Part shown: positions 1 to 64,000 of the stretch, one piece after another
How the letters are laid out: the number at the start of each line of letters is the position of its first letter
Numbering within the stretch: the first letter of the stretch is position 1
Source of the DNA: Phycisphaerae bacterium
Lineage (GTDB): Bacteria; Planctomycetota; Phycisphaerae; Phycisphaerales; UBA1924
Assembly (NCBI GenBank): GCA_030429705.1
Contig: JAUIES010000002.1
Location: 64,001 to 128,000 of the forward strand
Direction of reading: 5' to 3'
Length of the DNA stretch: 64,000 bases
Program-made: the position numbers and the translations under genes
Notes under the pieces: model-generated
Told to the model about the DNA's origin: nothing
Databases searched by the model: none
What the model saw: only the letters and a program-made list of their open reading frames with translations

Positions 1-50
1 TTCATTGTTCTTCAAACAGTGCAGTTGCCTATTCTCGATCGGAGGACACC

Positions 51-551
51 ATGCCACCGATCCAAGAAGGTAAAACGGCACCCGCATTTCATCTCGCAGA
101 TCAGCACGGCGATAAGCACAGACTGCGCGATTTCCATGGCAAACCACTCGTCATTTTTTTCTATCCCAAAGACCTGACCAGTGGCTGCACACTCGAAGTC
201 AATGAGTTCCAAGCTCTGCTCCCTCAATTCAAACGAGCGGGCGTTGCCGTTGCATCGATTTCAATCCTCGGTGTGAAATCGAAGTGCAAATTCGCGGACA
301 AGGAAGGCTTGTCGTTTCCACTGTTGGCCGACGACCGAACCAATGACGACGGTAAGCCTGACCCCGAAATCGCTCGCAAGTATGGTGTCTGGGTCGAGAA
401 ATCGATGTACGGCCGCAAGTACATGGGCATCGAGCGAACCACATTTCTCGTTGACGCAAACAGCAATATTGCTAAGCGATGGGACAAGGTCAAAGTGCCA
501 GGACACGCACAGGAAGTGCTTGATGCAGCAAAGGCGTTGGCGAAAAAGTAA
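51..551 (+). CDS. bcp: Peroxiredoxin of the BCP/PrxQ type
   Basis: This is a thioredoxin-fold peroxidase of 166 residues, normal for the family, expected to reduce hydrogen peroxide and organic hydroperoxides in the cytoplasm. The peroxidatic cysteine is Cys46 in the FYPKDLTSGCT motif, preceded by the conserved Pro/Thr of the active site. The resolving cysteine found five residues later in E. coli BCP is Asn here; instead there is Cys79 in KSKCKF, the position used by the other PrxQ subgroup (helix alpha-3 resolving Cys). There is no signal peptide. The ATG is chosen because GGAGG stands about six bases upstream. It converges on the transporter gene that follows, with only six bases between the stop codons, so no separate terminator fits between them. 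Confidence 0.93.
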   Translation: MPPIQEGKTAPAFHLADQHGDKHRLRDFHGKPLVIFFYPKDLTSGCTLEVNEFQALLPQFKRAGVAVASISILGVKSKCKFADKEGLSFPLLADDRTNDDGKPDPEIARKYGVWVEKSMYGRKYMGIERTTFLVDANSNIAKRWDKVKVPGHAQEVLDAAKALAKK

Positions 552-557
552 CTCAGC

Positions 558-1493
558 CTACCGCACCGGGTCGCGCAACTCTGCCTTTTCCGCAGGCGTG
601 CGTTTGTGTGGCCACAGTTGGCTGAGCAACATGCCTCCGAACATGAGTCCGCACCCCATCAACTCGCCCGGGCTCAACTGCTCGCTGAGAATCAACACAC
701 CGAAAACCGCAGCGAAGACCGCTTCGAGGCTCATCAGGACCGCCGCATGCGAAGCGGGTGCGTCCTTCTGCGCGATGATCTGAAGCGTGAACGCGATTCC
801 AATTGCGAAGATGCCGCTATAAAGCACCGACCACTTTGCATCCACCACGCCCGCCCAGGAGAGCGACTCGCCCAATCCGATCGGATCCAGCGAACCGACC
901 TGGGCAAGTCCGACCATGACGCTCGCAAAAATCATCACGACAACAAACTGCACGAGCGCCAGTCCGATGGCATCTGCCTTGGGAACCAGGTACGCAACGA
1001 GGACAACATGCACCGCCCAGAGCGCAGCACACAGCATGACCCAGAGATCGCCCGTGTTGACACCACCAGAAAGATCACCCGCAAGCAACCACAAGCCAAC
1101 TGCCGCAAGGACCGCACCGAACAGGTGACCGAGGTGCGATTTCTGCCCAAACAACAGCCCGATCGCAGGCACACCGAGCACATAGAGCCCGGTGATAAAT
1201 CCTGCCCGTGAGGCTGTCGTGGTGACAATGCCGATTTGTTGGGCGCTCGCAGCCGTCGCCATGACGACACCAAGAAGTGAGCCTGCCAATATGGTGCGTT
1301 TGTTGATCGCTCTTCGCCTGACGGGTGAAAGCAGCAGAAGCGCGAGCATCGCCGACCCGATGGCATACCGAATTGCTGTGAAGGCGAATGGCCCCATGTG
1401 CGACATAGCGTCACGCTGAGCAACAAAACCGGAACCCCAGATCGCTGCAACGATCAGGAGCATGACATCGGCTTTGAATGCGCGAGATTGCAT
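558..1493 (-). CDS. EamA/DMT-family transporter
   Basis: Inner-membrane protein of 311 residues with about ten hydrophobic segments in two repeats of five, the layout of the drug/metabolite transporter (EamA) family. The first repeat starts with LLIVAAIWGSGFVAQRDA and the second with LWVMLCAALWAVHVV; the second repeat ends with SLEAVFAAVFGVLIL, a typical EamA signature. The family exports metabolites or amino acids, but the substrate cannot be read from sequence. It is the last gene of a minus-strand run efp - AsmA-like - aroK - this gene, 32 bases after aroK, so co-transcription is likely. The C-terminus is cytoplasmic and charged. Confidence 0.88.
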   Translation of the reverse strand: MQSRAFKADVMLLIVAAIWGSGFVAQRDAMSHMGPFAFTAIRYAIGSAMLALLLLSPVRRRAINKRTILAGSLLGVVMATAASAQQIGIVTTTASRAGFITGLYVLGVPAIGLLFGQKSHLGHLFGAVLAAVGLWLLAGDLSGGVNTGDLWVMLCAALWAVHVVLVAYLVPKADAIGLALVQFVVVMIFASVMVGLAQVGSLDPIGLGESLSWAGVVDAKWSVLYSGIFAIGIAFTLQIIAQKDAPASHAAVLMSLEAVFAAVFGVLILSEQLSPGELMGCGLMFGGMLLSQLWPHKRTPAEKAELRDPVR

Positions 1494-1525
1494 CGTGGAC
1501 CAAGCGTAGTCGTGTTGATTGATGC

Positions 1526-2074
1526 CTACTGACGAAGCAGCGTCGTGAGCTCGCGCAAGACTGTTGACTCACTCAGCCCGTCAACTTTAACAACCTCGTC
1601 AGCCAGTGTGCGGTACGGACCGTCCCGCTGCGCCAAAACCAGATCGATCTCGGTGATCGTGTCGGTCCCCGTTAAACTCGGTCGATCCGTCAGATCGGCC
1701 GATTTTAACCGTTCACGGAGCGTATGTGCTCCGGCCCGAAGGTAGATGATGCGGGATTTGCCATCAGCCTGTGATTCGAGCAGAATATTGCGAGCGCCGG
1801 GTGCGGTCGGTGTTCCGCCGCCAAGTGCAACGACCTGCCCGAGATTGACAAGAATCTTCTTGAGCGCCCGCGTCTCGGCCTGGCGAAATCCGGACTCATG
1901 ATGCTTCGCCCACGCCTCGGCGACTGAGTCTGCGCCCAGTAAGGCCGCAGTTCGATCATCCATATCGACGAAAGGTCTATGCAGTTTTTCAGCCAGCAAT
2001 CGTCCGAGCGTCGTCTTGCCCGAGCCTCGCAAACCAATCAAAAGCACATTTGGATAGTGACCAGTCATCGGCAT
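1526..2074 (-). CDS. aroK: Shikimate kinase
   Basis: Phosphorylates shikimate at the 3-hydroxyl with ATP, the fifth step of the chorismate pathway. The protein is 182 residues, as usual. The Walker A loop GLRGSGKTT lies near residues 14-22, the shikimate-binding DMDD near 37-40, the FRQAE arginine near 63, the GGG glycine motif near 84-86 and the LID arginine in DRPSL near 131. AGGAG lies just upstream of the first ATG; a second ATG two codons later is an alternative start. The start lies only nine bases after the stop of the AsmA-like gene, so translation is probably coupled. Confidence 0.93.
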   Translation of the reverse strand: MPMTGHYPNVLLIGLRGSGKTTLGRLLAEKLHRPFVDMDDRTAALLGADSVAEAWAKHHESGFRQAETRALKKILVNLGQVVALGGGTPTAPGARNILLESQADGKSRIIYLRAGAHTLRERLKSADLTDRPSLTGTDTITEIDLVLAQRDGPYRTLADEVVKVDGLSESTVLRELTTLLRQ

Positions 2075-2083
2075 CGACTCCTG

Positions 2084-3652
2084 TCAGCCACCCAAACCCA
2101 GCGGAGCAACACTGACTTTTGGTTCAGCGATCGTGCCCTGCACCTTGTACTTCACAAGTTGATCGGTGACGCGTCCAACGAGATCACCCACAGCACCGAG
2201 CGCATTCTGCAGTCGTTTGAGCGGCCCGGCATTGACGAGCATGTCGAGTGCGCCGTCATAGCCAATCGTGCCCGTACCACTCGCGCCAAGAACACCTGTG
2301 TTGACCTCACTTGAAGTCACCTTGATCCCACCCGGACTCAATGTAAATGTCGCATCGGCTTGGTGGTTGAAATCCTGCCCACCCGAAGCAGCAGCATTGC
2401 CGACTTTCTGGATAATCTCAGTGATACCCGGAAGAACCAGCAGCCGCCCGTTCCTGACATGAACTTCACCCTGCCCGGACATACTTCCGATCGCATCCGT
2501 CGCAGATGTTGACACATTGCCCTGCCCGGTGAGGAGCCCCGCAATCTTCGGCGCTTCGCCTTCGGGTGTCGCGGTTCGCAGCGCCTCGCGCAGATGGAGT
2601 TCGTTCAATGTCCAACGCGCCGAAACAGGAATGCCCGGTTCGGTCAATGCCGCAGATCCCGAGAGATCAACTGTCCCATTCAAAGTCGTGACTGTCGCGG
2701 ATGGCATGTTCGCAACACCGTCAGACATATCGATCTGTGCTTCGAGCAACGCGACCGGCAGTCGGTATTCACCAGCAGCAACATTCGCGTTTCGCACTTT
2801 GATATCAACAGTCACATCAGCCGATTGAGGCTCGCGCAGCGGGACAAAACCTGCCAAGGTCACATCGGCAAGGCCTTGTGCATCGAGCGATCTGACCAGT
2901 TGCTGCAATTGAGGCGGAAGCGAACCGATCGTCGAGTCATTCAGCTGGATCGAGCACACTGCACTCGTCAGGTTTGCGACGAAGGTGTCGATGTTGAATG
3001 CGCCGTCAACATCGAGTGTCAGACCCGGACGACGACCCGATGTAACCCGCAAGTCGTACCAACTCGCGCCTTGTGAACTGGGTGACACTTCCATGTCAGT
3101 CGAAAAGCCCTCGATGACCATCGGCTGCGAGCCGCTGCCGTCGTCGTACTCCAATCGAAGATCCTTAAGCGTGATATGCTCAAGACGAAGCACATTCGAC
3201 AATGCCACAGTCTCGGGAACTTCGGTGGTTTTAGTCTTGATTCCAGCCTTCACCAACGGCTGTAGCCCTTTGAAGTTTCCGGTCGCCGAGTCTTGATGAA
3301 GATTGACAGAACCACCATCGATTTCGACTCGAGCAATATGAATCGGCTTGTTGAGCGAGGGTACCTCAGTCAAAGTCACGATCATCATGTCCAGATCGAG
3401 GATGGTCGTTCCGTCGGGGCTCGTCAGCGTGGCTCCGGTGAGTCGCACCGTACCTGGGAGCTCGAGTTCGACTGACTCGTAGTCAAGCGTTGGTTCAAGG
3501 TGTGTGTTGACGATCGCCACGATCTGACGCGCCACATAGTCGCGAAGTGCCGTCGCCGTCGAAGACTGCGAAGCAACAAAGTAAACAACGGCGATCGTCA
3601 CCACGACTGCCAAGCCGATGGCGATCACGGTGGCGATCAAGAACTTTTTCAT
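2084..3652 (-). CDS. AsmA-like envelope protein
   Basis: A 522-residue protein with one N-terminal membrane helix (about residues 2-25, MKKFLIATVIAIGLAVVV) and a long beta-rich remainder expected to lie in the periplasm. The last 200 residues read like AsmA-family C-termini: a GQGEVHVRNGRL strand, a hydrophobic helix, then alternating strands and a closing TIAEPKVSVAPLG. AsmA/YhdP/TamB-type proteins are beta-groove bridges that carry phospholipid between the two membranes; assignment to this superfamily is by pattern, not by an alignment. A GTG four codons upstream is possible, but the ATG has GGAG at good spacing. It sits between efp and aroK in one run. Confidence 0.6.
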   Translation of the reverse strand: MKKFLIATVIAIGLAVVVTIAVVYFVASQSSTATALRDYVARQIVAIVNTHLEPTLDYESVELELPGTVRLTGATLTSPDGTTILDLDMMIVTLTEVPSLNKPIHIARVEIDGGSVNLHQDSATGNFKGLQPLVKAGIKTKTTEVPETVALSNVLRLEHITLKDLRLEYDDGSGSQPMVIEGFSTDMEVSPSSQGASWYDLRVTSGRRPGLTLDVDGAFNIDTFVANLTSAVCSIQLNDSTIGSLPPQLQQLVRSLDAQGLADVTLAGFVPLREPQSADVTVDIKVRNANVAAGEYRLPVALLEAQIDMSDGVANMPSATVTTLNGTVDLSGSAALTEPGIPVSARWTLNELHLREALRTATPEGEAPKIAGLLTGQGNVSTSATDAIGSMSGQGEVHVRNGRLLVLPGITEIIQKVGNAAASGGQDFNHQADATFTLSPGGIKVTSSEVNTGVLGASGTGTIGYDGALDMLVNAGPLKRLQNALGAVGDLVGRVTDQLVKYKVQGTIAEPKVSVAPLGLGG

Positions 3653-3675
3653 ATCAGATCTCACTCCGGTCGGTT

Positions 3676-4242
3676 TCAGCCATCCGACTTGACGCGCGAC
3701 ATATACGAACCATCTTCCGTCGACACCTTCACCTTTTCACCGATCTCGATGAACGGCGGGACACGGGTCTTCAGCCCCGTATCGCACTCGGCTTCCTTCA
3801 ACTGATTCGTCACCGTCGCACCCTTGATGCCCGGCGTCGTATCTGTGATCGTGACTTCCACCGAAGCGGGCAGTTCGAGGGTAATGGGTTTGCCGTCATG
3901 ACAGAGCACCGTCGTCGTGGCGTTTGGCGCGAGATACAGGAGCGCATCGCCAAGGACATCCTCGGTGATGATCAACTGCTCATAGTCATCGGTTGCCATG
4001 AATGTGGCGCCGTCGCCGTCCGAGTACAGGTACTCCATTTCGCGGCGATCGAGGTTGACGCCGTCGATCGAGTCGGTCGAGTTGAATCGCTTTTCCATCG
4101 TTCCGGCACCGGTCACATCGCGCATCTTGGCCTGGATATACGCAGGGCCTTTGCCGGGTTTGACATGATCCGTTTTGATGATGACCAGAAGTCGGCCGTC
4201 CAGATTGACCGCCATGCCGGGTCGCATTTCGTTGGCTTTCAT
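3676..4242 (-). CDS. efp: Translation elongation factor P
   Basis: EF-P binds between the P and E sites of the ribosome and relieves stalling at polyproline stretches. The 188-residue length is normal. The N-terminal KOW-like domain holds the conserved loop VKPGKGPAY with Lys31 at the tip, the residue that is modified in many bacteria; the OB domain GATVTNQLKEAECDTGLKTR and the final IEIGEKVKVST are typical. An open frame extends upstream to 4305, but the ATG at 4242 gives the family N-terminus and has GAGAGA before it. The window carries several proteins with proline runs (for example the GspM/C protein and the DUF1592 protein) that would need it. No modification enzyme gene is seen here. 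Confidence 0.96.
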   Translation of the reverse strand: MKANEMRPGMAVNLDGRLLVIIKTDHVKPGKGPAYIQAKMRDVTGAGTMEKRFNSTDSIDGVNLDRREMEYLYSDGDGATFMATDDYEQLIITEDVLGDALLYLAPNATTTVLCHDGKPITLELPASVEVTITDTTPGIKGATVTNQLKEAECDTGLKTRVPPFIEIGEKVKVSTEDGSYMSRVKSDG

Positions 4243-4379
4243 ATGTTCTCTCAAATAAGTTCGTGGGCTGTGCGAGGTCCATGATAGGCGGTTTCGACCT
4301 TGCACAGTCGTCTTGGCACACCTGCCGCGAGTCCTGCGAATCCTGTATCATGCGACACATGCACACAGGAGACCGCATA

Positions 4380-5405
4380 ATGACCACCTCGATGGATTCC
4401 ATGGATCGTCGCATTTTCCTCGGTGCCTTGACCTCCGGCATCGTTGCCGGACCTGTTCTGGCAGCTCGGCACCGAACGCAACCCGCTTCCAGAACAAATG
4501 CTTTTGAATGGACCGAGGTCGCGAGCGGAAGGGCATGGGTCACCGGGGGCTCGACCACAGGCGGTGCTGTCCTCGCAGTCCGCTCCGAGGATCAGGCGTT
4601 GGTCGTCGATTCAAAATTCGCCGGGCTCGCCCCTCTGCTCCGCAGCGAAGCGGAGACCAGACTGGGCTGCCCGATCACCAACCTCATCAACACCCATCAC
4701 CACGGCGATCACACCGGCGGAAATGTCGCATTTGCAGACTGTCAGATGCTCGCACATACCGGAACCGCCTATCGCGTCAGCAAGAGTATCGAAGGCTACA
4801 AACAACAAGTCGCGTCAGCCGACCGCATGTTCACAAGGCTCGGCGATGATGCAGCGATCGAAGCTGCTGTCAAGGCATTCTCGCCGCTCGGCGAACGAGC
4901 AAGCACACTTGGTCACGATGACTGGGTGCCAGGACAAACAATCAACCGGTACCCCATGTATCTGCGCCTTGGGCGAATGACGATTGTCCTTCATCACTTC
5001 GGCCCGGGACACACCGACAACGATGTCATCGTCCAGATACCCGAACTCAACCTCATGCACTGCGGCGATCTGTTCTTTAATCGCTCACATCCGTTCTTTG
5101 ACCCCAACGGCGGCACAAGCGCAGCAGGGTGGACACGATGCATTCAGCATGCGCTTGTCCTTTGCGACGAGAAAACCGTCGTCATCGCAGGCCACGGGGC
5201 CATCGGTGACAAAGAAAGTCTCGGTGAACAACTTCGATATGTTGAGTCCATCGTCAGGGGCGTCAGAGAAGCACACGCGAATGGTCTGTCACGCGAAGAG
5301 ATCACCGCCATGTCCTGGCCGTTCATGGATGGTCTCGACCGAGAAGGGCTCAGGTCGCGCGCGATTGCCGCAGTTTTCGATGAGTTATTCCCCGCTGATG
5401 GGTGA
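4380..5405 (+). CDS. Tat-exported metallo-beta-lactamase-fold hydrolase
   Basis: A 341-residue protein. The N-terminus carries a twin-arginine signal, MDRRIFLGALTSG, ending near VLAAR, so the folded enzyme is exported to the periplasm. The MBL zinc motif THHHGDHTGG (HxHxDH) is near residue 100, followed by GPGHTDND (third His), CGDLFF (bridging Asp) and AGHGAIG (last His), so both zinc sites look complete. MBL-fold proteins range from lactamases to sulfatases and thiol hydrolases, and the substrate is unknown. The start at 4380 is chosen because AGGAGA lies seven bases upstream and it gives a clean Tat signal; the longer frame from 4263 has no signal peptide. It is divergent from efp. Confidence 0.85.
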   Translation: MTTSMDSMDRRIFLGALTSGIVAGPVLAARHRTQPASRTNAFEWTEVASGRAWVTGGSTTGGAVLAVRSEDQALVVDSKFAGLAPLLRSEAETRLGCPITNLINTHHHGDHTGGNVAFADCQMLAHTGTAYRVSKSIEGYKQQVASADRMFTRLGDDAAIEAAVKAFSPLGERASTLGHDDWVPGQTINRYPMYLRLGRMTIVLHHFGPGHTDNDVIVQIPELNLMHCGDLFFNRSHPFFDPNGGTSAAGWTRCIQHALVLCDEKTVVIAGHGAIGDKESLGEQLRYVESIVRGVREAHANGLSREEITAMSWPFMDGLDREGLRSRAIAAVFDELFPADG

Positions 5406-5433
5406 TTTGCATGCACGCGTCTGCTGAAGTCAG

Positions 5434-8400
5434 TCAGCCGCCACCACGCGGGAGAGCAATCGGGCTTGGTTGATCGACGACAATGCGATCAGTCTCCATG
5501 TCCCATTCGAGCGATTGAGCAGAAACGACCGCCCCGGTGGTGTTATCGATAAACCTGATCGGTTCATTCGGACCCGCCACAGCGTGCAAAATCTTGGACT
5601 TGGAATCAAACCGGAGCAACGCAGCGAGCACCTCACGATCTTCCATGCGGAAGTACGCAGTCCCGCGAGCGTCGAGGCTGTTGACTTCAAATCCAGCATC
5701 GTCCGATTCTTCAAAGCTGGCGATGATGGTGTCCGCTGCGATCTCGGCGGTTCGGCCGTCATCCAAGGTGCGATGAATCGCTCGGGCATCTCCAGACAGG
5801 CGAGCGGTCCCCAGCAAACGATCGACCACCATGGTGCTCTGCCACGAGAACATCGCATGCCCACGATCCCAACCGTCGAGGCCTTCCCCAGCGCCTTCGC
5901 GACGATCGAGAACCACGAGTCGGCCGCCAATGGGAACGATCAACCCGTCGCCGCCGCCGGTCGCGAGAATCTCCGTTGCTTGCAAGTGCAACAGTGAGAC
6001 CGGATCAGTTGCCCCATCATCACCAGCCTGTCGAGATTCAACCGTTGCCAGCTGTGCATCACTTCCGAACACGGTCGCCGCATCGAAGATGAGTTCATCT
6101 GCATGATTAATAAACTCGACGATCAGTTGGTCGCCTCGTGTCGTCCGCGTTTCCCCGGTTACAAGGACCTGGTCAACAGCCGCCTCGCCAACGCACTCAA
6201 GAACCCCGAGTGTGCGATCGAATGTCATGCGATCGCGCCACGCAGCGACAACGCGGCCATTCTCTTTTTTCTGCTCAAAAGAACCCGCACCTACCACACT
6301 GCCGCGCTGGGGGTGTTGTGAGAAAGTGATCTGCGGCCCCACAATAACACTGTCTTCATAATCAACGCGTGCGGGCTCGCCCTGACCACCAAACAGCGTC
6401 GCGATTTCATGAATCCCATTCGCTTCGATACGGTCGGCTGTGGCTCTGATCGATTCGCCGTCGGTGTAAGAAGCCTCGCGTTGAGCGACAACATCGGACA
6501 CAACAAGCGAACCGTCGGCATCCTTCGTCAGTATCGCTGAAAGCGACTGTGATGCAATGCGTGAGCCATCTCGATCGACGACCACATTGCCCTCTGCGTA
6601 CATCGCTGAGGGCTCTGATTTGCCCGGTTCAGTGACCGTAAATGGAAGTTCGACGCGTTCACCAGACATCGTGGCGCCGCGCCCATCAGTCGCGGTCAGG
6701 TCGTAGCCTTCGATGGTGGAAATGACCCGATTGCCATGCCCATCGTCGTCAAACGAAGCGACCAGCATCCCGCCGTCAAATCGACGGTCGCCGTCGACCG
6801 CTCTCGCCTGACCAGAGAACTGGGCCGATTGGATATCACCCGTCATGCGGCCATCCGTGATGTTAAACTGGAAATCCGCTTGATCGAGCCAACGCACATA
6901 CTTCGTCGTGTTGCGTCCACCATGCGCGGGTCGTTGGCCGTCATTGATCTGCCCCGGACCGACGACCGTGACATCGCCCGTCGCAAGCCGTACGACTGTC
7001 TTCGAGGCTTCGATCCAGCCGGTGTCGTCCGCTTCGAGAACGACCGAACCGCCCGGCCCGGTGAGTGTCAGTTCTTCACGAGTCGCAGCAAACGCCGCGA
7101 CCGCAGCGTGCCCGCTCGAACCGACATCTTCGAAATGCACCAATCCAGTCTCGGTGCTCGTGAATCGCAACGCGGCATCGTCCTTCGCCAGTTGATCAGG
7201 TTCACTGTTGACAAGCGGAACAACTCGCAACTGGCCGGTCCAGTACAGTTCAATCAGATCATCACTCGAAGCGGATGCAACACCCAATGGCTTCGGCTCG
7301 TCCGATGGCTCCTCAGTTGCCGGATTCTCTGATTGCAATTGACCCGGACTGGTGGGGGGCGATTCGAGTCCGCTCGTGGGTTGAGGCTTCAAATCATCCT
7401 CTTGCAGGTCTGATTCAACCTGAGCCAGGATTGATTGAAGCAATGCCTCCGGTGCAGATGCAGCGGGTGCAGTCGATCCGGCTGGACTCGTTCGTACCGG
7501 GAGTTTGTGGTTGACCAGGCGAACCCACGCTTCAAGCAGGTCAGCGGTGACACGCTTCGAGCCTTGCTTCAACTCGACCGAGTCCTTAAAAGTTGCACGG
7601 TAGAGTGCAAGATGTTCAGGCTCGATCGCAGCCGGTGTCGGTTGCCCGGTAGAAAAGGCCGCAGGCACGATCCAAGGCTCGGTCGCGGGCGGACCCTTGA
7701 TGGAGCCGGGCTGGATGTTTGTCGATCGTGATCCGATGGTCTCCTCTCGCGCTCCCGGCGCGACTGGTTCAGTCGGTGATTTCAACGAACCCCCCCGACC
7801 GGCCGACGGATCGTATTTGATATATTCCCCTCGTTCGACTTCCAGAACATCGATCCGTCGCCGCTGCTCGTTGAGTCGGGCGGTCAGGTGGTGACCAACA
7901 AACTCAACCCCCGGTCCGATCACTTCGATGCGTCCCTTCGTCTCGACATGGGAATAGTTGAAGTTGAAGTTCAAAGCATCGTCAAACTGAACCACCAGTT
8001 CTGGAGCGTCAATCGCTCCGCCGACAGGCAGCAACGAAACACGCGGCGAGCCGATGAGACTGCCCGATTCCGGTCCTGACTGACGATCCGGCATCGAGAA
8101 TCGACCGCTCTCTGACTCAATGACGACCGTCTCACCTGAATCAAGAAAGACCTGTGCCTGAACCTGATCAAGTTCATAGAGATTCGGCTCGATTCGACCA
8201 TCGATCTCGACCGGGCTGTACGACTCGGCTTCGAGTGTGGCCGCCACACGGCTCGGGTCGTCTTTGTCAGCAAACTGCAGCCGAAGCCCTTTTCCGGATT
8301 CAGCCGATCCCAGAATTTCATTGACATCGGGGACCGCGTCAAAATCACCCTGCGAAAACGCATTGGCGTTCTGTGGCGATGCTCCCTTCAACACAAACCA

Positions 8401-8490
8401 GCCGATCATGACGGCAAAACCGACGCCGATGGCCAGCGCGAGAACAACTCCAAGATTGACTCTGCCGCATTGTTTGGTCGGTTGATTCAT
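5434..8490 (-). CDS. Giant LptC/LptA-like LPS transport bridge protein
   Basis: A 1018-residue protein with one N-terminal membrane helix (about residues 11-34) followed by almost only beta-strand-rich sequence. The first part (LRLQFADKDDPSRVAATLE, then ELDQVQAQVFLDSGETVVI) resembles LptC: anchored, then a beta-jellyroll. Later stretches such as YAEGNVVVDRDGSRIASQSL and TRTTRGDQLIVEF resemble the OstA/LptA unit in which each strand pair describes an environment and a mask. A Pro/Ser/Glu-rich linker lies around residues 350-420. The gene directly follows kdsD, and kdsD-lptC-lptA is the standard gammaproteobacterial order, which supports an LPS export role. LptC and LptA are about 190 residues each, so this would be a fused and expanded version. 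ATG at 8490 has AGGA eight bases upstream; a GTG at 8541 overlapping the kdsD stop is possible. Confidence 0.6.
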   Translation of the reverse strand: MNQPTKQCGRVNLGVVLALAIGVGFAVMIGWFVLKGASPQNANAFSQGDFDAVPDVNEILGSAESGKGLRLQFADKDDPSRVAATLEAESYSPVEIDGRIEPNLYELDQVQAQVFLDSGETVVIESESGRFSMPDRQSGPESGSLIGSPRVSLLPVGGAIDAPELVVQFDDALNFNFNYSHVETKGRIEVIGPGVEFVGHHLTARLNEQRRRIDVLEVERGEYIKYDPSAGRGGSLKSPTEPVAPGAREETIGSRSTNIQPGSIKGPPATEPWIVPAAFSTGQPTPAAIEPEHLALYRATFKDSVELKQGSKRVTADLLEAWVRLVNHKLPVRTSPAGSTAPAASAPEALLQSILAQVESDLQEDDLKPQPTSGLESPPTSPGQLQSENPATEEPSDEPKPLGVASASSDDLIELYWTGQLRVVPLVNSEPDQLAKDDAALRFTSTETGLVHFEDVGSSGHAAVAAFAATREELTLTGPGGSVVLEADDTGWIEASKTVVRLATGDVTVVGPGQINDGQRPAHGGRNTTKYVRWLDQADFQFNITDGRMTGDIQSAQFSGQARAVDGDRRFDGGMLVASFDDDGHGNRVISTIEGYDLTATDGRGATMSGERVELPFTVTEPGKSEPSAMYAEGNVVVDRDGSRIASQSLSAILTKDADGSLVVSDVVAQREASYTDGESIRATADRIEANGIHEIATLFGGQGEPARVDYEDSVIVGPQITFSQHPQRGSVVGAGSFEQKKENGRVVAAWRDRMTFDRTLGVLECVGEAAVDQVLVTGETRTTRGDQLIVEFINHADELIFDAATVFGSDAQLATVESRQAGDDGATDPVSLLHLQATEILATGGGDGLIVPIGGRLVVLDRREGAGEGLDGWDRGHAMFSWQSTMVVDRLLGTARLSGDARAIHRTLDDGRTAEIAADTIIASFEESDDAGFEVNSLDARGTAYFRMEDREVLAALLRFDSKSKILHAVAGPNEPIRFIDNTTGAVVSAQSLEWDMETDRIVVDQPSPIALPRGGG

Positions 8491-8540
8491 GTGATGAATC
8501 CTATTCGCGCCCGTGGAGGTTCCGCAGAACCGAAGCAGCA

Positions 8541-9575
8541 CTATTCCTTGACAAGTTTGAGGGCGATCAAGTCTTGCACATCGAGGACACCGACCGGTCT
8601 TCCCGCGCCATCAACAACGGGGATTTCGTCTTGACGATGGAGTTGAAACAGCATGACCGCGTCGGCAGCCGTTGCCGAGTCTTGAATCGTGCGTGGGTCT
8701 TTGGTCATCACCGTTTCGATCGGAGCGTCAAGCGACTCGGGGGCGCTCAGGACAAGTCGACGCAGATCGCCATCGGTAAAGATTCCGGTGAGTTTGCCGT
8801 CGTCATCGACCATCAAGAGTGCTCCGGGTCGCCGATGACCGGTGCTCGACTCTCGCAAGGCTTGCGACACGGTGCGATCGGGTGCAACCAAAGGCAGATT
8901 CTGCCCGGCTCGAAAACGCAACAGATCCGTCACCGGACGAAGCAGCCCGCCAAGCGTCCCGCCCGGGTGTCGCCGGGCAAAGTCGTCATTCGTAAAGTTC
9001 CTGCGTCTGGCAGCAGCAAGTGCAATCGCGTCTCCGATTGCCATCGCGGCCGTCGTCGATGCGGTGGGTGCAAGAAAACCGCCCGGCTCATCACGAACGC
9101 CGACCGCCAGCGTCACATCAGCGATCTGCTCGAGACTGGCAGGTTTCGAGTCGTCGTCAGTTCCCCGGGTGATTGCGACGATGGGCAACCCATCCTGCCG
9201 CAGCGTCGCTGCGAGTGCCACGACTTCCTGCGTCTCGCCCGAATGCGAAAGGCAGATCGCGACATCGGTACGCCGAAAACGACCAAGGTCACCGTGGGCA
9301 GCTTCGGTCGGATGGACAAGGTGCGATGGGATGCCGAGCGAACTGAGGGTGGCTGCTATCTTTGCACCGACCAAACCACTTTTGCCAAGTCCGGTGACCA
9401 AGACGGTTCCGCCTGATTCGGCGCAGTGCTCAATCAGCGTGACCGCTTTGATAAAAGAGTCGTCAACCCGGTCGGCAATGCACGAGACCGCTTCTGACTC
9501 AGCGCGCAAGACAGATTGGATGAGAGCCTTCTCCGCTGCTTGTGCTTCTTCCGTGACTGGAGCCGTCCTATGCAT
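8541..9575 (-). CDS. kdsD: Arabinose-5-phosphate isomerase, KdsD/KpsF type
   Basis: Converts ribulose-5-phosphate to arabinose-5-phosphate, the first committed step of Kdo synthesis for LPS. The N-terminal SIS domain shows TGLGKSGLVGAKIAAT (phospho-sugar site) and SHSGETQE, with HPTEAAHGDLG between them and HPGGTLG at its end; two CBS domains follow (VAPDRTVSQALRE and TVMTKDPRTIQDSAT). The length of 344 residues is slightly above E. coli KdsD. The frame stays open to a TTG at 9635, but ATG 9575 is preferred although its ribosome site is weak. The gene is upstream of the LptC/LptA-like gene and divergent from scpA. Its presence implies that this organism makes Kdo-containing LPS. Confidence 0.92.
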   Translation of the reverse strand: MHRTAPVTEEAQAAEKALIQSVLRAESEAVSCIADRVDDSFIKAVTLIEHCAESGGTVLVTGLGKSGLVGAKIAATLSSLGIPSHLVHPTEAAHGDLGRFRRTDVAICLSHSGETQEVVALAATLRQDGLPIVAITRGTDDDSKPASLEQIADVTLAVGVRDEPGGFLAPTASTTAAMAIGDAIALAAARRRNFTNDDFARRHPGGTLGGLLRPVTDLLRFRAGQNLPLVAPDRTVSQALRESSTGHRRPGALLMVDDDGKLTGIFTDGDLRRLVLSAPESLDAPIETVMTKDPRTIQDSATAADAVMLFQLHRQDEIPVVDGAGRPVGVLDVQDLIALKLVKE

Positions 9576-9652
9576 GAATCTAGGGTACACTGCCTCAAGG
9601 CTCGCGGCCTGCCGATTCGGCTCCCGTGCGCCCAATCAGGGAGTGAATCGCT

Positions 9653-10516
9653 GTGACGACCGAATACCGGGTCAGATTGGATGCCTTTGAAGGGCCATTG
9701 GACCTCCTGCTCTACTTGATTCGCAAAGCCGAGGTCGAGATTGCAGACATTCCAATCTCCGATCTCACGGACCAGTACCTGTCGTATATCGGTGATCTCG
9801 ATAGCCAACACACTCGTATCGACATCGACACCGCGGGTGAGTTCTTAGTCATGGCGGCAACGCTGATGGAAATCAAGAGCCGCATGATCGCCCGCCAAGC
9901 CGAACCGGAATCGGAAACCCGATCGGACGACGATGGAGAAGGCCGTGAACTCGACCCCACCGACCCCCGGGCCGAACTTGTGCGGCAGTTGCTCGAATAC
10001 AAAAAATACCGCGACATGGCGGACGGCCTGGAAGCACGACGCTCGTGGTGGGAGCAACGCTTCCCGGCAGCCTCGGCTTCGGTCGATCGTGACGAACTTG
10101 CCTCAGCGATTGAAGGGCTCGAAGAGGTGGATCTCGACGATGTCGAAGTGGTCGATCTCGTCCAGGCGTTCGCGCGCATCATCGGCAGCGTCAACCTCAA
10201 TCGGCTCGGTGACCACGAAGTCGTCTCAGACGAAACACCCATCGAGTTGCATGCAGCCGACATCGTGGAACAACTGACCAGTGCAGAGCCGGGCACCAAT
10301 GTCACGCTGCGAAGTGTATTGACCGGTCGAACCCGCGCCGAAATGGTGGGGCTGTTCCTCGCGCTCCTCGACCTCATTCGTCAGCAACGCGTCCTTGTGC
10401 GGCAGGACGACGACAACGACACCATCGGTGAAGTGATCATCGAACACCGCGATGACTGGAACGAGTCAGCGACGGACCCAGACGCTGACAGAGAGTCAGA
10501 ATCAATCGAAGATTAA
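9653..10516 (+). CDS. scpA: Segregation and condensation protein A
   Basis: ScpA is the kleisin of the bacterial SMC-ScpAB condensin, bridging SMC heads. The N-terminal signature FEGPLDLLLYLIRKAEVEI is unmistakable and is followed by TLMEIKSRMI. The C-terminal winged-helix segment near residues 220-260 (TGRTRAEMVGLFLALLDLI) binds the other SMC head. An acidic linker (ESETRSDDDGEGRELD) sits in the middle, and the C-terminus also ends in a disordered acidic tail. The length of 287 residues is normal. The start codon is GTG; no ATG fits the family N-terminus. scpB and smc are not in this window. Confidence 0.94.
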   Translation: MTTEYRVRLDAFEGPLDLLLYLIRKAEVEIADIPISDLTDQYLSYIGDLDSQHTRIDIDTAGEFLVMAATLMEIKSRMIARQAEPESETRSDDDGEGRELDPTDPRAELVRQLLEYKKYRDMADGLEARRSWWEQRFPAASASVDRDELASAIEGLEEVDLDDVEVVDLVQAFARIIGSVNLNRLGDHEVVSDETPIELHAADIVEQLTSAEPGTNVTLRSVLTGRTRAEMVGLFLALLDLIRQQRVLVRQDDDNDTIGEVIIEHRDDWNESATDPDADRESESIED

Positions 10517-10555
10517 GATGTCGATCGCAGTTCGACTTATTTAGATCAGGTTTTC

Positions 10556-10987
10556 TCAACCACCCGTGATGTAACTCTCGAGCGAGTCAACCAGACCGTT
10601 GAGTCGTTGAGATTCAAAAGCGTTCAGATCGCCGATTGAAATCATGCCGATCAGTTTGTCGTCTTCGCAAACAGGTAAATGGCGGATGCGTTCACGGCGC
10701 ATGATCTCTCGAGCTTCGCCGACAGTTGTCTTGGGGGGGCACGACAACGGATCTGCTGTCATCACCGATGAAACGGCGGTGGTCGACGGGTCTCGCTGAT
10801 CTGCGACAATTCGGGTGAGAATGTCGCGTTCGGTGATAATCCCGATCAGAGTTGACCCCTGCATCACAACGAGTGAACCAATGCGGTCATCGTTCATGCG
10901 TTCAGCAGCCGTCAGCACCGTCTCGTCAGGCGCGATCGCCCTGATTCGACCCTTGTTTTCACGAATAATTGTCCCGAGCGTGTCCAT
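10556..10987 (-). CDS. Two-CBS-domain protein
   Basis: A 143-residue cytoplasmic protein made only of a CBS pair: VTAAERMNDDRIGSLVV/GIITERDILTRIV, then TVGEAREIMRRERIRHLPV/GMISIGDL. Such stand-alone Bateman modules bind adenine nucleotides or S-adenosylmethionine and regulate partner proteins; the partner is unknown. The frame is open to 11164, but the ATG at 10987 has a strong AGGAGG at correct spacing. A GC-rich hairpin sits directly upstream in the presumed leader. Confidence 0.88.
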   Translation of the reverse strand: MDTLGTIIRENKGRIRAIAPDETVLTAAERMNDDRIGSLVVMQGSTLIGIITERDILTRIVADQRDPSTTAVSSVMTADPLSCPPKTTVGEAREIMRRERIRHLPVCEDDKLIGMISIGDLNAFESQRLNGLVDSLESYITGG

Positions 10988-11556
10988 CGCACAGCCTCCT
11001 TGCTGGCGCGGGGCGCTCCCGCGCCGGTGACCCGAGTCTATCAGAAATCGGTTCGTATTGAAAGCAAAAACCGGACCCAACAGCCACTCTAGCCCCCACC
11101 CGGTTGAGGGTGCGTGCTCCACCAGCAGTACAGGCGACCGGCGAAATGGATCAGAGAATGCCAAAGTTCATTAAAATCATGGCTCATCGGCAAAAAAGCG
11201 AGGGAACTCGTATGCTGCCATGGGCAGCCTGCAACGAAAAACATGGAAAGAGCCGCTTTATTGAGGCGTTCTGTTGGCCGTCACCGATGAATTCGACATG
11301 ATTGTCCTGAATCATGAATAACGCCTCAGATTCAAACGAAAGCTCAGGTCCGCTCGACTCATCCAGATGGGCGGAAAATCGTCCAAGTGTGACCGCGACT
11401 TTGAAGCGTTCCCTATAGCAACGAATGGTCCATCCCAAGACCGAGCAACGATCGATAGACCATCTTGCTCGCTCGTCCGGTCGCAAGTTGACAATGCCTC
11501 TGTGGCGTACACTTCGTGCTGATCGTGTTTTTCGCAATGAGTAAATGAGAGACCCC
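10988..11556. other. 569-base gap between divergent genes
   Basis: No convincing gene lies here. A minus-strand open frame from 11184 overlaps the alcohol dehydrogenase start and has no recognisable protein features. The gap begins with the ribosome site and a GC hairpin of the CBS gene and must hold promoters for both flanking genes, but I could not pick out clear -35/-10 pairs. Confidence 0.5.
11005..11025 (-). promoter_or_regulatory. GC-rich hairpin in the leader of the CBS gene
   Basis: GGCGCGGG at 11005-11012 and CCCGCGCC at 11018-11025 form a perfect 8-base-pair stem with a 5-base loop, a few bases upstream of the AGGAGG of the CBS-domain gene on the minus strand. There is no T-run after it in that direction, so it is not a standard terminator. 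It could shape the 5' leader; function is unknown. Confidence 0.4.
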
Positions 11557-12603
11557 ATGCCAACCAAAGCCTTTGCCGCCAACGATGCAACCACCCCCCT
11601 CAGCCAGACCACCATCGATCGCCGCGAACCGACAGAGACCGATGTCGCGATCGAGATCGAATACTGTGGCGTGTGCCATTCTGATCTCCATTTTGTCCGC
11701 GATGAATGGAACATGACCATTTACCCCTGCGTGCCGGGTCACGAGATCATCGGGACCGTCACAGCGGTCGGGTCAAAAGTCAGCAAGTACAAAGTCGGTG
11801 ACACGGTCGGTGTCGGGTGCTTGGTCGATTCGTGCCGCACATGCCAGTCTTGTGAGCGCGGTCTCGAGCAGTTCTGCACCGGCGGCAATGTGTTCACCTA
11901 CAACGGACCCGACAAGTACTCCGGCGGGCACACTTTCGGTGGCTACTCCGAACGCATTGTCGCGGATCAAGACTTCGTGCTCAAGATCCCCAGCACCCTC
12001 GACAAAGCAGCTGCAGCGCCACTGCTTTGCGCCGGTATCACGACCTATTCCCCGTTACGCCACTGGAAGATCGGCCCGGGTCACAAAGTCGGTATCGTCG
12101 GGCTCGGCGGTCTCGGGCACATGGGGGTCAAGTTCGCCAAGGCGTTCGGTGCACATGTGGTTCTCTTCACAACCAGCCCCGGCAAAGTTGACGACGGCCT
12201 CAAGATGGGAGCCGACGAAGTGGTCATCTCGAAAGATGAGGACGCGATGGCCCAACACGCCGGATCGTTCGACTTCATCCTGGACACCGTTTCCGCAGAT
12301 CACGATGTCAACGCCTATCTCGCACTCATCAAACTCGATGGCACGCACTGCCTCGTCGGTGCGCCTGAAAACCCGCTCGCCGTAAGTGCGTTCAGCATGC
12401 TTTTCCCGCGCAAACATCTCGCCGGTTCGTTGATCGGTGGCCTACCAGAAACGCAGGAAATGCTCGATTTCTGCGGCCAGCACAACATCGTGTGCGACAT
12501 CGAAATGATCGACATCGAAGACATCAACGACGCCTACGAGCGCATGCTCAAGAGCGATGTGAAGTACCGATTCGTCATCGATATGGCGTCAATCAGGAAG
12601 TAG
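11557..12603 (+). CDS. Zinc-dependent NAD(P) alcohol dehydrogenase, YahK/CAD type
   Basis: Medium-chain dehydrogenase of about 348 residues, predicted to reduce aldehydes to alcohols with NADPH. The catalytic zinc ligands are in CGVCHSD (Cys and following residues) and PGHE; the structural zinc cysteines are in CRTCQSCERGLEQFC; the Rossmann loop is GLGGLGHMGVKFAKAFGAHV. The GGHTFGGYSERIVAD segment is typical of the cinnamyl-alcohol-dehydrogenase/YahK branch. The ATG at 11557 is preferred over 11545 because GAGAG precedes it. It has no co-directional partner; the next gene is convergent. Confidence 0.92.
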   Translation: MPTKAFAANDATTPLSQTTIDRREPTETDVAIEIEYCGVCHSDLHFVRDEWNMTIYPCVPGHEIIGTVTAVGSKVSKYKVGDTVGVGCLVDSCRTCQSCERGLEQFCTGGNVFTYNGPDKYSGGHTFGGYSERIVADQDFVLKIPSTLDKAAAAPLLCAGITTYSPLRHWKIGPGHKVGIVGLGGLGHMGVKFAKAFGAHVVLFTTSPGKVDDGLKMGADEVVISKDEDAMAQHAGSFDFILDTVSADHDVNAYLALIKLDGTHCLVGAPENPLAVSAFSMLFPRKHLAGSLIGGLPETQEMLDFCGQHNIVCDIEMIDIEDINDAYERMLKSDVKYRFVIDMASIRK

Positions 12604-12675
12604 CAGAACGGCAGCCACAAGGGCTTCTTTCAACTTGTCGCATCGGCATGATCTGGATTCGTGCGGTGTGCGCAA

Positions 12676-14103
12676 TCATGGGCAACCGGCTGAATACAAC
12701 TGCAGGTATGTCATCACATCAAAGAAATCGACGATGCCATCAGCGTTGTAGTCGACAGCCGGATTTGAACTGCTGAACAGATTGAGAAAAGCCAGGATAT
12801 CGAAGAAGTCGAGCATGCAGTAGGGGGGCGCCAGATCGATCGGGCATTCACACGCATACCGCGCGACATGTGCCGCACTCGTGTTGCCAGCCGTTCCGAA
12901 CCAACCGCCAGCGAACAAACCAGGTGCGCCGTTGGCTGCCGCGACCGCGAGGCCTCCAATCGCTTCGACTGTCCCGTTGGTCCCCGTAACGGCGTTGTAT
13001 GGGTTGAGCAGAGCCGACCAGTTGGCCCCATCCCATCGCGCAATGTTCATCGCGCTCACGCCGCCCGCCGAACTGAAATCCCCCCCGGCGTACAATTCAT
13101 TGATACCAGAACTGTCATAGTCGAAACTGAACAACGCTCGCACGCCCGGCGCAAAACCGCCCGGCACCATGCCGCTGCCAAGCGCCCCGAATGAAAATCC
13201 ATCCCAAGACGCAACGTGAGCGGCGGGTGTCGTGCCAGCCGCTGTAAACAAACCACCGATGTACAACTTGTTGCCCGCGAGATCAGTGTGGCTGACGAGC
13301 GCCATGACCTTGCCGTTCGTACCCGATCCTGCAGCTCCGAACCCGACCGGATACCACGCGCCCGATTTCCAGCGTGCGAGGTACGGGGTCACCGTGCCGC
13401 CGTTGACCGTGAAGGTTCCACCAGCGAAGAGCGACGGCCCGCCGCCCGGGCCGCTGCCGTCATCGTGTACAGCAAGTGCTCGAAACTCACCATTGGTTGT
13501 CCCTGTGCTCAGCGCCGACCACGCCGACCCATTCCATTTTGCGATGTTCTGCACCGTCTGTGACCCCGCCCGGGTAAATCGTCCGGCTGCGTAGAGTTCA
13601 GGTCCATTGCCGTCGTCAAACACCGCGAGCGCGTACACATCAGGCACGGCCCCCCCGCGCAGGCCCGAACCGAGTCTCGACCAACTCGTGCCGTTCCATT
13701 TGGCAATGCGGTTCGCAATGATGCCGTCGATCGAAGTAAAAGCGCCCGCAGCGTAGAGCGCCGGGCCGGAACCATCGTCATAAACCGCCAGAGCGTGCAC
13801 GGTTCCATTCGGAGGCGCGCTGCCCACCGCGCGGAATGCAGCACCGTCCCAGCGGATGATGTAGTCACCGAGTAAGGCAGGCGCACCATTGATGAACGAC
13901 CCACCGAGAAACAAACTCGGCCCTGACCCATCGTCGTAATCAAGCGCTGCGTACACCGTCGAACCGAGCCCGCGATCGAGCGGCGACCACTCGCCAAGAT
14001 AAGGCTGCGCCGAGGCGCACGGCACACCGAGCAGCAGCAACAGGGTTGCAAACACGCGGGTCGGCTTGGACATATATCTGGTGATGCACTGTGACAACTG
14101 CAT
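12676..14103 (-). CDS. Secreted repeat protein with C-terminal dockerin-like motif
   Basis: A 475-residue protein with an N-terminal signal peptide (hydrophobic core FATLLLLLGVP, cleavage near ASA-Q). The body consists of about seven repeats of the type LAVYDDGSGPALYAAGAFT followed by IAKWNGTSWSRLGSG, spaced about 55 residues apart, which suggests a beta-propeller. The end carries two helix-like units MLDFFDILAFLNLFS and IVDFFDVMTYLQLYSAGCP separated by VDYNADG, a calcium-loop-like dockerin pair. The same ending recurs in three other proteins of this window. The start is set by AGGAGA seven bases upstream. Function is unknown; it is likely a surface or secreted protein. Confidence 0.75.
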   Translation of the reverse strand: MQLSQCITRYMSKPTRVFATLLLLLGVPCASAQPYLGEWSPLDRGLGSTVYAALDYDDGSGPSLFLGGSFINGAPALLGDYIIRWDGAAFRAVGSAPPNGTVHALAVYDDGSGPALYAAGAFTSIDGIIANRIAKWNGTSWSRLGSGLRGGAVPDVYALAVFDDGNGPELYAAGRFTRAGSQTVQNIAKWNGSAWSALSTGTTNGEFRALAVHDDGSGPGGGPSLFAGGTFTVNGGTVTPYLARWKSGAWYPVGFGAAGSGTNGKVMALVSHTDLAGNKLYIGGLFTAAGTTPAAHVASWDGFSFGALGSGMVPGGFAPGVRALFSFDYDSSGINELYAGGDFSSAGGVSAMNIARWDGANWSALLNPYNAVTGTNGTVEAIGGLAVAAANGAPGLFAGGWFGTAGNTSAAHVARYACECPIDLAPPYCMLDFFDILAFLNLFSSSNPAVDYNADGIVDFFDVMTYLQLYSAGCP

Positions 14104-14225
14104 ACGTTGATCTCCTGCGAGGTGCCCGACCAATGCGGCCATCGCAGCCGGTACGCGGGCACTCCAACTGTGCTCTGCACAGCCAGCGTCATTCTCTCAG
14201 ATGATCATCAAAAAATGAAACAAAA

Positions 14226-15818
14226 TCAGTTCCACCGTGTCAGATGCCACGCCTTCTTCCCTCGGCGCAGGGCAATGTGATTGCCATGCAACAGGTGAGC
14301 GGTGCCCAGTGTGGTGTCAGGTCCGATCTTCTCGCCGTTGACACTGACCGAGCCCGCCGCCAGAAACTCGCGGCCCTCACGCTTGCTCTTGGCAAGCCCG
14401 GTTTCGACGAGCAACTCAAGCGGGTCAACGCCATCGGCGAGGGTCGCGCGGTCGTGCTCACTCGTCGGTACATTGGCAAAGACCTCGGTCAGCGTGCTCT
14501 CGTCCAGCGAGCTGATGTCGCCACTGAACAGCGCCCGCCCGGCGGCTTCGGCCTGCTGCATCGCCGCCGCGCCGTGGAGAATCGTCGTTGCTTCCTGAGC
14601 GAGCCGCGTTTGGGCCAAGCGTCGTCCGGGGTCGGCGGCATGGGCGTTGGTGATCTCGGCGATCTCCAACTCCGAAAGAAAGGTGAATACCTTCAGCCAG
14701 TTCACAGCGTCCGCGTCCGTCGCGTTGAGCCAGAACTGGTAGTAGGCGTATGGACTCGTCCGGTCCGCGGTCAGCCACACCGCCCCGGTCTCGGTCTTGC
14801 CGAATTTGCCGCCGTCAGATTTGGTGATGAGCGGCCAGGTGAGGCCGAAAGTACGCGTGTTGTCTCCTGTGCGCAATGCGCCCTCGACCGCGCCGTGGAG
14901 CGATTGCTCAAACTCACCGAAGCGCGGCAAGAGCGTGCCGTCTCCCGCTTTCTCCAATGCGTGACGCAAGGTTGAAAGCAGTTCCGATAGGTCGAGACTA
15001 TCGACACCACCCTCTTTCGCCTGCCTGAGAATGCTCGCGAACGATTGGAATTCATCGCGCACGATCTTGTTCGAGTGCTTTTCGATCTCCTCAACATACG
15101 GGAGCCACTCATCCTGCAAGCCAGGCTGGCGAACAGTCCGAAAGTTGTCCTCGGCAAGCGTGCGTCGGATCAGGTCTGTTCCCGCGACTATGTTCCCAAA
15201 CTGATCACTCCCGCCAAACTGAACCGTGACGCCTTCGTTCTGGAACAGGTGCAAAAAGTCATACGCCTGCAGGATCATGTAACTGAACTCAGTGTACGAG
15301 ATCCCCTGCTCGCGATTGTGCAGCCGCTCCTTGACCGATTCCTTCTGCATCATCATGTTGACGCTGAAATGCTTGCCGATGTCGCGCAGCGCGTCGATAT
15401 ACGAGATCTCGCCGAGCCAGTCGAGGTTGTTGACCAGCCGGTGGGGGGGACCATCAATCGGCCCGAGCACGCTCTCATAGATCGGTCGCTGGCTCTCAAC
15501 ATTTGACAGCACGATCTCGCGTGTCATCAGCGTCCGCTCGGCGCTCTTGCCCGAGGGGTCGCCGATGAGCCCGGTCCCGCCACCCATAACGACGACCGCT
15601 TCGTGCCCGGCCCGTTTGGCGTGGGCGAGGGCCATGATCGTGACGAGATTCCCGATCGTCAGGCTGTCCGCCGTCGGATCGAGCCCGGCGTAGATCCGCC
15701 GAGGCGTGTTGGCAGCATCCGAAAGGTGCTCTTGCAGGCCTTGTTCATCGGTACACTGATGCAGCATCCCGCGCCAGCGGAGTTCTTCGACAAGATCCGG
15801 TATCTGTGGCTCACTCAT
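14226..15818 (-). CDS. tyrS: Tyrosyl-tRNA synthetase with a large insertion
   Basis: Charges tRNA-Tyr with tyrosine. At 530 residues it is about 100 longer than the usual 420. The class I catalytic core is clear: YAGLDPTADSLTIGN, GGGTGLIGDPSGK, SYTEFSYMILQAYDF, QFGGSDQFGNIVAGTDLIRR, then KFGKTETGAVWL (KMSKS equivalent) and the S4 RNA-binding domain at the C-terminus (GREFLAAGSVSVNGEKI). About 95 extra residues are inserted around positions 220-323, between TDLIRR and FGLTWPLITKSDG. The HIGH motif reads TIGN, so its first His is Thr and its last is Asn. The ATG at 15818 is preferred over a TTG at 15827. No second tyrS is in the window. Confidence 0.93.
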   Translation of the reverse strand: MSEPQIPDLVEELRWRGMLHQCTDEQGLQEHLSDAANTPRRIYAGLDPTADSLTIGNLVTIMALAHAKRAGHEAVVVMGGGTGLIGDPSGKSAERTLMTREIVLSNVESQRPIYESVLGPIDGPPHRLVNNLDWLGEISYIDALRDIGKHFSVNMMMQKESVKERLHNREQGISYTEFSYMILQAYDFLHLFQNEGVTVQFGGSDQFGNIVAGTDLIRRTLAEDNFRTVRQPGLQDEWLPYVEEIEKHSNKIVRDEFQSFASILRQAKEGGVDSLDLSELLSTLRHALEKAGDGTLLPRFGEFEQSLHGAVEGALRTGDNTRTFGLTWPLITKSDGGKFGKTETGAVWLTADRTSPYAYYQFWLNATDADAVNWLKVFTFLSELEIAEITNAHAADPGRRLAQTRLAQEATTILHGAAAMQQAEAAGRALFSGDISSLDESTLTEVFANVPTSEHDRATLADGVDPLELLVETGLAKSKREGREFLAAGSVSVNGEKIGPDTTLGTAHLLHGNHIALRRGKKAWHLTRWN

Positions 15819-15854
15819 AGTCGCCAACGATAGCGGGGCAGCCGACCAATCGCT

Positions 15855-17075
15855 TCACGGACAGCCGGCTGCAAATCGACTCAGAAAATCCTGCAGGTCA
15901 AAGAAGTCGATCGAGCCATCACGCACGAAGTCGGCCTCGGTGCTTCCGATGCTGTAGTGATCGAGGAAGATCTGGACATCGGCAATGTCGAGCACGCTGT
16001 CGTCGGTGAAGTCAGGAAGGCACAGGCCATCAACGCGAGGGAGGCCGGTGATGAGAAAGCACATTTCAACACCGTTGTTTGATCCACTCACCAGCATTTT
16101 TTCGCCGGTCAGGGAGATGTCTAGCCCATGCCGCAGCCATACGCCGTTGTAGTCCATGTCAAGAGCCGGCCATCGGAGTCGAATCATGCCGAAATTGTCG
16201 CGGTAATAGACGGCATTCGAACTCTCATTGACCGACAGACTTCCGCCTGCCGCAGCAACTCCATATGCCGATGCTCGAAAGGTGTAGAGCGATACAAACA
16301 CCCCGGTTTCGTTGAGGTACTGCCATCCTGTTTCCGGTGTCCACCGAATACCGCGCAAGGTCGGACCGAACTCATAACCAACGATTGTTCTGCCATCGTT
16401 ACTAATGGATGAACCGTAAGACCAACTCTCTGGAACCGGCGGCTCTGTCACGAGCATCCCGTCGTGCTCAGACCAACGGAACGCGGTCGCTTGAGTTATG
16501 TCTCGATACTCGATGTATCCCGTCACAAAGACCCCATTATGGCTGACGGCATAGGCAACCGATCTTTGCACGAGATCACGATTTGGACCGAGCAACTCTG
16601 CCTCATCTCCATCAACCCACCTGCAAGCCAACAGTTGACCTTGATGACTGGAGACAGAACCGACAACGGTTCGGCCATCGCCGCTGATGTCCCACGGGAA
16701 ACCGTATTGCCACTCCTTTGGCACAGGTAATTTGGTCATTCCTGATTCACTTGTCCAGGAAAAACCGAATCGGTCGTCACCACGCTCAGCAAAACCAAAA
16801 ACTTTCTGGCCGTCATCACTGACCACCCGCGCTTCGGATTTCGTGAGACTTGGGTCGTCACCAATCAGATGCATGCCTTCCTCGGCGGTCCACCGCATCG
16901 CGAGCCAACGATCGTCAACTTTTGCCTTTCCGACAACCACAGTGCCGTCAGAATTCATGGCAATCGCTATAGCACCCAGTCCGTTTTTTACTTGTCCAAG
17001 ATTGTGTATGACTGGTGGGGGGGAAGCAGCCGCGAGCGTGGCAATCATGATTGTGAACAGGCCAAACCATCGCAT
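15855..17075 (-). CDS. Secreted HAF-repeat protein with dockerin-like C-terminus
   Basis: A 406-residue exported protein. A signal peptide (MRWFGLFTIMIATLAAA) is followed by about six repeats of the HAF type, each with a phrase like AFRWSEHDGM or GIRWTPETGWQYL and a following ISNDGRTIVGY strand; these predict a beta-propeller. The C-terminus ends with LDIADVQIFLDHYS and SIDFFDLQDFLSRFAAGCP, the paired dockerin-like motif seen elsewhere here. The second of two ATGs is used because GGGAG lies eight bases before it. It directly precedes tyrS with a 36-base gap, but shared function is unlikely. Confidence 0.72.
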   Translation of the reverse strand: MRWFGLFTIMIATLAAASPPPVIHNLGQVKNGLGAIAIAMNSDGTVVVGKAKVDDRWLAMRWTAEEGMHLIGDDPSLTKSEARVVSDDGQKVFGFAERGDDRFGFSWTSESGMTKLPVPKEWQYGFPWDISGDGRTVVGSVSSHQGQLLACRWVDGDEAELLGPNRDLVQRSVAYAVSHNGVFVTGYIEYRDITQATAFRWSEHDGMLVTEPPVPESWSYGSSISNDGRTIVGYEFGPTLRGIRWTPETGWQYLNETGVFVSLYTFRASAYGVAAAGGSLSVNESSNAVYYRDNFGMIRLRWPALDMDYNGVWLRHGLDISLTGEKMLVSGSNNGVEMCFLITGLPRVDGLCLPDFTDDSVLDIADVQIFLDHYSIGSTEADFVRDGSIDFFDLQDFLSRFAAGCP

Positions 17076-17161
17076 GAGCATTCTCCCGAGCAGCGATCAG
17101 TTCAAACACCAGACGCTTCAAGCAGTATCTCAGAATGGGATCATCGAGTCAATGGTGCGAT

Positions 17162-18034
17162 TTACCGCGGGCTCAAAGCCCACCCAGCCGAAACCGCACC
17201 ATCCGCCCAGTGCCGCATGTCGTTGAGCGTGTCCCAGCCCATGGTGCGGGCGCTGCCGTCGAGCATCGCGGTGACGGCTTTGCCCCGGTGCCGCAGCGAC
17301 ACAAAACCGGAGTTTGCACCGACATTGGGTGCGTCTTGCTCATACCGATTCTGCCATTGGCGACCGGTGCTCGCGAACATGTTCGGGCTGCGAACGAGGA
17401 AGTACCCTTCCTGCCTTGGGTCGAGTCCTTCGACCACCTGTGCGCCATCATTGAGCCCGCGGGCCGACGCGAACGCGATCAGTTCGGATGCACGGCGAGG
17501 CTGATCGAGCCGTTGCACGAACCATTGTCCATAGATGTCCGTGAGTCGACTGTCGAACGCGAGGTCGTGGCTGTTGCCCCCGATGAAACTTGCATTGATC
17601 CCGAGTGACGGATACAGGCTCACCCGATAGTCGATATCGGGAAGCGAGAAATCGATGTCGTAGGTGTACATTCCACCGAAGTTGTAATCGAGATAGGGTG
17701 CCAGTCGCCACGGATACCGCTTGGCGATTTCTTCCGCTGCCGGCCCTCCACCGATCGGTTCGCCCGCAAAGTCGAGCGGTGCACCGTTGCCGCGCACCAT
17801 GTCGTTGGTTGCATACCCGACGAGAACGCGCCCGCCGTGGTCATCAGCGTACATCGTGTATGCAGCCATGAGTTGCTTGGCTACTGCGGTCTCGACGCAT
17901 TGCCTGCCGATCGCGCGTGCACCAGCCAGCGCCGGGAGCAAGATCCCGATCAGAAGCGCGATGATCGCGATGACCACGAGCAATTCGATCAGGGTAAATG
18001 CAGACCGTTGTGTGCGATTTGAAATTGGGAACAT
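17162..18034 (-). CDS. Stand-alone pseudopilin-like protein
   Basis: A 290-residue protein with a type II secretion prepilin N-terminus: positive leader, then AFTLIELLVVIAIIALLIG with the Glu at mature position 5. The C-terminal globular part ends in SLRHRGKAVTAMLDGSARTM, the pattern of the planctomycete H-X9-DG pseudopilin-like families (DUF1559-like). Such proteins are cleaved by a prepilin peptidase; many are found per planctomycete genome and their job is unknown. The ATG at 18034 has GAGG six bases upstream; the frame reaches farther upstream without a leader-like sequence. Confidence 0.78.
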   Translation of the reverse strand: MFPISNRTQRSAFTLIELLVVIAIIALLIGILLPALAGARAIGRQCVETAVAKQLMAAYTMYADDHGGRVLVGYATNDMVRGNGAPLDFAGEPIGGGPAAEEIAKRYPWRLAPYLDYNFGGMYTYDIDFSLPDIDYRVSLYPSLGINASFIGGNSHDLAFDSRLTDIYGQWFVQRLDQPRRASELIAFASARGLNDGAQVVEGLDPRQEGYFLVRSPNMFASTGRQWQNRYEQDAPNVGANSGFVSLRHRGKAVTAMLDGSARTMGWDTLNDMRHWADGAVSAGWALSPR

Positions 18035-18182
18035 GTCAGGCCTCTGTCGAGTATGTACATCGTCAATTGACCAATGGTTCTTGCTATCCATCATTGCAAC
18101 CGGTTCTCATCGAATCCTCTTTGAATGTCTGTAGAATCGGAAAAATTCTTGTCAGGCGAGTAGTCCAATCGTGTGGTCGTCG

Positions 18183-18188
18183 TATAAT
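18183..18188 (+). promoter_or_regulatory. Possible -10 box upstream of the 18271 gene
   Basis: A perfect TATAAT lies 83 bases before the GTG start of the next gene, in the 236-base divergent gap between the pseudopilin and the dockerin protein. The hexamer 17 bases upstream of it does not resemble TTGACA, so this is only a candidate. Confidence 0.3.
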
Positions 18189-18270
18189 TGCAACTGTGTC
18201 GCAGTTCGCCCAATTCCGGACAACGACTGGTGCAATTGCCCACAATTGACTTCAAGCCAGGAGACAGTCC

Positions 18271-19311
18271 GTGTCAAAACTGCTCATAACGGCTATCGCA
18301 ACCGCCACAATTGGTGGGTTCGCTTCATCATCGTTGGCCCAGTTGATCGATCATTCGTGGACCACACCTGATGGCGATCGCTGGATGTACGCCTTCAATG
18401 GCACGCCGGGCACTCGGTTTACAGCCAACACCTTTGGCAAGCCTCTTGTCAAGCAATTCGACGATCGTGATTCTCAGTTCATCCTGATGTTCGACACCGC
18501 AGGGATCATCCCACAGGGCATGGGATTGGATGCTTATCGCATCGTCTCTGCGACCGTCACCGTCACCGTGTTCAATGCAGATGAGTTTTTTTACGACGGC
18601 ACCAACGATCCGATCGCGAGTTACCGCCCGATCGATGACCCGCTGTATGAATCAGATGTCGATGTGGGCCGCCCGATTGAAATTTTTCCGGTTGGGTATC
18701 GCGATGGATTCGATCTGACGAATTGGCAGGAAAACAGCCCGTTCAATGTCGTCGGCGACCCGCTGATTGACGCCAAGCGCATCCGCACCGCGTTTGCAGC
18801 GTCGATTGACGCAACAGGCATCGCCGCCGATGTGTCGCTTGCTGTGCGCGATCAGATTGCAGACGAGGCGATGGCCATCGGAACGGCGCCGTTGACGGCG
18901 GGTCACTCGGTCCCGGCCGACACGACTTTTACATTTGACCTGGATCTGTGCGACCCCGGTGTACGACGATACTTTGCCGAGGCATTTGATCATGGCCGAT
19001 TGAACCTGGTCATCACATCGATCCACGGCGCGTCATATGACCCCGACATCGGGCCGGGCGATCCGTCATATCCGATCTTTTACACGAGCGAAAACCCACT
19101 TGCAATTGCCTTCGGCTACACGCCGACCCTCGACCTCGTTGTGCGCGTCGGTGGTGCTGGCGACTACAACAGCGATGGCACCCGCAACTTTTTCGACGCG
19201 CAAGCATTCCTCAACGATTTCAGCGCTCAAGCGCCCGAGGCCGATGTCAACACCGATTGCACAATCGACTTTTTCGATGTGCTGCAGTTTCTCAATGAAT
19301 TCAGTCAATGA
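18271..19311 (+). CDS. Secreted protein with dockerin-like C-terminus, paralog of next gene
   Basis: A 346-residue protein with a signal peptide (MSKLLITAIATATIGGFASSSLA). The body shares a domain with the next gene: a DRWMYAFNGTPGTR phrase near the mature N-terminus, FDDRDSQF, YRIVSATVTVTV, DVGRPIEIFPVGYRDG and DTTFTFDLDL. The C-terminus has the paired motif NFFDAQAFLNDFS and TIDFFDVLQFLNEFS with a DYNSDG calcium-like loop. The start is GTG, with GGAG seven to eight bases upstream. Function unknown; it is extracytoplasmic. Confidence 0.75.
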   Translation: MSKLLITAIATATIGGFASSSLAQLIDHSWTTPDGDRWMYAFNGTPGTRFTANTFGKPLVKQFDDRDSQFILMFDTAGIIPQGMGLDAYRIVSATVTVTVFNADEFFYDGTNDPIASYRPIDDPLYESDVDVGRPIEIFPVGYRDGFDLTNWQENSPFNVVGDPLIDAKRIRTAFAASIDATGIAADVSLAVRDQIADEAMAIGTAPLTAGHSVPADTTFTFDLDLCDPGVRRYFAEAFDHGRLNLVITSIHGASYDPDIGPGDPSYPIFYTSENPLAIAFGYTPTLDLVVRVGGAGDYNSDGTRNFFDAQAFLNDFSAQAPEADVNTDCTIDFFDVLQFLNEFSQ

Positions 19312-19334
19312 CCCATGCGTATGAAAGGGCTGTC

Positions 19335-20261
19335 ATGAACCGATCATGGACTATCGCTGTCGCCTTGTGTCTCGCGTCTCCTGCACTCGCGGACACGATC
19401 AACTACAACAACCCAACCTTTGACCGCTGGAACTACCCATTCAATGGGACCGTGGGTACGCGCGATGTGGCGACCTTGTTTTCAAGTGGTTTTGTGCCCG
19501 GCATGTTCGACGATCGTGATGCCCAGTTCCTCAATACCTTCGTGACAGCAGGCGATGTTGCAACGGGTCTCGGTGCGAGTAACTACCGCATTACCAGTGC
19601 TCGTTTTACCGTGACGCTGGATAGTCGCTTTGCAGATGTGTTGGTCTACGACAATACCTATGACGCGTTTTCCACCGCGCGTCATCCGGCTCAGGGCGGC
19701 AACACACAGGACACCGACGCAGGTCGGCCACTTGAGCTCTATGGCACGGGATTCCGAAACGGACTCAATCCGTTCAGCTACAACGATTCGCAGGCGTTTG
19801 CGTTTGACGATATCACACTCGAAGGCGTGCGTAACGCCTACGCAGCCGATGTCGATGCCAACGGCCAGGTGCGCGATGTCTCAAACAATGTGCGCGACGG
19901 CTTTGAAGCCAATCCGTTTGCGATCGGTCAGGTCGCAGGCATGAATCCGGGCGATCTGATCGGCGCTGATACGACCTTCACTTTTGATATCGATACTTCG
20001 CATGCGGGTATTCAAGCGTACCTGGCAGCGGGTCTCGATTTCGGCGCTATCTCATTGTCACTCACCAGTCTGCATCCCGCGACACAACCGGGCGGGGGTG
20101 GTGACGAAATCACCTTCCCGGGCTTCTATACGAATGAGTCGTTCTTCCCCAACGCGCAAGCCGCGACACTCGAGTTCACCTACGAGATTGTGCCTTCGCC
20201 GGCCGCATTCACGGTGTTGCTCGGTGGTGGTGTTCTGGGAATGCGTCGCAGACGAGCCTGA
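19335..20261 (+). CDS. PEP-CTERM sorted protein, paralog of previous gene
   Basis: A 308-residue protein with a signal peptide (IAVALCLASPALA) and a body clearly related to the upstream gene: FDRWNYPFNGTVGTRD, FDDRDAQF, YRITSARFTVTL, AGRPLELYGTGFRNG and DTTFTFDIDTSHAGI. Unlike its neighbour it ends in a PEP-CTERM sorting tail: VPSPAAF, a hydrophobic segment and RRRRA. PEP-CTERM tails are processed by exosortase, which is not in this window. The start at 19335 is only 24 bases after the upstream stop, so the two genes form a tandem pair, probably in one transcript. Confidence 0.78.
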   Translation: MNRSWTIAVALCLASPALADTINYNNPTFDRWNYPFNGTVGTRDVATLFSSGFVPGMFDDRDAQFLNTFVTAGDVATGLGASNYRITSARFTVTLDSRFADVLVYDNTYDAFSTARHPAQGGNTQDTDAGRPLELYGTGFRNGLNPFSYNDSQAFAFDDITLEGVRNAYAADVDANGQVRDVSNNVRDGFEANPFAIGQVAGMNPGDLIGADTTFTFDIDTSHAGIQAYLAAGLDFGAISLSLTSLHPATQPGGGGDEITFPGFYTNESFFPNAQAATLEFTYEIVPSPAAFTVLLGGGVLGMRRRRA

Positions 20262-20344
20262 ACCCAGCGCCGCGTATGTCTCGCTATTGACCGTTCGAGA
20301 CAAAACTGGTAGTTTGCGGGTGTCATGAAAGGACACTCGCTGCG

Positions 20345-22714
20345 ATGAATGCACGCTCAACGATGAAAGTCGGCGGGTTGCTGTGCGCTCTCGCAATCGG
20401 CTTGGGGTTCGGTCTTGTTCCTGTTCAACCCGATTCCATCGCACCGGTCGACTCGGCGGCAGTCGATCTTGAACGCCGACTCGCAGAAGATGTCCGTCCG
20501 ATTCTGGATGCCTATTGCATCGATTGTCATGGTGAGCGACGGCGCAAAGGCAAAGTGCGACTCGACGCGCTCGCATCCATCCACGATATTGTCAATCTCG
20601 GTGAAACGCTGGACCTCGCACACGAGATGCTCTCCACCGGGGAGATGCCTCCAGAAGATGAGGTCAGGCCGACCGAGCATGAAGCACTGGTGGTCATGCA
20701 GTGGATCCGCGATGCTGCAGACTACTACCCGGCGGATGGGGCGATCGACCCCGGCTGGTTCACAATTCATCGGCTCAATCAGGCCGAGTATCGCAACACC
20801 ATGCGCGATCTGCTCGGTGTTGATGCCGACGAAATTGACCTGACAGCCGGACTACCGCCCGATGATACCGGATACGGCTTCGACAATAACGCGGATGTCC
20901 TTACGATTTCACCGCTACACCTCGATCGTTACCTGACGGCTGCCGAGCGGGCACTGGATTATGCCTTAGGACCGGTCGTCTCAATCAACGACGAACCGGT
21001 CATGCTGCCGCACCTTCGGATGTCTGGCGGGGGGAATGCCCTGCCGCGAGGCGGGTTCTATCTCTACACAAATGGTGCCGTTGAAGGCACATTTGAAGCT
21101 CCGATCGCCGGGACATACGAGATCGAGTTTTCAAGTTGGGGGACACCGGGTGGCGACGAAGACCCGCGGCTATCGGTGCGGGTTGATCGCAAGGAAGTTG
21201 AGTCGTTCTGGATTCCGGCTCGGCGAGATAACCCCCAAACCGAACGGGTTCGGTTGAATCTGGCAGCCGGTCGTCATGTCATCGCCGGTCACTTCACCAA
21301 TGACTACTACGAACAGGATGTCGCCGATCGCAATCTGGGCATTGATTTCATCGCGGTCGCGGGCCCGTTGACGATTGACGACGATGCACGCCCGGCAGGA
21401 TATGCACGGGTCTTTGGCAGCGAATCGGCACTCACAAAGTCAGGAGCCGCTCGCACCATCATTTCTGACTTTGCCGCGCGTGCATTTCGTCGCCCAGTGA
21501 CGAATGAAGAGATCGAGCCGTTGCTTGCGCTTTATCGAGGCGCACTTGCAGCCGGCGACGAGCGTGAGGAAGCGATAAGACTCGCTCTCACAGCCTGTCT
21601 GGTTTCGCCGCGATTCCTGTATCGCGCTGTTGTGCCGGGCGAAAGCGTCGATGCGATGGGAACGCAACGACTCGATGCTTTTGAACTCGCAAGCAGGCTT
21701 TCGTACTTCTTATGGAGCAGCATGCCGGATGATGCCCTCTTTGCCGCAGCAGAGTCGGGGGCGTTGCTTGATGATGACACACTCCGCGAACAAGTAGGGC
21801 GGATGCTTGCAGACACAAAGTCTGAGGCGTTCATTGAGAACTTCGTGGGTCAATGGCTGCAGTTGCGGAATCTGGCCGAGGTCGAGTTCGACCAGGAACG
21901 ATTCCCAGAGTTCGATGACGGGCTGCGTGCGTCGATGATCACCGAAGCCACGCTGTTCTTCGGGGATGTCGTGCGTTCAAACAGAAGTGTGCTGGATCTC
22001 ATCGATAGCCAGGATACTTTCGTCGATCAACGCCTCGCATCGTTGTACGGATTGCCCGATGCGCCGCGCCGAGGATTTCAGCGTGTCGAACTTCCCGAAT
22101 CGTCGCCGCGTGGGGGGGTCATCACGATGGCCGGTGTGCTTGCGGTCACAAGTTACCCGACGCGGACGAGCCCGGTTCGGCGTGGTCTGTTTGTTCTCGA
22201 TGAGATACTTGGGGTGCCTCCGCCCCCGCCCCCGCCCGATATTCCACCGCTGGAGCAGGCGCAGCAGATTGTCGGTCCTGAAGCAACTCTGCGCGAACAA
22301 CTGCAAGCACATCTGAACGATGCGACCTGTGCCTCATGCCACCGGAGGATGGATCCTATCGGTCTTGCCATGGAAAATTTCAGCCCGACGGGTGCGTGGC
22401 GCAACGTGGTCTCGGGCACGCCAATCGACGCTTCCGGGGCACTGCCAGGAGGTGTGGCGTTCTCCGGTGCTTCAGAACTCAAAAAGATTTTGCTGGCACG
22501 CGAGCGGCAATTTGTCGAGAATCTATGTAAGAAAGTGCTGACTTACGCTCTTGGTCGAGGGCCTGAGCCTTTTGATCGTCCGGCAATCGGTCGCATGGTG
22601 CGACAGACACGCGATGCGGATGGTCGATTTGGCGCGTTGGTAGAAGCCATCGTGCTCAGTGATACCTTCCGTTCGTATCGGCAGAGGAGTGCATCGCATG
22701 ACCCGACAGAGTGA
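20345..22714 (+). CDS. DUF1592-family planctomycete cytochrome/PSD protein
   Basis: A 789-residue exported protein. After a signal segment (VGGLLCALAIGLGFGL) there is a class I cytochrome-like domain with CIDCHGERRRKGKVRLD (CxxCH heme site, near residue 60), then DUF1587 (RLNQAEYRNTMRDLLGV), a carbohydrate-binding-like beta domain, DUF1595 (FAARAFRRPVTNEEI), DUF1592 (LASRLSYFLWSSMPDD), DUF1588 with a second CASCH motif and DPIGLAMENF, and DUF1585 at the end. A run of prolines precedes DUF1588. The domain order is that of the planctomycete family always paired with a DUF1552 protein, as here. The biochemical role is not established; heme-dependent oxidation of polymers has been suggested. Overlaps the next gene by 17 bases. 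Confidence 0.9.
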   Translation: MNARSTMKVGGLLCALAIGLGFGLVPVQPDSIAPVDSAAVDLERRLAEDVRPILDAYCIDCHGERRRKGKVRLDALASIHDIVNLGETLDLAHEMLSTGEMPPEDEVRPTEHEALVVMQWIRDAADYYPADGAIDPGWFTIHRLNQAEYRNTMRDLLGVDADEIDLTAGLPPDDTGYGFDNNADVLTISPLHLDRYLTAAERALDYALGPVVSINDEPVMLPHLRMSGGGNALPRGGFYLYTNGAVEGTFEAPIAGTYEIEFSSWGTPGGDEDPRLSVRVDRKEVESFWIPARRDNPQTERVRLNLAAGRHVIAGHFTNDYYEQDVADRNLGIDFIAVAGPLTIDDDARPAGYARVFGSESALTKSGAARTIISDFAARAFRRPVTNEEIEPLLALYRGALAAGDEREEAIRLALTACLVSPRFLYRAVVPGESVDAMGTQRLDAFELASRLSYFLWSSMPDDALFAAAESGALLDDDTLREQVGRMLADTKSEAFIENFVGQWLQLRNLAEVEFDQERFPEFDDGLRASMITEATLFFGDVVRSNRSVLDLIDSQDTFVDQRLASLYGLPDAPRRGFQRVELPESSPRGGVITMAGVLAVTSYPTRTSPVRRGLFVLDEILGVPPPPPPPDIPPLEQAQQIVGPEATLREQLQAHLNDATCASCHRRMDPIGLAMENFSPTGAWRNVVSGTPIDASGALPGGVAFSGASELKKILLARERQFVENLCKKVLTYALGRGPEPFDRPAIGRMVRQTRDADGRFGALVEAIVLSDTFRSYRQRSASHDPTE

Positions 22715-24086
22715 TTTCACGAGACGAGCAGGTCAATCGTTGCAGGTGTCGCGTCGAGCCGCGCTCCGGGGCATCGGTGTGACGATGGCGCTCCCGATGC
22801 TTGATATTATGGGGGGGACGGGCTCAATCGCCAAAGCCGCATCGACGATCAGTTCGGGAACATCCGCGGCTGCCGCTCCGTTGCGGAGTGCGTTTATCTT
22901 CACACCCAATGGCGTAAACTTCCCGGCGTGGAAACCAAGTGGTGTCGGGCGCGAGTTCAAACTTTCGCAAACGCTCCAGCCGCTCGATTCGGTTCGCAAG
23001 CATCTCAATATCATGCAAGGGCTGACCCTTCAAAAAGCCAGAGCAAATGGCGATGGGCCGGGCGACCACGCGCGTTCTTCCGCGACCTTCCTCACCGGGC
23101 AGCAAGCCCGCAAGACGAGCGGGAACGACATCAGCCTCGGCATCAGTATCGACCAATTCGCAGCCAAGCAGATCGGACGCGAGACACGCTTGCCATCTCT
23201 CGAAATTGGGTGTGAGAACGGCAAGCCAGCGGGCAACTGCGACTCCGGGTATTCATGCGCCTATTCCTCAAATGTGTCTTGGTGGGATGAAGATACACCA
23301 ATGCCCAAGATGATCGATCCTGCGGCGGTGTTCGAGACACTGTTCGGTGATGCTCAACGCACCGCCGAACAGCGCGCCACCTTGCGCCGCAGAGCGAGTA
23401 TTCTCGACTATGTGCGCGACGATTCGCGCCGGCTTGAACGAAGACTCGGCACCACTGATCGTGAAAAACTTGCCGAGTTTCAAAACGCCGTCCGCGAGAT
23501 TGAACGCCGTGTGCAGTCGGCAGCCGCCGAAACGGATGAAGCGCCCGATCCCGGTCGCACGGCACCGGCTGGTATTCCGCGCAAACTCTCCGAGCACATC
23601 GATCTGATGTATGACATGCTGTTGCTTGCGTTTCGGACTGATTCAACGCGTATCAGCACATTCATGATCGGAACAGGCGGGAGCAATCGATCAATTCCGG
23701 AAATTGGCATCAAAGAAGGACATCACCAGCTCTCACACCATCGCGGCGATGAAGACATGGTTGAAAAGATTCGCAAGATCGATCGCTTCTATGTCGAACG
23801 GTTTGCGCGATTCGTAGACAACATGGCCAAGACGCCCGAGGGACAGGGCTCGCTTCTCGACAACTGCCTCATCATGTACGGAAGCGGCATCAGCGACGGC
23901 AACCGTCACAACCACGAAGACCTGCCGATCGTATTGGCGGGGGGGCGGAACAGTGGCATTGACACCGGGCGGGTCGTCGCCTACCCCAAAGAAACTCCCT
24001 TGTGCAATCTCTATGTGTCCATGCTCGAACGCATGGGGTGTGATGTGCAGAGTTTCGGCGACAGCACCGGCCCGCTCAGCATCTAA
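22698..24086 (+). CDS. DUF1552 protein with Tat signal
   Basis: A 462-residue protein with a twin-arginine signal (SRRAALRGIGVTMALPML) and the DUF1552 body: FIFTPNGVNFPAW, LNIMQGLTLQKA, DHARSSATFLTG, SIDQFAAKQIG and the late ESGI-type segment LIMYGSGISDGNRHNHEDLP. It resembles the sulfatase-like/DUF1501 fold. Family members are almost always encoded directly after a DUF1592 protein; the 17-base overlap here indicates translational coupling. The ATG at 22698 has GAGGAG eight bases upstream. Likely periplasmic partner of the upstream cytochrome; reaction unknown. Confidence 0.9.
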   Translation: MTRQSDFTRRAGQSLQVSRRAALRGIGVTMALPMLDIMGGTGSIAKAASTISSGTSAAAAPLRSAFIFTPNGVNFPAWKPSGVGREFKLSQTLQPLDSVRKHLNIMQGLTLQKARANGDGPGDHARSSATFLTGQQARKTSGNDISLGISIDQFAAKQIGRETRLPSLEIGCENGKPAGNCDSGYSCAYSSNVSWWDEDTPMPKMIDPAAVFETLFGDAQRTAEQRATLRRRASILDYVRDDSRRLERRLGTTDREKLAEFQNAVREIERRVQSAAAETDEAPDPGRTAPAGIPRKLSEHIDLMYDMLLLAFRTDSTRISTFMIGTGGSNRSIPEIGIKEGHHQLSHHRGDEDMVEKIRKIDRFYVERFARFVDNMAKTPEGQGSLLDNCLIMYGSGISDGNRHNHEDLPIVLAGGRNSGIDTGRVVAYPKETPLCNLYVSMLERMGCDVQSFGDSTGPLSI

Positions 24087-24155
24087 ACGATCAGCAGCAC
24101 GCATCGAGTCTGGGCAATTCGCTCAGGCATATTCGACTGATTGACAAAACGAAGC

Positions 24156-24181
24156 CGCCCGGTCTGGGAAGACCGGGCGGA
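24156..24181. terminator. Bidirectional terminator
   Basis: A perfect 11-base-pair stem (CCGCCCGGTCT / AGACCGGGCGG) with a GGGA loop, followed on the plus strand by a T-rich stretch and on the minus strand by a TTTT run shortly after the stem. It lies between two convergent genes and would serve both. Confidence 0.88.
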
Positions 24182-24205
24182 CTTTATTTTAATGGCTTGC
24201 GATTT

Positions 24206-24937
24206 TCATCGGCGGCGTTTGATCGCTGCGAGTCCGCCCATTCCGAGCAAGGCAAGAGTGCTCGGCGTGGGGACGATCTGATAGCGAAGGAAGTCGCCCG
24301 CGCTTGATTGAACACCCCATTCAGTTGTCGAGGCATCACTGCGTGAGAGGTGATCAACACCGGGGTCACCGCCAGTGCCGCCGCTGCTGAACACATCGAA
24401 GTCGATGATGTCGCCAACGGAAAGACCCAGTGAGGCAAGGCTCACCCAGACGCTTTGCACGCCTGCTGCATGCCCGGCGTCAGTACCGCCAATGAGTCCG
24501 CCACCGACATAAGTTGCATCAGTCAATCCCCAGGCTGCCCCATCCCATGAACGGAGTTCGCCTCCCATGCCGCTGCCGCCGTCGTCAGCCCATGTTCCAA
24601 TGAAATCTGTGATGCCACGACCCCAATCGACATTGCGATTCCACGAGCCTGGGTCGGTGCTGTTGTCGCCAGCGTTGCGACCGGTGTCGATGCCGACGAC
24701 ATACTTGCCCCAGTTGGTTACATCGATATCAGCATTGACCTGAATATCGAAATACAGGTTGGTGGCATCGTTGGTCACAGTGACGCTGACGAGATCGAGG
24801 TGATTGAAACCTTGATCAAAGAAGAAAGCGTCCAGATCGCCACCGGTGTCGGTGCTCCCTGTGTTGTCGTTGTAGACATCCGCTTGCGTTGCGCCGACCA
24901 AACCAGCGCAAACCAGACCCATCAGTATTTTCTGCAT
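24206..24937 (-). CDS. PEP-CTERM sorted secreted protein
   Basis: A 243-residue protein with a signal peptide (LMGLVCAGLVGATQA), a body of beta-strands with LDLVSVTVTNDATNLYFDIQ and VQSVWVSLASLGLSVGD, and a C-terminal PEP-CTERM tail VPTPSTLALLGMGGLAAIKRRR split as VPTPS, hydrophobic run and KRRR. The body resembles a carbohydrate-binding or DOMON-like fold, which is only a guess. ATG at 24937 has GAGG about eight bases before it. It shares the bidirectional terminator with the DUF1552 gene. Confidence 0.75.
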   Translation of the reverse strand: MQKILMGLVCAGLVGATQADVYNDNTGSTDTGGDLDAFFFDQGFNHLDLVSVTVTNDATNLYFDIQVNADIDVTNWGKYVVGIDTGRNAGDNSTDPGSWNRNVDWGRGITDFIGTWADDGGSGMGGELRSWDGAAWGLTDATYVGGGLIGGTDAGHAAGVQSVWVSLASLGLSVGDIIDFDVFSSGGTGGDPGVDHLSRSDASTTEWGVQSSAGDFLRYQIVPTPSTLALLGMGGLAAIKRRR

Positions 24938-25077
24938 TGTGGTATCCTCACTCCCTGCTATTGAACAACCGCTCCTCACGCTCAGGAGGCAGTTCAACTA
25001 ATAGGTACCCCAAAAACTGGGAATTGGGTAGTATTTCTGCGGTTTGTATGCCCAGATCAGGGAATTCCTGACTCAAT

Positions 25078-26358
25078 TCAGGGCACAGTGCGTGGAAACA
25101 AGAAACGCAAAGCGTCCGGCAGCCTTCTCGCCCACGATGACTCATCGTGAACTGCACCAGCCTCGAGGACGAAGTGAACTCGATCGTCACCGATTTGATC
25201 TGCCAGTCTCAGCGCCAAGTTTCGCGACTGATCAGCAAGTTCCCGATTCCGACGGGCGACATTGGGCGCTTCGCCCATTTCGTGATCACCTACGCCGATA
25301 AACACCCGCATCTCGTGTTTGCCAGCTTGATACCTCGGTATAGCAGTGTCGTCTCCGATTGCCGCGATACTTTCGAGCAGGAGCAGACCGAATCGTTCTG
25401 GATGCCGTTCAGTCATCGCGAGTGCGATGGTCGCGCCCAGAGATGCACCGCCAACACCTGTGAACTCCGGACCGGATCGCGCACGCACCGCTCGTTCAAC
25501 GCGAGGCATGACAGTTGATGTAAACCATTTGATAAACGCTTCACCGGCGGCTTCCGTTTGCCAGCGTTTGCCGAGATTTTTCATAGCAGCTGCTGGTGTG
25601 TACTCCTGTATTCGGGCCGCTCCTGCGTGGGGAACACCCACGATGATGAATGGCGTGACTTCACCCGACGCGATCAACCTCGTTGCGGTTTCGTCAGCGT
25701 GCCATTCACTCGGCGGAACATCCTGTTTCTCAAATACATTCTGTCCATCGAACAGATACAGCACCGGATAGTGACGGTCCGCATTCTCGGGTTCGTCGTA
25801 CCCTGGTGGCAGCCAGATCAGCAGATCGCGCATGACCCCCGCAGCCTCGCCCGCCCCCCCGGAAACCTGGAGACGCTTGAGGTTGCCAGTCACATCCCAG
25901 TCCCGATATTGCGTATTCTGTCGCCCGCTGGCAATGTCAGACGGGCTCCTGAATCGCGGAATTCGAAACTCGAACACCGGCCTTTCGCCTGATGCAAGTG
26001 TGGCAGGATCAACCTTCGGTAGTGTCCGATTTTCGATGTCCATGCCATCTGGGTCGGTCTCGACATAATCCCATGAGCCAAGTGTGAACTTGAATTGAAT
26101 CGTGCCGGTCCGCTCGGGCTTGTCAAAGACGAGTTGCCATTTGCCGTCTGATCGTTGAGACATCAGGAAATCTGGGTTCGCCGGATCCCACCCTCCGTGA
26201 TTCGATGCGAGGTACATCGGGCGATCAGGCGACGCGACGCGAGCGATGTCATCAACGACAACAACGAATCCCTGTTCCAGTTGTTCAGTGTGAACCAACT
26301 CGGGCTGTAAAAGCAGCGAGCATAGCGTGGTCAGAACGGCAGCAATTGGTGTCAGCAT
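25078..26358 (-). CDS. Secreted alpha/beta-hydrolase esterase with N-terminal CBM-like domain
   Basis: A 426-residue protein: signal peptide (TPIAAVLTTLCSLLLQ), then a domain with LASNHGGWDPANPDF and GTIQFKFTLGSWDYVETDPDG, which matches the CBM20/CBM48-like fold of starch-active proteins, then an esterase-D-like alpha/beta hydrolase with YPVLYLFDGQNVF, the nucleophile elbow GGASLG (GxSxG) and a late GAVHDESSW with the catalytic His. A role in cleaving esters on polysaccharides or siderophores is possible, since Fes-type enzymes share this layout. The ribosome site is weak at the ATG chosen; the frame starts earlier at 26418. Confidence 0.75.
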   Translation of the reverse strand: MLTPIAAVLTTLCSLLLQPELVHTEQLEQGFVVVVDDIARVASPDRPMYLASNHGGWDPANPDFLMSQRSDGKWQLVFDKPERTGTIQFKFTLGSWDYVETDPDGMDIENRTLPKVDPATLASGERPVFEFRIPRFRSPSDIASGRQNTQYRDWDVTGNLKRLQVSGGAGEAAGVMRDLLIWLPPGYDEPENADRHYPVLYLFDGQNVFEKQDVPPSEWHADETATRLIASGEVTPFIIVGVPHAGAARIQEYTPAAAMKNLGKRWQTEAAGEAFIKWFTSTVMPRVERAVRARSGPEFTGVGGASLGATIALAMTERHPERFGLLLLESIAAIGDDTAIPRYQAGKHEMRVFIGVGDHEMGEAPNVARRNRELADQSRNLALRLADQIGDDRVHFVLEAGAVHDESSWARRLPDALRFLFPRTVP

Positions 26359-26424
26359 GATGCGATCATAATCGCAATCACATCGCCGAGCGCGCACACC
26401 CATCCGTTCAGTTGACAAAATGAA

Positions 26425-26457
26425 AGACCGCCCGCGATGAACGCGAGCGGCCGGTCT
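26425..26457 (-). terminator. Terminator of the following minus-strand dockerin gene
   Basis: An imperfect GC-rich hairpin (outer arms AGACCG and CGGTCT, inner CGCG pairs) followed on the minus strand by TTTCATTTTG. It stands 25 bases after the stop of the dockerin gene on that strand. Confidence 0.6.
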
Positions 26458-26482
26458 GATTCAGTATTGGAAGGTCAGACGC

Positions 26483-28555
26483 TTACGGGCAACCCGCTGC
26501 GAAGAGACCGAGATAGATCTGGACATCAAAGAAGTTCCACATGTTGTCTTCGTTCATGTCCGCCGTGGGATCCATCGCCGTGAAATCACCCAGGAAATCG
26601 AGCACATCAAAGAAGTCGAGCATGCCATCCACGATGCGATCAGGAATGCACACATCGGGTGCAGCGCTCAAGTTCACATACTGCGTGCCATCGATCAGGT
26701 TGAAGTCGATAAGGCTGACTTCGCCGAGGTTGTCGGCTGCTGGCAAGCCGCCGATGACCTGGTTTGAAACGAAGTCGAAACCGCCACTGACGATCCAGCC
26801 TGCGAGCAGAATATCCTGCGTGCCGTCCCAACCGAGTTCGGTCAGATCGACGCAGATTTCAACGCCGGTGTTGACATCAGCCGCTCCAGCCGCACTCGAT
26901 TCAGAAACGCCGGCGACATTTGAGTTATCGATCGAAGTCTGCACGAGGCCAGCTGCAGGCACATCGCTCGGATCAGCAGCGCCGGTCAGAATATCAAGCC
27001 CAAGGAGCGCTGAAGCACGCGGGCCGTAGTTTGAATACAGGTTGGAAAGGAATCCGTCCTGCAGGTCAAACTGCGAACCGGAGAAGTCCATCACCTCGAC
27101 TGCATCGACAACCGGGTTGCCCTGGCCGTCTGTAACATGCCCGCCGAAGTATGAGCCATAGTCAGCGTTGAGAGCAAAGAACGGATCGGTAATCGTTCCA
27201 TTCGTGCGAAGGACCGCGCAGTCGGTGAAGTTCTGCAGATTGCCCGAGCCGCCGTCAACACCGTTGTTGACATTGATCCAGAAATCGGCTTCAAACCCGG
27301 TATCGAAAACCAGATCGGCATGGCGGTTCAAGCCGTTAAAACTGATGTCCACATTGTCATTGCGAAGCGTCCCCTGTCCGCCCGGTGCGCAGTCAATGAA
27401 CAGGCTCAGCTTGTTGTAGTTCGACTCCATGTTGCCACCGATGAAGATGTACAACTTCCCATTGACAGTGTCGATATATGAACGGACATTGTCCAGTTCC
27501 GAGCCATAGCCCCAGTTCGCATCCGGTGCGACCGGCGACGCCAGCGAGGGCGAACCAATCACGCCGACCGTGTTGGAGTTGTCATTGCCAAGGCTGTGCC
27601 CATTGAGGATCGCGCCCGCGTTCGCTGAGCCGTACCCGGCAAGCGAGCCCTGATCGTCGATCGTACCAGACAGCGAACCTGTCCACAGACGCGGGACATT
27701 CGGGGTGGTCCCGTCGTCATCGTCGTCATTCCATGAGTCGGCTGAGACAACAAAGTCTGCACCGAACCCCGCATCAAAGACGAGCCCTGACATGCCGTTG
27801 ACAATAAACCCGCCGTCGCCAGCTCCACCGGTGAGCGTTGTGTCACCCGTTCCACCGTTGTTGTCAGTGTCGAGGTACAGGTCGATCGCATTGCCGTTGT
27901 ACTCAAGATTGCCCGCGATGAAGATGTACAGGTTGACACCATCAGTTGCGACATACACCGCGTCGATTTCTGAGCCGCCGCCATTCGGACCAGCGCCATC
28001 GACGGTGCCGTCAGTTTCGTTGCCAAAACCGGTGTAGTTGGTCTGCAGGAACTGCGCCGCGCCGTAGTTGACATCAAGCGTGCCGTCGACCACAATCGCG
28101 CCTTCGGTCGCCATGAATGTGGCGTGTTGCGTTCCGCCCATCGCGGTGAAGTCAGGTGAGCCGCCGATATTGCTGGTGTCGATCGCAAGATCACCAGCAT
28201 GAATGATCTGGTTGGACATGAATGTCCGGTCGCCCGAGTTTACCCAGCCGGCCATCTTGAACGGCGTGGTCCCGCCCGATGACTCCAGTGCTCCGCCGAT
28301 TGCTGTGAGGGGAATACAGATCTCGACACCGGTGGTCACATCGCCGGGGGGGTCACCAAAGTCGCCGCCGGTGAATTCGCCAGCCTCGTTATCGCCGAAC
28401 CCGGTCGGCTGATTCTGCGCCCACAGCACATCGCTGTAGAACGAGCCCTCGGTCCCTTCATCAAAGACACCGTCGATGGTGGGCTGTGCAACCGCCAGGC
28501 CCGCAATTGATGCGAGCACCCCGGCACAATATACACGCTTCAAATCGTTCATCAT
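26483..28555 (-). CDS. Large secreted protein with internal duplication and dockerin-like C-terminus
   Basis: A 690-residue protein with a signal peptide (VLASIAGLAVA) and many Asp/Gly-rich strands. Segments GVNLYIFIAGNLEYNGNAI and GKLYIFIGGNMESNYNKL are related, as are CIPLTAIGG...MAGWVNSGDRTFMSNQ near the front and CVDLTELGW...LAGWIVSGGFDFVSNQ near the end, so the body contains duplicated modules. The C-terminus has the MLDFFDVLDFLGDF and WNFFDVQIYLGLFAAGCP pair. The start at the first of two ATGs has GGAG six bases upstream. Function unknown; surface or secreted. It has its own terminator and is divergent from the next pseudopilin gene. Confidence 0.72.
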   Translation of the reverse strand: MMNDLKRVYCAGVLASIAGLAVAQPTIDGVFDEGTEGSFYSDVLWAQNQPTGFGDNEAGEFTGGDFGDPPGDVTTGVEICIPLTAIGGALESSGGTTPFKMAGWVNSGDRTFMSNQIIHAGDLAIDTSNIGGSPDFTAMGGTQHATFMATEGAIVVDGTLDVNYGAAQFLQTNYTGFGNETDGTVDGAGPNGGGSEIDAVYVATDGVNLYIFIAGNLEYNGNAIDLYLDTDNNGGTGDTTLTGGAGDGGFIVNGMSGLVFDAGFGADFVVSADSWNDDDDDGTTPNVPRLWTGSLSGTIDDQGSLAGYGSANAGAILNGHSLGNDNSNTVGVIGSPSLASPVAPDANWGYGSELDNVRSYIDTVNGKLYIFIGGNMESNYNKLSLFIDCAPGGQGTLRNDNVDISFNGLNRHADLVFDTGFEADFWINVNNGVDGGSGNLQNFTDCAVLRTNGTITDPFFALNADYGSYFGGHVTDGQGNPVVDAVEVMDFSGSQFDLQDGFLSNLYSNYGPRASALLGLDILTGAADPSDVPAAGLVQTSIDNSNVAGVSESSAAGAADVNTGVEICVDLTELGWDGTQDILLAGWIVSGGFDFVSNQVIGGLPAADNLGEVSLIDFNLIDGTQYVNLSAAPDVCIPDRIVDGMLDFFDVLDFLGDFTAMDPTADMNEDNMWNFFDVQIYLGLFAAGCP

Positions 28556-28924
28556 GTTGATCTCCCTCAGAAAATGATTGGTTTGACCTTCAACGACACC
28601 GCCGCAATGGCTGTCGTGTCGATCACCGCAGACGGTTGCACTCCACCGCAACCGAATCCGGTCTTGTGACGAAACAGATGAATGGTAGCAGGACCACGCC
28701 AATTGTCATAGCAGATTCATGACACGCAACACAGAAAGGTTCGTCAAATAGCGACCCTGGCACGCTTTGCACGCAGGCAGCTGGGTCTGATCCACGATTC
28801 GCGGTTGATCCATTTTCGAGAAGCGATATCATATAGATTGAGACCAGAAGGTGTTGGCGTGGCTTCATTCGAGGCGTTCGCAATCAGCCGACCGCAAGGC
28901 AGAGCAATGAAAGAAGGACCTGAC
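28556..28924. other. 369-base divergent intergenic region
   Basis: Separates the minus-strand dockerin gene and the plus-strand pseudopilin. I see no gene in it. It must contain promoters for both directions; one candidate for the plus direction is given separately. Confidence 0.5.
28805..28832 (+). promoter_or_regulatory. Candidate sigma-70-type promoter of the pseudopilin gene
   Basis: TTGATC (28805-28810), a 16-base spacer and TATCAT (28827-28832) match the -35 and -10 consensus at four and five of six positions. The predicted start of transcription lies about 85 bases before the ATG of the gene at 28925. Confidence 0.4.
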
Positions 28925-29923
28925 ATGAACCGTCCGACACGATCCAAGAACGCGTTCACACTCATCGAGTTGTTGGTGGTTATTGCGATTATCGCACTTC
29001 TTATCGGCATCCTGCTCCCGGCCCTGTCCAAAGCCAGACGCGCCGCTCAGGTCGCGACATGCCTCTCCAACACCCGTCAGGTGTCGCTCATGATGAACGG
29101 GTACTCGAACGACAATCAGGACTGGTACCCGCTCTTGCCATTTAACGCGACCGCCGAAGCAGCATGGCGACGCCCGCGCGTGCCCAATAACCCCGGTGCC
29201 GGGCCGTATCTCACCAATCAACACATTTATGGCGGTGTCGCGGGTCTGTTCAGCACCTATCAAATCGGTGATGGCGTAGCCGGTACGCCGCCTACAGGTG
29301 ACGCTGGTCATTGGGGCTCGCTCGTTCCCGGTCAGGGTTTTGTCGTCGGGGCCTATGTCAATGGCAACACCTCGCCGCTCCTTGCAACTTACAGCGACGG
29401 CTTCGAAATGCTCAAGTGTGCGTCAGACAAAGAGACCATCTACTGGGGTCGGTTCTATGGCTCGCAGGAGACTCGGCTTGAATCGGCCGTCAACGCTGGT
29501 CGGCTCAAGTTCCCGCAGGCGCCGGGGGGGTCGGAAGATGTCATCGGCTACAACATCAGTTACATGTACATCGCCGGCTTCAAGGCCTACGACTCGCAGA
29601 TCCTGAGCCCCGCGCCGCTGTGGGGCGATGAAACCCAGGCATCCGATGTGGGCACCAACTCGTTCTATGGCAACGATGCCGACGCCGAGTATGCCGGGCT
29701 CACGATCCAGGGCGACAACCAGCATCGCAGTTACGCCAAGGGCGACAACCATGGCGACGACGGCGGCAACTGGGCCTTCACCGACGGCCACGCGTCGTTC
29801 TTCACCGAGAGCGTGCACGAAGTGTTCTTCGAAACACCAGAGCCCGGCGAGCCGCCGCGCAACGCGCAGAGCATCAACTCGATCAATCCGTACCGCAGTT
29901 ATCTCGTGCAGACCATCGACTGA
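28925..29923 (+). CDS. Stand-alone pseudopilin-like protein
   Basis: A 332-residue protein with a prepilin leader MNRPTRSKNA and the helix FTLIELLVVIAIIALLIG, then a globular part. Near the end SYAKGDNHGDDGGNWAFTDGHASFF gives the H...G...DG pattern of planctomycete pseudopilin-like families. Its first 24 mature residues are nearly identical to those of the protein at 17162-18034, while the globular parts differ. The ATG at 28925 has AAGGA about seven bases upstream. Probably processed by the same peptidase as GspG-K; function unknown. Confidence 0.8.
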   Translation: MNRPTRSKNAFTLIELLVVIAIIALLIGILLPALSKARRAAQVATCLSNTRQVSLMMNGYSNDNQDWYPLLPFNATAEAAWRRPRVPNNPGAGPYLTNQHIYGGVAGLFSTYQIGDGVAGTPPTGDAGHWGSLVPGQGFVVGAYVNGNTSPLLATYSDGFEMLKCASDKETIYWGRFYGSQETRLESAVNAGRLKFPQAPGGSEDVIGYNISYMYIAGFKAYDSQILSPAPLWGDETQASDVGTNSFYGNDADAEYAGLTIQGDNQHRSYAKGDNHGDDGGNWAFTDGHASFFTESVHEVFFETPEPGEPPRNAQSINSINPYRSYLVQTID

Positions 29924-30070
29924 TCGAGTCACCTCCAGTGATGACAGCATGATCTTGCGTTCACACGCCGACTCAATCGCGGGCATCGCGCGGGTGATGA
30001 AGATTCTCGACTAGTGCGAGCTCAATTGCAACCGAATCAGTCTTTGAAATCGGTGGCAGAGGTCAGTGGT

Positions 30071-30817
30071 TCAGGACTCTGCGTCACCGCAGCCTTCGGG
30101 TTCAACCCCTGCGGCTTCGTCGGCAATGATTCGTTCGGCGTGAGAGTTCAACTCACGAAGGTGGAACACCATACCGACAACAAACAGAAGTGAGAATGCG
30201 ACGAATCCCAATACGGTCCGTATTTCTAGTGAGACCGAATCCCGTATGAGCCGGTTCACGATGAGAATACTCATCATTCCACCCACAGAGACGACGATGA
30301 TGAACCATGCTTTCTTGGGCGGGATGCGTTGTTTCAGGCCCATGCACCCAGAGGCAGCATTGACGACACGAAAAACTTCGGGAGGGGGAAGTGCTCGAAC
30401 CGCTGGCACGAGTCGCTTGACGAACTTGGTTTGCACATCATCCGGCCATGTGGTTTCGGCCTCGTTTCCGTTGCATCGCGCGTGGCCGCGAGCTGCCAAA
30501 ACGGCTTCGATGCATCGGGTCATGTCGCGCTTGTACAACACGCGGCGGACGAGATTGCCGAACAGAAGCGACAGCAAGAACTCGGCCCCGATGAACAACA
30601 GCACGAAGTGCCACGGCAACAGAATGATGGCCGCGATCAGCAAGCCGAGTTGGAATATGCCGATGGCGATGGTCTTCACAGCGAGTGGCGAACGCCACAA
30701 CGGCCGGCGCCAAGCGAGCGACCAGGCATTCTGAATGACCAGTTCGGCCTCACCGGCCTCAAGACCGTCGAGCATCGGATACTGATCAGGTTGCAGCCAT
30801 CGCAGTTGGCGCGGCAT
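30071..30817 (-). CDS. Unknown membrane protein with four hydrophobic segments
   Basis: A 248-residue protein I do not recognise. Two adjacent helices (TIAIGIFQLGLLIAAIIL and FVLLFIGAEFLLSLLFG) and two later ones (AWFIIVVSVGGMMSILIV and VLGFVAFSLLFVVGMVF) suggest four membrane spans with a cytoplasmic loop of about 60 residues between the pairs. The loop carries two cysteines (RCIEAVLAARGHARC) and another Cys near ASGCMG. The ATG is supported by GAGAGGA seven bases upstream. It may be transcribed after the heptosyltransferase gene, 82 bases apart on the same strand. Confidence 0.65.
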   Translation of the reverse strand: MPRQLRWLQPDQYPMLDGLEAGEAELVIQNAWSLAWRRPLWRSPLAVKTIAIGIFQLGLLIAAIILLPWHFVLLFIGAEFLLSLLFGNLVRRVLYKRDMTRCIEAVLAARGHARCNGNEAETTWPDDVQTKFVKRLVPAVRALPPPEVFRVVNAASGCMGLKQRIPPKKAWFIIVVSVGGMMSILIVNRLIRDSVSLEIRTVLGFVAFSLLFVVGMVFHLRELNSHAERIIADEAAGVEPEGCGDAES

Positions 30818-30899
30818 GGTCGTCCTCTCGTGCGTGAACGAGTGAAGTATACAGGATGGCTGATCGATCACCGGTGACAGCCAACGATGGGCGTGTTTC

Positions 30900-31946
30900 T
30901 CAACTGCTCGACTCGGTCAGGATCTCATGATCCCAACGATTCATCACCGCCGCCGCGACTGCATCAACCGAGATCCGTTCCATCAGGCTCACGAGCGCGT
31001 CGTTCTTATGGTCGAGCGTGTCGCCCGGCTCGATGTGCTGGATGACATCCGCCTCGCGTTGATACGGGCCCACCTTGCTGACATCGGTCGGCCCGAAAAG
31101 CGCCACGGTAGGGCGGTCAAACCCGACCGCCATGTGCAGCGCCGCTGAGTCATTAGCGACCACCACCCGTGCCTGTTCGATGACCGCCATCAGCACACCG
31201 ATCCTTGTCTTGCCAACAAGATCGACGACACGATCGTCGGCTGCAAAAGGTTCCAGCAATGCTCGGCACTGTTCCCGTTCATCCGGGCCGCCCACGATGG
31301 TGACACGATCAACACCCGCTTCGAGCGCGCGCGTCGTGAGTTCGGCAAAGCGTTCGATCGGCCACCGCTTGGCAGCCCACCGACTCGTCGGAGCGAGCAC
31401 GAGTCCAGGCTCACCGCACAGTTGCATCGCTGCATCTCGGTCGGTATCACTTGTGTAGAGCCGCATATCGCGGACCGGATCAATCCCGGCAGCATCCAAG
31501 AGCCCCAGCATCCTGTCCACCGCGTGCAGCGATTTGTCGATGACATGCTTTTCGGTGTAGTGAAACCCCGCCCCCTCCTGCGCGTTGGCGTACCCTAGTC
31601 GCCACGGCGCTTTCGTCCCCCGAGCAATCAAGCCGCTTCGCAGCAATCCCTGAGCATCGACGACGAGGTCATAGTCATGCTGACGGACCGATTTCATCCA
31701 GCCCAGCACCTTGTCAAGCCGTAAAGAGCGCCCAAATCGGCCGAGTTCTTTGCGTGGAAACGGGATGGCCTTCCCGAGATTCGGGTGGGCCTTGATGGCT
31801 TCGACGAAACTGTCCTGCACCAGCCAATCGACCCGGGCATCAGGAAATGCCCGCTGAAGGCTCACCAGCACCGGGACTGATCGGCACACATCGCCGAGTG
31901 CACTGGGACGAATAAGCAGGATGTGTCGGGGATCGCGGGTAATCAT
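30900..31946 (-). CDS. Heptosyltransferase, GT9 family (WaaC/WaaF-like)
   Basis: Transfers ADP-heptose or a related sugar to the LPS core. The 348 residues show both GT-B halves: LLIRPSALGDVCRSVPVL (acceptor-side loop) and DYDLVVDAQGLLRSGLIA in the N-terminal domain, and TSRWAAKRWPIERFAEL, TIVGGPDEREQC and VVANDSAALHMAVGFDRPTVALFGPTD in the donor domain. The DAQGL.RS phrase and HAVDRML resemble WaaC more than WaaF. It fits with kdsD and the LptC/LptA-like gene elsewhere in the window: the organism makes an LPS with a core. It is divergent from the unknown secreted gene at 32036. Confidence 0.85.
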   Translation of the reverse strand: MITRDPRHILLIRPSALGDVCRSVPVLVSLQRAFPDARVDWLVQDSFVEAIKAHPNLGKAIPFPRKELGRFGRSLRLDKVLGWMKSVRQHDYDLVVDAQGLLRSGLIARGTKAPWRLGYANAQEGAGFHYTEKHVIDKSLHAVDRMLGLLDAAGIDPVRDMRLYTSDTDRDAAMQLCGEPGLVLAPTSRWAAKRWPIERFAELTTRALEAGVDRVTIVGGPDEREQCRALLEPFAADDRVVDLVGKTRIGVLMAVIEQARVVVANDSAALHMAVGFDRPTVALFGPTDVSKVGPYQREADVIQHIEPGDTLDHKNDALVSLMERISVDAVAAAVMNRWDHEILTESSS

Positions 31947-32035
31947 CCAACCTGTTTCCCGAATACATCAAAGAAGGGGGTCACAGCCCCCGTTCTCTGA
32001 ATAGGATCACGCGACCCAACGAAGGAGGAATACGC

Positions 32036-33919
32036 ATGGTATCGCACAAGGTATGGCACAAGAATACTCGTCTGCTCGGATTCATGTCAGCAACTTCGGT
32101 TCTCGCAGCAGCCGCTGTCGCCGAGGTGAAGCCGCTGTTTGTCATGGAGACGGCTCCATTGCGAGCGTTCGCACCTGATGACCTCGATGCTGGACTCATC
32201 CGCGCGATCGAGATGCTGCCCCTGCGTATTGAAGAACTCCCAAGCGAGATCCCCGGGTTTGAACAGCACTACGCCGCCATGGCATCGAGCATGCTCCGCA
32301 CCGCATCAGAACCAATGCGCTTCGCGGTCGTGCACGATTCGGACGCTGCCAATGGACCCACCATGGGCTATGGGCTCGTCATGAGTGTGCGCACAGCCGA
32401 TGAAGAAACCGCACTCAACATGCACAACCATTTGATGGCGGCCATTCAGCAAACCGGCGGCCCGGAACTGCGTGCGCATGACGCCGGATTCATGATGCTC
32501 GAAATGCCCGATGCCCCCCCGGTCCTCTTCGGCCCACAAGCAAACGGCGACGACTGGCACTATGAGTTGCGCCTGGCCTACGACGGCCCGTCCGCTGGGC
32601 TCATTGATGCCCCGGTTGATGGTACGGTTATGCGTATGTCGCTCGACCTGCGCACACTCGCGCCGGTCTTCAATATGGCCAAAATGCAGGCAGAGAATGA
32701 AGGAATAGATATCGCTGCCAGTCTGATGAGCGAACTTGAAAACGCCGGGCTTGCTGGCGAAAACGCACTGCGCATGAACATGGAGATGGGCTACACCGAC
32801 GATGGCTCGGTGACCCACGCCCGGATCGACAACCTCGGCGCCATGTGGTCGGCGTTTTCACTCCCGAGCGGCGCGATCAGTCGTTCGACCTTCAACCTGG
32901 TACCAGCCGACGCTGCCTCGGCGAAGTTCTCGCGTTTCGATCTCGAGATGATGCGCACCATGGTCGAAAAACTCGACCAATATGAAGTGCCCGCCTCGGA
33001 ATACCTCGACTACTTCAGTCAATCGACCGGCATCGACTTGTTTGCAGACATCATCGATCCGCTCGGCGGCGACGCGGTCATCTATTCATCTGACTCGACG
33101 GGTGGCGGCGGCTTCGCTTCGAGCGTTGTACTTATGCAGATCCGCGATCAGGAGCGCATGGCGCAGACCAATCAGAAACTCATCGACCTGACCAACATGG
33201 CGGCCATGATGGTGCCCATGGCCGGTCGCTACATCCGCATCGTCCCGTGGGAACACGATGACATGCAGATGTATTCGCTGCGTTTCCCAGGCATGCCCAT
33301 ACCGTTCGAACCGACCTTCACCTACGAGGGCGACTGGGCGATTTTCGCGTCAACACCGCAGGCGGCGGTCGCTGCGTGCCATCAGATCCGCGGCCACGGC
33401 GACGAAGGCCTCGGCTCGGTCCGCGCCTTCACAGATCATCTGCCCAAGGGTGACCTGTTCTCCGCATCATTCGTTGATTCAGATCGCGTGTTCCGTGATG
33501 GATATGGCACGGTTTCCATGATCGGATCAGGACTCTCCAACCTCGCTCGTTCACCCTGGGACCGCAACCGTGATCCTGGTTTGATTGTTCCTCCATACAA
33601 CGAACTCAAGGCAGCAGCCGTTCCGCTCGTCAGTTGGGCGCAGTGGGAAGGCGACGCGCTCGAAACCACTTCGGTCGGATCGCACTCCATGCTTGCGAAC
33701 TTGACCGTCGGTCTTGGTCGCATGGGCGGGGGCGGAGCAGCGTTCGGCATCATCCAGATGTTCGGAGCGCAAATGGCGCAGCAGCAGGGCTTCGGGATGA
33801 TCCCTGCGCCTGTACAGCCGCATGTCTTGACGAAAGGCGCGTCTTCCATTGATGCCTGGCTCACGCCGATGGGGCAGTTGACGCTCCTGATCGAAGCGAC
33901 GGCGAGCGAAGACGAGTAG
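32036..33919 (+). CDS. Unknown 627-residue secreted protein (DUF3352-like)
   Basis: Signal peptide MVSHK...SATSVLAAAAVA, then a long body with no motif I can name with certainty; the layout of mixed strands with FNMAKMQAENEG, DIIDPLGGDAVIYSS and WAIFASTPQAAVAACHQIR resembles DUF3352-like proteins of planctomycetes, many of which are annotated only as hypothetical. Methionine content is high (for example NMAAMMVPMAG). Strong ribosome site AAGGAGG before the ATG suggests high expression. It ends in a perfect terminator, so it is monocistronic. Confidence 0.7.
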   Translation: MVSHKVWHKNTRLLGFMSATSVLAAAAVAEVKPLFVMETAPLRAFAPDDLDAGLIRAIEMLPLRIEELPSEIPGFEQHYAAMASSMLRTASEPMRFAVVHDSDAANGPTMGYGLVMSVRTADEETALNMHNHLMAAIQQTGGPELRAHDAGFMMLEMPDAPPVLFGPQANGDDWHYELRLAYDGPSAGLIDAPVDGTVMRMSLDLRTLAPVFNMAKMQAENEGIDIAASLMSELENAGLAGENALRMNMEMGYTDDGSVTHARIDNLGAMWSAFSLPSGAISRSTFNLVPADAASAKFSRFDLEMMRTMVEKLDQYEVPASEYLDYFSQSTGIDLFADIIDPLGGDAVIYSSDSTGGGGFASSVVLMQIRDQERMAQTNQKLIDLTNMAAMMVPMAGRYIRIVPWEHDDMQMYSLRFPGMPIPFEPTFTYEGDWAIFASTPQAAVAACHQIRGHGDEGLGSVRAFTDHLPKGDLFSASFVDSDRVFRDGYGTVSMIGSGLSNLARSPWDRNRDPGLIVPPYNELKAAAVPLVSWAQWEGDALETTSVGSHSMLANLTVGLGRMGGGGAAFGIIQMFGAQMAQQQGFGMIPAPVQPHVLTKGASSIDAWLTPMGQLTLLIEATASEDE

Positions 33920-33945
33920 TTGACGACTTGTCACATGACCACCAA

Positions 33946-33978
33946 GGCACCGACCAGTTCGCTGGTCGGTGCCTTTTT
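33946..33978 (+). terminator. Intrinsic terminator with UUCG loop
   Basis: A perfect 12-base-pair stem GGCACCGACCAG / CTGGTCGGTGCC around a TTCG tetraloop, followed by TTTTTA. It stands 26 bases after the stop of the 627-residue protein gene. Confidence 0.95.
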
Positions 33979-34018
33979 ATGCTGTGCCGTGTGTCGATCC
34001 GGCTGCAAGTGTCAACGG

Positions 34019-35701
34019 CTAATGTGAGAGAGCTCGAGCAACCTCATTCAAAGTTGTCTGCCCGGCGAGCACCTTGTCGAACCCATCCTGAATCAGGGTG
34101 GACAGGTCGCCATCGGCAAGCGCACGACGGGCGATATCTGGCGCGTTGCGGCGTTCCATGATCATGTCTCGCGTTGCTGCACTCAGAGTGAAGAGTTCAT
34201 ACACACCAACACGCCCACGATAACCCGTATTGCGGCACGACCGACAGCCGGTGCCTTTGAGTAACTGTCCCGACACCGGCATCACAAAACCCTGCGGAAT
34301 CGCTTCGTCGGTGGGGGAATAAGGCGTTGAACATTCTGGGCAGATTCGCCGTACCAGACGCTGCGCCATGATGCCTTCCACCGATGACGACACCAGGAAC
34401 GGTTCGACACCCATGTCCAGCAATCGGGTCGATGCGCCCGCTGCGTCGTTGGTGTGCAGCGTGCTAAACACGAGGTGACCGGTCAGGGAGGCCTGGACCG
34501 CGGTTTCCGCGGTTTCCTTATCGCGGATTTCGCCGATCATTACAACATCAGGGTCGTGGCGCAGAATCGATCGCAGTCCTGCAGCGAAAGACAACCCGGT
34601 CTTGGTGTTGACCTGGATCTGGTTGACACCGCCGACATTGTATTCGACCGGGTCTTCAACGGTGATGACTTTGACTTCGTCGGAGACAATGCGATTCAGA
34701 CTCGCGTACAGCGTGGTCGACTTACCCGAACCCGTCGGTCCGGTCACAAGCAGAATGCCGTGCGGCCGATTGATGAGTCCGTCCCACCGCGAGAGTACCG
34801 GGTTGGGCATGCCGAGGTCATTGAGTGACATCAACACCGCCGTCTTGCTCAAGACACGCAACACAACGCCTTCGCCGAACAGCATTGGGATGACGCTCAT
34901 GCGAAGATCAAATTCTTGCGGCGGGCCGTTCGCCGGGCGATGGCTGAATGTAATGCGACCATCCTGCGGGCGTCGCTTTTCAGCGATGTTCAGGCTCGCC
35001 ATAATCTTGAGTCGACTGACGATCGCATTGCCAAACCGGTTGATGGTGGTCGGCACATTCGCCCGTTGCAGGACACCATCGATGCGGTACCGCACGATCA
35101 GCTCATCTTCATAGGGTTCGATGTGCACATCGGTCGCTCGTTCTGAAACTGCTTCGACAAGCAAATCGTTGACCAACTTGATAACCGATGCTTCCTGTGC
35201 TTGTTCGATGTCATCAGCATCGCCACCGGTGACTTCAAGGTCTTCTTCGCGGTTGGTTGAAAGTTGGTCGAGCGTGTCACCGCCCACGCCATAGTGAGTG
35301 CGGATGAACTTGGTCAGTTCATCTTCGTCGGCAAGGACCAACTCGATCGAACACCCGGTCAGGAGACGCAGTTCGTCGAGTGCGGTGAGTTCGAATGGGT
35401 CACTCGTTGCGACTGTCAGTGTTCCATTGTGCCGATCAATCGGCACGCAACTCTGCTTGTAGACCAGTTTGGTCGGAAGAGTTTCAAGAACATGGCGGTC
35501 GGGCGAGAGCACGGTCAGATCAACCACCGGCATCTGAAACTGGTCGCCGAGCGCGTTGAGAACTTGTTGCGGCGAAACGAGACCGAGTCGCACCAGAACA
35601 CGATCGAGTCGCTCGCCGCTCTCCCGCTGCGCAGCGAGGGCCTCCTCAAGCTGCGCTCGAGTGATCAGCCCTTTCTCAACTAGAATCAGTCCAATGCCCA
35701 T
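34019..35701 (-). CDS. gspE: Type II secretion / type IV pilus assembly ATPase
   Basis: A 560-residue hexameric ATPase that powers pseudopilus assembly from the cytoplasmic face. The N-terminal MshEN/GspE-N domain (GLILVEKGLITRAQLEEAL, then LTVATSDPFELTALDELRL) binds the GspL partner. The core has Walker A GPTGSGKSTT, Asp box VITVEDPVEY, Walker B DVVMIGEIRDKETAETA and the His box LSTLHTNDAA. A zinc-binding CPEC...CRSC insert lies near residue 460-490. It is encoded on the opposite strand from the gspF-D operon, with a PTPS-like gene and a GPx gene between. GspE and PilB are not always separable by sequence; gspF-K nearby favour GspE. Confidence 0.93.
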   Translation of the reverse strand: MGIGLILVEKGLITRAQLEEALAAQRESGERLDRVLVRLGLVSPQQVLNALGDQFQMPVVDLTVLSPDRHVLETLPTKLVYKQSCVPIDRHNGTLTVATSDPFELTALDELRLLTGCSIELVLADEDELTKFIRTHYGVGGDTLDQLSTNREEDLEVTGGDADDIEQAQEASVIKLVNDLLVEAVSERATDVHIEPYEDELIVRYRIDGVLQRANVPTTINRFGNAIVSRLKIMASLNIAEKRRPQDGRITFSHRPANGPPQEFDLRMSVIPMLFGEGVVLRVLSKTAVLMSLNDLGMPNPVLSRWDGLINRPHGILLVTGPTGSGKSTTLYASLNRIVSDEVKVITVEDPVEYNVGGVNQIQVNTKTGLSFAAGLRSILRHDPDVVMIGEIRDKETAETAVQASLTGHLVFSTLHTNDAAGASTRLLDMGVEPFLVSSSVEGIMAQRLVRRICPECSTPYSPTDEAIPQGFVMPVSGQLLKGTGCRSCRNTGYRGRVGVYELFTLSAATRDMIMERRNAPDIARRALADGDLSTLIQDGFDKVLAGQTTLNEVARALSH

Positions 35702-35789
35702 CGGTCCCTTACCGTACCAGTATCCCGCGCCAAGGTGGCATGAAAAAGCGTCACGAATGCGTCACATGCATGGATCGAGTCTCGAATTC

Positions 35790-36587
35790 TTACCCAGGGA
35801 ATGTCCCACAGGTTCGGTCGGTCTCCCACACTGTGACGGATGCGAGCGATGCTCCTGTATGTGCATCGGCGATTTCGGGTGCAAGAAGCCCAAAGAACAC
35901 GCGAGCCATGTTTTCGACCGATGGAATACACCCCGAACCATTTGCAAACTCTTCAGTATCCAGATTCAGGTGTTTGTGATCAAACCGGCGCACAATGGTT
36001 GACTCGACAATGCGCTCGATCTGGGCCACGCCAAGCGGAGGAATCTCATCGCGTTGCTTGATCGCCACAGCGGTTTCGACTCGGTAATTGTGCCCGTGTC
36101 CGTTTGGATTATTGCACTTGCCGAAGATCGCGCGGTTTTCTTCCAGCGAGAGTTCGTCGACATGCAGACGGTGCGCCGCAGCAATGTTGGCACACACGCG
36201 AACAACCACGGTTTCTGTTGCGTTTGTCATCATCTCTATCGCATAGTAAGGGGTGAGATGCCACACAATCGATCGGACCACTTGACCGAGCGGCGACTCG
36301 CGAAGCGCCAGTAACAGAGGCGGCAACAACTTTGCCGGTTCGATGGTGGGCTCATACACAATGGCTTCAGCGATGATTGGGACACATGCTTCGCGCACCG
36401 CTCGGTCAACAGTTCGGATGTCGACCAGGTACCCGGTTTGAGGATCTGGTTCGCCGACACATCGGACTGAAATCTCTGCATATCGGCCGAGACCAACCAT
36501 GGCGGGAACGCCGCCATACCCATTGGCACCACCGGTCGAACCATCCGGGTTGATCGAGAAGCGAACTGTGCGCGTGAGAGCGACCAT
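35790..36587 (-). CDS. Duplicated 6-pyruvoyl-tetrahydropterin synthase-like protein
   Basis: Made of two related halves. The C-terminal half (about residues 125-265) is a complete PTPS domain: zinc ligands His139 in AAHRL and His164/His166 in NPNGHGHNY, the catalytic-type cysteine in GKCNNPNGHGHNY (Cys158), and the late FDHKHLNLD and PSVENMARVFF. This GKCNNPNGHGHNY form is that of pterin-forming PTPS rather than E. coli QueD. The N-terminal half has GEPDPQTGYLVDIRTVDRAV, which matches the PTPS dimer segment, but lacks the zinc histidines. Likely a pseudo-dimer with one active site per chain. The longer frame from 36839 is rejected because it runs into the GPx gene. It makes queuosine or pterin precursors. 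Confidence 0.82.
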   Translation of the reverse strand: MVALTRTVRFSINPDGSTGGANGYGGVPAMVGLGRYAEISVRCVGEPDPQTGYLVDIRTVDRAVREACVPIIAEAIVYEPTIEPAKLLPPLLLALRESPLGQVVRSIVWHLTPYYAIEMMTNATETVVVRVCANIAAAHRLHVDELSLEENRAIFGKCNNPNGHGHNYRVETAVAIKQRDEIPPLGVAQIERIVESTIVRRFDHKHLNLDTEEFANGSGCIPSVENMARVFFGLLAPEIADAHTGASLASVTVWETDRTCGTFPG

Positions 36588-36639
36588 GAACGAGAGTCTA
36601 TGGTTCTTGCGGGGACGAAGCGGAAATGAGGAGTATCCA

Positions 36640-37269
36640 ATGAAGAAGTGGATTGTGATTCCGATGGTGCTGACGCTCGTCGGCTGCAGCGCGTCAACGA
36701 ATGAGACGGTTGCCGAGCAACCCGCCGAACCGCCGGTCGAGACTGGCGACCCGATTGAATCGACCGATACCGATGTACAGGCCCAACAGCCGGAGGCGGA
36801 CACCATGCTCGAAGTGACGATGAATCGAATCGATGGCACGCCGGAGTCGCTGGCAACTTACGAAGGCAAAGTGGTTCTGGTTGTGAATGTGGCAAGCAAG
36901 TGCGGGCTCACGCCGCAGTATGACCAACTCGAAGCGATGTACAACAAGTACAAGGACGACGGACTGGTCATTCTCGGCTTCCCCGCGAATGACTTTGGGG
37001 CGCAGGAGCCTGGAACTAACGCTGAGATCATGACATTCTGCACGAGCGAGTATGGCGTGTCATTCCCGATGTTTGAAAAGATCGCGGTTACAGGTGATGA
37101 AGCCCACCCGTTCTATAAAGAACTTGCTGCGAAGAGCGAAGCTCCGAGTTGGAACTTCACGAAGTACCTCATTGATCGCCGCGGGCAGTTTGTCGAACGA
37201 ATCGATCCTCGGACCACGCCGGATGATGCGGCTTTGGTGACCAGGGTTGAAGAACTACTGAACGGTTGA
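36640..37269 (+). CDS. Lipoprotein glutathione peroxidase (thioredoxin-type)
   Basis: A 209-residue peroxidase with a lipoprotein signal (MVLTLVGCS, Cys at about 15), then a Pro/Glu-rich linker and the GPx domain: VNVASKCGLTPQYDQLE with catalytic Cys (not selenocysteine), FPANDFGAQEPG with the Gln of the tetrad, TFCTSEYGVSFPMF with the resolving Cys used by thioredoxin-dependent GPx, and WNFTKYLIDRRG with the Trp and Asn. The FPCNQF cysteine of other family members is Ala. Membrane anchoring at the inner or outer membrane is inferred. Divergent from the PTPS-like gene with 52 bases between starts; GAGGAG precedes the ATG. The gspF gene follows 47 bases later. Confidence 0.9.
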   Translation: MKKWIVIPMVLTLVGCSASTNETVAEQPAEPPVETGDPIESTDTDVQAQQPEADTMLEVTMNRIDGTPESLATYEGKVVLVVNVASKCGLTPQYDQLEAMYNKYKDDGLVILGFPANDFGAQEPGTNAEIMTFCTSEYGVSFPMFEKIAVTGDEAHPFYKELAAKSEAPSWNFTKYLIDRRGQFVERIDPRTTPDDAALVTRVEELLNG

Positions 37270-37316
37270 GGCGCAGTTTGGAGTCAGAATGGAATTCGGT
37301 ACGATGAGAGGGATCG

Positions 37317-38516
37317 ATGCCGAGTTTTGAATACACAGCCTTGTCTGAAGCAGGAGGCCGGATCACCGGTGTGTTGTCGGCTGCCAGTGAAGCAGCGGTG
37401 CTTGCCGATCTTGAAGCGCGGCAACTCACGCCTGTCCATGTCGAGGAAAAGACCGAGCGCAAGAGATTGCTTGGTCAGGGTATTTCTCCAGCCAAACTCG
37501 GGCGTGCGTATACCCAACTTGCCGATCTCCTCCGCGCGGGCGTGCCAGTGATGCGATCGCTCAGTTTGCTCGGTCGGCAAAAGAGTGACAAGCGACTGGC
37601 AGCGGTGTTTCGCAAACTCGCAGAGCATGTCGCTGACGGTGGCGATATCGCCGACGGCATGGAGCAACAGCCCGAGGTGTTCCCGCGCATCCATACCGCG
37701 ATGGTGCGGGCGGGTGAACGAGGTGGTTTTCTCGAACAGGTTTTCTCGCGACTCGGTCAGTTTGTGCTCGGGCAGGCCGAACTGCGCAGCAAAGTTGTCG
37801 GCAACATGATCTATCCGCTCGTGCTGGTTGCGGTCGGCGTGATCTTGCTGTCGGTGATTTTTATTGTGTTTGTGCCGAAGTTTGAATCTGTCTTTGATGG
37901 TCTCAAGGAAAAAGGCGAGTTGCCGGTGATCACACAAGGGCTGTTTTTTACCAGTCACTTGCTCGCCGACTACGGGTTGATTTTGCTCTTGATCTTCGCG
38001 GGGTCGATGGTTTTGATCTGGAGGCTCAGGCAGCGTCCTGATGTGCAACGCAAAGCCGTTGAAGTGCGCAATCGCATTCCGATTCTCGGTCCGCTGACTC
38101 GATCGCTGGCTGCTGCGCGATTCTGCCGCATGTTGGGCACCATGGAAGCCAATGGCGTGCCCTTGATCACCGCCATGCAGATTTCAAAACAGGCAGCGGG
38201 CAATGTCATCATGGAAGAGGCGATCGATAAAGCGACCGAATCGGTTCGGGCGGGTGACGCACTCGCAGCTCCTCTCGCTGAGAGCGGTATGTTCGATGAA
38301 GATGTCATCGAGATGATCTCCGTTGGAGAAGCCGCAGGAAATGTCGACGAGGTCATGCTGGGCATCGCCGAGACGATCGAGACGCGCATCGACCGAATGC
38401 TCGAGACAGCCGTTCGGTTGATTGAACCGCTCATGCTGCTCCTCATTGCTGGCGTGGTTGTACTCGTTGCCGTGTCACTTTTGCTCCCCATGCTAAAGAT
38501 GAGCGGGTCCGTGTAA
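37317..38516 (+). CDS. gspF: Type II secretion inner-membrane platform protein GspF
   Basis: A 399-residue polytopic protein that forms the base on which GspE acts. It has two copies of the T2SSF domain, LADLLRAGVPVMRSLSLL and RMLGTMEANGVPLITAMQI, with conserved MVRAGERGGFLEQVFSRL and MISVGEAAGNVDEVML. Three membrane segments lie near VGNMIYPLVLVAVGVILLSV, YGLILLLIFAGSMVLIW and PLMLLLIAGVVVLVAV. The N-terminal SFEYTALSEAGGRITGVL is standard. GAGAGGG precedes the ATG closely. It opens the operon that runs to the giant secretin. Confidence 0.95.
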   Translation: MPSFEYTALSEAGGRITGVLSAASEAAVLADLEARQLTPVHVEEKTERKRLLGQGISPAKLGRAYTQLADLLRAGVPVMRSLSLLGRQKSDKRLAAVFRKLAEHVADGGDIADGMEQQPEVFPRIHTAMVRAGERGGFLEQVFSRLGQFVLGQAELRSKVVGNMIYPLVLVAVGVILLSVIFIVFVPKFESVFDGLKEKGELPVITQGLFFTSHLLADYGLILLLIFAGSMVLIWRLRQRPDVQRKAVEVRNRIPILGPLTRSLAAARFCRMLGTMEANGVPLITAMQISKQAAGNVIMEEAIDKATESVRAGDALAAPLAESGMFDEDVIEMISVGEAAGNVDEVMLGIAETIETRIDRMLETAVRLIEPLMLLLIAGVVVLVAVSLLLPMLKMSGSV

Positions 38517-38739
38517 CGACTGTGTACCAGATATTGGGGTCATCGCCCGAATCGGTATATTGGTTGTGGTATTGGCGCGGGCTTTCGACTATGCTAGTCT
38601 GGACTAAGATACGACACAGCACCGTCAGGATTGCTCCGGAAAGGGCGGTTCGGTCGATGCATTACGGGGCTTCGATCCGCCAGGCGAACAGACCGAGGCG
38701 GACGATGAGAAAAGTTCAATGAGGCGAAAGGACATGCAG

Positions 38740-39237
38740 ATGTTGAAGGTGCAGAGTCGAGCGATTCACGCTCGTGGCGGTTTCACCCTGATCGAGGTGA
38801 TGATTGTTTTGGCCATTGTGTTGGCTCTCGGTTCGATTGTTGCGGTTGCCGTGCTTTCACGCCGCGATGATGCCAACCTCGATCTCACGAAGACGGACAT
38901 GACGCGGCTCGACCAGGGTCTCAAGTGGTTCTACTTCGAGTACAACCGTTATCCGACTGACGAAGAAGGTCTCGCTGTGCTCTGGAGTTCAGAAACACTC
39001 GATCCGGAGCTAGACGCGTCGTCGTGGAAGTCACAACTTGAAGCACCACTGGACAAGGACCGTTGGGGTTTCGAGTGGATGTACATGCAGCAACGCGATG
39101 AAGACCCGACCAAGTACGCATTGTGGTCTGTCGGGCCGGATGGGGAAGACGGGACCGAGGATGATTTGAAGGCGTGGTCTGACGATGAGAGCGACGGCTT
39201 CGGTTTTGATGACATGCCCGCGCCGAGTGGTGGATAA
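38740..39237 (+). CDS. gspG: Major pseudopilin GspG
   Basis: A 165-residue pseudopilin with leader ending in G-FTLIEVMIVLAIVLALGSI (Glu at mature position 5), the NRYPTDEEGLAVLW segment and WSVGPDGEDGTEDD close to the end, the calcium-binding loop of GspG. This is the main subunit of the T2SS pseudopilus. Three ATGs are possible; 38740 has AAAGGA seven bases upstream. The C-terminus is very acidic. It lies 223 bases after gspF, so a separate promoter is possible in the gap. Confidence 0.93.
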   Translation: MLKVQSRAIHARGGFTLIEVMIVLAIVLALGSIVAVAVLSRRDDANLDLTKTDMTRLDQGLKWFYFEYNRYPTDEEGLAVLWSSETLDPELDASSWKSQLEAPLDKDRWGFEWMYMQQRDEDPTKYALWSVGPDGEDGTEDDLKAWSDDESDGFGFDDMPAPSGG

Positions 39238-40147
39238 CCCGCCACGGGTGCGTGCATATTTCAAGTCGCCGTTCGTTTGGCGTGTTGCGGGTGCGCGCGC
39301 CAACGGTATGACGCTCTTCGAAATCCTCGTCGCGCTTGCGCTCCTGATTGCGGTGATGTCAATCACGATTCCGATGGTCGCTTCGCAAACCAATCGAATC
39401 GCGTTTGAAGAAGTGACCGCAACGCTCGAGCGGCAAGCGGCGATTGTTCGCAGCGATGCCCAGCGTGAAACGGAAGCCGTCTGGTTTGAAGCCCGGCAAC
39501 TTCCAGACGGTATCTGGGCGATTGGTGTGTCGCGGATGAACCAAGACGAAGTTGACAACCCTTCTGAAATGGCGGACTGGACGGATGTGTTGATCGGCGA
39601 TCTGGAATCGGTCTTGCCTGAGGATCCTGACTCGATGGAACGATCGGTCCCGGTTGATCGCAACGAGACCTTTTCGAGTTTTGAGGTCTTGCGACGCCTG
39701 CCGACCGGGTATTCGATTCGGCGGACCCTACCCGACGAGATTGTGGCGCTCGGCGAAGAGCCGATGCTAGATGAGCATGATCCGTTCGCCGAGGAGGCTT
39801 TTGAGCTCGCTCTCGATGAGGCTGCGCAAGAAATGCCGTCGCCGTTTGGCGAAACGCCACCAGGCCTGATCGAAGAAATCAGAATCGTGCTGGCCGTCTT
39901 TCTGCCAGACGGCACCTTGATCGGTCCTGAGCAACTCTATCTTTTCGCTCCCGATGAGCGCATTGCCACGATCAGGTTCAATCGTTGGCTCGGGTCGGTG
40001 AAGTGTGCTCCACTTGTCAGAGCGGACCTCACGCCAGAAGACAAGAGCGAGCCGGATCGAGGCGACACAGGTGATGGCGACGAGGACGCCGATCGATCGA
40101 GAGGACCCAACAGCGAGTCGCCATCCCCAGACGGGAGTCGCCCGTGA
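39230..40147 (+). CDS. gspH: Minor pseudopilin, GspH-like
   Basis: A 305-residue protein with a type II prepilin helix (MTLFEILVALALLIAVMSI) near residue 24 and a long, acidic globular part, much longer than E. coli GspH (about 170). The second half has IEEIRIVLAVFLPDGTLIGPEQLYLF, a beta pair found in GspH. A Ser/Asp/Glu/Pro-rich tail ends the protein. The start is uncertain: GTG 39230 overlaps the gspG stop; no ATG lies near the helix except an internal Met. It stands between gspG and gspI, the normal gspH slot. Confidence 0.75.
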   Translation: MDNPPRVRAYFKSPFVWRVAGARANGMTLFEILVALALLIAVMSITIPMVASQTNRIAFEEVTATLERQAAIVRSDAQRETEAVWFEARQLPDGIWAIGVSRMNQDEVDNPSEMADWTDVLIGDLESVLPEDPDSMERSVPVDRNETFSSFEVLRRLPTGYSIRRTLPDEIVALGEEPMLDEHDPFAEEAFELALDEAAQEMPSPFGETPPGLIEEIRIVLAVFLPDGTLIGPEQLYLFAPDERIATIRFNRWLGSVKCAPLVRADLTPEDKSEPDRGDTGDGDEDADRSRGPNSESPSPDGSRP

Positions 40148-40734
40148 ATCGGCATCGCTCACATCATGGGGGCATTCTGCTAGAGGTGATTGTGGCACTT
40201 GCCATTCTGCTGATGGCTTCGATGACTGTGGGGGGGATCGTCATTGACAGCCTCAATGGCATGATTCGAACTCGATATACGATGCAGGCCTGTGATCTCG
40301 CACGATCGACCATGGCTCAGATCGAAGCCGGTCTGGTTGATCCGACATCGATCAATGGCCCGGCGGTTCGGTGGGATTCGTCTCGGCTGCTGATGCCTGA
40401 AGATGATGCCTTCGAACCGACCATGGACCCCCTCGATGAATCACCGGCATCCATAGAAGACATGCTCGGTTTCGCTGATTCGACCGTCGGCGCAGTGGAT
40501 GAATCTGATGGGCTCTGGGTTTTGGAAGTGGACACCGAACCTACGGGCACCACCGGTCTCTGGCTTGTGACGGTGACCGCCAGTGTCAGTCAGCCGCAAT
40601 CGCCGGACGATGTCGCTGCGTCATATACACTTCGGCAAGTGGTTCGCTTAAGTGCCGAGATCGAGGATATTGCCGGCGAAGAAGACGACCTGATGGATGC
40701 CGCCCGGCGTGGTTTGCGTGGGGGGGGTTCATGA
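40144..40734 (+). CDS. gspI: Minor pseudopilin, GspI-like
   Basis: A 196-residue protein with a short leader HRSHHGG and the helix ILLEVIVALAILLMASMTVGG (Glu at position 5). The order and LARSTMAQIEAGL after the helix, like the AR..A......E stretch of GspI, support this. An acidic middle segment is atypical. The start codon is GTG and overlaps the previous stop as GTGA. Part of the pseudopilus tip complex with GspJ and GspK. Confidence 0.8.
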   Translation: MNRHRSHHGGILLEVIVALAILLMASMTVGGIVIDSLNGMIRTRYTMQACDLARSTMAQIEAGLVDPTSINGPAVRWDSSRLLMPEDDAFEPTMDPLDESPASIEDMLGFADSTVGAVDESDGLWVLEVDTEPTGTTGLWLVTVTASVSQPQSPDDVAASYTLRQVVRLSAEIEDIAGEEDDLMDAARRGLRGGGS

Positions 40735-41459
40735 TGCAATGCCGCCGCGCATTTTCACTGTTGGAGGTACTTCTGGCGATTGCGGTCGTCATGATTTTGG
40801 CGGGCACGGTCTATGCGTTCCTTTTCGATCTGCTCGAAAGCCGAGATCGAATTCTCGACGAGAGTGATCGTTCGCGGGCGGGAATTGGCGTGATCGAGCA
40901 GCTCGAACGCGACATCATGACCACGCTCGCGGGGGCATCCGGGTATGGGGCCGGTGTTCAAGGGACCAGGACCTCGCTCACACTCTTGTCGCGAAGTGTG
41001 ACGCTCCCGATCGAGAACGAATCGCAAACAGTGTTGGGTGATTTACAAGGCGTTTCTTTTACTTGGGACGGCCAAAGCGGAGCACTCTCTGCAAGCCGAT
41101 GGGATGTTCTGTCAGGCGAGCGGGCGCAGCCTGAAGTCATTTCAGACAAGATCGCATACATGCAGCTGAGATACTTTGATGGTTCAAGTTGGAGCGGGCA
41201 ATACAACTCTTCGAGTACGCTTCCGGTTGCACTTGAGATCGCAATCTGGTTTGGGGAACCGACATTTGCGAATGAACCGTGGCCGGATGAGAACGATTTT
41301 GAAGATCGACCGGAAGAGATTTTTATTGACTCGACTGACGAGGCGATGACTGACGACGAGTTTGTTGAAGAGCCGCTACCTCCTGAACGGGCACCTGATC
41401 GGGTGCGCGTCGTTGTCGTTCCCGACGGGCCATCGATCGGATGGGGGGGCGGGCCATGA
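40731..41459 (+). CDS. gspJ: Minor pseudopilin GspJ-like
   Basis: A 242-residue pseudopilin: leader MMQCRRA, helix FSLLEVLLAIAVVMILAG, then a globular domain with VIEQLERDIMTTLAG, the phrase typical of GspJ, and IAYMQLRYFDGSSWSGQYNSSSTLPVALEI, which matches the C-terminal beta sheet of GspJ. The last 60 residues are unusually acidic. Two ATGs at 40731 and 40734 are preceded by a run of eight Gs; the first overlaps the gspI stop. Confidence 0.88.
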   Translation: MMQCRRAFSLLEVLLAIAVVMILAGTVYAFLFDLLESRDRILDESDRSRAGIGVIEQLERDIMTTLAGASGYGAGVQGTRTSLTLLSRSVTLPIENESQTVLGDLQGVSFTWDGQSGALSASRWDVLSGERAQPEVISDKIAYMQLRYFDGSSWSGQYNSSSTLPVALEIAIWFGEPTFANEPWPDENDFEDRPEEIFIDSTDEAMTDDEFVEEPLPPERAPDRVRVVVVPDGPSIGWGGGP

Positions 41460-43177
41460 AATCTCGACCACTGACGCTTCGGCAAGGGCGGGGAATGGTA
41501 TTGCTCGCGGTCATGATTGTGATCGTGCTCGGCGCGTTGATTGGTGCAACGCTCCTTGTGGCTGTCGATGCGGAGCGATCCGGCGCTCAGACGACCATAC
41601 GGCAGACGCAGTCGCGGGCTCTGGCGTGGTCCGGTGTGCAAATGGCAATGGCTGAGTTCGCAGCCCAGCGCGATGCGATGATCGCAGCCGAACCGTTCGA
41701 AATCGAGACCGAATGGGAGTTGTTTAAAGACGAACGGGGGCGAACTGCTGTCGTTCGGCTGATTCCGATCGGGGAAGACGAAGCCTTGAACGTCAGTGAA
41801 ACCGCCAAGCTCGATATCAACCACGCAACGAAGGACATGCTTGCAGCTCTGCCCGGCATCGGTACGCCCGAGCGAGCTCAAGCCATCATTGATGCTCGAC
41901 CGTTTAGCAGTGTTGAAGAGCTGGTGCGAATCGATGGCTTCGCTGCCGATTTGATCTATGGGTTTACGGAAACGCCGGATGCGTTTTCAGGTTTTGGTGC
42001 AGAGCCAACTGCAGACAGCAACGCGGCGCTCGATGATGCCTCCCTTTCTGAAGACTTCGAAAACCTGGGTACGCGTGGTGATTTTGGCGAAGCGTCGGAT
42101 CGGGCTCTGATTGATTTGTTGACTGTGTTCAGTTTCGATCCCAATGTACAGGCCGGGCTTGCGGATCCGTCGAAGGCTGGCAAGTTGCGTGTCAATTTGA
42201 ATGTGCCGTGGTCAGACCGTCTCGCCCGTGCGATCGAAGATCAGTGGGGGGAGGAAGCCGTTCAGGTTGCCGAGCGTGTCTTTGAGCAGGGCATGAACTT
42301 CTCGTCTGATAAACAAGTGATCGAGAACATGCTGCAGCTTGGTCTGAGCACTGCGGATCAGATTGCGCCGATCATTGATGCCATCACCGCATCCGACGAT
42401 ATGTATCGGCTTGGGCGAATCGATGTGAATCTTGCAGCACCAGAGGTGCTCGCCACGCTGCCCGGGCTGGATCTTGCCGCAGCTTACGAACTTGTTGATG
42501 TGCGGGAGAGACTCTCGGCTGAAGACATGTTGAGTCCGCTCTGGATGGTCGAGGCCGGAGTCATGGCGATGGATGGATACGCTGCGGTAGCCGATCATGT
42601 CACAACGCGGAGCACCCAGTGGCGTGTGCGTGTTGAGGCCGGGTATCGTTCGGTTGATGCCATCGCCGAGGTCGCCGGTGTCTCCGACTCAGTCATGGAG
42701 GGGCTCGCGCGTGACCTTTCGATGGGTGACGAACTTGAAGACCGTGTGATGTATGATGTCGTGATTGATGCGTCTTCGCAGCGACCACGGGTGGCCTATT
42801 TGCGTGAGGTGACACTGCTCGAACTGGCGCATGCGTTGCGCGGACAAGAGATCGATCAACGAGGCGGACGCGATCGCGACACCTATGAGGATGAATTGGC
42901 ATCTGCCCTTGGCCTCGACGATCTGGATGCTCACGCGACCGATGGTGCAACAATGACCGACGACGAAATCGATAGCGACTCGCCGAGTTGGCGTGATGAG
43001 TCTCGAATTGACCAGCGTCGCGATGCGAGGCGGATTGACCGAGAGACCACCACCAACCAGAACCGACGAGCCGACCGGGCTGCGTCAGCAGCGAACGAAC
43101 CCGAGCCTGATCGTACCATGCCCGGCGAACCCGTCGATCGACGCTCAGGGCGTTGGAGAGCCAGGGGGGGACGATGA
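41456..43177 (+). CDS. gspK: Minor pseudopilin GspK, extended
   Basis: A 573-residue protein, far longer than the usual 300-330. The N-terminus GMVLLAVMIVIVLGALIGAT is a pseudopilin helix lacking the usual Glu5, as is normal for GspK. Two helix-hairpin-helix-like segments follow: LDINHATKDMLAALPGIG and later IDVNLAAPEVLATLPGLD. The C-terminal 100 residues are Arg/Asp/Glu-rich and disordered (DRRSGRWRARGGR). GspK caps the pseudopilus and the extra tail is unexplained. ATGA overlap with gspJ; a run of seven Gs lies six bases before the ATG. Confidence 0.88.
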   Translation: MKSRPLTLRQGRGMVLLAVMIVIVLGALIGATLLVAVDAERSGAQTTIRQTQSRALAWSGVQMAMAEFAAQRDAMIAAEPFEIETEWELFKDERGRTAVVRLIPIGEDEALNVSETAKLDINHATKDMLAALPGIGTPERAQAIIDARPFSSVEELVRIDGFAADLIYGFTETPDAFSGFGAEPTADSNAALDDASLSEDFENLGTRGDFGEASDRALIDLLTVFSFDPNVQAGLADPSKAGKLRVNLNVPWSDRLARAIEDQWGEEAVQVAERVFEQGMNFSSDKQVIENMLQLGLSTADQIAPIIDAITASDDMYRLGRIDVNLAAPEVLATLPGLDLAAAYELVDVRERLSAEDMLSPLWMVEAGVMAMDGYAAVADHVTTRSTQWRVRVEAGYRSVDAIAEVAGVSDSVMEGLARDLSMGDELEDRVMYDVVIDASSQRPRVAYLREVTLLELAHALRGQEIDQRGGRDRDTYEDELASALGLDDLDAHATDGATMTDDEIDSDSPSWRDESRIDQRRDARRIDRETTTNQNRRADRAASAANEPEPDRTMPGEPVDRRSGRWRARGGR

Positions 43178-44793
43178 GCAAACCTCTTTCTGGAACGGTG
43201 GTGGTCGTTCAAGTCGACAACGATCGACTGGCAGCGATTGAAGTCAAACTGCGCGGAAACGGAGTTTTAGTCGAACGGGCAATCTGCGCTGTCCGTCCAG
43301 CATCGGTGCAGAGCGACGAACCCGCAGGGATGGGTGCTTGGGTCAAACAGGTGCTGGCAGAAGCCGGCGTCTCGACCAAACGGGCCATTCTGGCAGCAGC
43401 ACGCGGCGAAGTCGTGCTCAAAGTACTCGAGTTCCCGGGGACCGGTCTTGTTGACGAGGCGGAGCGGTGCGAAGTTGTTCGCCTGCAGATGGCAAGGCAG
43501 TTGACGATGCCCATGAGTGAATCGGTCATCGACTGGATTCCAATGGATCGCGGGGAAGATGGTGCCGTTCGGTCTGTTATGGCAGGCGCGATTCATACCG
43601 ACCGACTCGATTGGTACGATTCGATCAGTACGGCTGCCGGGCTCAAACCGGTCGGCATGCAACTGAGTAGCGGCGGCATCGCCGCGCTCACCGCCGATCT
43701 GGAAGGGCCGGTGCTGGTTGTTGTACCTTCGATGGCAGGCATCGAGTTCGTGGTCGCTTGGGAAGGGCGTGTGATGTTCGCACGCGCGATTGAACTGCCG
43801 GAAGGATTTACAGCGGCGACCGAGCCTGAAGTCGCAGAACGCATCGCCGTCGAAGCGAAACGCACCTGGATGAGTTATCGTGTCTCGCAGCGTGCCGAAG
43901 ATATCGAAGTCGTCGCGGTGATTGGCTCTGATGGCAACGCCGAAGCAATCCGCAGCGCGTGCGCCCGACTGCTGGAGATTGAGAGCCGATGTGTCGGCTT
44001 GCCCGATCGCGTGAGCGTCAACGCGAACTTGCAGCATGAACAGCAGGCGTTGGTCTCCTCCTTGATTGGTCTTGCCGTTCGCGCGAGTACAGATGCCGAT
44101 CGGATGGATTTCCTCAATCCGCACGAGCCACCGGATGCAGCCGCCAACAGACGGATTGTTGCTCTGGCGGCTATTTTCGTGTTGATTGTCCTGTTGGGTG
44201 GGGGATTCTTGGTTCGGGGAGAGAAGTTGCGATCACTCGAGAAGGTGCGCAGCGGGCTCAAAGAGAACGAGGGCAAACTTGCACAAGATTATCTTGCCTA
44301 CCTGGGTGATCTGGCGCGGGCAGAACATCTGACGCGATGGGATGAACTCGATGCCGATTATCTCGGGCATATCGGGTGGCTTAGTGAGAGGCTGCCCGAT
44401 CCTACGATTTCGCTCGCAGATCGAATCGCTCTGGCGGTTGCCGGGCAGGTTCGCTACGACGGTCGGACCTTTCCCGGCGCCAACTGGCAAAGCCCGGCCC
44501 GCCTCGCGGTCTCGGTCTCGGGTAAGGTGGGCGACCGTGCCATCGCGTTGGACCTGCGAGACCGATTGCTGCGGGATGGGCCTTATGTGGTCGCCAATCG
44601 CGGTCCTGATGTTGCCGATCGATACGACTTTGAACTGACGACATCGGCGCTGGCCGATCCAACAGCGTCGGGGGCTCCCTCGGACCCGGACGAATCGAGC
44701 CGAGTGCCTCCCGTCAATGACACGCCCGTGGACGGAACACCAACGAACGAAACTGACGCAGCGAAAACACCTGCAGACGGCGAGGGACCATGA
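43174..44793 (+). CDS. gspL: GspL-type assembly protein (PilM-PilN-like)
   Basis: A 539-residue protein: the first 320 residues form an actin-like ASKHA domain (PilM/GspL cytoplasmic type; VLKVLEFPG, VIDWIPMD, GLKPVGMQLSSGGIAAL), then one membrane helix (IVALAAIFVLIVLLGGGFLV) and a periplasmic ferredoxin-like part (LSVSGKV, LRDRLLRDGPYVV). In T2SS, GspL links GspE to the periplasmic ring; here its head is unusually like PilM joined to PilN. The last 50 residues are Pro/Asp/Thr-rich. ATGA overlap with gspK; seven Gs precede the ATG. Confidence 0.82.
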   Translation: MSKPLSGTVVVVQVDNDRLAAIEVKLRGNGVLVERAICAVRPASVQSDEPAGMGAWVKQVLAEAGVSTKRAILAAARGEVVLKVLEFPGTGLVDEAERCEVVRLQMARQLTMPMSESVIDWIPMDRGEDGAVRSVMAGAIHTDRLDWYDSISTAAGLKPVGMQLSSGGIAALTADLEGPVLVVVPSMAGIEFVVAWEGRVMFARAIELPEGFTAATEPEVAERIAVEAKRTWMSYRVSQRAEDIEVVAVIGSDGNAEAIRSACARLLEIESRCVGLPDRVSVNANLQHEQQALVSSLIGLAVRASTDADRMDFLNPHEPPDAAANRRIVALAAIFVLIVLLGGGFLVRGEKLRSLEKVRSGLKENEGKLAQDYLAYLGDLARAEHLTRWDELDADYLGHIGWLSERLPDPTISLADRIALAVAGQVRYDGRTFPGANWQSPARLAVSVSGKVGDRAIALDLRDRLLRDGPYVVANRGPDVADRYDFELTTSALADPTASGAPSDPDESSRVPPVNDTPVDGTPTNETDAAKTPADGEGP

Positions 44794-45860
44794 AGTTCAC
44801 GCCTGTGCAGATCGTTGGGTCGCTCGTCGTCCTCGCTGTTCTGGCGTGGGTCGGTAAGTCGGCTGTGCATAAGTTCTACACGGTGCCGGTCGCGACTTTG
44901 GATGACGAGATCACGCGTTTGCAATCGACTTCAGATCGCATCACGAAAGAGTTGGACAATTGGATTCCGGCCAAGATCGAGTTGAGGTCATTCGGCGCCA
45001 CGCTTCTGTCACGCGAGTTTGACCAGACTGAACATCGCCTGCGCACCGCATTGCAAGATATCGGTAAGCAGGTTGGACTTGGCAATGTCAGAGTTTCGAG
45101 TTCGTCCCCAAAACCAGTTCGCACGCCCTTGGCTGAGTCGAGGCTGCGTGGCAGAATGCTTCGTTCCCTTGCGGATGCGCGCGATTTCGCCGTCGTTCGA
45201 GGATCCTTTACAGGAGTGGGCACGCTGGAACAGGTTGCGACTTCACTTGCCTTTCTGCAGAGTCAGCCCTGGTTGCACCGAATCGAGCGCGTTTCGATCG
45301 AGCCGCGCGGCCGCGAACGGCAGGCCTTCGAGATCGATGTCGGATTTGCGGTTGCCTTTGCGCCTGATCTGTGCCCGAAGGATGCGCCTGATCCAACAAT
45401 TGTTACCCCGGAAGAGGGTGTTTTAGAAATCGCCCGAGCGTTTGCGGCTCGCAATGTTTTTGTTCCACCTCCGCCTCCGCCAACGCCACCGCCGGATGTA
45501 GATCCAACGCCGGACACAACGCCTCCGCCTCCACCTCTTCCGGCTCAGCCCCCGTACGACCGTTGGAAAGTGACGGGTTTGATCGAACGCCGGATTGCCG
45601 GCGAGACAACTTCAGTTGAAGCGTGGGTATTGAACCTTGATTCCGGCGAACGCCGGGAACTTGTGCCCGGGGACGAGGTATTAGGTGTGACGCTCGTCTG
45701 GGTTGTCGGTGAATGTGGCGTGTTCGAGTTTGAAGGAAATCGGGTTGTCATCCACCAAGGTCAGACCTTGGCAGATCGCGTCCCCGCAGATTCGGTAGAC
45801 TGTCCTGGTGTCGAAGGCGTGCCCTCGGCGACCGGAGCCAGGACGGGTGAAGGAGAATGA
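44790..45860 (+). CDS. GspM/PilO-like protein fused to a GspC/PilP-like domain
   Basis: A 356-residue bitopic protein. Residues 1-25 contain one membrane helix (IVGSLVVLAVLAWVGKSAV), then a coiled-coil segment and a ferredoxin-like PilO/GspM fold (GSFTGVGTLEQVATSLAFLQ and IERVSIEPRGRERQAFEI). A linker of about 30 residues is mostly Pro (PPPPPPTPPPDVDP). The last 80 residues (WKVTGLIERRIAGETTSVEAW, ELVPGDEVLGVTLVWVVGECGVFEF) match the homology-region domain of GspC/PilP, which binds the N0 domain of the secretin. A separate gspC is not seen, so this gene probably supplies it. ATGA overlap with gspL; the next gene encodes the giant secretin. Confidence 0.78.
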   Translation: MKFTPVQIVGSLVVLAVLAWVGKSAVHKFYTVPVATLDDEITRLQSTSDRITKELDNWIPAKIELRSFGATLLSREFDQTEHRLRTALQDIGKQVGLGNVRVSSSSPKPVRTPLAESRLRGRMLRSLADARDFAVVRGSFTGVGTLEQVATSLAFLQSQPWLHRIERVSIEPRGRERQAFEIDVGFAVAFAPDLCPKDAPDPTIVTPEEGVLEIARAFAARNVFVPPPPPPTPPPDVDPTPDTTPPPPPLPAQPPYDRWKVTGLIERRIAGETTSVEAWVLNLDSGERRELVPGDEVLGVTLVWVVGECGVFEFEGNRVVIHQGQTLADRVPADSVDCPGVEGVPSATGARTGEGE

Positions 45861-48800
45861 CTATGGATCGCTCAGAGAACGGGCGTCGCGGACTGTCCGC
45901 AGCAATGGCATGTGCACTGATCGCTGCTGCGGGGTTACCTGTGACTGCGACGGTTGGCTCGATGGAACCGGTGGTCTTGAGTGACGACGGCGCTCGCGCC
46001 CCAGACCAGGCGGCTCCACCTACACGCGTGCGGTTCAATTTTGACGGCGTACCGTTCGATCAAGTGCTGGATTTCTTCAGCCGCGATGTGGGATTACCCG
46101 TCATTCGTGAAGCAGCGGTTCCAGAAGGCAACCTGAAGTTCATCAGTGGGCGCGACTTCACACTCGGTGAAGCGCTCGAAGTTGTGAACTACAGCCTGCG
46201 CGTGCATGGGGTGCGACTGGTTCACGAAGACGACTTCTTGTATCTGCGTACGATGGAAGGTGTTGCGACCGATGCGAGCCCAGTGGACCCGAGCGAACTC
46301 GTGAATCTCTCTGATGTTGATCCGTCTGCCTACCTGACCACTTACATCCCGCTCAACAATGCGAGTTCGACGGCAGTCGTCGAGCAGATCAAGCCATTGG
46401 TTCGTGCGCCGGGCTCAATCCAGGCGATCGAAGCACAGAACATGTTGTTGCTCGTTGAAACGGCAGCCCAGTGCAAGCGATTGTATGAGATCATCACGCA
46501 GATCGATCTGGTTCGCCCTGCCGATGCTGAGATGCTCGTGGTCCCTTTGCGGTTTGGTGCGTCGAAAGCGGTTGTTGCGACGCTCACGACATTGATTCCG
46601 GTATACGAACAGATCATGGTGCTCGACAAGAATCAGAACGCTCGGCTGATTGACGATGTGAGCAAACCCGCGATGCGTATCCAGGCGGATGAGCGCATGA
46701 ATGCGGTGGTTGCGGTTGGCCCGAGCGCTCGTATGGCGCTGGTGCGTGAACTCATTTCGATGCTCGACACAGCCGATGGATCATCCAGTATCGATGGTGG
46801 TCCGCAGATGCAGGCTTTTGAAGTCGTCGGTGTCACGCCACAGGATGCTGCGAAGCAGATTGACGCGTTGTTCAAAGCACTCCCTGATCAGCGCAAGCCC
46901 ACAGTGCAGGCACTTGCGGATGTTGGTCGCGTGATGATTGTCGGGTCAACGGAACAGATCTTGCAGACGAAAGCGTTGCTTGAGGTCATCGATCCAAACA
47001 GCACCGCGACCGCTCGGCAAGACCGTGCCGCCCGCGTGGTGCCACTCGAACATCTGGATGCTGAGAAAGCGATCCAGATTGCGACGCGTTTGCTTACGCC
47101 TCGGCAGTTGAACGCACTCAAGTATGTGCCTTCGCCGGGTGACGACGGCCTGTTGGTGGTCGGTCCTTCGAGCGATGTTGATGCGCTCGAGTCGTTGCTA
47201 CTCGGGCTCGATGTACGCCCTGAAGTGCGCCAGGAAGTGCGTGTCGTGACGATTCCGAGCGGCGACATCAACGCGATCATCGATTCAGCCAAGGCTTTTG
47301 ACGCGCTCACGCCGGACGCGGACGAAGATCCGGTCCGCGTCATTGTTGATGTGGAAACGCGATCGGTCACGCTCGTGGGCAGCAATGCTGCTCTTGCCCG
47401 TTTTGAGACTCGACTGCGCAGCGCCCAACAGAACATTGTTGTTGATACGGATTCACGAACCTACGCACTCGAGCATGCGCGAGCGACGGATATCGCCAGT
47501 CGGCTGCAGCGATTGCTGCGCCCCCTCCTCGAGCCAACAGACGGCTCGGCTTTCGTTTCGCCTCGCATCGAAGCGTTGGATGAGTTGGATTCGCTCATCG
47601 TGCACGCCTTGCCCGAACAGTTTTCGACGATTGACGGGTTGATTGCGCAGCTCGATCGAGAGAAACCCGGAGATCGGCAGTTCCAGGTGTTGCCTTTGCG
47701 CGGACCGGGCGCTGACGAAGCTATCACGCGTGCATTGGCTATCTACGCCCAACAGACTGCGGGTATGGATGATACAGAAGCAGGGCCAATCGAGCATGAG
47801 ATTGATCGACAAGCAGGTAAGTTGCTTTTGACCGGGCGCGCTGCCGGGCTGCGCATCTTCACTGGCATCTTGCAGCAAACGCAGCAACTCGCGCCGCCGC
47901 AACGCACGACACGAATCTTTGATGTGGAGTTTGCTCAGGCGAGCGATTTGATTGATCCTCTGAAGCAATACTTGGTTTCTGCTGACTCGATTGATCCTGG
48001 TCGCGAAGTTCCGGCACCGACGGTGACAGCGATCGCTCGCACCAACTCGCTCATGGTGACTGCCGAAGCGGCTCAGCACCAGATGATCGCCGACTATTTG
48101 AAGCGATTGGATCAAATCGAACCGACCGATCTGCCAGCGCTGCGGCTTTTGCAACTGCGGACAGCCGATGCAGTGAACATCGCAGCCATGCTGTCGCAGC
48201 AATACCAAAAGCGATCGGCAACCGATCGCATGGCGCGGCCGGTCGAGATCCGCGCCGACGGTAACACAAACACCCTCATCGTTGCGGCACATCCTGAACT
48301 CTTTGACGAGATCAAGGTCTTTGTAGATACACTCAACGAAGAAGAATCTGATCAACCTGAGCGCAAGACATTCCTGTTCCCATTGAAGGTCGCCAAGGCG
48401 ATCAATGTTGCCGAAGCGATGAACACGCTGTTCCCCGAGCCTCCAATGCCGAAGGATCGATTGGGGCGTGACATGCCTTGGCTGCGCGAGACGCGAGAAA
48501 TCACCGTCTCCGCCGATGATTCGAGCAACTCGCTGATCATCGACGCGCCGATCGAGCGTGAAGAATCACTTCGTGAGTTGGCAGAAAAACTGGACCGCGT
48601 CGAGGTTCCGCCGGTCGCAGAACTGCGGACTTATCAGGTTGTTGGCGCGGACCTGACATCTGTGGCGAACATGTTGCAGGGGCTGAGTCGGAACGGCTCG
48701 CTCAGTGGTGCTGCCCAGCCGGGTCGACCGAAAGTCCCTGTGGTCATCGAGACCGAGCCCAAGAGTTCAACCTTGATCGTGGCGGGCGATGATGTCACTT

Positions 48801-51800
48801 TCGAAAAGGTCGAGCAGATCTTGACGAGTCTGACTGCGGTTCCGATCGAGAAGGGTCTTCGGATCATTCCGATCGCGAATGCGGACGCAGCCGCTGTACG
48901 CGACCGAGCGCTGCAGATTTACGATGCGCAGGTTGCGCAGATTCCGGATTCGAACCCGGTGACAGTGACGATTGATTCCGAATCAAACTCGCTGGAAATC
49001 GTGGCCGATGCAGAAGCGATGGATCGTTTCATGACGATCATGGACGAGTTGCAGCGACAAATCGGCCCTGCCCGAGAAGTCCAGATGATTGAACTACGAA
49101 TGGCAAAAGCCATCGAAGTCATCGGGTTCTTGCGTGAACTCGTCGATGCAAGCGAATCACTTCGCGTCATGGGGGGGCCGGACCCGGTTTTCGAACCGAT
49201 CGAGACAACCAACTCGATCATGGTTGCTGCCCAACCCGCGCAGTTTGCGATCATCCAACAACTTGTGCAGAGCCTTGACAACCAACAGGTCGCCGAGCGG
49301 CCGCCGCTGCGCATCATGAAGTTGCGGTCGACTGACGCGTCGAATCTTGCTTCGGTGTTACAGCAGTCTTATCAGCAAAGGCCTCAGGAGGACCGAGCGA
49401 AGAAACCGGTCGATATCCAGGCGGATGCCGCGACAAATACCTTGATCGTGTCGGCGCACGCCGATGTCATGCCTGAGATCGAGTCGATCGTCAGTGAGTT
49501 GAATGACTCGCAGAGTCTCGATGAGTCTGATCGCCAGATTCAGATTTATCCGTTACGTGTGGCGCGGGCGGAAGACCTCGCCAAGACGATCGACGAGATG
49601 TATCCCGAGCCACCCATGCCGGTCGATGTTCGCGGTCGGCCGCGTCCGGACCTGCAACAGCCGAAGGAGATTTTTGTTCGCGCCGATCGTGCGACGAACT
49701 CTCTCATTGTTGATGCACCGACCGAACGACTTGCGGGCTTCGAGCAGATCGTGCGGCAACTGGATCAGGCGAAACTCGCCGACGATGTTGAACTGCGCAC
49801 CTATCGCGTCATGCGGGCCGATCTGACCGCGGTGGTTGCCACTCTCAATGGCCTTGCCGATAGCGGCGCATTGACAACGAGTATGCAGTCACCGGTCAGC
49901 ATCACCTCTGAACCCATGAGTCGTACGCTGGTCGTCAGCGGCCCGGCCGAGGTCTTTGAACGCGTCGAGGCTGTGTTGAAGGAAGTCGATGGCGAACTGA
50001 GCCGACCGACGACCTCGATGATGATGTACCCGCTCGAACATGCACGAGCGGATCGTTTGAAAGTAATTCTCGAGCAGATGCTCGAAGCGAGAATCCGGGA
50101 ACAGCAGGTTGCGGATGGCGTGATCGCACAGGATGCAGCCGACCTCCTCGAGATTTCTGCCGATCCGTCGTCAAACACGCTCATCATTTCTGCACCAGCC
50201 GGCGTGCAGGAAGAAGCCAAGCAGATCATCGATGTGCTCGATACCGAGGCTGCAGCGATCGGGCGCTCCAGCGTACGCATCGTCCCATTGACCTATGCAG
50301 ATGCGTCGCAAGTCGCACAGACGCTACAGCAAGCGGTTCCGTCAATGGATTTGCCCAGTGGTGAAGGTATTCAAATTTTGCCGTCGGCAAGTTCGAACGC
50401 GATTTTGCTCGCAGGTATCGGTGCTGATCTGTCAAAGGTAGAAGCATTGATCGAGCCACTCGATCGTCAGCCGTTTGACCCTGAAAAACCGGACATCGAG
50501 ACTTTTCCACTGGAGTTTGTGGATGCCACAGCGATCGCCAAGACGGTCGAAGCGCTGCTCGTCGACCAACAGCAAACTGATCCACGGATCCTGCTTCAGC
50601 AGATGCGTTTGCGCAATTTTCAAATGCCGACGGCTCCAAAGATTCGCGTCCACGCCGAGCCTCGCACCAATAGCCTGATCGTTTCCGGTCCGACCTCGAC
50701 GATCGAGTTGGCGCGAGCCATGATCGAACGGCTTGATCAACAGGCTGAAGACCCGGGGCGCACGGTCATCACTTTTACACCAATCAATGGTGATCCGGCT
50801 GTACTGGCACAAACGGTTTCGACCATCATGGCTGCGACCACCCCCCAGGGGCGGCGGCCGCTGGAGGTCACCGCCGAACCGGCATCAGGCACGGTGCTTG
50901 TCATCGGGCAACCGCTCGAAGCATCAGACGCGATCACAAAACTGACCGAACTCGACGAACGGACACCATCGCTGCCAATGGTTGATGTGCGTTCGTTTGA
51001 GTTGACCCATGCTGCTGCAGGTGGGTCAGCGGGCGCGGTCCAGACGCTGCTGTCAGATCAATCACGCTGGCCGGATGCGCTGGTTCGCGCTGAGCGTGCC
51101 GGCGTGCGGGTTCCGACGGTGTCTGTTCAAGCAGACCCGGCGATGAACAGGCTCATGGTGAGTGTGCCGAGTCTGCTCATGCCACTCGCTGAGCAGTTGA
51201 TTGCGACGATCGATCAGCCTCGCCAGTCGGCAGCCATCGATGTGCGCGTGTATCGCCTTGACAAGGGTGATGCGGCTTCGGTCAGGGAGGCGATCGCCGC
51301 CGCACTTTCAGCCGGTGTTCTGCCGGGTGAGACAGCACCGATTGTCACCGCAGAGCCCGAGAGCAACACGGTTGTGGTTGCGGGGACGCACGCCAAGTTG
51401 GAACAGGCAGCCGCATTGATCGCGTCGATGGATGAATCGGTCGAACCTGCCGGGATCGGTGTGCGAACGGTGTATCTCGAACACGCGCAGGCCGACGCGC
51501 TCGCGCCGATTGTCGAAGCGATCATTCAACGGGACGATCCGCTCGAACAAGCCGACCCGTGGATGCGATCGAGCCTCATGCGCGACATGTTGCGTTCAGG
51601 GCTCGATGTCTCTCAGGCACCGACGCGTGTGCTCGCCGAGCGCCGGCTGAACGCGTTGGTGATCACTGCGCCGACAGCGGTTCTCGATCTGGCTGAGCAA
51701 GTGATTGCAGGACTTGATGTCGATCGAGATCCGAGCGGGCCAGGTGGGGGGCGTATTGTTCGCGTGATTTCGCTGACCAATGCCGATGTGACTGAACTGA

Positions 51801-54800
51801 GCGTAAGTCTGGAAGAACTTTTTGACGATGACGATGCCGGCGAGGTTGCGCCGACCATTCGGGTCGATGCGCAGAGCAACTCACTGATCGTGCGAGGCAG
51901 CGAAAACCAGATCGCGATGATCGAAGAGGTCGTCTCGACGCTCGATACCGCAACGCTGAGTTCGCAGCGGCAAATGCGGCTTGTGCCGGTCGATCGATCG
52001 AAGGCTGATGCGGCGCTCATGGCTCAAACGCTGCGCCGCATGCTCGAACAACAAGGTGGCGTGACGGTCGAAATCATCTCGGCAGAAGAACTCATGGAAC
52101 GCCAGCGCAAGCCGAAACCAGTCGGGTCGGCAAGGCCCGTTCTGCCTGGGACCGACACGAGTCGACTCGGTGCGTGGGCGGTGGCTGTCGCGATGGGCAG
52201 CATTCAGCCCGAGGTCGATCAGGACGCAGACGAAGAGTTGAGCGCGTCGGCTGAGCCTTCAGTCGTTATCGCGGTCGATCCGGTGACCAACGCGCTCATC
52301 GTCATCGGTGCACCGCGACTGACAGATCGCATCGCGGGGCTCGTCAGCGAGCTCGAGTTGCAAATGCCCGCCGAACCAACCGGTGTTCGAATTGTCATGC
52401 TTCCGGTGACCGCAGATGCTCGCGGGGTTGCTGACATTGTCACGCAGACTGTTCGACAGGTCGGCACAGCGACTGCAACGAATCCTGGTGGCTTTACCGG
52501 CGCTATCGCGGTGCGCCCTGATCCAAGCGACAGCGCCCTCATCGTGTGGGCCAACGAAACTGATTTCGAAGCCGTCTCAGAAATCATCGCAGGTGTTTCG
52601 AGTTTGGCAGACTCAGTTCAACTGACGATCAAGGTGTATCCACTCGCCAATGTGCGAGCGAGACAGGCATTGACTTCGGTCCAGGATCTTTTTGCTGCCA
52701 GCCCGCGCGGTCGTCAGGCGCAGCAGTTGCGTGAGATGACGCTCGCTGGCGCGAACGGCGAACAGTTGAGAGCCACGATTAACCCGGAATCAGTCAAGGT
52801 GATCGCGGATCCGGGTGAAACGGCGCTCATCGTGGCTGCACCTGCAGATTCGTTTGACCTGATCGATCGATTTGTCAGCCTTATCGATCAGAATCCGGTC
52901 ATGAATCAACTGGCGATTCGTCGGTACGCACTTGAAAACGCGCAGGCCGAAGATCTCACTCAAACGCTGCAGAGTCTGTTCGATGCTCAACGAGCAGGGG
53001 CCGGTGCAAACGCGAACTCGTTGCCGCGTGCCCGATTCGTTGCTGATGACCGGACGAACAGTTTACTCGTCACCGCCACAGTCGAACAGCACGCCGAGAT
53101 CGATCGTCTCCTCGTGACCGCCGATGTTTCGACGGACCTCGTGGGTGTCGAGATGGCGATCATTTCGCTTAAAAACGCGAGTCCACGCAGCGTGCAGCAG
53201 ATCGTCGAAGAAGTCTTTATCGGCAAAGACCCAGGTCGCCGCGAACGCATACAGATTTCTGCTGAAGACGCGTCGAGTTTGTTCGTCATCAAAGCGCCCG
53301 CAGAAGAGTTGGCTGCGATCCGTGAATTGGTCGCGCAGGTGGATGAGGTCGAAGTGGGTACTTTCCCAATTCGATCGATCAAGCTCCAACAGGCGAACGC
53401 AAACGAAGTCGCTCAGCAGTTGCAGAACTTCTTTCGTGAGCGCGGCAACATGAGCGGGCGACGCGGAGCGCGTTCCGGATCAGCAGCGATCTTTGGCAAC
53501 GAGCGAAGCGGCACAATCGTGGTCTCTGCATCTGAATCTGATTTCGAACAGATTGAGTCTCTCATCACGATGTTTGATGTGCCGGCTGAAAGTCAGCGCA
53601 TGCTGCACCACATCATTCAACTCGAGCACGCCCGCGTCTCAGACATCGGCGACACGCTCCAGAATTTGGCGTGGGAGTTGCAGTCACAGAACTATGGCGG
53701 ATTCTGGGGGTGGGGGTACTCAAGTTCGAGCCAGTCCGGTTCAGACAAACTGGTCATAGAAACGAATGACCGTACGAACAGCGTGATCGTGTTCGGGCAG
53801 GGCGACACCCTTGACACTTTCCTGCAGATCATTTCTGAACTCGATATGCCGCTCTCCGAACAAACACGCCTCGAAGTGCGTGCTGTCAAGGCAAAGGGTG
53901 CTGATCTCAACGCCTTGCGTGATCTGATCGAGACCGCGACGGAAACGCCCGGTTGGCGAAGTTGGCAGGGGCGCGACCCGGATGCGGTGACTGTCGAAGT
54001 TGACCGCGAACGCGGGCTGTTGCTGCTTATCGGCGCAAAGGCCCGCGTCGATATGGCAGAGAACTATGTACAGGAGATCGCAGCCGCAGGTCTCGATACC
54101 GATCGCCGAATCTCGTCGGTTCGATTGGAACACGCCGATGCTGCAGGTGCGGCGCGCAGCCTGTCACAGTTCTTCCAAGAGCGAGCGCGAAGCCAGGGAC
54201 TCCGAGACGCCGGCGTTTCGATCATCGGCTCGCGCGATGGCAATGTGCTTCTGGTTTCTGCCGAAGACGACGATCTCGCCATCGTCAACGAACTCATCGA
54301 ACAGATTGATCAGCCCGAACTCGGGTCTGACCGTGTGGTCGAGGTGATCGCGCTCAAGCATGCGGCGCCGAGCGATGCAGCAGATCTCATTGACGATCTG
54401 TTCCCCGCTCAACGGACGGATGAACGCGTGATCGTCACGCCACAGCCAAGTCGTAATGAAATCATCGTGTCCGCGCCGCCGAGTGTGATGGCCGAGGTCC
54501 ACAGCCTGATTGAACGCATCGACACCATGCCCGATGCTGATTCGACGCAGATCGCGACGGTGCAACTCGAATCGGCACGAGCGGAGGATGTCGCAGCCGC
54601 ACTCAAAGGGGCGCTCCCCGAAGGCGTGCGAATCACGATTACAGCTGTCGAGCGTTCCAACTCGTTATTGTTGACAGGATCGGACGAGGCGATCGCGCTT
54701 GTCTCAAAACAGGCCCGCTCGCTCGATACAGAAACAGTCCTTTCGCCGGTCGAGTTCCGGCGATTCGAGATCAAGCACCAGGCGGTTTCGGATATCGCTT

Positions 54801-57800
54801 TCACCGTGCGCACGATGATGCGAGGTCGCCCGCGCAGCGTTGGCACGACCGAGCCCACTTTCGATCCCTTGTTTGATGACAATGTGCTCGCGGTAACTGC
54901 GTCCAGTGACGAGATGCCGTTCATCGAGAGCATCATCGAGCAGATCGACACGCCTCGCGGGACGACGCGCCGAACGGAGTTCTTCAGGCTCGAGTTCGCT
55001 CCTGCAGAATCGACCGCCGAAGCCCTCAAGGTGTTCTATGGCCAGTTCGCTCCCGAGGCATCGAGCCCGGCGCAGCGCGATGTCACGATCGTGCCTGATC
55101 CTGCGACCAACTCGCTCGTGATCGGTGCCGATGAGTCGGTGTGGGATGACATCACAGACCTCATCAAGAAACTGGATACCGCCGAGTACGACACCTCGCA
55201 GCAGTTGGTCGTGTTGCCACTCGAACACGCCGATGCAACGAGTGTTGCACGAGCGATTAACGAAGGCCTGCGTGCGCCGCTTGAAGAGCAGTTCCGTCAG
55301 GAACAACTGCGCCTGCGCAATGAGTCACGCAACAACCGTGGGAATCAGAACGACCCGATCTCGGCGCCGGCCGTCCTTGTCAGCGCCGAAGGCATGCCGA
55401 CGGTTTCTGCTGAGATTCAGACAAATTCATTACTGATTTTTGCAGGGCGGAAAGATCTCCTGCGCATCGAAGCAATCGTGAAACAACTCGATGTGCCGGG
55501 GTTCCGGCGCATGCCAGAGCCACGCGTCATCCCATTGCCCACCGGGCGGGCATCCGAAATCGCACGCTCGGTTCAGGCAGCATTTAACACGCCCGGCATG
55601 CGGCAGGGCAGTCCGCGCGATGTGGTCATTGTGGGCGATGATTCAGCAAACGCGCTCATCGTTCGAGCCGATGAAGAGCAGTTTTCTCAAATCCTGAGCC
55701 TGGCGATGGCGCTCGTGGGAGAAGCAGCGAACAGTCAGGCGACGCCACATGTTGTTCGTCTGAACAATGTTCCAGCGGTTCGATTGCGCGAGACTCTGCT
55801 GACCACATTTTGGCCACTGGCCCAACAACGCAACGAACCGATCACCATCAGCGTTGATCGTGGCACAAACGCACTCATCATCGCAGCAAGCGATGACTTG
55901 TTCGACCAGGTGGAATCGCTTGCACGCGAGTTGGACGGCTCATCGGACAACGCCGCAGGTGGAGCGATCGGCTCACTCGGTCAGACCGTGCTTGTCGTCG
56001 ATATCGAGCACTATGCACCGGAGGAAGTTGCGCAGATGCTGAATGTGTTTGGCGTGACTCGTGCTCAGCCCACCGACCGGCCGGGCTTGGTCAGTGAACC
56101 GGTGACGCTCGTTGAGTTGAAAACGCGGCGTGGCCTCGCGATCATGGGCAGTCAGGCCGATGTTCTTGTCGTGGCCGAGTTAATCAAGCAGATTGATAGC
56201 AAGCCGAGCGAATCGACGCAGAATCTTGCATCGGTACAACTGAAGATGGCTGAAGCCGATGAGGTTGTTGCCGTGCTCAATGAGATTCTGGACACCACGA
56301 AGGAACAGCCGGGTTCTGCTGCAGCCGCAGCGCTTCGCGAACACATTCGCAGGCTGAACATGGCGCGCGACAACCTGCGTGACGCACCGATCGACCTTGA
56401 TCTGACCGTTCCGATTCGCCTGATCGCTGACGCGCAGACGAACTCGGTGTTCATTGGTTCAACGCCGAGTAATGTCGCGTCGTTGAGCGCTCTGATCGAA
56501 CTGCTCGATACGCTGCCTGTCGGCGACGCGGTTGTTGTGCGGATCTTCCCACTGGAAAACTCATCAGCGCAGACACTCAAGCCGATTCTTGATCAGTTGT
56601 TCCGCGAAGGCGAGCGGCTTCGTCGTCAGCCGGGCAGCAATATTTCCGCGCTCCCAAACACGGCGATCGGACAGGCGTTGATCGGTGAGGTCGCGGTCTC
56701 GGTCGATGAACGCACGAACGCACTGATCGTCGCAGGCCGAGAAGAAGCCGTCGCGCTTGTCGAAGTGCTGATCAATGATCTCGATGCCGACGATGCCGAT
56801 CGTGGTTGGATTGAAGCCCACATCATCACACTCGAACACGCTGACGCTGTGACTTTGGCAGCGAAAATCGACGAGATCCTCGTTCGTGGTCTTGGTGATA
56901 CGCCAGAGGCGGTTGGTTTGCAACGGCAAGTTGGTCGCTTGCGACTCATGCTCGGTGGCGGTGATGCCTCCAAACCGGAAGCAATCGAGTCTGACATTTT
57001 TGCTCCGATGTCCGGGCTGGTGGTTACGCCCGAAGAAAACCTCAATGCCTTGGTTGTTGTTGGCACGCCAACCAACATCGGCGTTGTTCAGGAGTTGGTC
57101 CGAACGCTCGATGTCGAACTTGCCAGCGCCAGCAACGCGGTTCGTGTGATTCCGCTCGAACACGCTGCAGCCGAGCGAGTGTCAGGTATTGTGGGCGACA
57201 TGTTCCGCCAGCGCGAGAATCTCCCGTCGTTCCGTCCGGAAGACCGGGTCGTCATCAGCGTTGATTCACGAACCAACTCGTTGGTCGTTTCGACAAGTCA
57301 GCGGAGTTTTACGCTGCTTGATGGTCTGATCGATACCCTGGACAAAGCCGAGTCTCGCTTTGCTGTCGGACTTCATGTCGTGCATGTGCCAGATGGCGAT
57401 GTGCGCGATCTTGCACCCAAGTTACAAAGGCTCATGCGTGAACGACTCGATGCAACCCGGCGAGCGGGCGATGTCGAGTCGCCGGAAGATGTCTTCCTGA
57501 TCGAGCCGGAGCCGAGCACCAATGCTCTCATTGTTGCTGCCAGCGACGAGAACCTGACGCTGCTCAAAGACTTCATCGAAACACTCGCGAGTGGCGGCGA
57601 AGCCTTCAACAGCGGTGAGCGGCTTGAGTTGATTCCGATTCAGTCGCCCGGCCGGGCTGAAGAGTTAGCCGAAACGGTCGAGCGTTTGTATGTCGATAAG
57701 GAAAACGAACGCCGGGGCGATGGTTCGGTCCGCGTCTTGCCGAGCAGCCGACAGAACGCGTTGATTGCTTCAGGCACGGAAGAGGACATCATCGCCATCC

Positions 57801-59659
57801 GCGCGATCGTTGCCCGACTCGACGAGGCGCCGGTTGAGACCGTCCTCGATTACAAGCGGATCGCCCTCGCATCCGCCAGCGCACAAGAGGTCGTGCAACT
57901 TCTTGAAGACGCGCTCTCAGGCCGCTCGATCGGTGGAGCACGCGGCACCGCCAATGAACAAGCAACCGTTTTGCGTGTCTACCAGCCCGAGATCGAAGCC
58001 GCTGTCGCGGAAGCAACGATTGATGGCTCCGTGAGGCAACAGATCAGTCTGACACCTGATCTGCGTACCAACTCGGTGATGGTGACAGCCCCCCCGCAGA
58101 TCATGTCGCTGATTGTCAAAATCGTCGAAGATCTCGACAAAGACCGGCGCGGCGATAGAGTCATCGAAACCTTCCCGCTCGTCAATGCCGATGCTCAGGC
58201 GATGGCGGTCTTGCTCGGTGAACTCTTTAATCTCCGCCAACTCGGTGACAGCCTTGTGTTGATTCCAACCCGCAACGACAATCCTGACCCTGACGACTTG
58301 AGCGGTCGATTTACACCCGTGCCCGACATGCGGCAGGAACTGTCTATCACCGTTGATCGGCGTACGAACACGCTGCTCGTGTCAGGCACACAGGAGTATC
58401 TGGACGAAGTCCGGCAGGTCGTGACACAACTTGATTCCATCCAGGCGCTCGAACGCGAGCAACGGGTCTTTGATCTTCGTAACGCGCAAGCCAAGGAGAT
58501 TGAGGCAACGCTCCAGGCGTATTTCGATTCGGAGGCGGAACGCCGTCGATTGACGCTCGGGCCACAACGCGCCGAGAGTTTTATCCGCCAACTCGAGCAG
58601 GAAGTCACCGTGGTCGGTGACGAGAAGAGCAACAAGATTGTGATTTCCGCGTCGCCTCGATATATCGAAACGGTGTCGCAAATCGTTCAGGAGTTGGACG
58701 CGGCGCCCCCGCAAGTGATGATCCAGGTCCTCCTCGCCGAGGTCACGCTGGATGACACGGACACCTGGGGTATGGATATCAATGTGGGCGGCATCGTTGC
58801 GTCAAGCAAAATTGGCGGCGACGGGTATGTCTTCGACGCACTAGCAGGGGGGGCAGGAGTCGCAACATCGCTTGGTGTTCCAAATTTCTCGGTTGCCAGC
58901 ACCGATTTCACACTGCTCTTGCGGGCACTCGAAGAGCAGGGTCGACTTGAAGTGCTCAGTCGGCCGCACATTATCGTGAATAATAACGAGGAAGCAACGA
59001 TCAATGTCGGTGAAAACATCGCCATTGTGACCGGGGTTGATCGAGATCAGTTCGGTGGCTCAACCGCAAATGTCACGCGAGAAGATATTGGTATCATTCT
59101 GAATGTTCGGCCATCAATCTCGGTTGACGGATTCGTGCGCGTGGATATTGCACCCGAGATTAGCCAGTTGAGCGCTCGATCGGTCGAGATCGATCAAAAC
59201 TTCAGCGCCCCGATCATCACCCAGCGACTCGTCGATACCACGGTTACGGTGAAGGATGGGCAAACCGTCGTGATCGGCGGGCTCATTCAAACCATTGACG
59301 AGTATCGCAAGTCCAAACTCAAAGGGCTGGGCGACATCCCGCTGTTCGGCCCGTTGTTCCGCACGAGTGACAAGTCCAAAGTGAAGACAGAACTTCTCGT
59401 GATCTTGACACCCTATGTCATTCCTGGAGACTCACCAGCGGGTGAGTTGCGTCAGCGGCATCTCTCTCAGCAACATTTGGATCGCATGGATGACAATGAA
59501 CCGGTGTTTGATGCACTCGATTATCCTGGACGCATGCTGCCCTCGATCGACGGAACAGATGGACCGGTGGGGCTCCCGATCGCGCCGGATTCATTTCCCA
59601 TGACGGACTGGTTCCTTGATGAAGACGACCAAACTCAAGGCGGAGCCGACGATGAGTGA
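45857..59659 (+). CDS. gspD: Giant type II secretin (GspD-type) with about 50 N-type ring domains
   Basis: Outer-membrane channel of the secretion machine, about 4600 residues (GspD is usually 600-800). Order: signal peptide (about residues 15-32); N0 domain (residues 57-135, NFDGVPFDQVLDFFSRDVG, DFTLGEALEVVNYSL); about 50 tandem secretin_N/NolW-like modules (about residues 155-4284), each with an opening strand like VIPLEHADA, a helix, a strand TNSLIVSA and a closing helix ending LD; then the C-terminal secretin domain (from about 4285) with VLLAEVTLDD, LEVLSRPHIIVNNNEEATINVG, the TLK-like QTVVIGGLI and LGDIPLFGPLFR; finally an acidic tail. The frame is unbroken, so this is not a fused error across stops. 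The ATG overlaps the previous stop as ATGA like the other operon junctions; ATG 45863 has better SD spacing. Many modules would form a very long stack. Confidence 0.93.
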   Translation: MTMDRSENGRRGLSAAMACALIAAAGLPVTATVGSMEPVVLSDDGARAPDQAAPPTRVRFNFDGVPFDQVLDFFSRDVGLPVIREAAVPEGNLKFISGRDFTLGEALEVVNYSLRVHGVRLVHEDDFLYLRTMEGVATDASPVDPSELVNLSDVDPSAYLTTYIPLNNASSTAVVEQIKPLVRAPGSIQAIEAQNMLLLVETAAQCKRLYEIITQIDLVRPADAEMLVVPLRFGASKAVVATLTTLIPVYEQIMVLDKNQNARLIDDVSKPAMRIQADERMNAVVAVGPSARMALVRELISMLDTADGSSSIDGGPQMQAFEVVGVTPQDAAKQIDALFKALPDQRKPTVQALADVGRVMIVGSTEQILQTKALLEVIDPNSTATARQDRAARVVPLEHLDAEKAIQIATRLLTPRQLNALKYVPSPGDDGLLVVGPSSDVDALESLLLGLDVRPEVRQEVRVVTIPSGDINAIIDSAKAFDALTPDADEDPVRVIVDVETRSVTLVGSNAALARFETRLRSAQQNIVVDTDSRTYALEHARATDIASRLQRLLRPLLEPTDGSAFVSPRIEALDELDSLIVHALPEQFSTIDGLIAQLDREKPGDRQFQVLPLRGPGADEAITRALAIYAQQTAGMDDTEAGPIEHEIDRQAGKLLLTGRAAGLRIFTGILQQTQQLAPPQRTTRIFDVEFAQASDLIDPLKQYLVSADSIDPGREVPAPTVTAIARTNSLMVTAEAAQHQMIADYLKRLDQIEPTDLPALRLLQLRTADAVNIAAMLSQQYQKRSATDRMARPVEIRADGNTNTLIVAAHPELFDEIKVFVDTLNEEESDQPERKTFLFPLKVAKAINVAEAMNTLFPEPPMPKDRLGRDMPWLRETREITVSADDSSNSLIIDAPIEREESLRELAEKLDRVEVPPVAELRTYQVVGADLTSVANMLQGLSRNGSLSGAAQPGRPKVPVVIETEPKSSTLIVAGDDVTFEKVEQILTSLTAVPIEKGLRIIPIANADAAAVRDRALQIYDAQVAQIPDSNPVTVTIDSESNSLEIVADAEAMDRFMTIMDELQRQIGPAREVQMIELRMAKAIEVIGFLRELVDASESLRVMGGPDPVFEPIETTNSIMVAAQPAQFAIIQQLVQSLDNQQVAERPPLRIMKLRSTDASNLASVLQQSYQQRPQEDRAKKPVDIQADAATNTLIVSAHADVMPEIESIVSELNDSQSLDESDRQIQIYPLRVARAEDLAKTIDEMYPEPPMPVDVRGRPRPDLQQPKEIFVRADRATNSLIVDAPTERLAGFEQIVRQLDQAKLADDVELRTYRVMRADLTAVVATLNGLADSGALTTSMQSPVSITSEPMSRTLVVSGPAEVFERVEAVLKEVDGELSRPTTSMMMYPLEHARADRLKVILEQMLEARIREQQVADGVIAQDAADLLEISADPSSNTLIISAPAGVQEEAKQIIDVLDTEAAAIGRSSVRIVPLTYADASQVAQTLQQAVPSMDLPSGEGIQILPSASSNAILLAGIGADLSKVEALIEPLDRQPFDPEKPDIETFPLEFVDATAIAKTVEALLVDQQQTDPRILLQQMRLRNFQMPTAPKIRVHAEPRTNSLIVSGPTSTIELARAMIERLDQQAEDPGRTVITFTPINGDPAVLAQTVSTIMAATTPQGRRPLEVTAEPASGTVLVIGQPLEASDAITKLTELDERTPSLPMVDVRSFELTHAAAGGSAGAVQTLLSDQSRWPDALVRAERAGVRVPTVSVQADPAMNRLMVSVPSLLMPLAEQLIATIDQPRQSAAIDVRVYRLDKGDAASVREAIAAALSAGVLPGETAPIVTAEPESNTVVVAGTHAKLEQAAALIASMDESVEPAGIGVRTVYLEHAQADALAPIVEAIIQRDDPLEQADPWMRSSLMRDMLRSGLDVSQAPTRVLAERRLNALVITAPTAVLDLAEQVIAGLDVDRDPSGPGGGRIVRVISLTNADVTELSVSLEELFDDDDAGEVAPTIRVDAQSNSLIVRGSENQIAMIEEVVSTLDTATLSSQRQMRLVPVDRSKADAALMAQTLRRMLEQQGGVTVEIISAEELMERQRKPKPVGSARPVLPGTDTSRLGAWAVAVAMGSIQPEVDQDADEELSASAEPSVVIAVDPVTNALIVIGAPRLTDRIAGLVSELELQMPAEPTGVRIVMLPVTADARGVADIVTQTVRQVGTATATNPGGFTGAIAVRPDPSDSALIVWANETDFEAVSEIIAGVSSLADSVQLTIKVYPLANVRARQALTSVQDLFAASPRGRQAQQLREMTLAGANGEQLRATINPESVKVIADPGETALIVAAPADSFDLIDRFVSLIDQNPVMNQLAIRRYALENAQAEDLTQTLQSLFDAQRAGAGANANSLPRARFVADDRTNSLLVTATVEQHAEIDRLLVTADVSTDLVGVEMAIISLKNASPRSVQQIVEEVFIGKDPGRRERIQISAEDASSLFVIKAPAEELAAIRELVAQVDEVEVGTFPIRSIKLQQANANEVAQQLQNFFRERGNMSGRRGARSGSAAIFGNERSGTIVVSASESDFEQIESLITMFDVPAESQRMLHHIIQLEHARVSDIGDTLQNLAWELQSQNYGGFWGWGYSSSSQSGSDKLVIETNDRTNSVIVFGQGDTLDTFLQIISELDMPLSEQTRLEVRAVKAKGADLNALRDLIETATETPGWRSWQGRDPDAVTVEVDRERGLLLLIGAKARVDMAENYVQEIAAAGLDTDRRISSVRLEHADAAGAARSLSQFFQERARSQGLRDAGVSIIGSRDGNVLLVSAEDDDLAIVNELIEQIDQPELGSDRVVEVIALKHAAPSDAADLIDDLFPAQRTDERVIVTPQPSRNEIIVSAPPSVMAEVHSLIERIDTMPDADSTQIATVQLESARAEDVAAALKGALPEGVRITITAVERSNSLLLTGSDEAIALVSKQARSLDTETVLSPVEFRRFEIKHQAVSDIAFTVRTMMRGRPRSVGTTEPTFDPLFDDNVLAVTASSDEMPFIESIIEQIDTPRGTTRRTEFFRLEFAPAESTAEALKVFYGQFAPEASSPAQRDVTIVPDPATNSLVIGADESVWDDITDLIKKLDTAEYDTSQQLVVLPLEHADATSVARAINEGLRAPLEEQFRQEQLRLRNESRNNRGNQNDPISAPAVLVSAEGMPTVSAEIQTNSLLIFAGRKDLLRIEAIVKQLDVPGFRRMPEPRVIPLPTGRASEIARSVQAAFNTPGMRQGSPRDVVIVGDDSANALIVRADEEQFSQILSLAMALVGEAANSQATPHVVRLNNVPAVRLRETLLTTFWPLAQQRNEPITISVDRGTNALIIAASDDLFDQVESLARELDGSSDNAAGGAIGSLGQTVLVVDIEHYAPEEVAQMLNVFGVTRAQPTDRPGLVSEPVTLVELKTRRGLAIMGSQADVLVVAELIKQIDSKPSESTQNLASVQLKMAEADEVVAVLNEILDTTKEQPGSAAAAALREHIRRLNMARDNLRDAPIDLDLTVPIRLIADAQTNSVFIGSTPSNVASLSALIELLDTLPVGDAVVVRIFPLENSSAQTLKPILDQLFREGERLRRQPGSNISALPNTAIGQALIGEVAVSVDERTNALIVAGREEAVALVEVLINDLDADDADRGWIEAHIITLEHADAVTLAAKIDEILVRGLGDTPEAVGLQRQVGRLRLMLGGGDASKPEAIESDIFAPMSGLVVTPEENLNALVVVGTPTNIGVVQELVRTLDVELASASNAVRVIPLEHAAAERVSGIVGDMFRQRENLPSFRPEDRVVISVDSRTNSLVVSTSQRSFTLLDGLIDTLDKAESRFAVGLHVVHVPDGDVRDLAPKLQRLMRERLDATRRAGDVESPEDVFLIEPEPSTNALIVAASDENLTLLKDFIETLASGGEAFNSGERLELIPIQSPGRAEELAETVERLYVDKENERRGDGSVRVLPSSRQNALIASGTEEDIIAIRAIVARLDEAPVETVLDYKRIALASASAQEVVQLLEDALSGRSIGGARGTANEQATVLRVYQPEIEAAVAEATIDGSVRQQISLTPDLRTNSVMVTAPPQIMSLIVKIVEDLDKDRRGDRVIETFPLVNADAQAMAVLLGELFNLRQLGDSLVLIPTRNDNPDPDDLSGRFTPVPDMRQELSITVDRRTNTLLVSGTQEYLDEVRQVVTQLDSIQALEREQRVFDLRNAQAKEIEATLQAYFDSEAERRRLTLGPQRAESFIRQLEQEVTVVGDEKSNKIVISASPRYIETVSQIVQELDAAPPQVMIQVLLAEVTLDDTDTWGMDINVGGIVASSKIGGDGYVFDALAGGAGVATSLGVPNFSVASTDFTLLLRALEEQGRLEVLSRPHIIVNNNEEATINVGENIAIVTGVDRDQFGGSTANVTREDIGIILNVRPSISVDGFVRVDIAPEISQLSARSVEIDQNFSAPIITQRLVDTTVTVKDGQTVVIGGLIQTIDEYRKSKLKGLGDIPLFGPLFRTSDKSKVKTELLVILTPYVIPGDSPAGELRQRHLSQQHLDRMDDNEPVFDALDYPGRMLPSIDGTDGPVGLPIAPDSFPMTDWFLDEDDQTQGGADDE
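48137..48708 (+). repeat. Three-module block A in the secretin array
   Basis: Modules 9-11 by my count. Shares phrase order with block B (49306-49875): LRLLQLRTADAVNIAAML, EITVSADDSSNSLIIDAP, ELRTYQVVGADLTSVANML, and the unusual EPPMP sequence between strands. Indicates a block duplication. Confidence 0.8.
49306..49875 (+). repeat. Three-module block B in the secretin array
   Basis: Modules 14-16 by my count. Corresponding phrases: LRIMKLRSTDASNLASVL, EIFVRADRATNSLIVDAP, ELRTYRVMRADLTAVVATL, and MYPEPPMPVD against LFPEPPMPKD in block A. The two copies are five modules apart. Confidence 0.8.
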
Positions 59660-60161
59660 ATCGGTGTTGAGTTTTCGCGGGCTGGTTTTGATTTGTTGCA
59701 GCCTTCTCGTTTGCATCGCTTCTGGCTGCGCACGAGATGGGCAGACGCGTCGTTCAGATGCGTCAAAGGTTGGAGATCGAACACCGGTGCAGGTTCAACT
59801 TACGATCGGTCTTCCATTCGACTCTGACGGGAACGGATATCCGGATACGATGCAGGCGATCGCTTACCTGTTTCCGGATTCACGGGTGACCGCTATTCCC
59901 GTGCGTGCTTCAGGCACCTTCGAGTTCGTCATGCACAACCCACAAAACGAACTCATCGCTCGGTGGGTGTTCCCGCCCGATGTCGTCGCTCGGGCGGAAC
60001 GAAATTTGCCTGCCGGCCCGGGTTATTCCATGGCGCTGCGCCTGACTCCAATGCAGGATGCCATGCCACCGACGGCAGGTGACATCCGATGCCAGTTCAT
60101 TGATGAGAACGGGAACAAGATTCGCAGCACCGGCCGAACCACGGTTCGCTTGGGCGGTTAG
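59652..60161 (+). CDS. Small lipoprotein after the secretin gene
   Basis: A 169-residue protein with a lipoprotein signal (LICCSLLVCIASGCARDG, lipobox ASGC) and a body of beta-strands with VQVQLTIGLPFDSDGNGYPDTMQAIAYLF and SMALRLTPMQDA. No family recognised. It overlaps the end of the secretin gene by 8 bases, so it is part of the operon. Its position after gspD makes it a candidate pilotin or secretin partner; no pilotin motif can be seen and this is inference only. Confidence 0.75.
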   Translation: MSESVLSFRGLVLICCSLLVCIASGCARDGQTRRSDASKVGDRTPVQVQLTIGLPFDSDGNGYPDTMQAIAYLFPDSRVTAIPVRASGTFEFVMHNPQNELIARWVFPPDVVARAERNLPAGPGYSMALRLTPMQDAMPPTAGDIRCQFIDENGNKIRSTGRTTVRLGG

Positions 60162-60182
60162 GTCTCGTTGATAAGTTTCTTC

Positions 60183-60200
60183 CTCACAGTATGTTGTGAG
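60183..60200. other. Weak inverted repeat after the T2SS operon
   Basis: CTCACA-GTATGT-TGTGAG forms a 6-base-pair stem with a 6-base loop about 20 bases after the stop of the lipoprotein gene. No T-run follows, so a terminator role is doubtful; it could equally be an operator. Confidence 0.3.
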
Positions 60201-60233
60201 TGATTGTGGCGCTGCGCATCCATTGAGCGTGCA

Positions 60234-60251
60234 GTCTTCACGGAGTCTTCA
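60234..60251 (+). promoter_or_regulatory. Candidate Pho box upstream of pstS
   Basis: GTCTTCA is repeated with a spacing of exactly 11 bases (60234-60240 and 60245-60251), the geometry of PhoB boxes (7-base half sites separated by 4 bases). The half-site differs from E. coli CTGTCAT at three positions, so this rests on the period and on the place, about 90 bases before the pstS ATG. Confidence 0.4.
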
Positions 60252-60339
60252 CACAGCGGAAGACGCATGAACACTCTTCGATGCGAACACTCATGGTGAA
60301 TCGAGTTTGAATCGGTCTATCACTTTCAGGAGATTGAAA

Positions 60340-61335
60340 ATGAAAGCACTCGTTGCAGCCACGCTCGGATTGACGGTTATGCTCGGCTTTTCGACCGCAG
60401 AGCCAGTGAAAATTGATGCCAAGTTGCCGGTCTACACGCCACACCAGCGCGTTGCCGGCGACCTGCGCACGGCCGGATCTGACACATTGGCCAATGTCGT
60501 CAGTCTCTGGGCACAGTCGTTCAACAAGTCGCACCCTGGCGTTCGCATGCAGGTTGAAGCGAAAGGCTCTTCGACCGGCCCGACTGCACTCATCGAAAAT
60601 CAAGCCCAGTTTGCAGCGATGAGTCGAGCGATGAAAAATTCTGAGGTCGACGCATTCATCAAGAAGTTTAAATACAAGCCGACCGAGTTGCGGGTCGCCA
60701 TTGACTGCCTCGCTGTCTATGTGCATAAGGACTGCCCGCTCGACGAGATTTCAATGCCGCAGATTCGAGCGGTGTTTTCGGTGGACGGCCCGGATTTGCG
60801 ATGGGGTGACCTCGGTGTGAGCGATCCCAAGTGGCGAGAGCGGCCGGTCAGTCTGTACGGGCGAAACTCGGCATCAGGAACCTACGGGTTCTTCAAAACG
60901 GTCGGTCTTGGTGGGGCCGACTTCAAGAGTTCGGTCAAGGAAGCACCCGGCTCGGCGGGCGTGATCGGTGGTGTTGCCAACGACCCATTCGGAATCGGCT
61001 ATTCCGGCATCGGATTCCGCACGCCTGATGTCAAAGTGCTCGCCGTATCCTTCGAAGACGATGAACCTGGTGCCCATCCAACTCAGGAAGCCGCCAACTA
61101 CGGAGAGTATCCGCTGGCGCGCAACCTCTATTTTTATGTCAACTACGATCGCAATACCGGGCTCGATGACGCTCGCGCCGAGTTCATCCGCATGGTGTTC
61201 TCGAAGACCGGCCAGGAATCAGTGGTGAAGGAAGGGTTTTACCCTGTCTCGAGCAAAATCGCCACTGAGGATCTCGGTAAAGTTGGTCTCAAACTTGACA
61301 AAGTGAAGCCGCAAAACCCATCCGGCGGCGGGTAA
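60340..61335 (+). CDS. pstS: Phosphate-binding protein PstS
   Basis: A 331-residue periplasmic binding protein of the high-affinity phosphate ABC transporter. Signal peptide MKALVAATLGLTVMLGFSTA; phosphate ligands in AGSDTLANVV and EAKGSSTGPTALI; then MSRAMKNSEVDAF and the second-lobe YGRNSASGTYGFF. The last third has the typical PLARNLYFYVNYD and EGFYPVSSKI. The ATG at 60340 has AGGAG about eight bases upstream; the in-frame start at 60307 would add a non-signal segment. Followed after 48 bases by pstC; likely induced by phosphate starvation. Confidence 0.93.
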   Translation: MKALVAATLGLTVMLGFSTAEPVKIDAKLPVYTPHQRVAGDLRTAGSDTLANVVSLWAQSFNKSHPGVRMQVEAKGSSTGPTALIENQAQFAAMSRAMKNSEVDAFIKKFKYKPTELRVAIDCLAVYVHKDCPLDEISMPQIRAVFSVDGPDLRWGDLGVSDPKWRERPVSLYGRNSASGTYGFFKTVGLGGADFKSSVKEAPGSAGVIGGVANDPFGIGYSGIGFRTPDVKVLAVSFEDDEPGAHPTQEAANYGEYPLARNLYFYVNYDRNTGLDDARAEFIRMVFSKTGQESVVKEGFYPVSSKIATEDLGKVGLKLDKVKPQNPSGGG

Positions 61336-61383
61336 GATGCACGATCAATCGGTTCCGATGAGATCTACAAGGCGGTTCACTCC

Positions 61384-64000
61384 ATGAACGAATTTGCGCA
61401 GTCGCCGGCCCAGCGAAAGACAGGCCGGCGCGTGCGCTTTTTTGATGTCGCAGCGCGATTCGTGATCAGTTCCGGCGGCCTTGCCGTGCTGGCTGCGATG
61501 TGCGGGATCATGATCTTTCTCGTACTCATCGCGGCGCCACTCTTTCGTGGAGCTTCGGTTCTGGAAGTCGGTCCCTCGGGTCAGATGGTGCTTCCCGATG
61601 GACTTGCCACGATGCGCACCATCAATGGCACGGATCGCGTATTTCTGTTGACCGAGGAGGGCTTGTTCGTCGATCTGTCTCTAGCCTCGGGCGCTTCGCA
61701 TGCTCGGATCGATATGGCGCCGGAGGCATCTGTGACGGCGTTTGCGTTCGAGTCGGGGCGTTGGCGTGTGACATTGGGCACCGACGATGGTTTCATTCTG
61801 ACCAGACAAGTCGATGAACGATGGCATGTTGTTCCTGCTGACGCCGATGTGCCGGATTTTTCGCCTGGACAGGTTTTTGCTCTGGACAACGACGAACAGC
61901 GTGCGGGTATCGCTGAAGCATTGAATATTTCTGACCAGATATCTCCCGCCGCTTATCTGGAAGTAGATGCCGAAGGATCGATGATTCTCTGGGACCCGGT
62001 CGTCGAAGAGACGAGTTCATTGCGTCTGCGGCATGGCGAAGGGCCGGTTGTTCGAGTGGCGAGCGCAGGTGTCGGGTTGCGTTCACGGTTTATCGTCGCG
62101 ATTCGGGAAGACCGAACCGTGACATTCGGTCAGGTTCGCTCGACAGTCCGGCTGGATGGGGGGGGTGCAACTGAACGACTCGTCCCTTATGCATTTCAAC
62201 TAGCCGAGAGTCGGTCGATACCCGATTTCGTCTTCGTCCTTGCTGATGGCTCGAGTGCTGTGTTCATCTGGGCTGATGGGTCATTTGAACGATACGACAC
62301 GAGCAACCCGCGCGATGAGATCACACGCGTTGAACAAGGCAGGGTGATACCCGAGGGGCGTTCTGTGACCGCCGCTGCCATGGCTCTCGGCGGCAACACA
62401 CTGATCATCGGTGATGACCAAGGGTTCATGGAGACCTTCTTGACGATTGCCGACGCACAAAGTGAGTCTGGCGACGGCCGCACGCTTCAATCGGTCTGGT
62501 CGGTTGACATTGGTGCAGGCCCGATCCTGCATCTGGCTCCTGGTGACCGCGACCGAACGGTGAGTGTTGCAACCGGTAACAGCACCGTGAGTGTGTACCA
62601 CCTCACGAGTCATAAGCGGCTTCTCGCACGGTCCATGGCAGCACCGCTCAAAATGGCGATTGCCAGCCCGTCCACGGATTTGCTTCTTGCGGTATCGACC
62701 GAGGGCAATTTTGAGTCATTGCACATTGACCCTGGGTACCCGGAGGTCAGTGCACAGTCGCTCTTCGGCAAGGTGCACTACGAGGGTTACGCCGAGCCTG
62801 ATTATGTCTACCAGTCAACCGGGGATGCGCAGTCTGAACCGAAGTACAGTCTTGTCCCTCTCCTGTTTGGAACGATCAAAGCGACGATTTTCGCCATGCT
62901 TTTTGCGCTTCCGCTCGCAGTGGCGGCTGCGATTTACACAAGTGAGTTCATGCACCGCAAAGTTCATCGAGTGGTCAAACCAGCGATCGAGTTGATGGCT
63001 TCGCTTCCGTCGGTGGTCATTGGGTTTGTGGCAGCGATGTTCGTGGCGCCGCTCGTTCGTGAATGGTTACCAGCGATCATGGTCGGGATGTTGATCGTGC
63101 CTCTCGTTGCAGCGTTCGTTGGCACGCTTTGGCAGATGATCCCGCCCGCGTACGCACGCAGGCTCGGCTCGCGTGTGCAGTTGGTCGGTGCTGTGGTGTT
63201 GTTCGCGGGTGCCATTGGCGTAAGCATGTTTGCGGGGCCCACGGTTGAGCGCACTTTGTTTGCACCTTCGCACGATGCCCAGCTTGTTCAGGCCGGTTCG
63301 TATGAGGTTCTCGACGACCAGTCTGCAATCGTTGATCTCGATGCGATGTCCGAAGCCGAGCGATCGCGACTTCGCCGTGACGGTGTGTTCTTGGTCGGGC
63401 GAGAAGCGGTGCGGCCGATAGATTCGACGGTCAACTTGCCGCCCGCCCCGGGAAGCATCGAGCAGTGGTTGGACGGGAATTTCGGCCAGCCGTTCCCCGG
63501 ATGGCTCGTCGCCATGATGTTCCCGGCAGCGATCGTGGTTCCGATTATCCTTGAGCGGCTGACCGCTCGTCGATGGAACGGATGGCTTGATTCGCTCACT
63601 CGTTCGCGGGCAGCGTGTGCAGAAGTGGTCCGGTTCATCATTGGATTTGCTGCGATCATCGGCGTTGCCATGTTGCTCGCCTGGGGACTCAGCGTCCTCG
63701 GGTTTGATCCCCGTGACTCAATCTTTGGTCGGTTCACGCCGCGCAATACGCTGGTCGTGGGCATTGTCATGGGCCTTGCCGTCATTCCGATTATCTTTAC
63801 CATCAGCGAAGATGCGCTGGCGAGTGTGCCGAACACGCTTCGTTCGGCTTCACTTGGTGCCGGCGCAACACGATGGCAAACCGCGCTTCGCGTCGTCCTT
63901 CCGGTGGCAGCCAGCGGTATTTTCTCAGCGGTCATGATCGGCCTCGGACGGGCGGTGGGGGAGACCATGATCGTCTTGATGGCGACCGGGAACACCCCCG
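61384..64000 (+). CDS. pstC: Phosphate ABC transporter permease PstC with large extracytoplasmic domain (partial)
   Basis: The frame is open from the ATG to the window edge (at least 872 residues; E. coli PstC has 319). One N-terminal helix (SSGGLAVLAAMCGIMIFLVLIA) is followed by about 430-480 residues of beta-rich sequence without hydrophobic spans (repeats such as VFVLADGSSAVFIW and LIIGDDQGFMETFL), then the permease part: SLVPLLFGTIKATIFAML, ELMASLPSVVIGFVAAMF, LIVPLVAAFVGTLW and the EAA loop ASLGAGATRWQTALRVVLP with GRAVGETM. A second soluble insertion (about 100 residues) lies around TVERTLFAPSHD to FGQPFPGW. Large PstC proteins with such insertions are known in other bacteria. The end is missing here. 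Confidence 0.88.
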   Translation, partial: MNEFAQSPAQRKTGRRVRFFDVAARFVISSGGLAVLAAMCGIMIFLVLIAAPLFRGASVLEVGPSGQMVLPDGLATMRTINGTDRVFLLTEEGLFVDLSLASGASHARIDMAPEASVTAFAFESGRWRVTLGTDDGFILTRQVDERWHVVPADADVPDFSPGQVFALDNDEQRAGIAEALNISDQISPAAYLEVDAEGSMILWDPVVEETSSLRLRHGEGPVVRVASAGVGLRSRFIVAIREDRTVTFGQVRSTVRLDGGGATERLVPYAFQLAESRSIPDFVFVLADGSSAVFIWADGSFERYDTSNPRDEITRVEQGRVIPEGRSVTAAAMALGGNTLIIGDDQGFMETFLTIADAQSESGDGRTLQSVWSVDIGAGPILHLAPGDRDRTVSVATGNSTVSVYHLTSHKRLLARSMAAPLKMAIASPSTDLLLAVSTEGNFESLHIDPGYPEVSAQSLFGKVHYEGYAEPDYVYQSTGDAQSEPKYSLVPLLFGTIKATIFAMLFALPLAVAAAIYTSEFMHRKVHRVVKPAIELMASLPSVVIGFVAAMFVAPLVREWLPAIMVGMLIVPLVAAFVGTLWQMIPPAYARRLGSRVQLVGAVVLFAGAIGVSMFAGPTVERTLFAPSHDAQLVQAGSYEVLDDQSAIVDLDAMSEAERSRLRRDGVFLVGREAVRPIDSTVNLPPAPGSIEQWLDGNFGQPFPGWLVAMMFPAAIVVPIILERLTARRWNGWLDSLTRSRAACAEVVRFIIGFAAIIGVAMLLAWGLSVLGFDPRDSIFGRFTPRNTLVVGIVMGLAVIPIIFTISEDALASVPNTLRSASLGAGATRWQTALRVVLPVAASGIFSAVMIGLGRAVGETMIVLMATGNTP

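Follow-up and report, generated by a model that had tools for sequence, protein, structure and literature searches.

The window, a 64,000-nucleotide stretch of DNA from a Phycisphaerae bacterium, encodes a secretin of 4600 amino acids in which an N0 domain is followed by 50 Secretin_N-type modules and a C-terminal secretin domain. Comparison with its relatives showed that this giant, with its tens of modules, is a GspD variant of old origin that is kept under selection. In 19 other loci we found such arrays divided between adjacent genes and broken inside modules, which is new here. The gene itself, first noticed in a sequence-only reading of the window, was confirmed; the proposal made there, that the modules form rings and the rings a channel, was partly supported. 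The variant occurs in many families of the class and in some Verrucomicrobiota.

The giant secretin and its operon

The gene (45857-59659, forward strand) starts with ATG and has no internal stop codon, against 65-194 stops in each of the five other frames, so that the description of a single unbroken frame holds. The protein begins with a signal-like segment (45857-45958, forward strand; hydrophobic stretch at residues 12-34) and would have a mass of about 495 kDa, assuming the putative cleavage after residue 34. It continues with a GspD-type N0 domain (46019-46246, forward strand; approximately residues 55-130), the 50-module array (46319-58708, forward strand; residues 155-4284) and the secretin domain that forms the outer-membrane channel (58925-59422, forward strand; residues 4357-4522; Pfam PF00263, E = 3.2e-44). 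In Pfam searches, Secretin_N (PF03958) matched 43 stretches of the protein (E = 0, 1194 bits). For module counts we used a custom profile HMM built from the giant's own modules, which found exactly 50 consecutive modules (each E < 1e-11) spaced by -1 to 6 residues, with a single exception of 13. In control searches with 20 shuffled versions and one reversed copy of the protein, this HMM gave at most one match each at E < 0.01 (one match each in two shuffles and in the reversed copy). The earlier estimate of about 50 Secretin_N-like modules therefore proved accurate at 50 plus N0, with 43 of the 50 recognized by Pfam and all 50 by the custom HMM, and the Pfam count gave no sign that most units are something other than Secretin_N.

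For the giant alone, the Pfam model gspD_N0 gave E = 0.007, which is below its cut-off. A profile of N0 and module 1 built from 26 rows matched N0-N1 of solved GspD/XcpQ structures with E ~1e-11. At the secretin end, the best PDB match was the GspD structure 5wln (E 4.3e-36), and both terminal domains are thus of the GspD type. With GspD/PulD/XcpQ (PDB 5wln, 5wq7, 6hcg, 3ezj) the giant shares N0 at the N-terminus, N modules of the beta-alpha-beta-beta-alpha type, the secretin domain at the C-terminus and a T2SS operon. It departs from GspD in module number: PulD has N0-N3, that is, about three modules (N1-N3) after N0, PilQ reaches N5, and the giant has 50. Since this number varies among secretins, we take the 50 modules to mark a variant of GspD rather than to exclude the protein from it. 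PilQ proteins are characterized by AMIN domains and a pil operon; the giant had no AMIN match in Pfam and has T2SS-type neighbours, and we rejected its assignment as a PilQ. Elsewhere in this genome, secretin frames are 808-1177 residues long (the two of 808 residues lie on short contigs and could represent a single gene), with one to three Secretin_N matches in the 808-, 864- and 925-residue frames and none in the 1177-residue frame; 41 of the 49 Secretin_N matches counted genome-wide fell into the giant.

The genes in front of the giant, all on the forward strand, encode GspF (37317-38516; Pfam), the major pseudopilin GspG (38719-39237; Pfam), pseudopilin-like proteins at the GspH position (39185-40147; weak N_methyl match, E 0.02) and the GspI position (40144-40734; read from the sequence, N_methyl E 6.8), a GspJ-like minor pseudopilin (40731-41459; Pfam, below its cut-off), a GspK-like protein (41441-43177; Pfam), a GspL/PilM-like protein (43153-44793; weak match) and a protein at the GspM position (44790-45860) with one N-terminal hydrophobic segment. 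A GspE-type ATPase with an MshEN N-terminus of the c-di-GMP type lies nearby, apart from the operon and on the reverse strand (34019-35701), and no clear GspC was found. The statement that the surrounding operon is an otherwise complete T2SS operon thus holds as far as a conserved T2SS operon is concerned, with the reservations that GspE is on the opposite strand and that a clear GspC is missing. Homologues of K, L and M adjoin the giant in all 22 fetched loci of the family and a small protein follows it in 20 of them; F and G were seen only where the fetched stretch reached far enough.

The protein at the GspM position gave no convincing PDB match; of its 22 members, two matched T2SSM weakly and one matched T2SSB. 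A PilP/GspC domain that had been suspected in it by eye found no support in structure and domain searches. It is a possible inner-membrane partner of N0. The small lipoprotein gene that overlaps the end of the secretin gene (59652-60161, forward strand) has a lipobox-like IASGC, recognized by eye, and a D-x-D-x-N-G-like motif; its product had no Pfam match. A lipobox pattern was present in 15 of 27 frames downstream of giants, and in more of them by eye, and we regard this conserved lipoprotein as a candidate pilotin. Elsewhere in the window, at 26483-28702, a protein carries a C-terminal GC-type dockerin (NCBIfam NF041540), a possible sorting signal.

Age and distribution of the array

In a module-by-module comparison, the 12 relatives fetched from the family that also have 50 modules showed colinear reciprocal best hits at 47-50 of the 50 positions of the window protein, with a mean same-position identity of 46-68%. 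Inside the window protein, each module was mostly 22-38% identical to its best other module; the exceptions were modules 9-11 versus 14-16 (42-49%) and a 35-residue match between modules 45 and 46 (43%). Since the modules differ this much inside one protein and are yet colinear across genera, each position must be old, and the low identity within the protein compared with the high same-position identity rules out that the array as a whole arose by recent expansion of repeats. One block is a probable five-module duplication (47660-49996, forward strand; modules 7-11, residues 602-994, and 12-16, residues 996-1380), in which the high identity is confined to modules 9-11 and 14-16, whereas modules 7-8 and 12-13 are only 26-29% identical. 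Modules 7-11 of the window have no counterpart in L083. Length differences within the family correspond to whole modules, and whole blocks are missing in shorter members: modules 18-21 in L076, L077 and L083, and modules 7-11 also in L083.

Module counts were exactly 50 in the 12 relatives and 36-51 in ten other members of the family, 30-53 in six proteins from the rest of the window's order and 31-63 in one-chain proteins of other families of the class. The longest relative (L100:444-18950, from the MAG of isolate M_DeepCast_400m_m2_048) is a frame of 6169 residues with 63 modules. At a distance, outside the window's order, it is mainly some of the modules 42-50 that still match, in order. 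The dN/dS of the giant against three relatives was 0.11-0.13, with dS of 1.8-2.4 being near saturation. We conclude that the giant is an old GspD variant kept under selection. As a side observation, L077 has an antisense open frame of 4634 residues that is longer than its giant gene (4278 residues), probably an effect of codon composition.

To follow the distribution of the giant, 61 genomes of 61 genera of the family were searched for the secretin domain. Among the matches listed, frames of at least 1700 residues occurred in 31 genomes (21 of them with 4278-4765 residues, some of the shorter ones meeting contig ends) and about half of the sampled genomes showed no giant. A GspK-like neighbour was present in 32 of the 61 genomes, in 31 of them with E < 1e-10. 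Giant and neighbour were found together in 30, and among the matches listed the neighbour occurred alone in G005 and the giant alone in G027. This co-occurrence suggests that genomes have or lack the system nearly as a whole. In the class, frames of at least 2300 residues were found in at least 49 of 198 genomes. A phylum-wide sample comprised 294 genomes, of which 272 did not belong to the class, with mostly five candidates scored per genome; the longest frame outside the class was 1491 residues among the matches listed. Further long, module-poor frames came from Gemmataceae (1968 residues) and from L164, labelled Planctomycetota (2267 residues), with 11 modules each. The secretins of Pirellulales, Thermoguttaceae, Gemmataceae and Planctomycetaceae belong to the same family and are moderately lengthened, with 6-11 modules in the complete frames of rows bearing these names.

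The named carriers of giants are Phycisphaerales and Phycisphaerae MAGs and, in addition, Verrucomicrobiota (L123-L127, L129, L132-L134, L142, L147 and L180, several cut by contig ends), for example L124 and L180 (labelled Pedosphaera) with 42 modules each. The search for long homologues proposed with the sequence-only reading thus yielded relatives with 30-63 modules, reaching beyond the Planctomycetota in which they were to be sought. In a midpoint-rooted tree that includes the duplicate rows L131 and L138, the 12 Verrucomicrobiota rows and L137 formed one clade (SH-aLRT 100) nested in a set otherwise made up of planctomycete giants (SH-aLRT 96). This nesting suggests that the Verrucomicrobiota giants were acquired by transfer, with the reservation that MAG labels are fallible. 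Some labels look wrong: the row L110, labelled Leptolyngbya, falls into the window's family, and the Akkermansia-labelled rows among L123, L133 and L134 group with other Verrucomicrobiota MAGs. Three contigs were duplicates of others (L131 of L100, L138 of L093, and L119 of L201). We also noted a separate protein of 2240 residues with 17 modules (L161:9030-15749) downstream of a nine-module secretin.

Arrays on several chains and the joint at module 25

In L094, the array is distributed over two adjacent genes. One encodes a protein of 3041 residues that has 28 modules but lacks a secretin domain, the other a secretin of 1718 residues with 15 modules. We fetched 16 further loci, of which 13 had two or more adjacent module frames (among them L196 with unread bases, L197, which meets a contig end, and L201, which is identical to the L119 locus). 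The remaining three were L189 and L199, both truncated at contig ends, and the single-chain L202. Together with seven earlier ones, and with duplicates counted once, this gave 19 distinct loci in which the array lies on two adjacent genes, once on three, with the break inside a module. Behind its last complete module, the upstream protein carries the first half of another in 15 of the 19 loci at E < 0.1, but in only five under a stricter rule; the match was weak (E 0.6-0.7) in the four near relatives L136, L187, L188 and L196. In most cases an Arg/Ser-rich tail follows. The secretin begins with a hydrophobic signal-like segment in 18 of the 19 loci, and behind it an orphan second half was recognized in 16 at E < 0.05; the HMM did not find it in L094, L192 and L197. 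Such matching half modules on adjacent chains are most easily read as parts of one continuous structure.

The upstream proteins without a secretin domain have 21-28 modules in complete frames, stand beside secretins with 12-16 modules (for example L094:4961-14083, L187:5537-13912 and L191:6711-14513) and usually end with the half module and the basic tail. They have the modules in common with the giant and, in L094, an N0-like start seen by eye, but they differ from it in having no outer-membrane channel; to our knowledge, multi-module proteins of this kind belong to no named family. In L200:6919-19461, three consecutive genes encode 8, 14 and 15 modules and both breaks are inside modules, each followed by a new signal-like start: by eye, the first gene ends in a first half, and the middle gene has a signal-like start and a second half. 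A Verrucomicrobiota giant with a single in-frame stop inside a module (L142:4580-4582) was not counted as a multi-chain case, as no new signal-like start lies behind the stop.

L118 and L119 break elsewhere, within the module corresponding to module 25 of the window (51956-52357, forward strand), and both of their chains match that module. In the window protein, module 25 is interrupted by a long loop with the hydrophobic segment LGAWAVAVAMGSI (52166-52204, forward strand; residues 2104-2116); in the AlphaFold model this loop is disordered and the module is completed from both sides of it. A hydrophobic core was present in the joint loop of 38 of 41 proteins, including the window's, whereas other long loops had one in 3 of 189 cases (p = 3e-23); the 41 are those fetched proteins that had 28 or more reciprocal-best modules and in which module 24 as well as 26 or 27 was recognized. 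In an earlier ranking of joint hydrophobicity, L069 and L110 came second; that ranking was made without L070, L075, L090, L092 and L109, whose module 25 had been cut by the HMM. In the window's order, the core is followed by acidic residues and the 20 residues before it are not basic (mean -0.2, versus +1.1 for controls). The loop was therefore only partly consistent with a canonical signal peptide, having the hydrophobic core and not the basic n-region.

In other families, the fused frames carry inserts of approximately 150-400 residues 11-15 modules before the secretin domain. These often consist of an Arg/Ser/Gly-rich stretch and a hydrophobic segment, which looks canonical in L103 and L139. 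A second insert with a hydrophobic segment lies near the start of the array in L097, L103 and L139; in L097 and L103 it comes after eight or nine modules, at about the place of the first gene boundary of L200. The presence of inserts and gene boundaries at several places indicates that fusion or fission of secreted proteins occurred repeatedly and that the joints were kept.

These joints could mean that the giant is a polyprotein, in which the segment of module 25 acts as an internal signal peptide, or as a signal peptide after an internal start, so that two chains result. The hydrophobic core that sets the joint apart from other long inserts, the new signal-like start at the gene boundary of L118 and L119, and the canonical-looking signal peptides kept in fused frames such as L103 and L139 all speak for such processing. 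Against it stand the lack of basic residues before the core, where a signal peptide has its n-region, and the fact that several inserts have, by eye, no clear cleavage motif. We regard processing as possible but rather unlikely; it would in any case be compatible with a tube of stacked rings.

A predicted tube of stacked rings and alternatives to it

Structure prediction of sections of the protein, another proposal of the sequence-only reading, gave modules of the beta-alpha-beta-beta-alpha type in the modelled parts and left their relative placing unfixed. AlphaFold modelled the C-terminal part with pLDDT 72 and pTM 0.41, and modules 23-27 with pLDDT 72.6 and pTM 0.45; with such low pTM values the models do not determine how the modules are placed relative to each other. 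The closest PDB matches of the C-terminal model were T2SS secretins (E 4e-27). Per-column hydrophobicity of array modules and of modules from short secretins was closely correlated (r = 0.94; n = 2270, a pool that includes the duplicate contigs L131 and L138, and n = 32), and this shared profile is compatible with ring formation. The number and order of the modules, conserved in the family, and the breaks inside modules of the multi-chain relatives may likewise be taken as indirect support for rings.

We consider it fairly probable that the giant is the GspD of a working T2SS, with about 51 stacked rings that would form a periplasmic tube for the export of folded substrates. Its periplasmic part, in other secretins usually N1-N3, would have expanded to N0 and 50 modules. 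Known secretins have 12-15 protomers; a similar number of giants would probably assemble, with one ring per module. That all 50 modules follow one another along the chain and leave no spare linkers was counted for this arrangement. N0 would sit at the inner-membrane platform (GspE, F, L and M), and the outer membrane would hold the C-terminal domain, so that the rings together would make a single tube across an unusually deep periplasm, in which the pseudopilus (GspG-K) would move folded substrates. Secretin rings rise by about 2.5-3 nm each; with this assumed value, 51 rings would give a tube of about 130-150 nm. A single chain may make up the stack, or two or three chains may contribute to it and meet at split modules. 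More tentatively, we infer the picture as a whole: a tube of well over 100 nm with about 51 rings, which in some lineages would consist of two or three segments locked through split domains, and whose joint may be processed in one-chain proteins. Against the reading as a tube of stacked rings we counted the low pTM values, the failure to find a clear GspC-type partner for N0, and the roughly half of the family's sampled genomes in which no giant was seen. For a surface or extracellular tube, which had also been suggested, we found no evidence.

In the accessible part of PMC6882859, PulD with N0-N3 has a total length of 20 nm. A precedent by analogy for a long ring stack may be seen in PilQ of Thermus thermophilus, whose six stacked rings N0-N5 are termed unusual and span most of a wide periplasm, to which its authors relate them (PMC5745081, accessible part). 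In having more rings than usual and in the tie to a wide periplasm it resembles the proposed tube; it differs in having only six rings, in belonging to a type IV pilus system and in consisting of one chain. No secretin with dozens of N domains was described in the literature searched, which left most subscription journals and bioRxiv uncovered and included accessible parts of PMC11131199, PMC3422733, PMC5394234, PMC5147048, PMC6882859, PMC10329019 and PMC5745081.

For the window's class, the literature search found no description of the periplasm. Planctopirus limnophila is a planctomycete of a class other than Phycisphaerae. As far as the accessible part of PMC5394234 goes, its periplasm is variable and can be huge, its width differs between cells, and pili-like fibres emerge from crateriform pits where the two membranes touch. 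Since the planctomycete groups sampled outside the class have few modules, periplasm depth and ring number need not go together, and we treat the link between them as a hypothesis.

An improbable alternative is that rings are formed by N0 and the last few modules alone, while the 40-odd modules between them are a flexible tether, like beads on a string, that leaves the width of the periplasm free to vary. The low certainty between modules in the AlphaFold models (pTM 0.41 and 0.45), the variation of module number from 30 to 63 and the differing periplasm width of P. limnophila cells (PMC5394234, accessible part) would fit such a tether. However, linkers of -1 to 6 residues and one of 13 offer no flexible spacers, 50 positions each conserved over genera exceed what a tether needs, and the array modules keep the hydrophobicity pattern of short secretins. 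In the multi-chain relatives, moreover, the tether would be unlinked unless the split module joins firmly.

Still less likely, in our view, is that the stacked tube guides or encases another filament, for example a pilus at crateriform-like pits, instead of serving T2SS export. The fibres that emerge from crateriform structures at membrane contacts in P. limnophila (PMC5394234, accessible part) and the MshEN domain of GspE would be in line with this, but the neighbours include T2SS-type GspG and GspK, and among the planctomycete groups sampled outside the class, where the pit-bearing P. limnophila also belongs, complete secretin frames have few modules. That the gene is an assembly artefact, a chimaera or a decaying pseudogene, as its very long frame and the in-frame stop of L142 might suggest, can be regarded as refuted, because the same layout recurs in independent genomes, with exactly 50 modules in 12 fetched relatives, dN/dS is approximately 0.12 and the modules are too diverged for an error of repeat collapse or expansion.

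The largest secretin ring stack that we found described has six rings (PMC5745081, accessible part); the giant would have about 51, and its relatives have up to 63 modules. If the rings stack as proposed, few protein channels known from cell envelopes would be longer, and the periplasm of Phycisphaerae and some Verrucomicrobiota would be predicted to be deep, either throughout or in places, so that the spanning of the planctomycete envelope becomes directly testable by tomography. The joint at split modules would be a new way of building a tube from several chains. The natural series of 30-63 modules would suit the question of whether ring number sets the envelope spacing or follows it.
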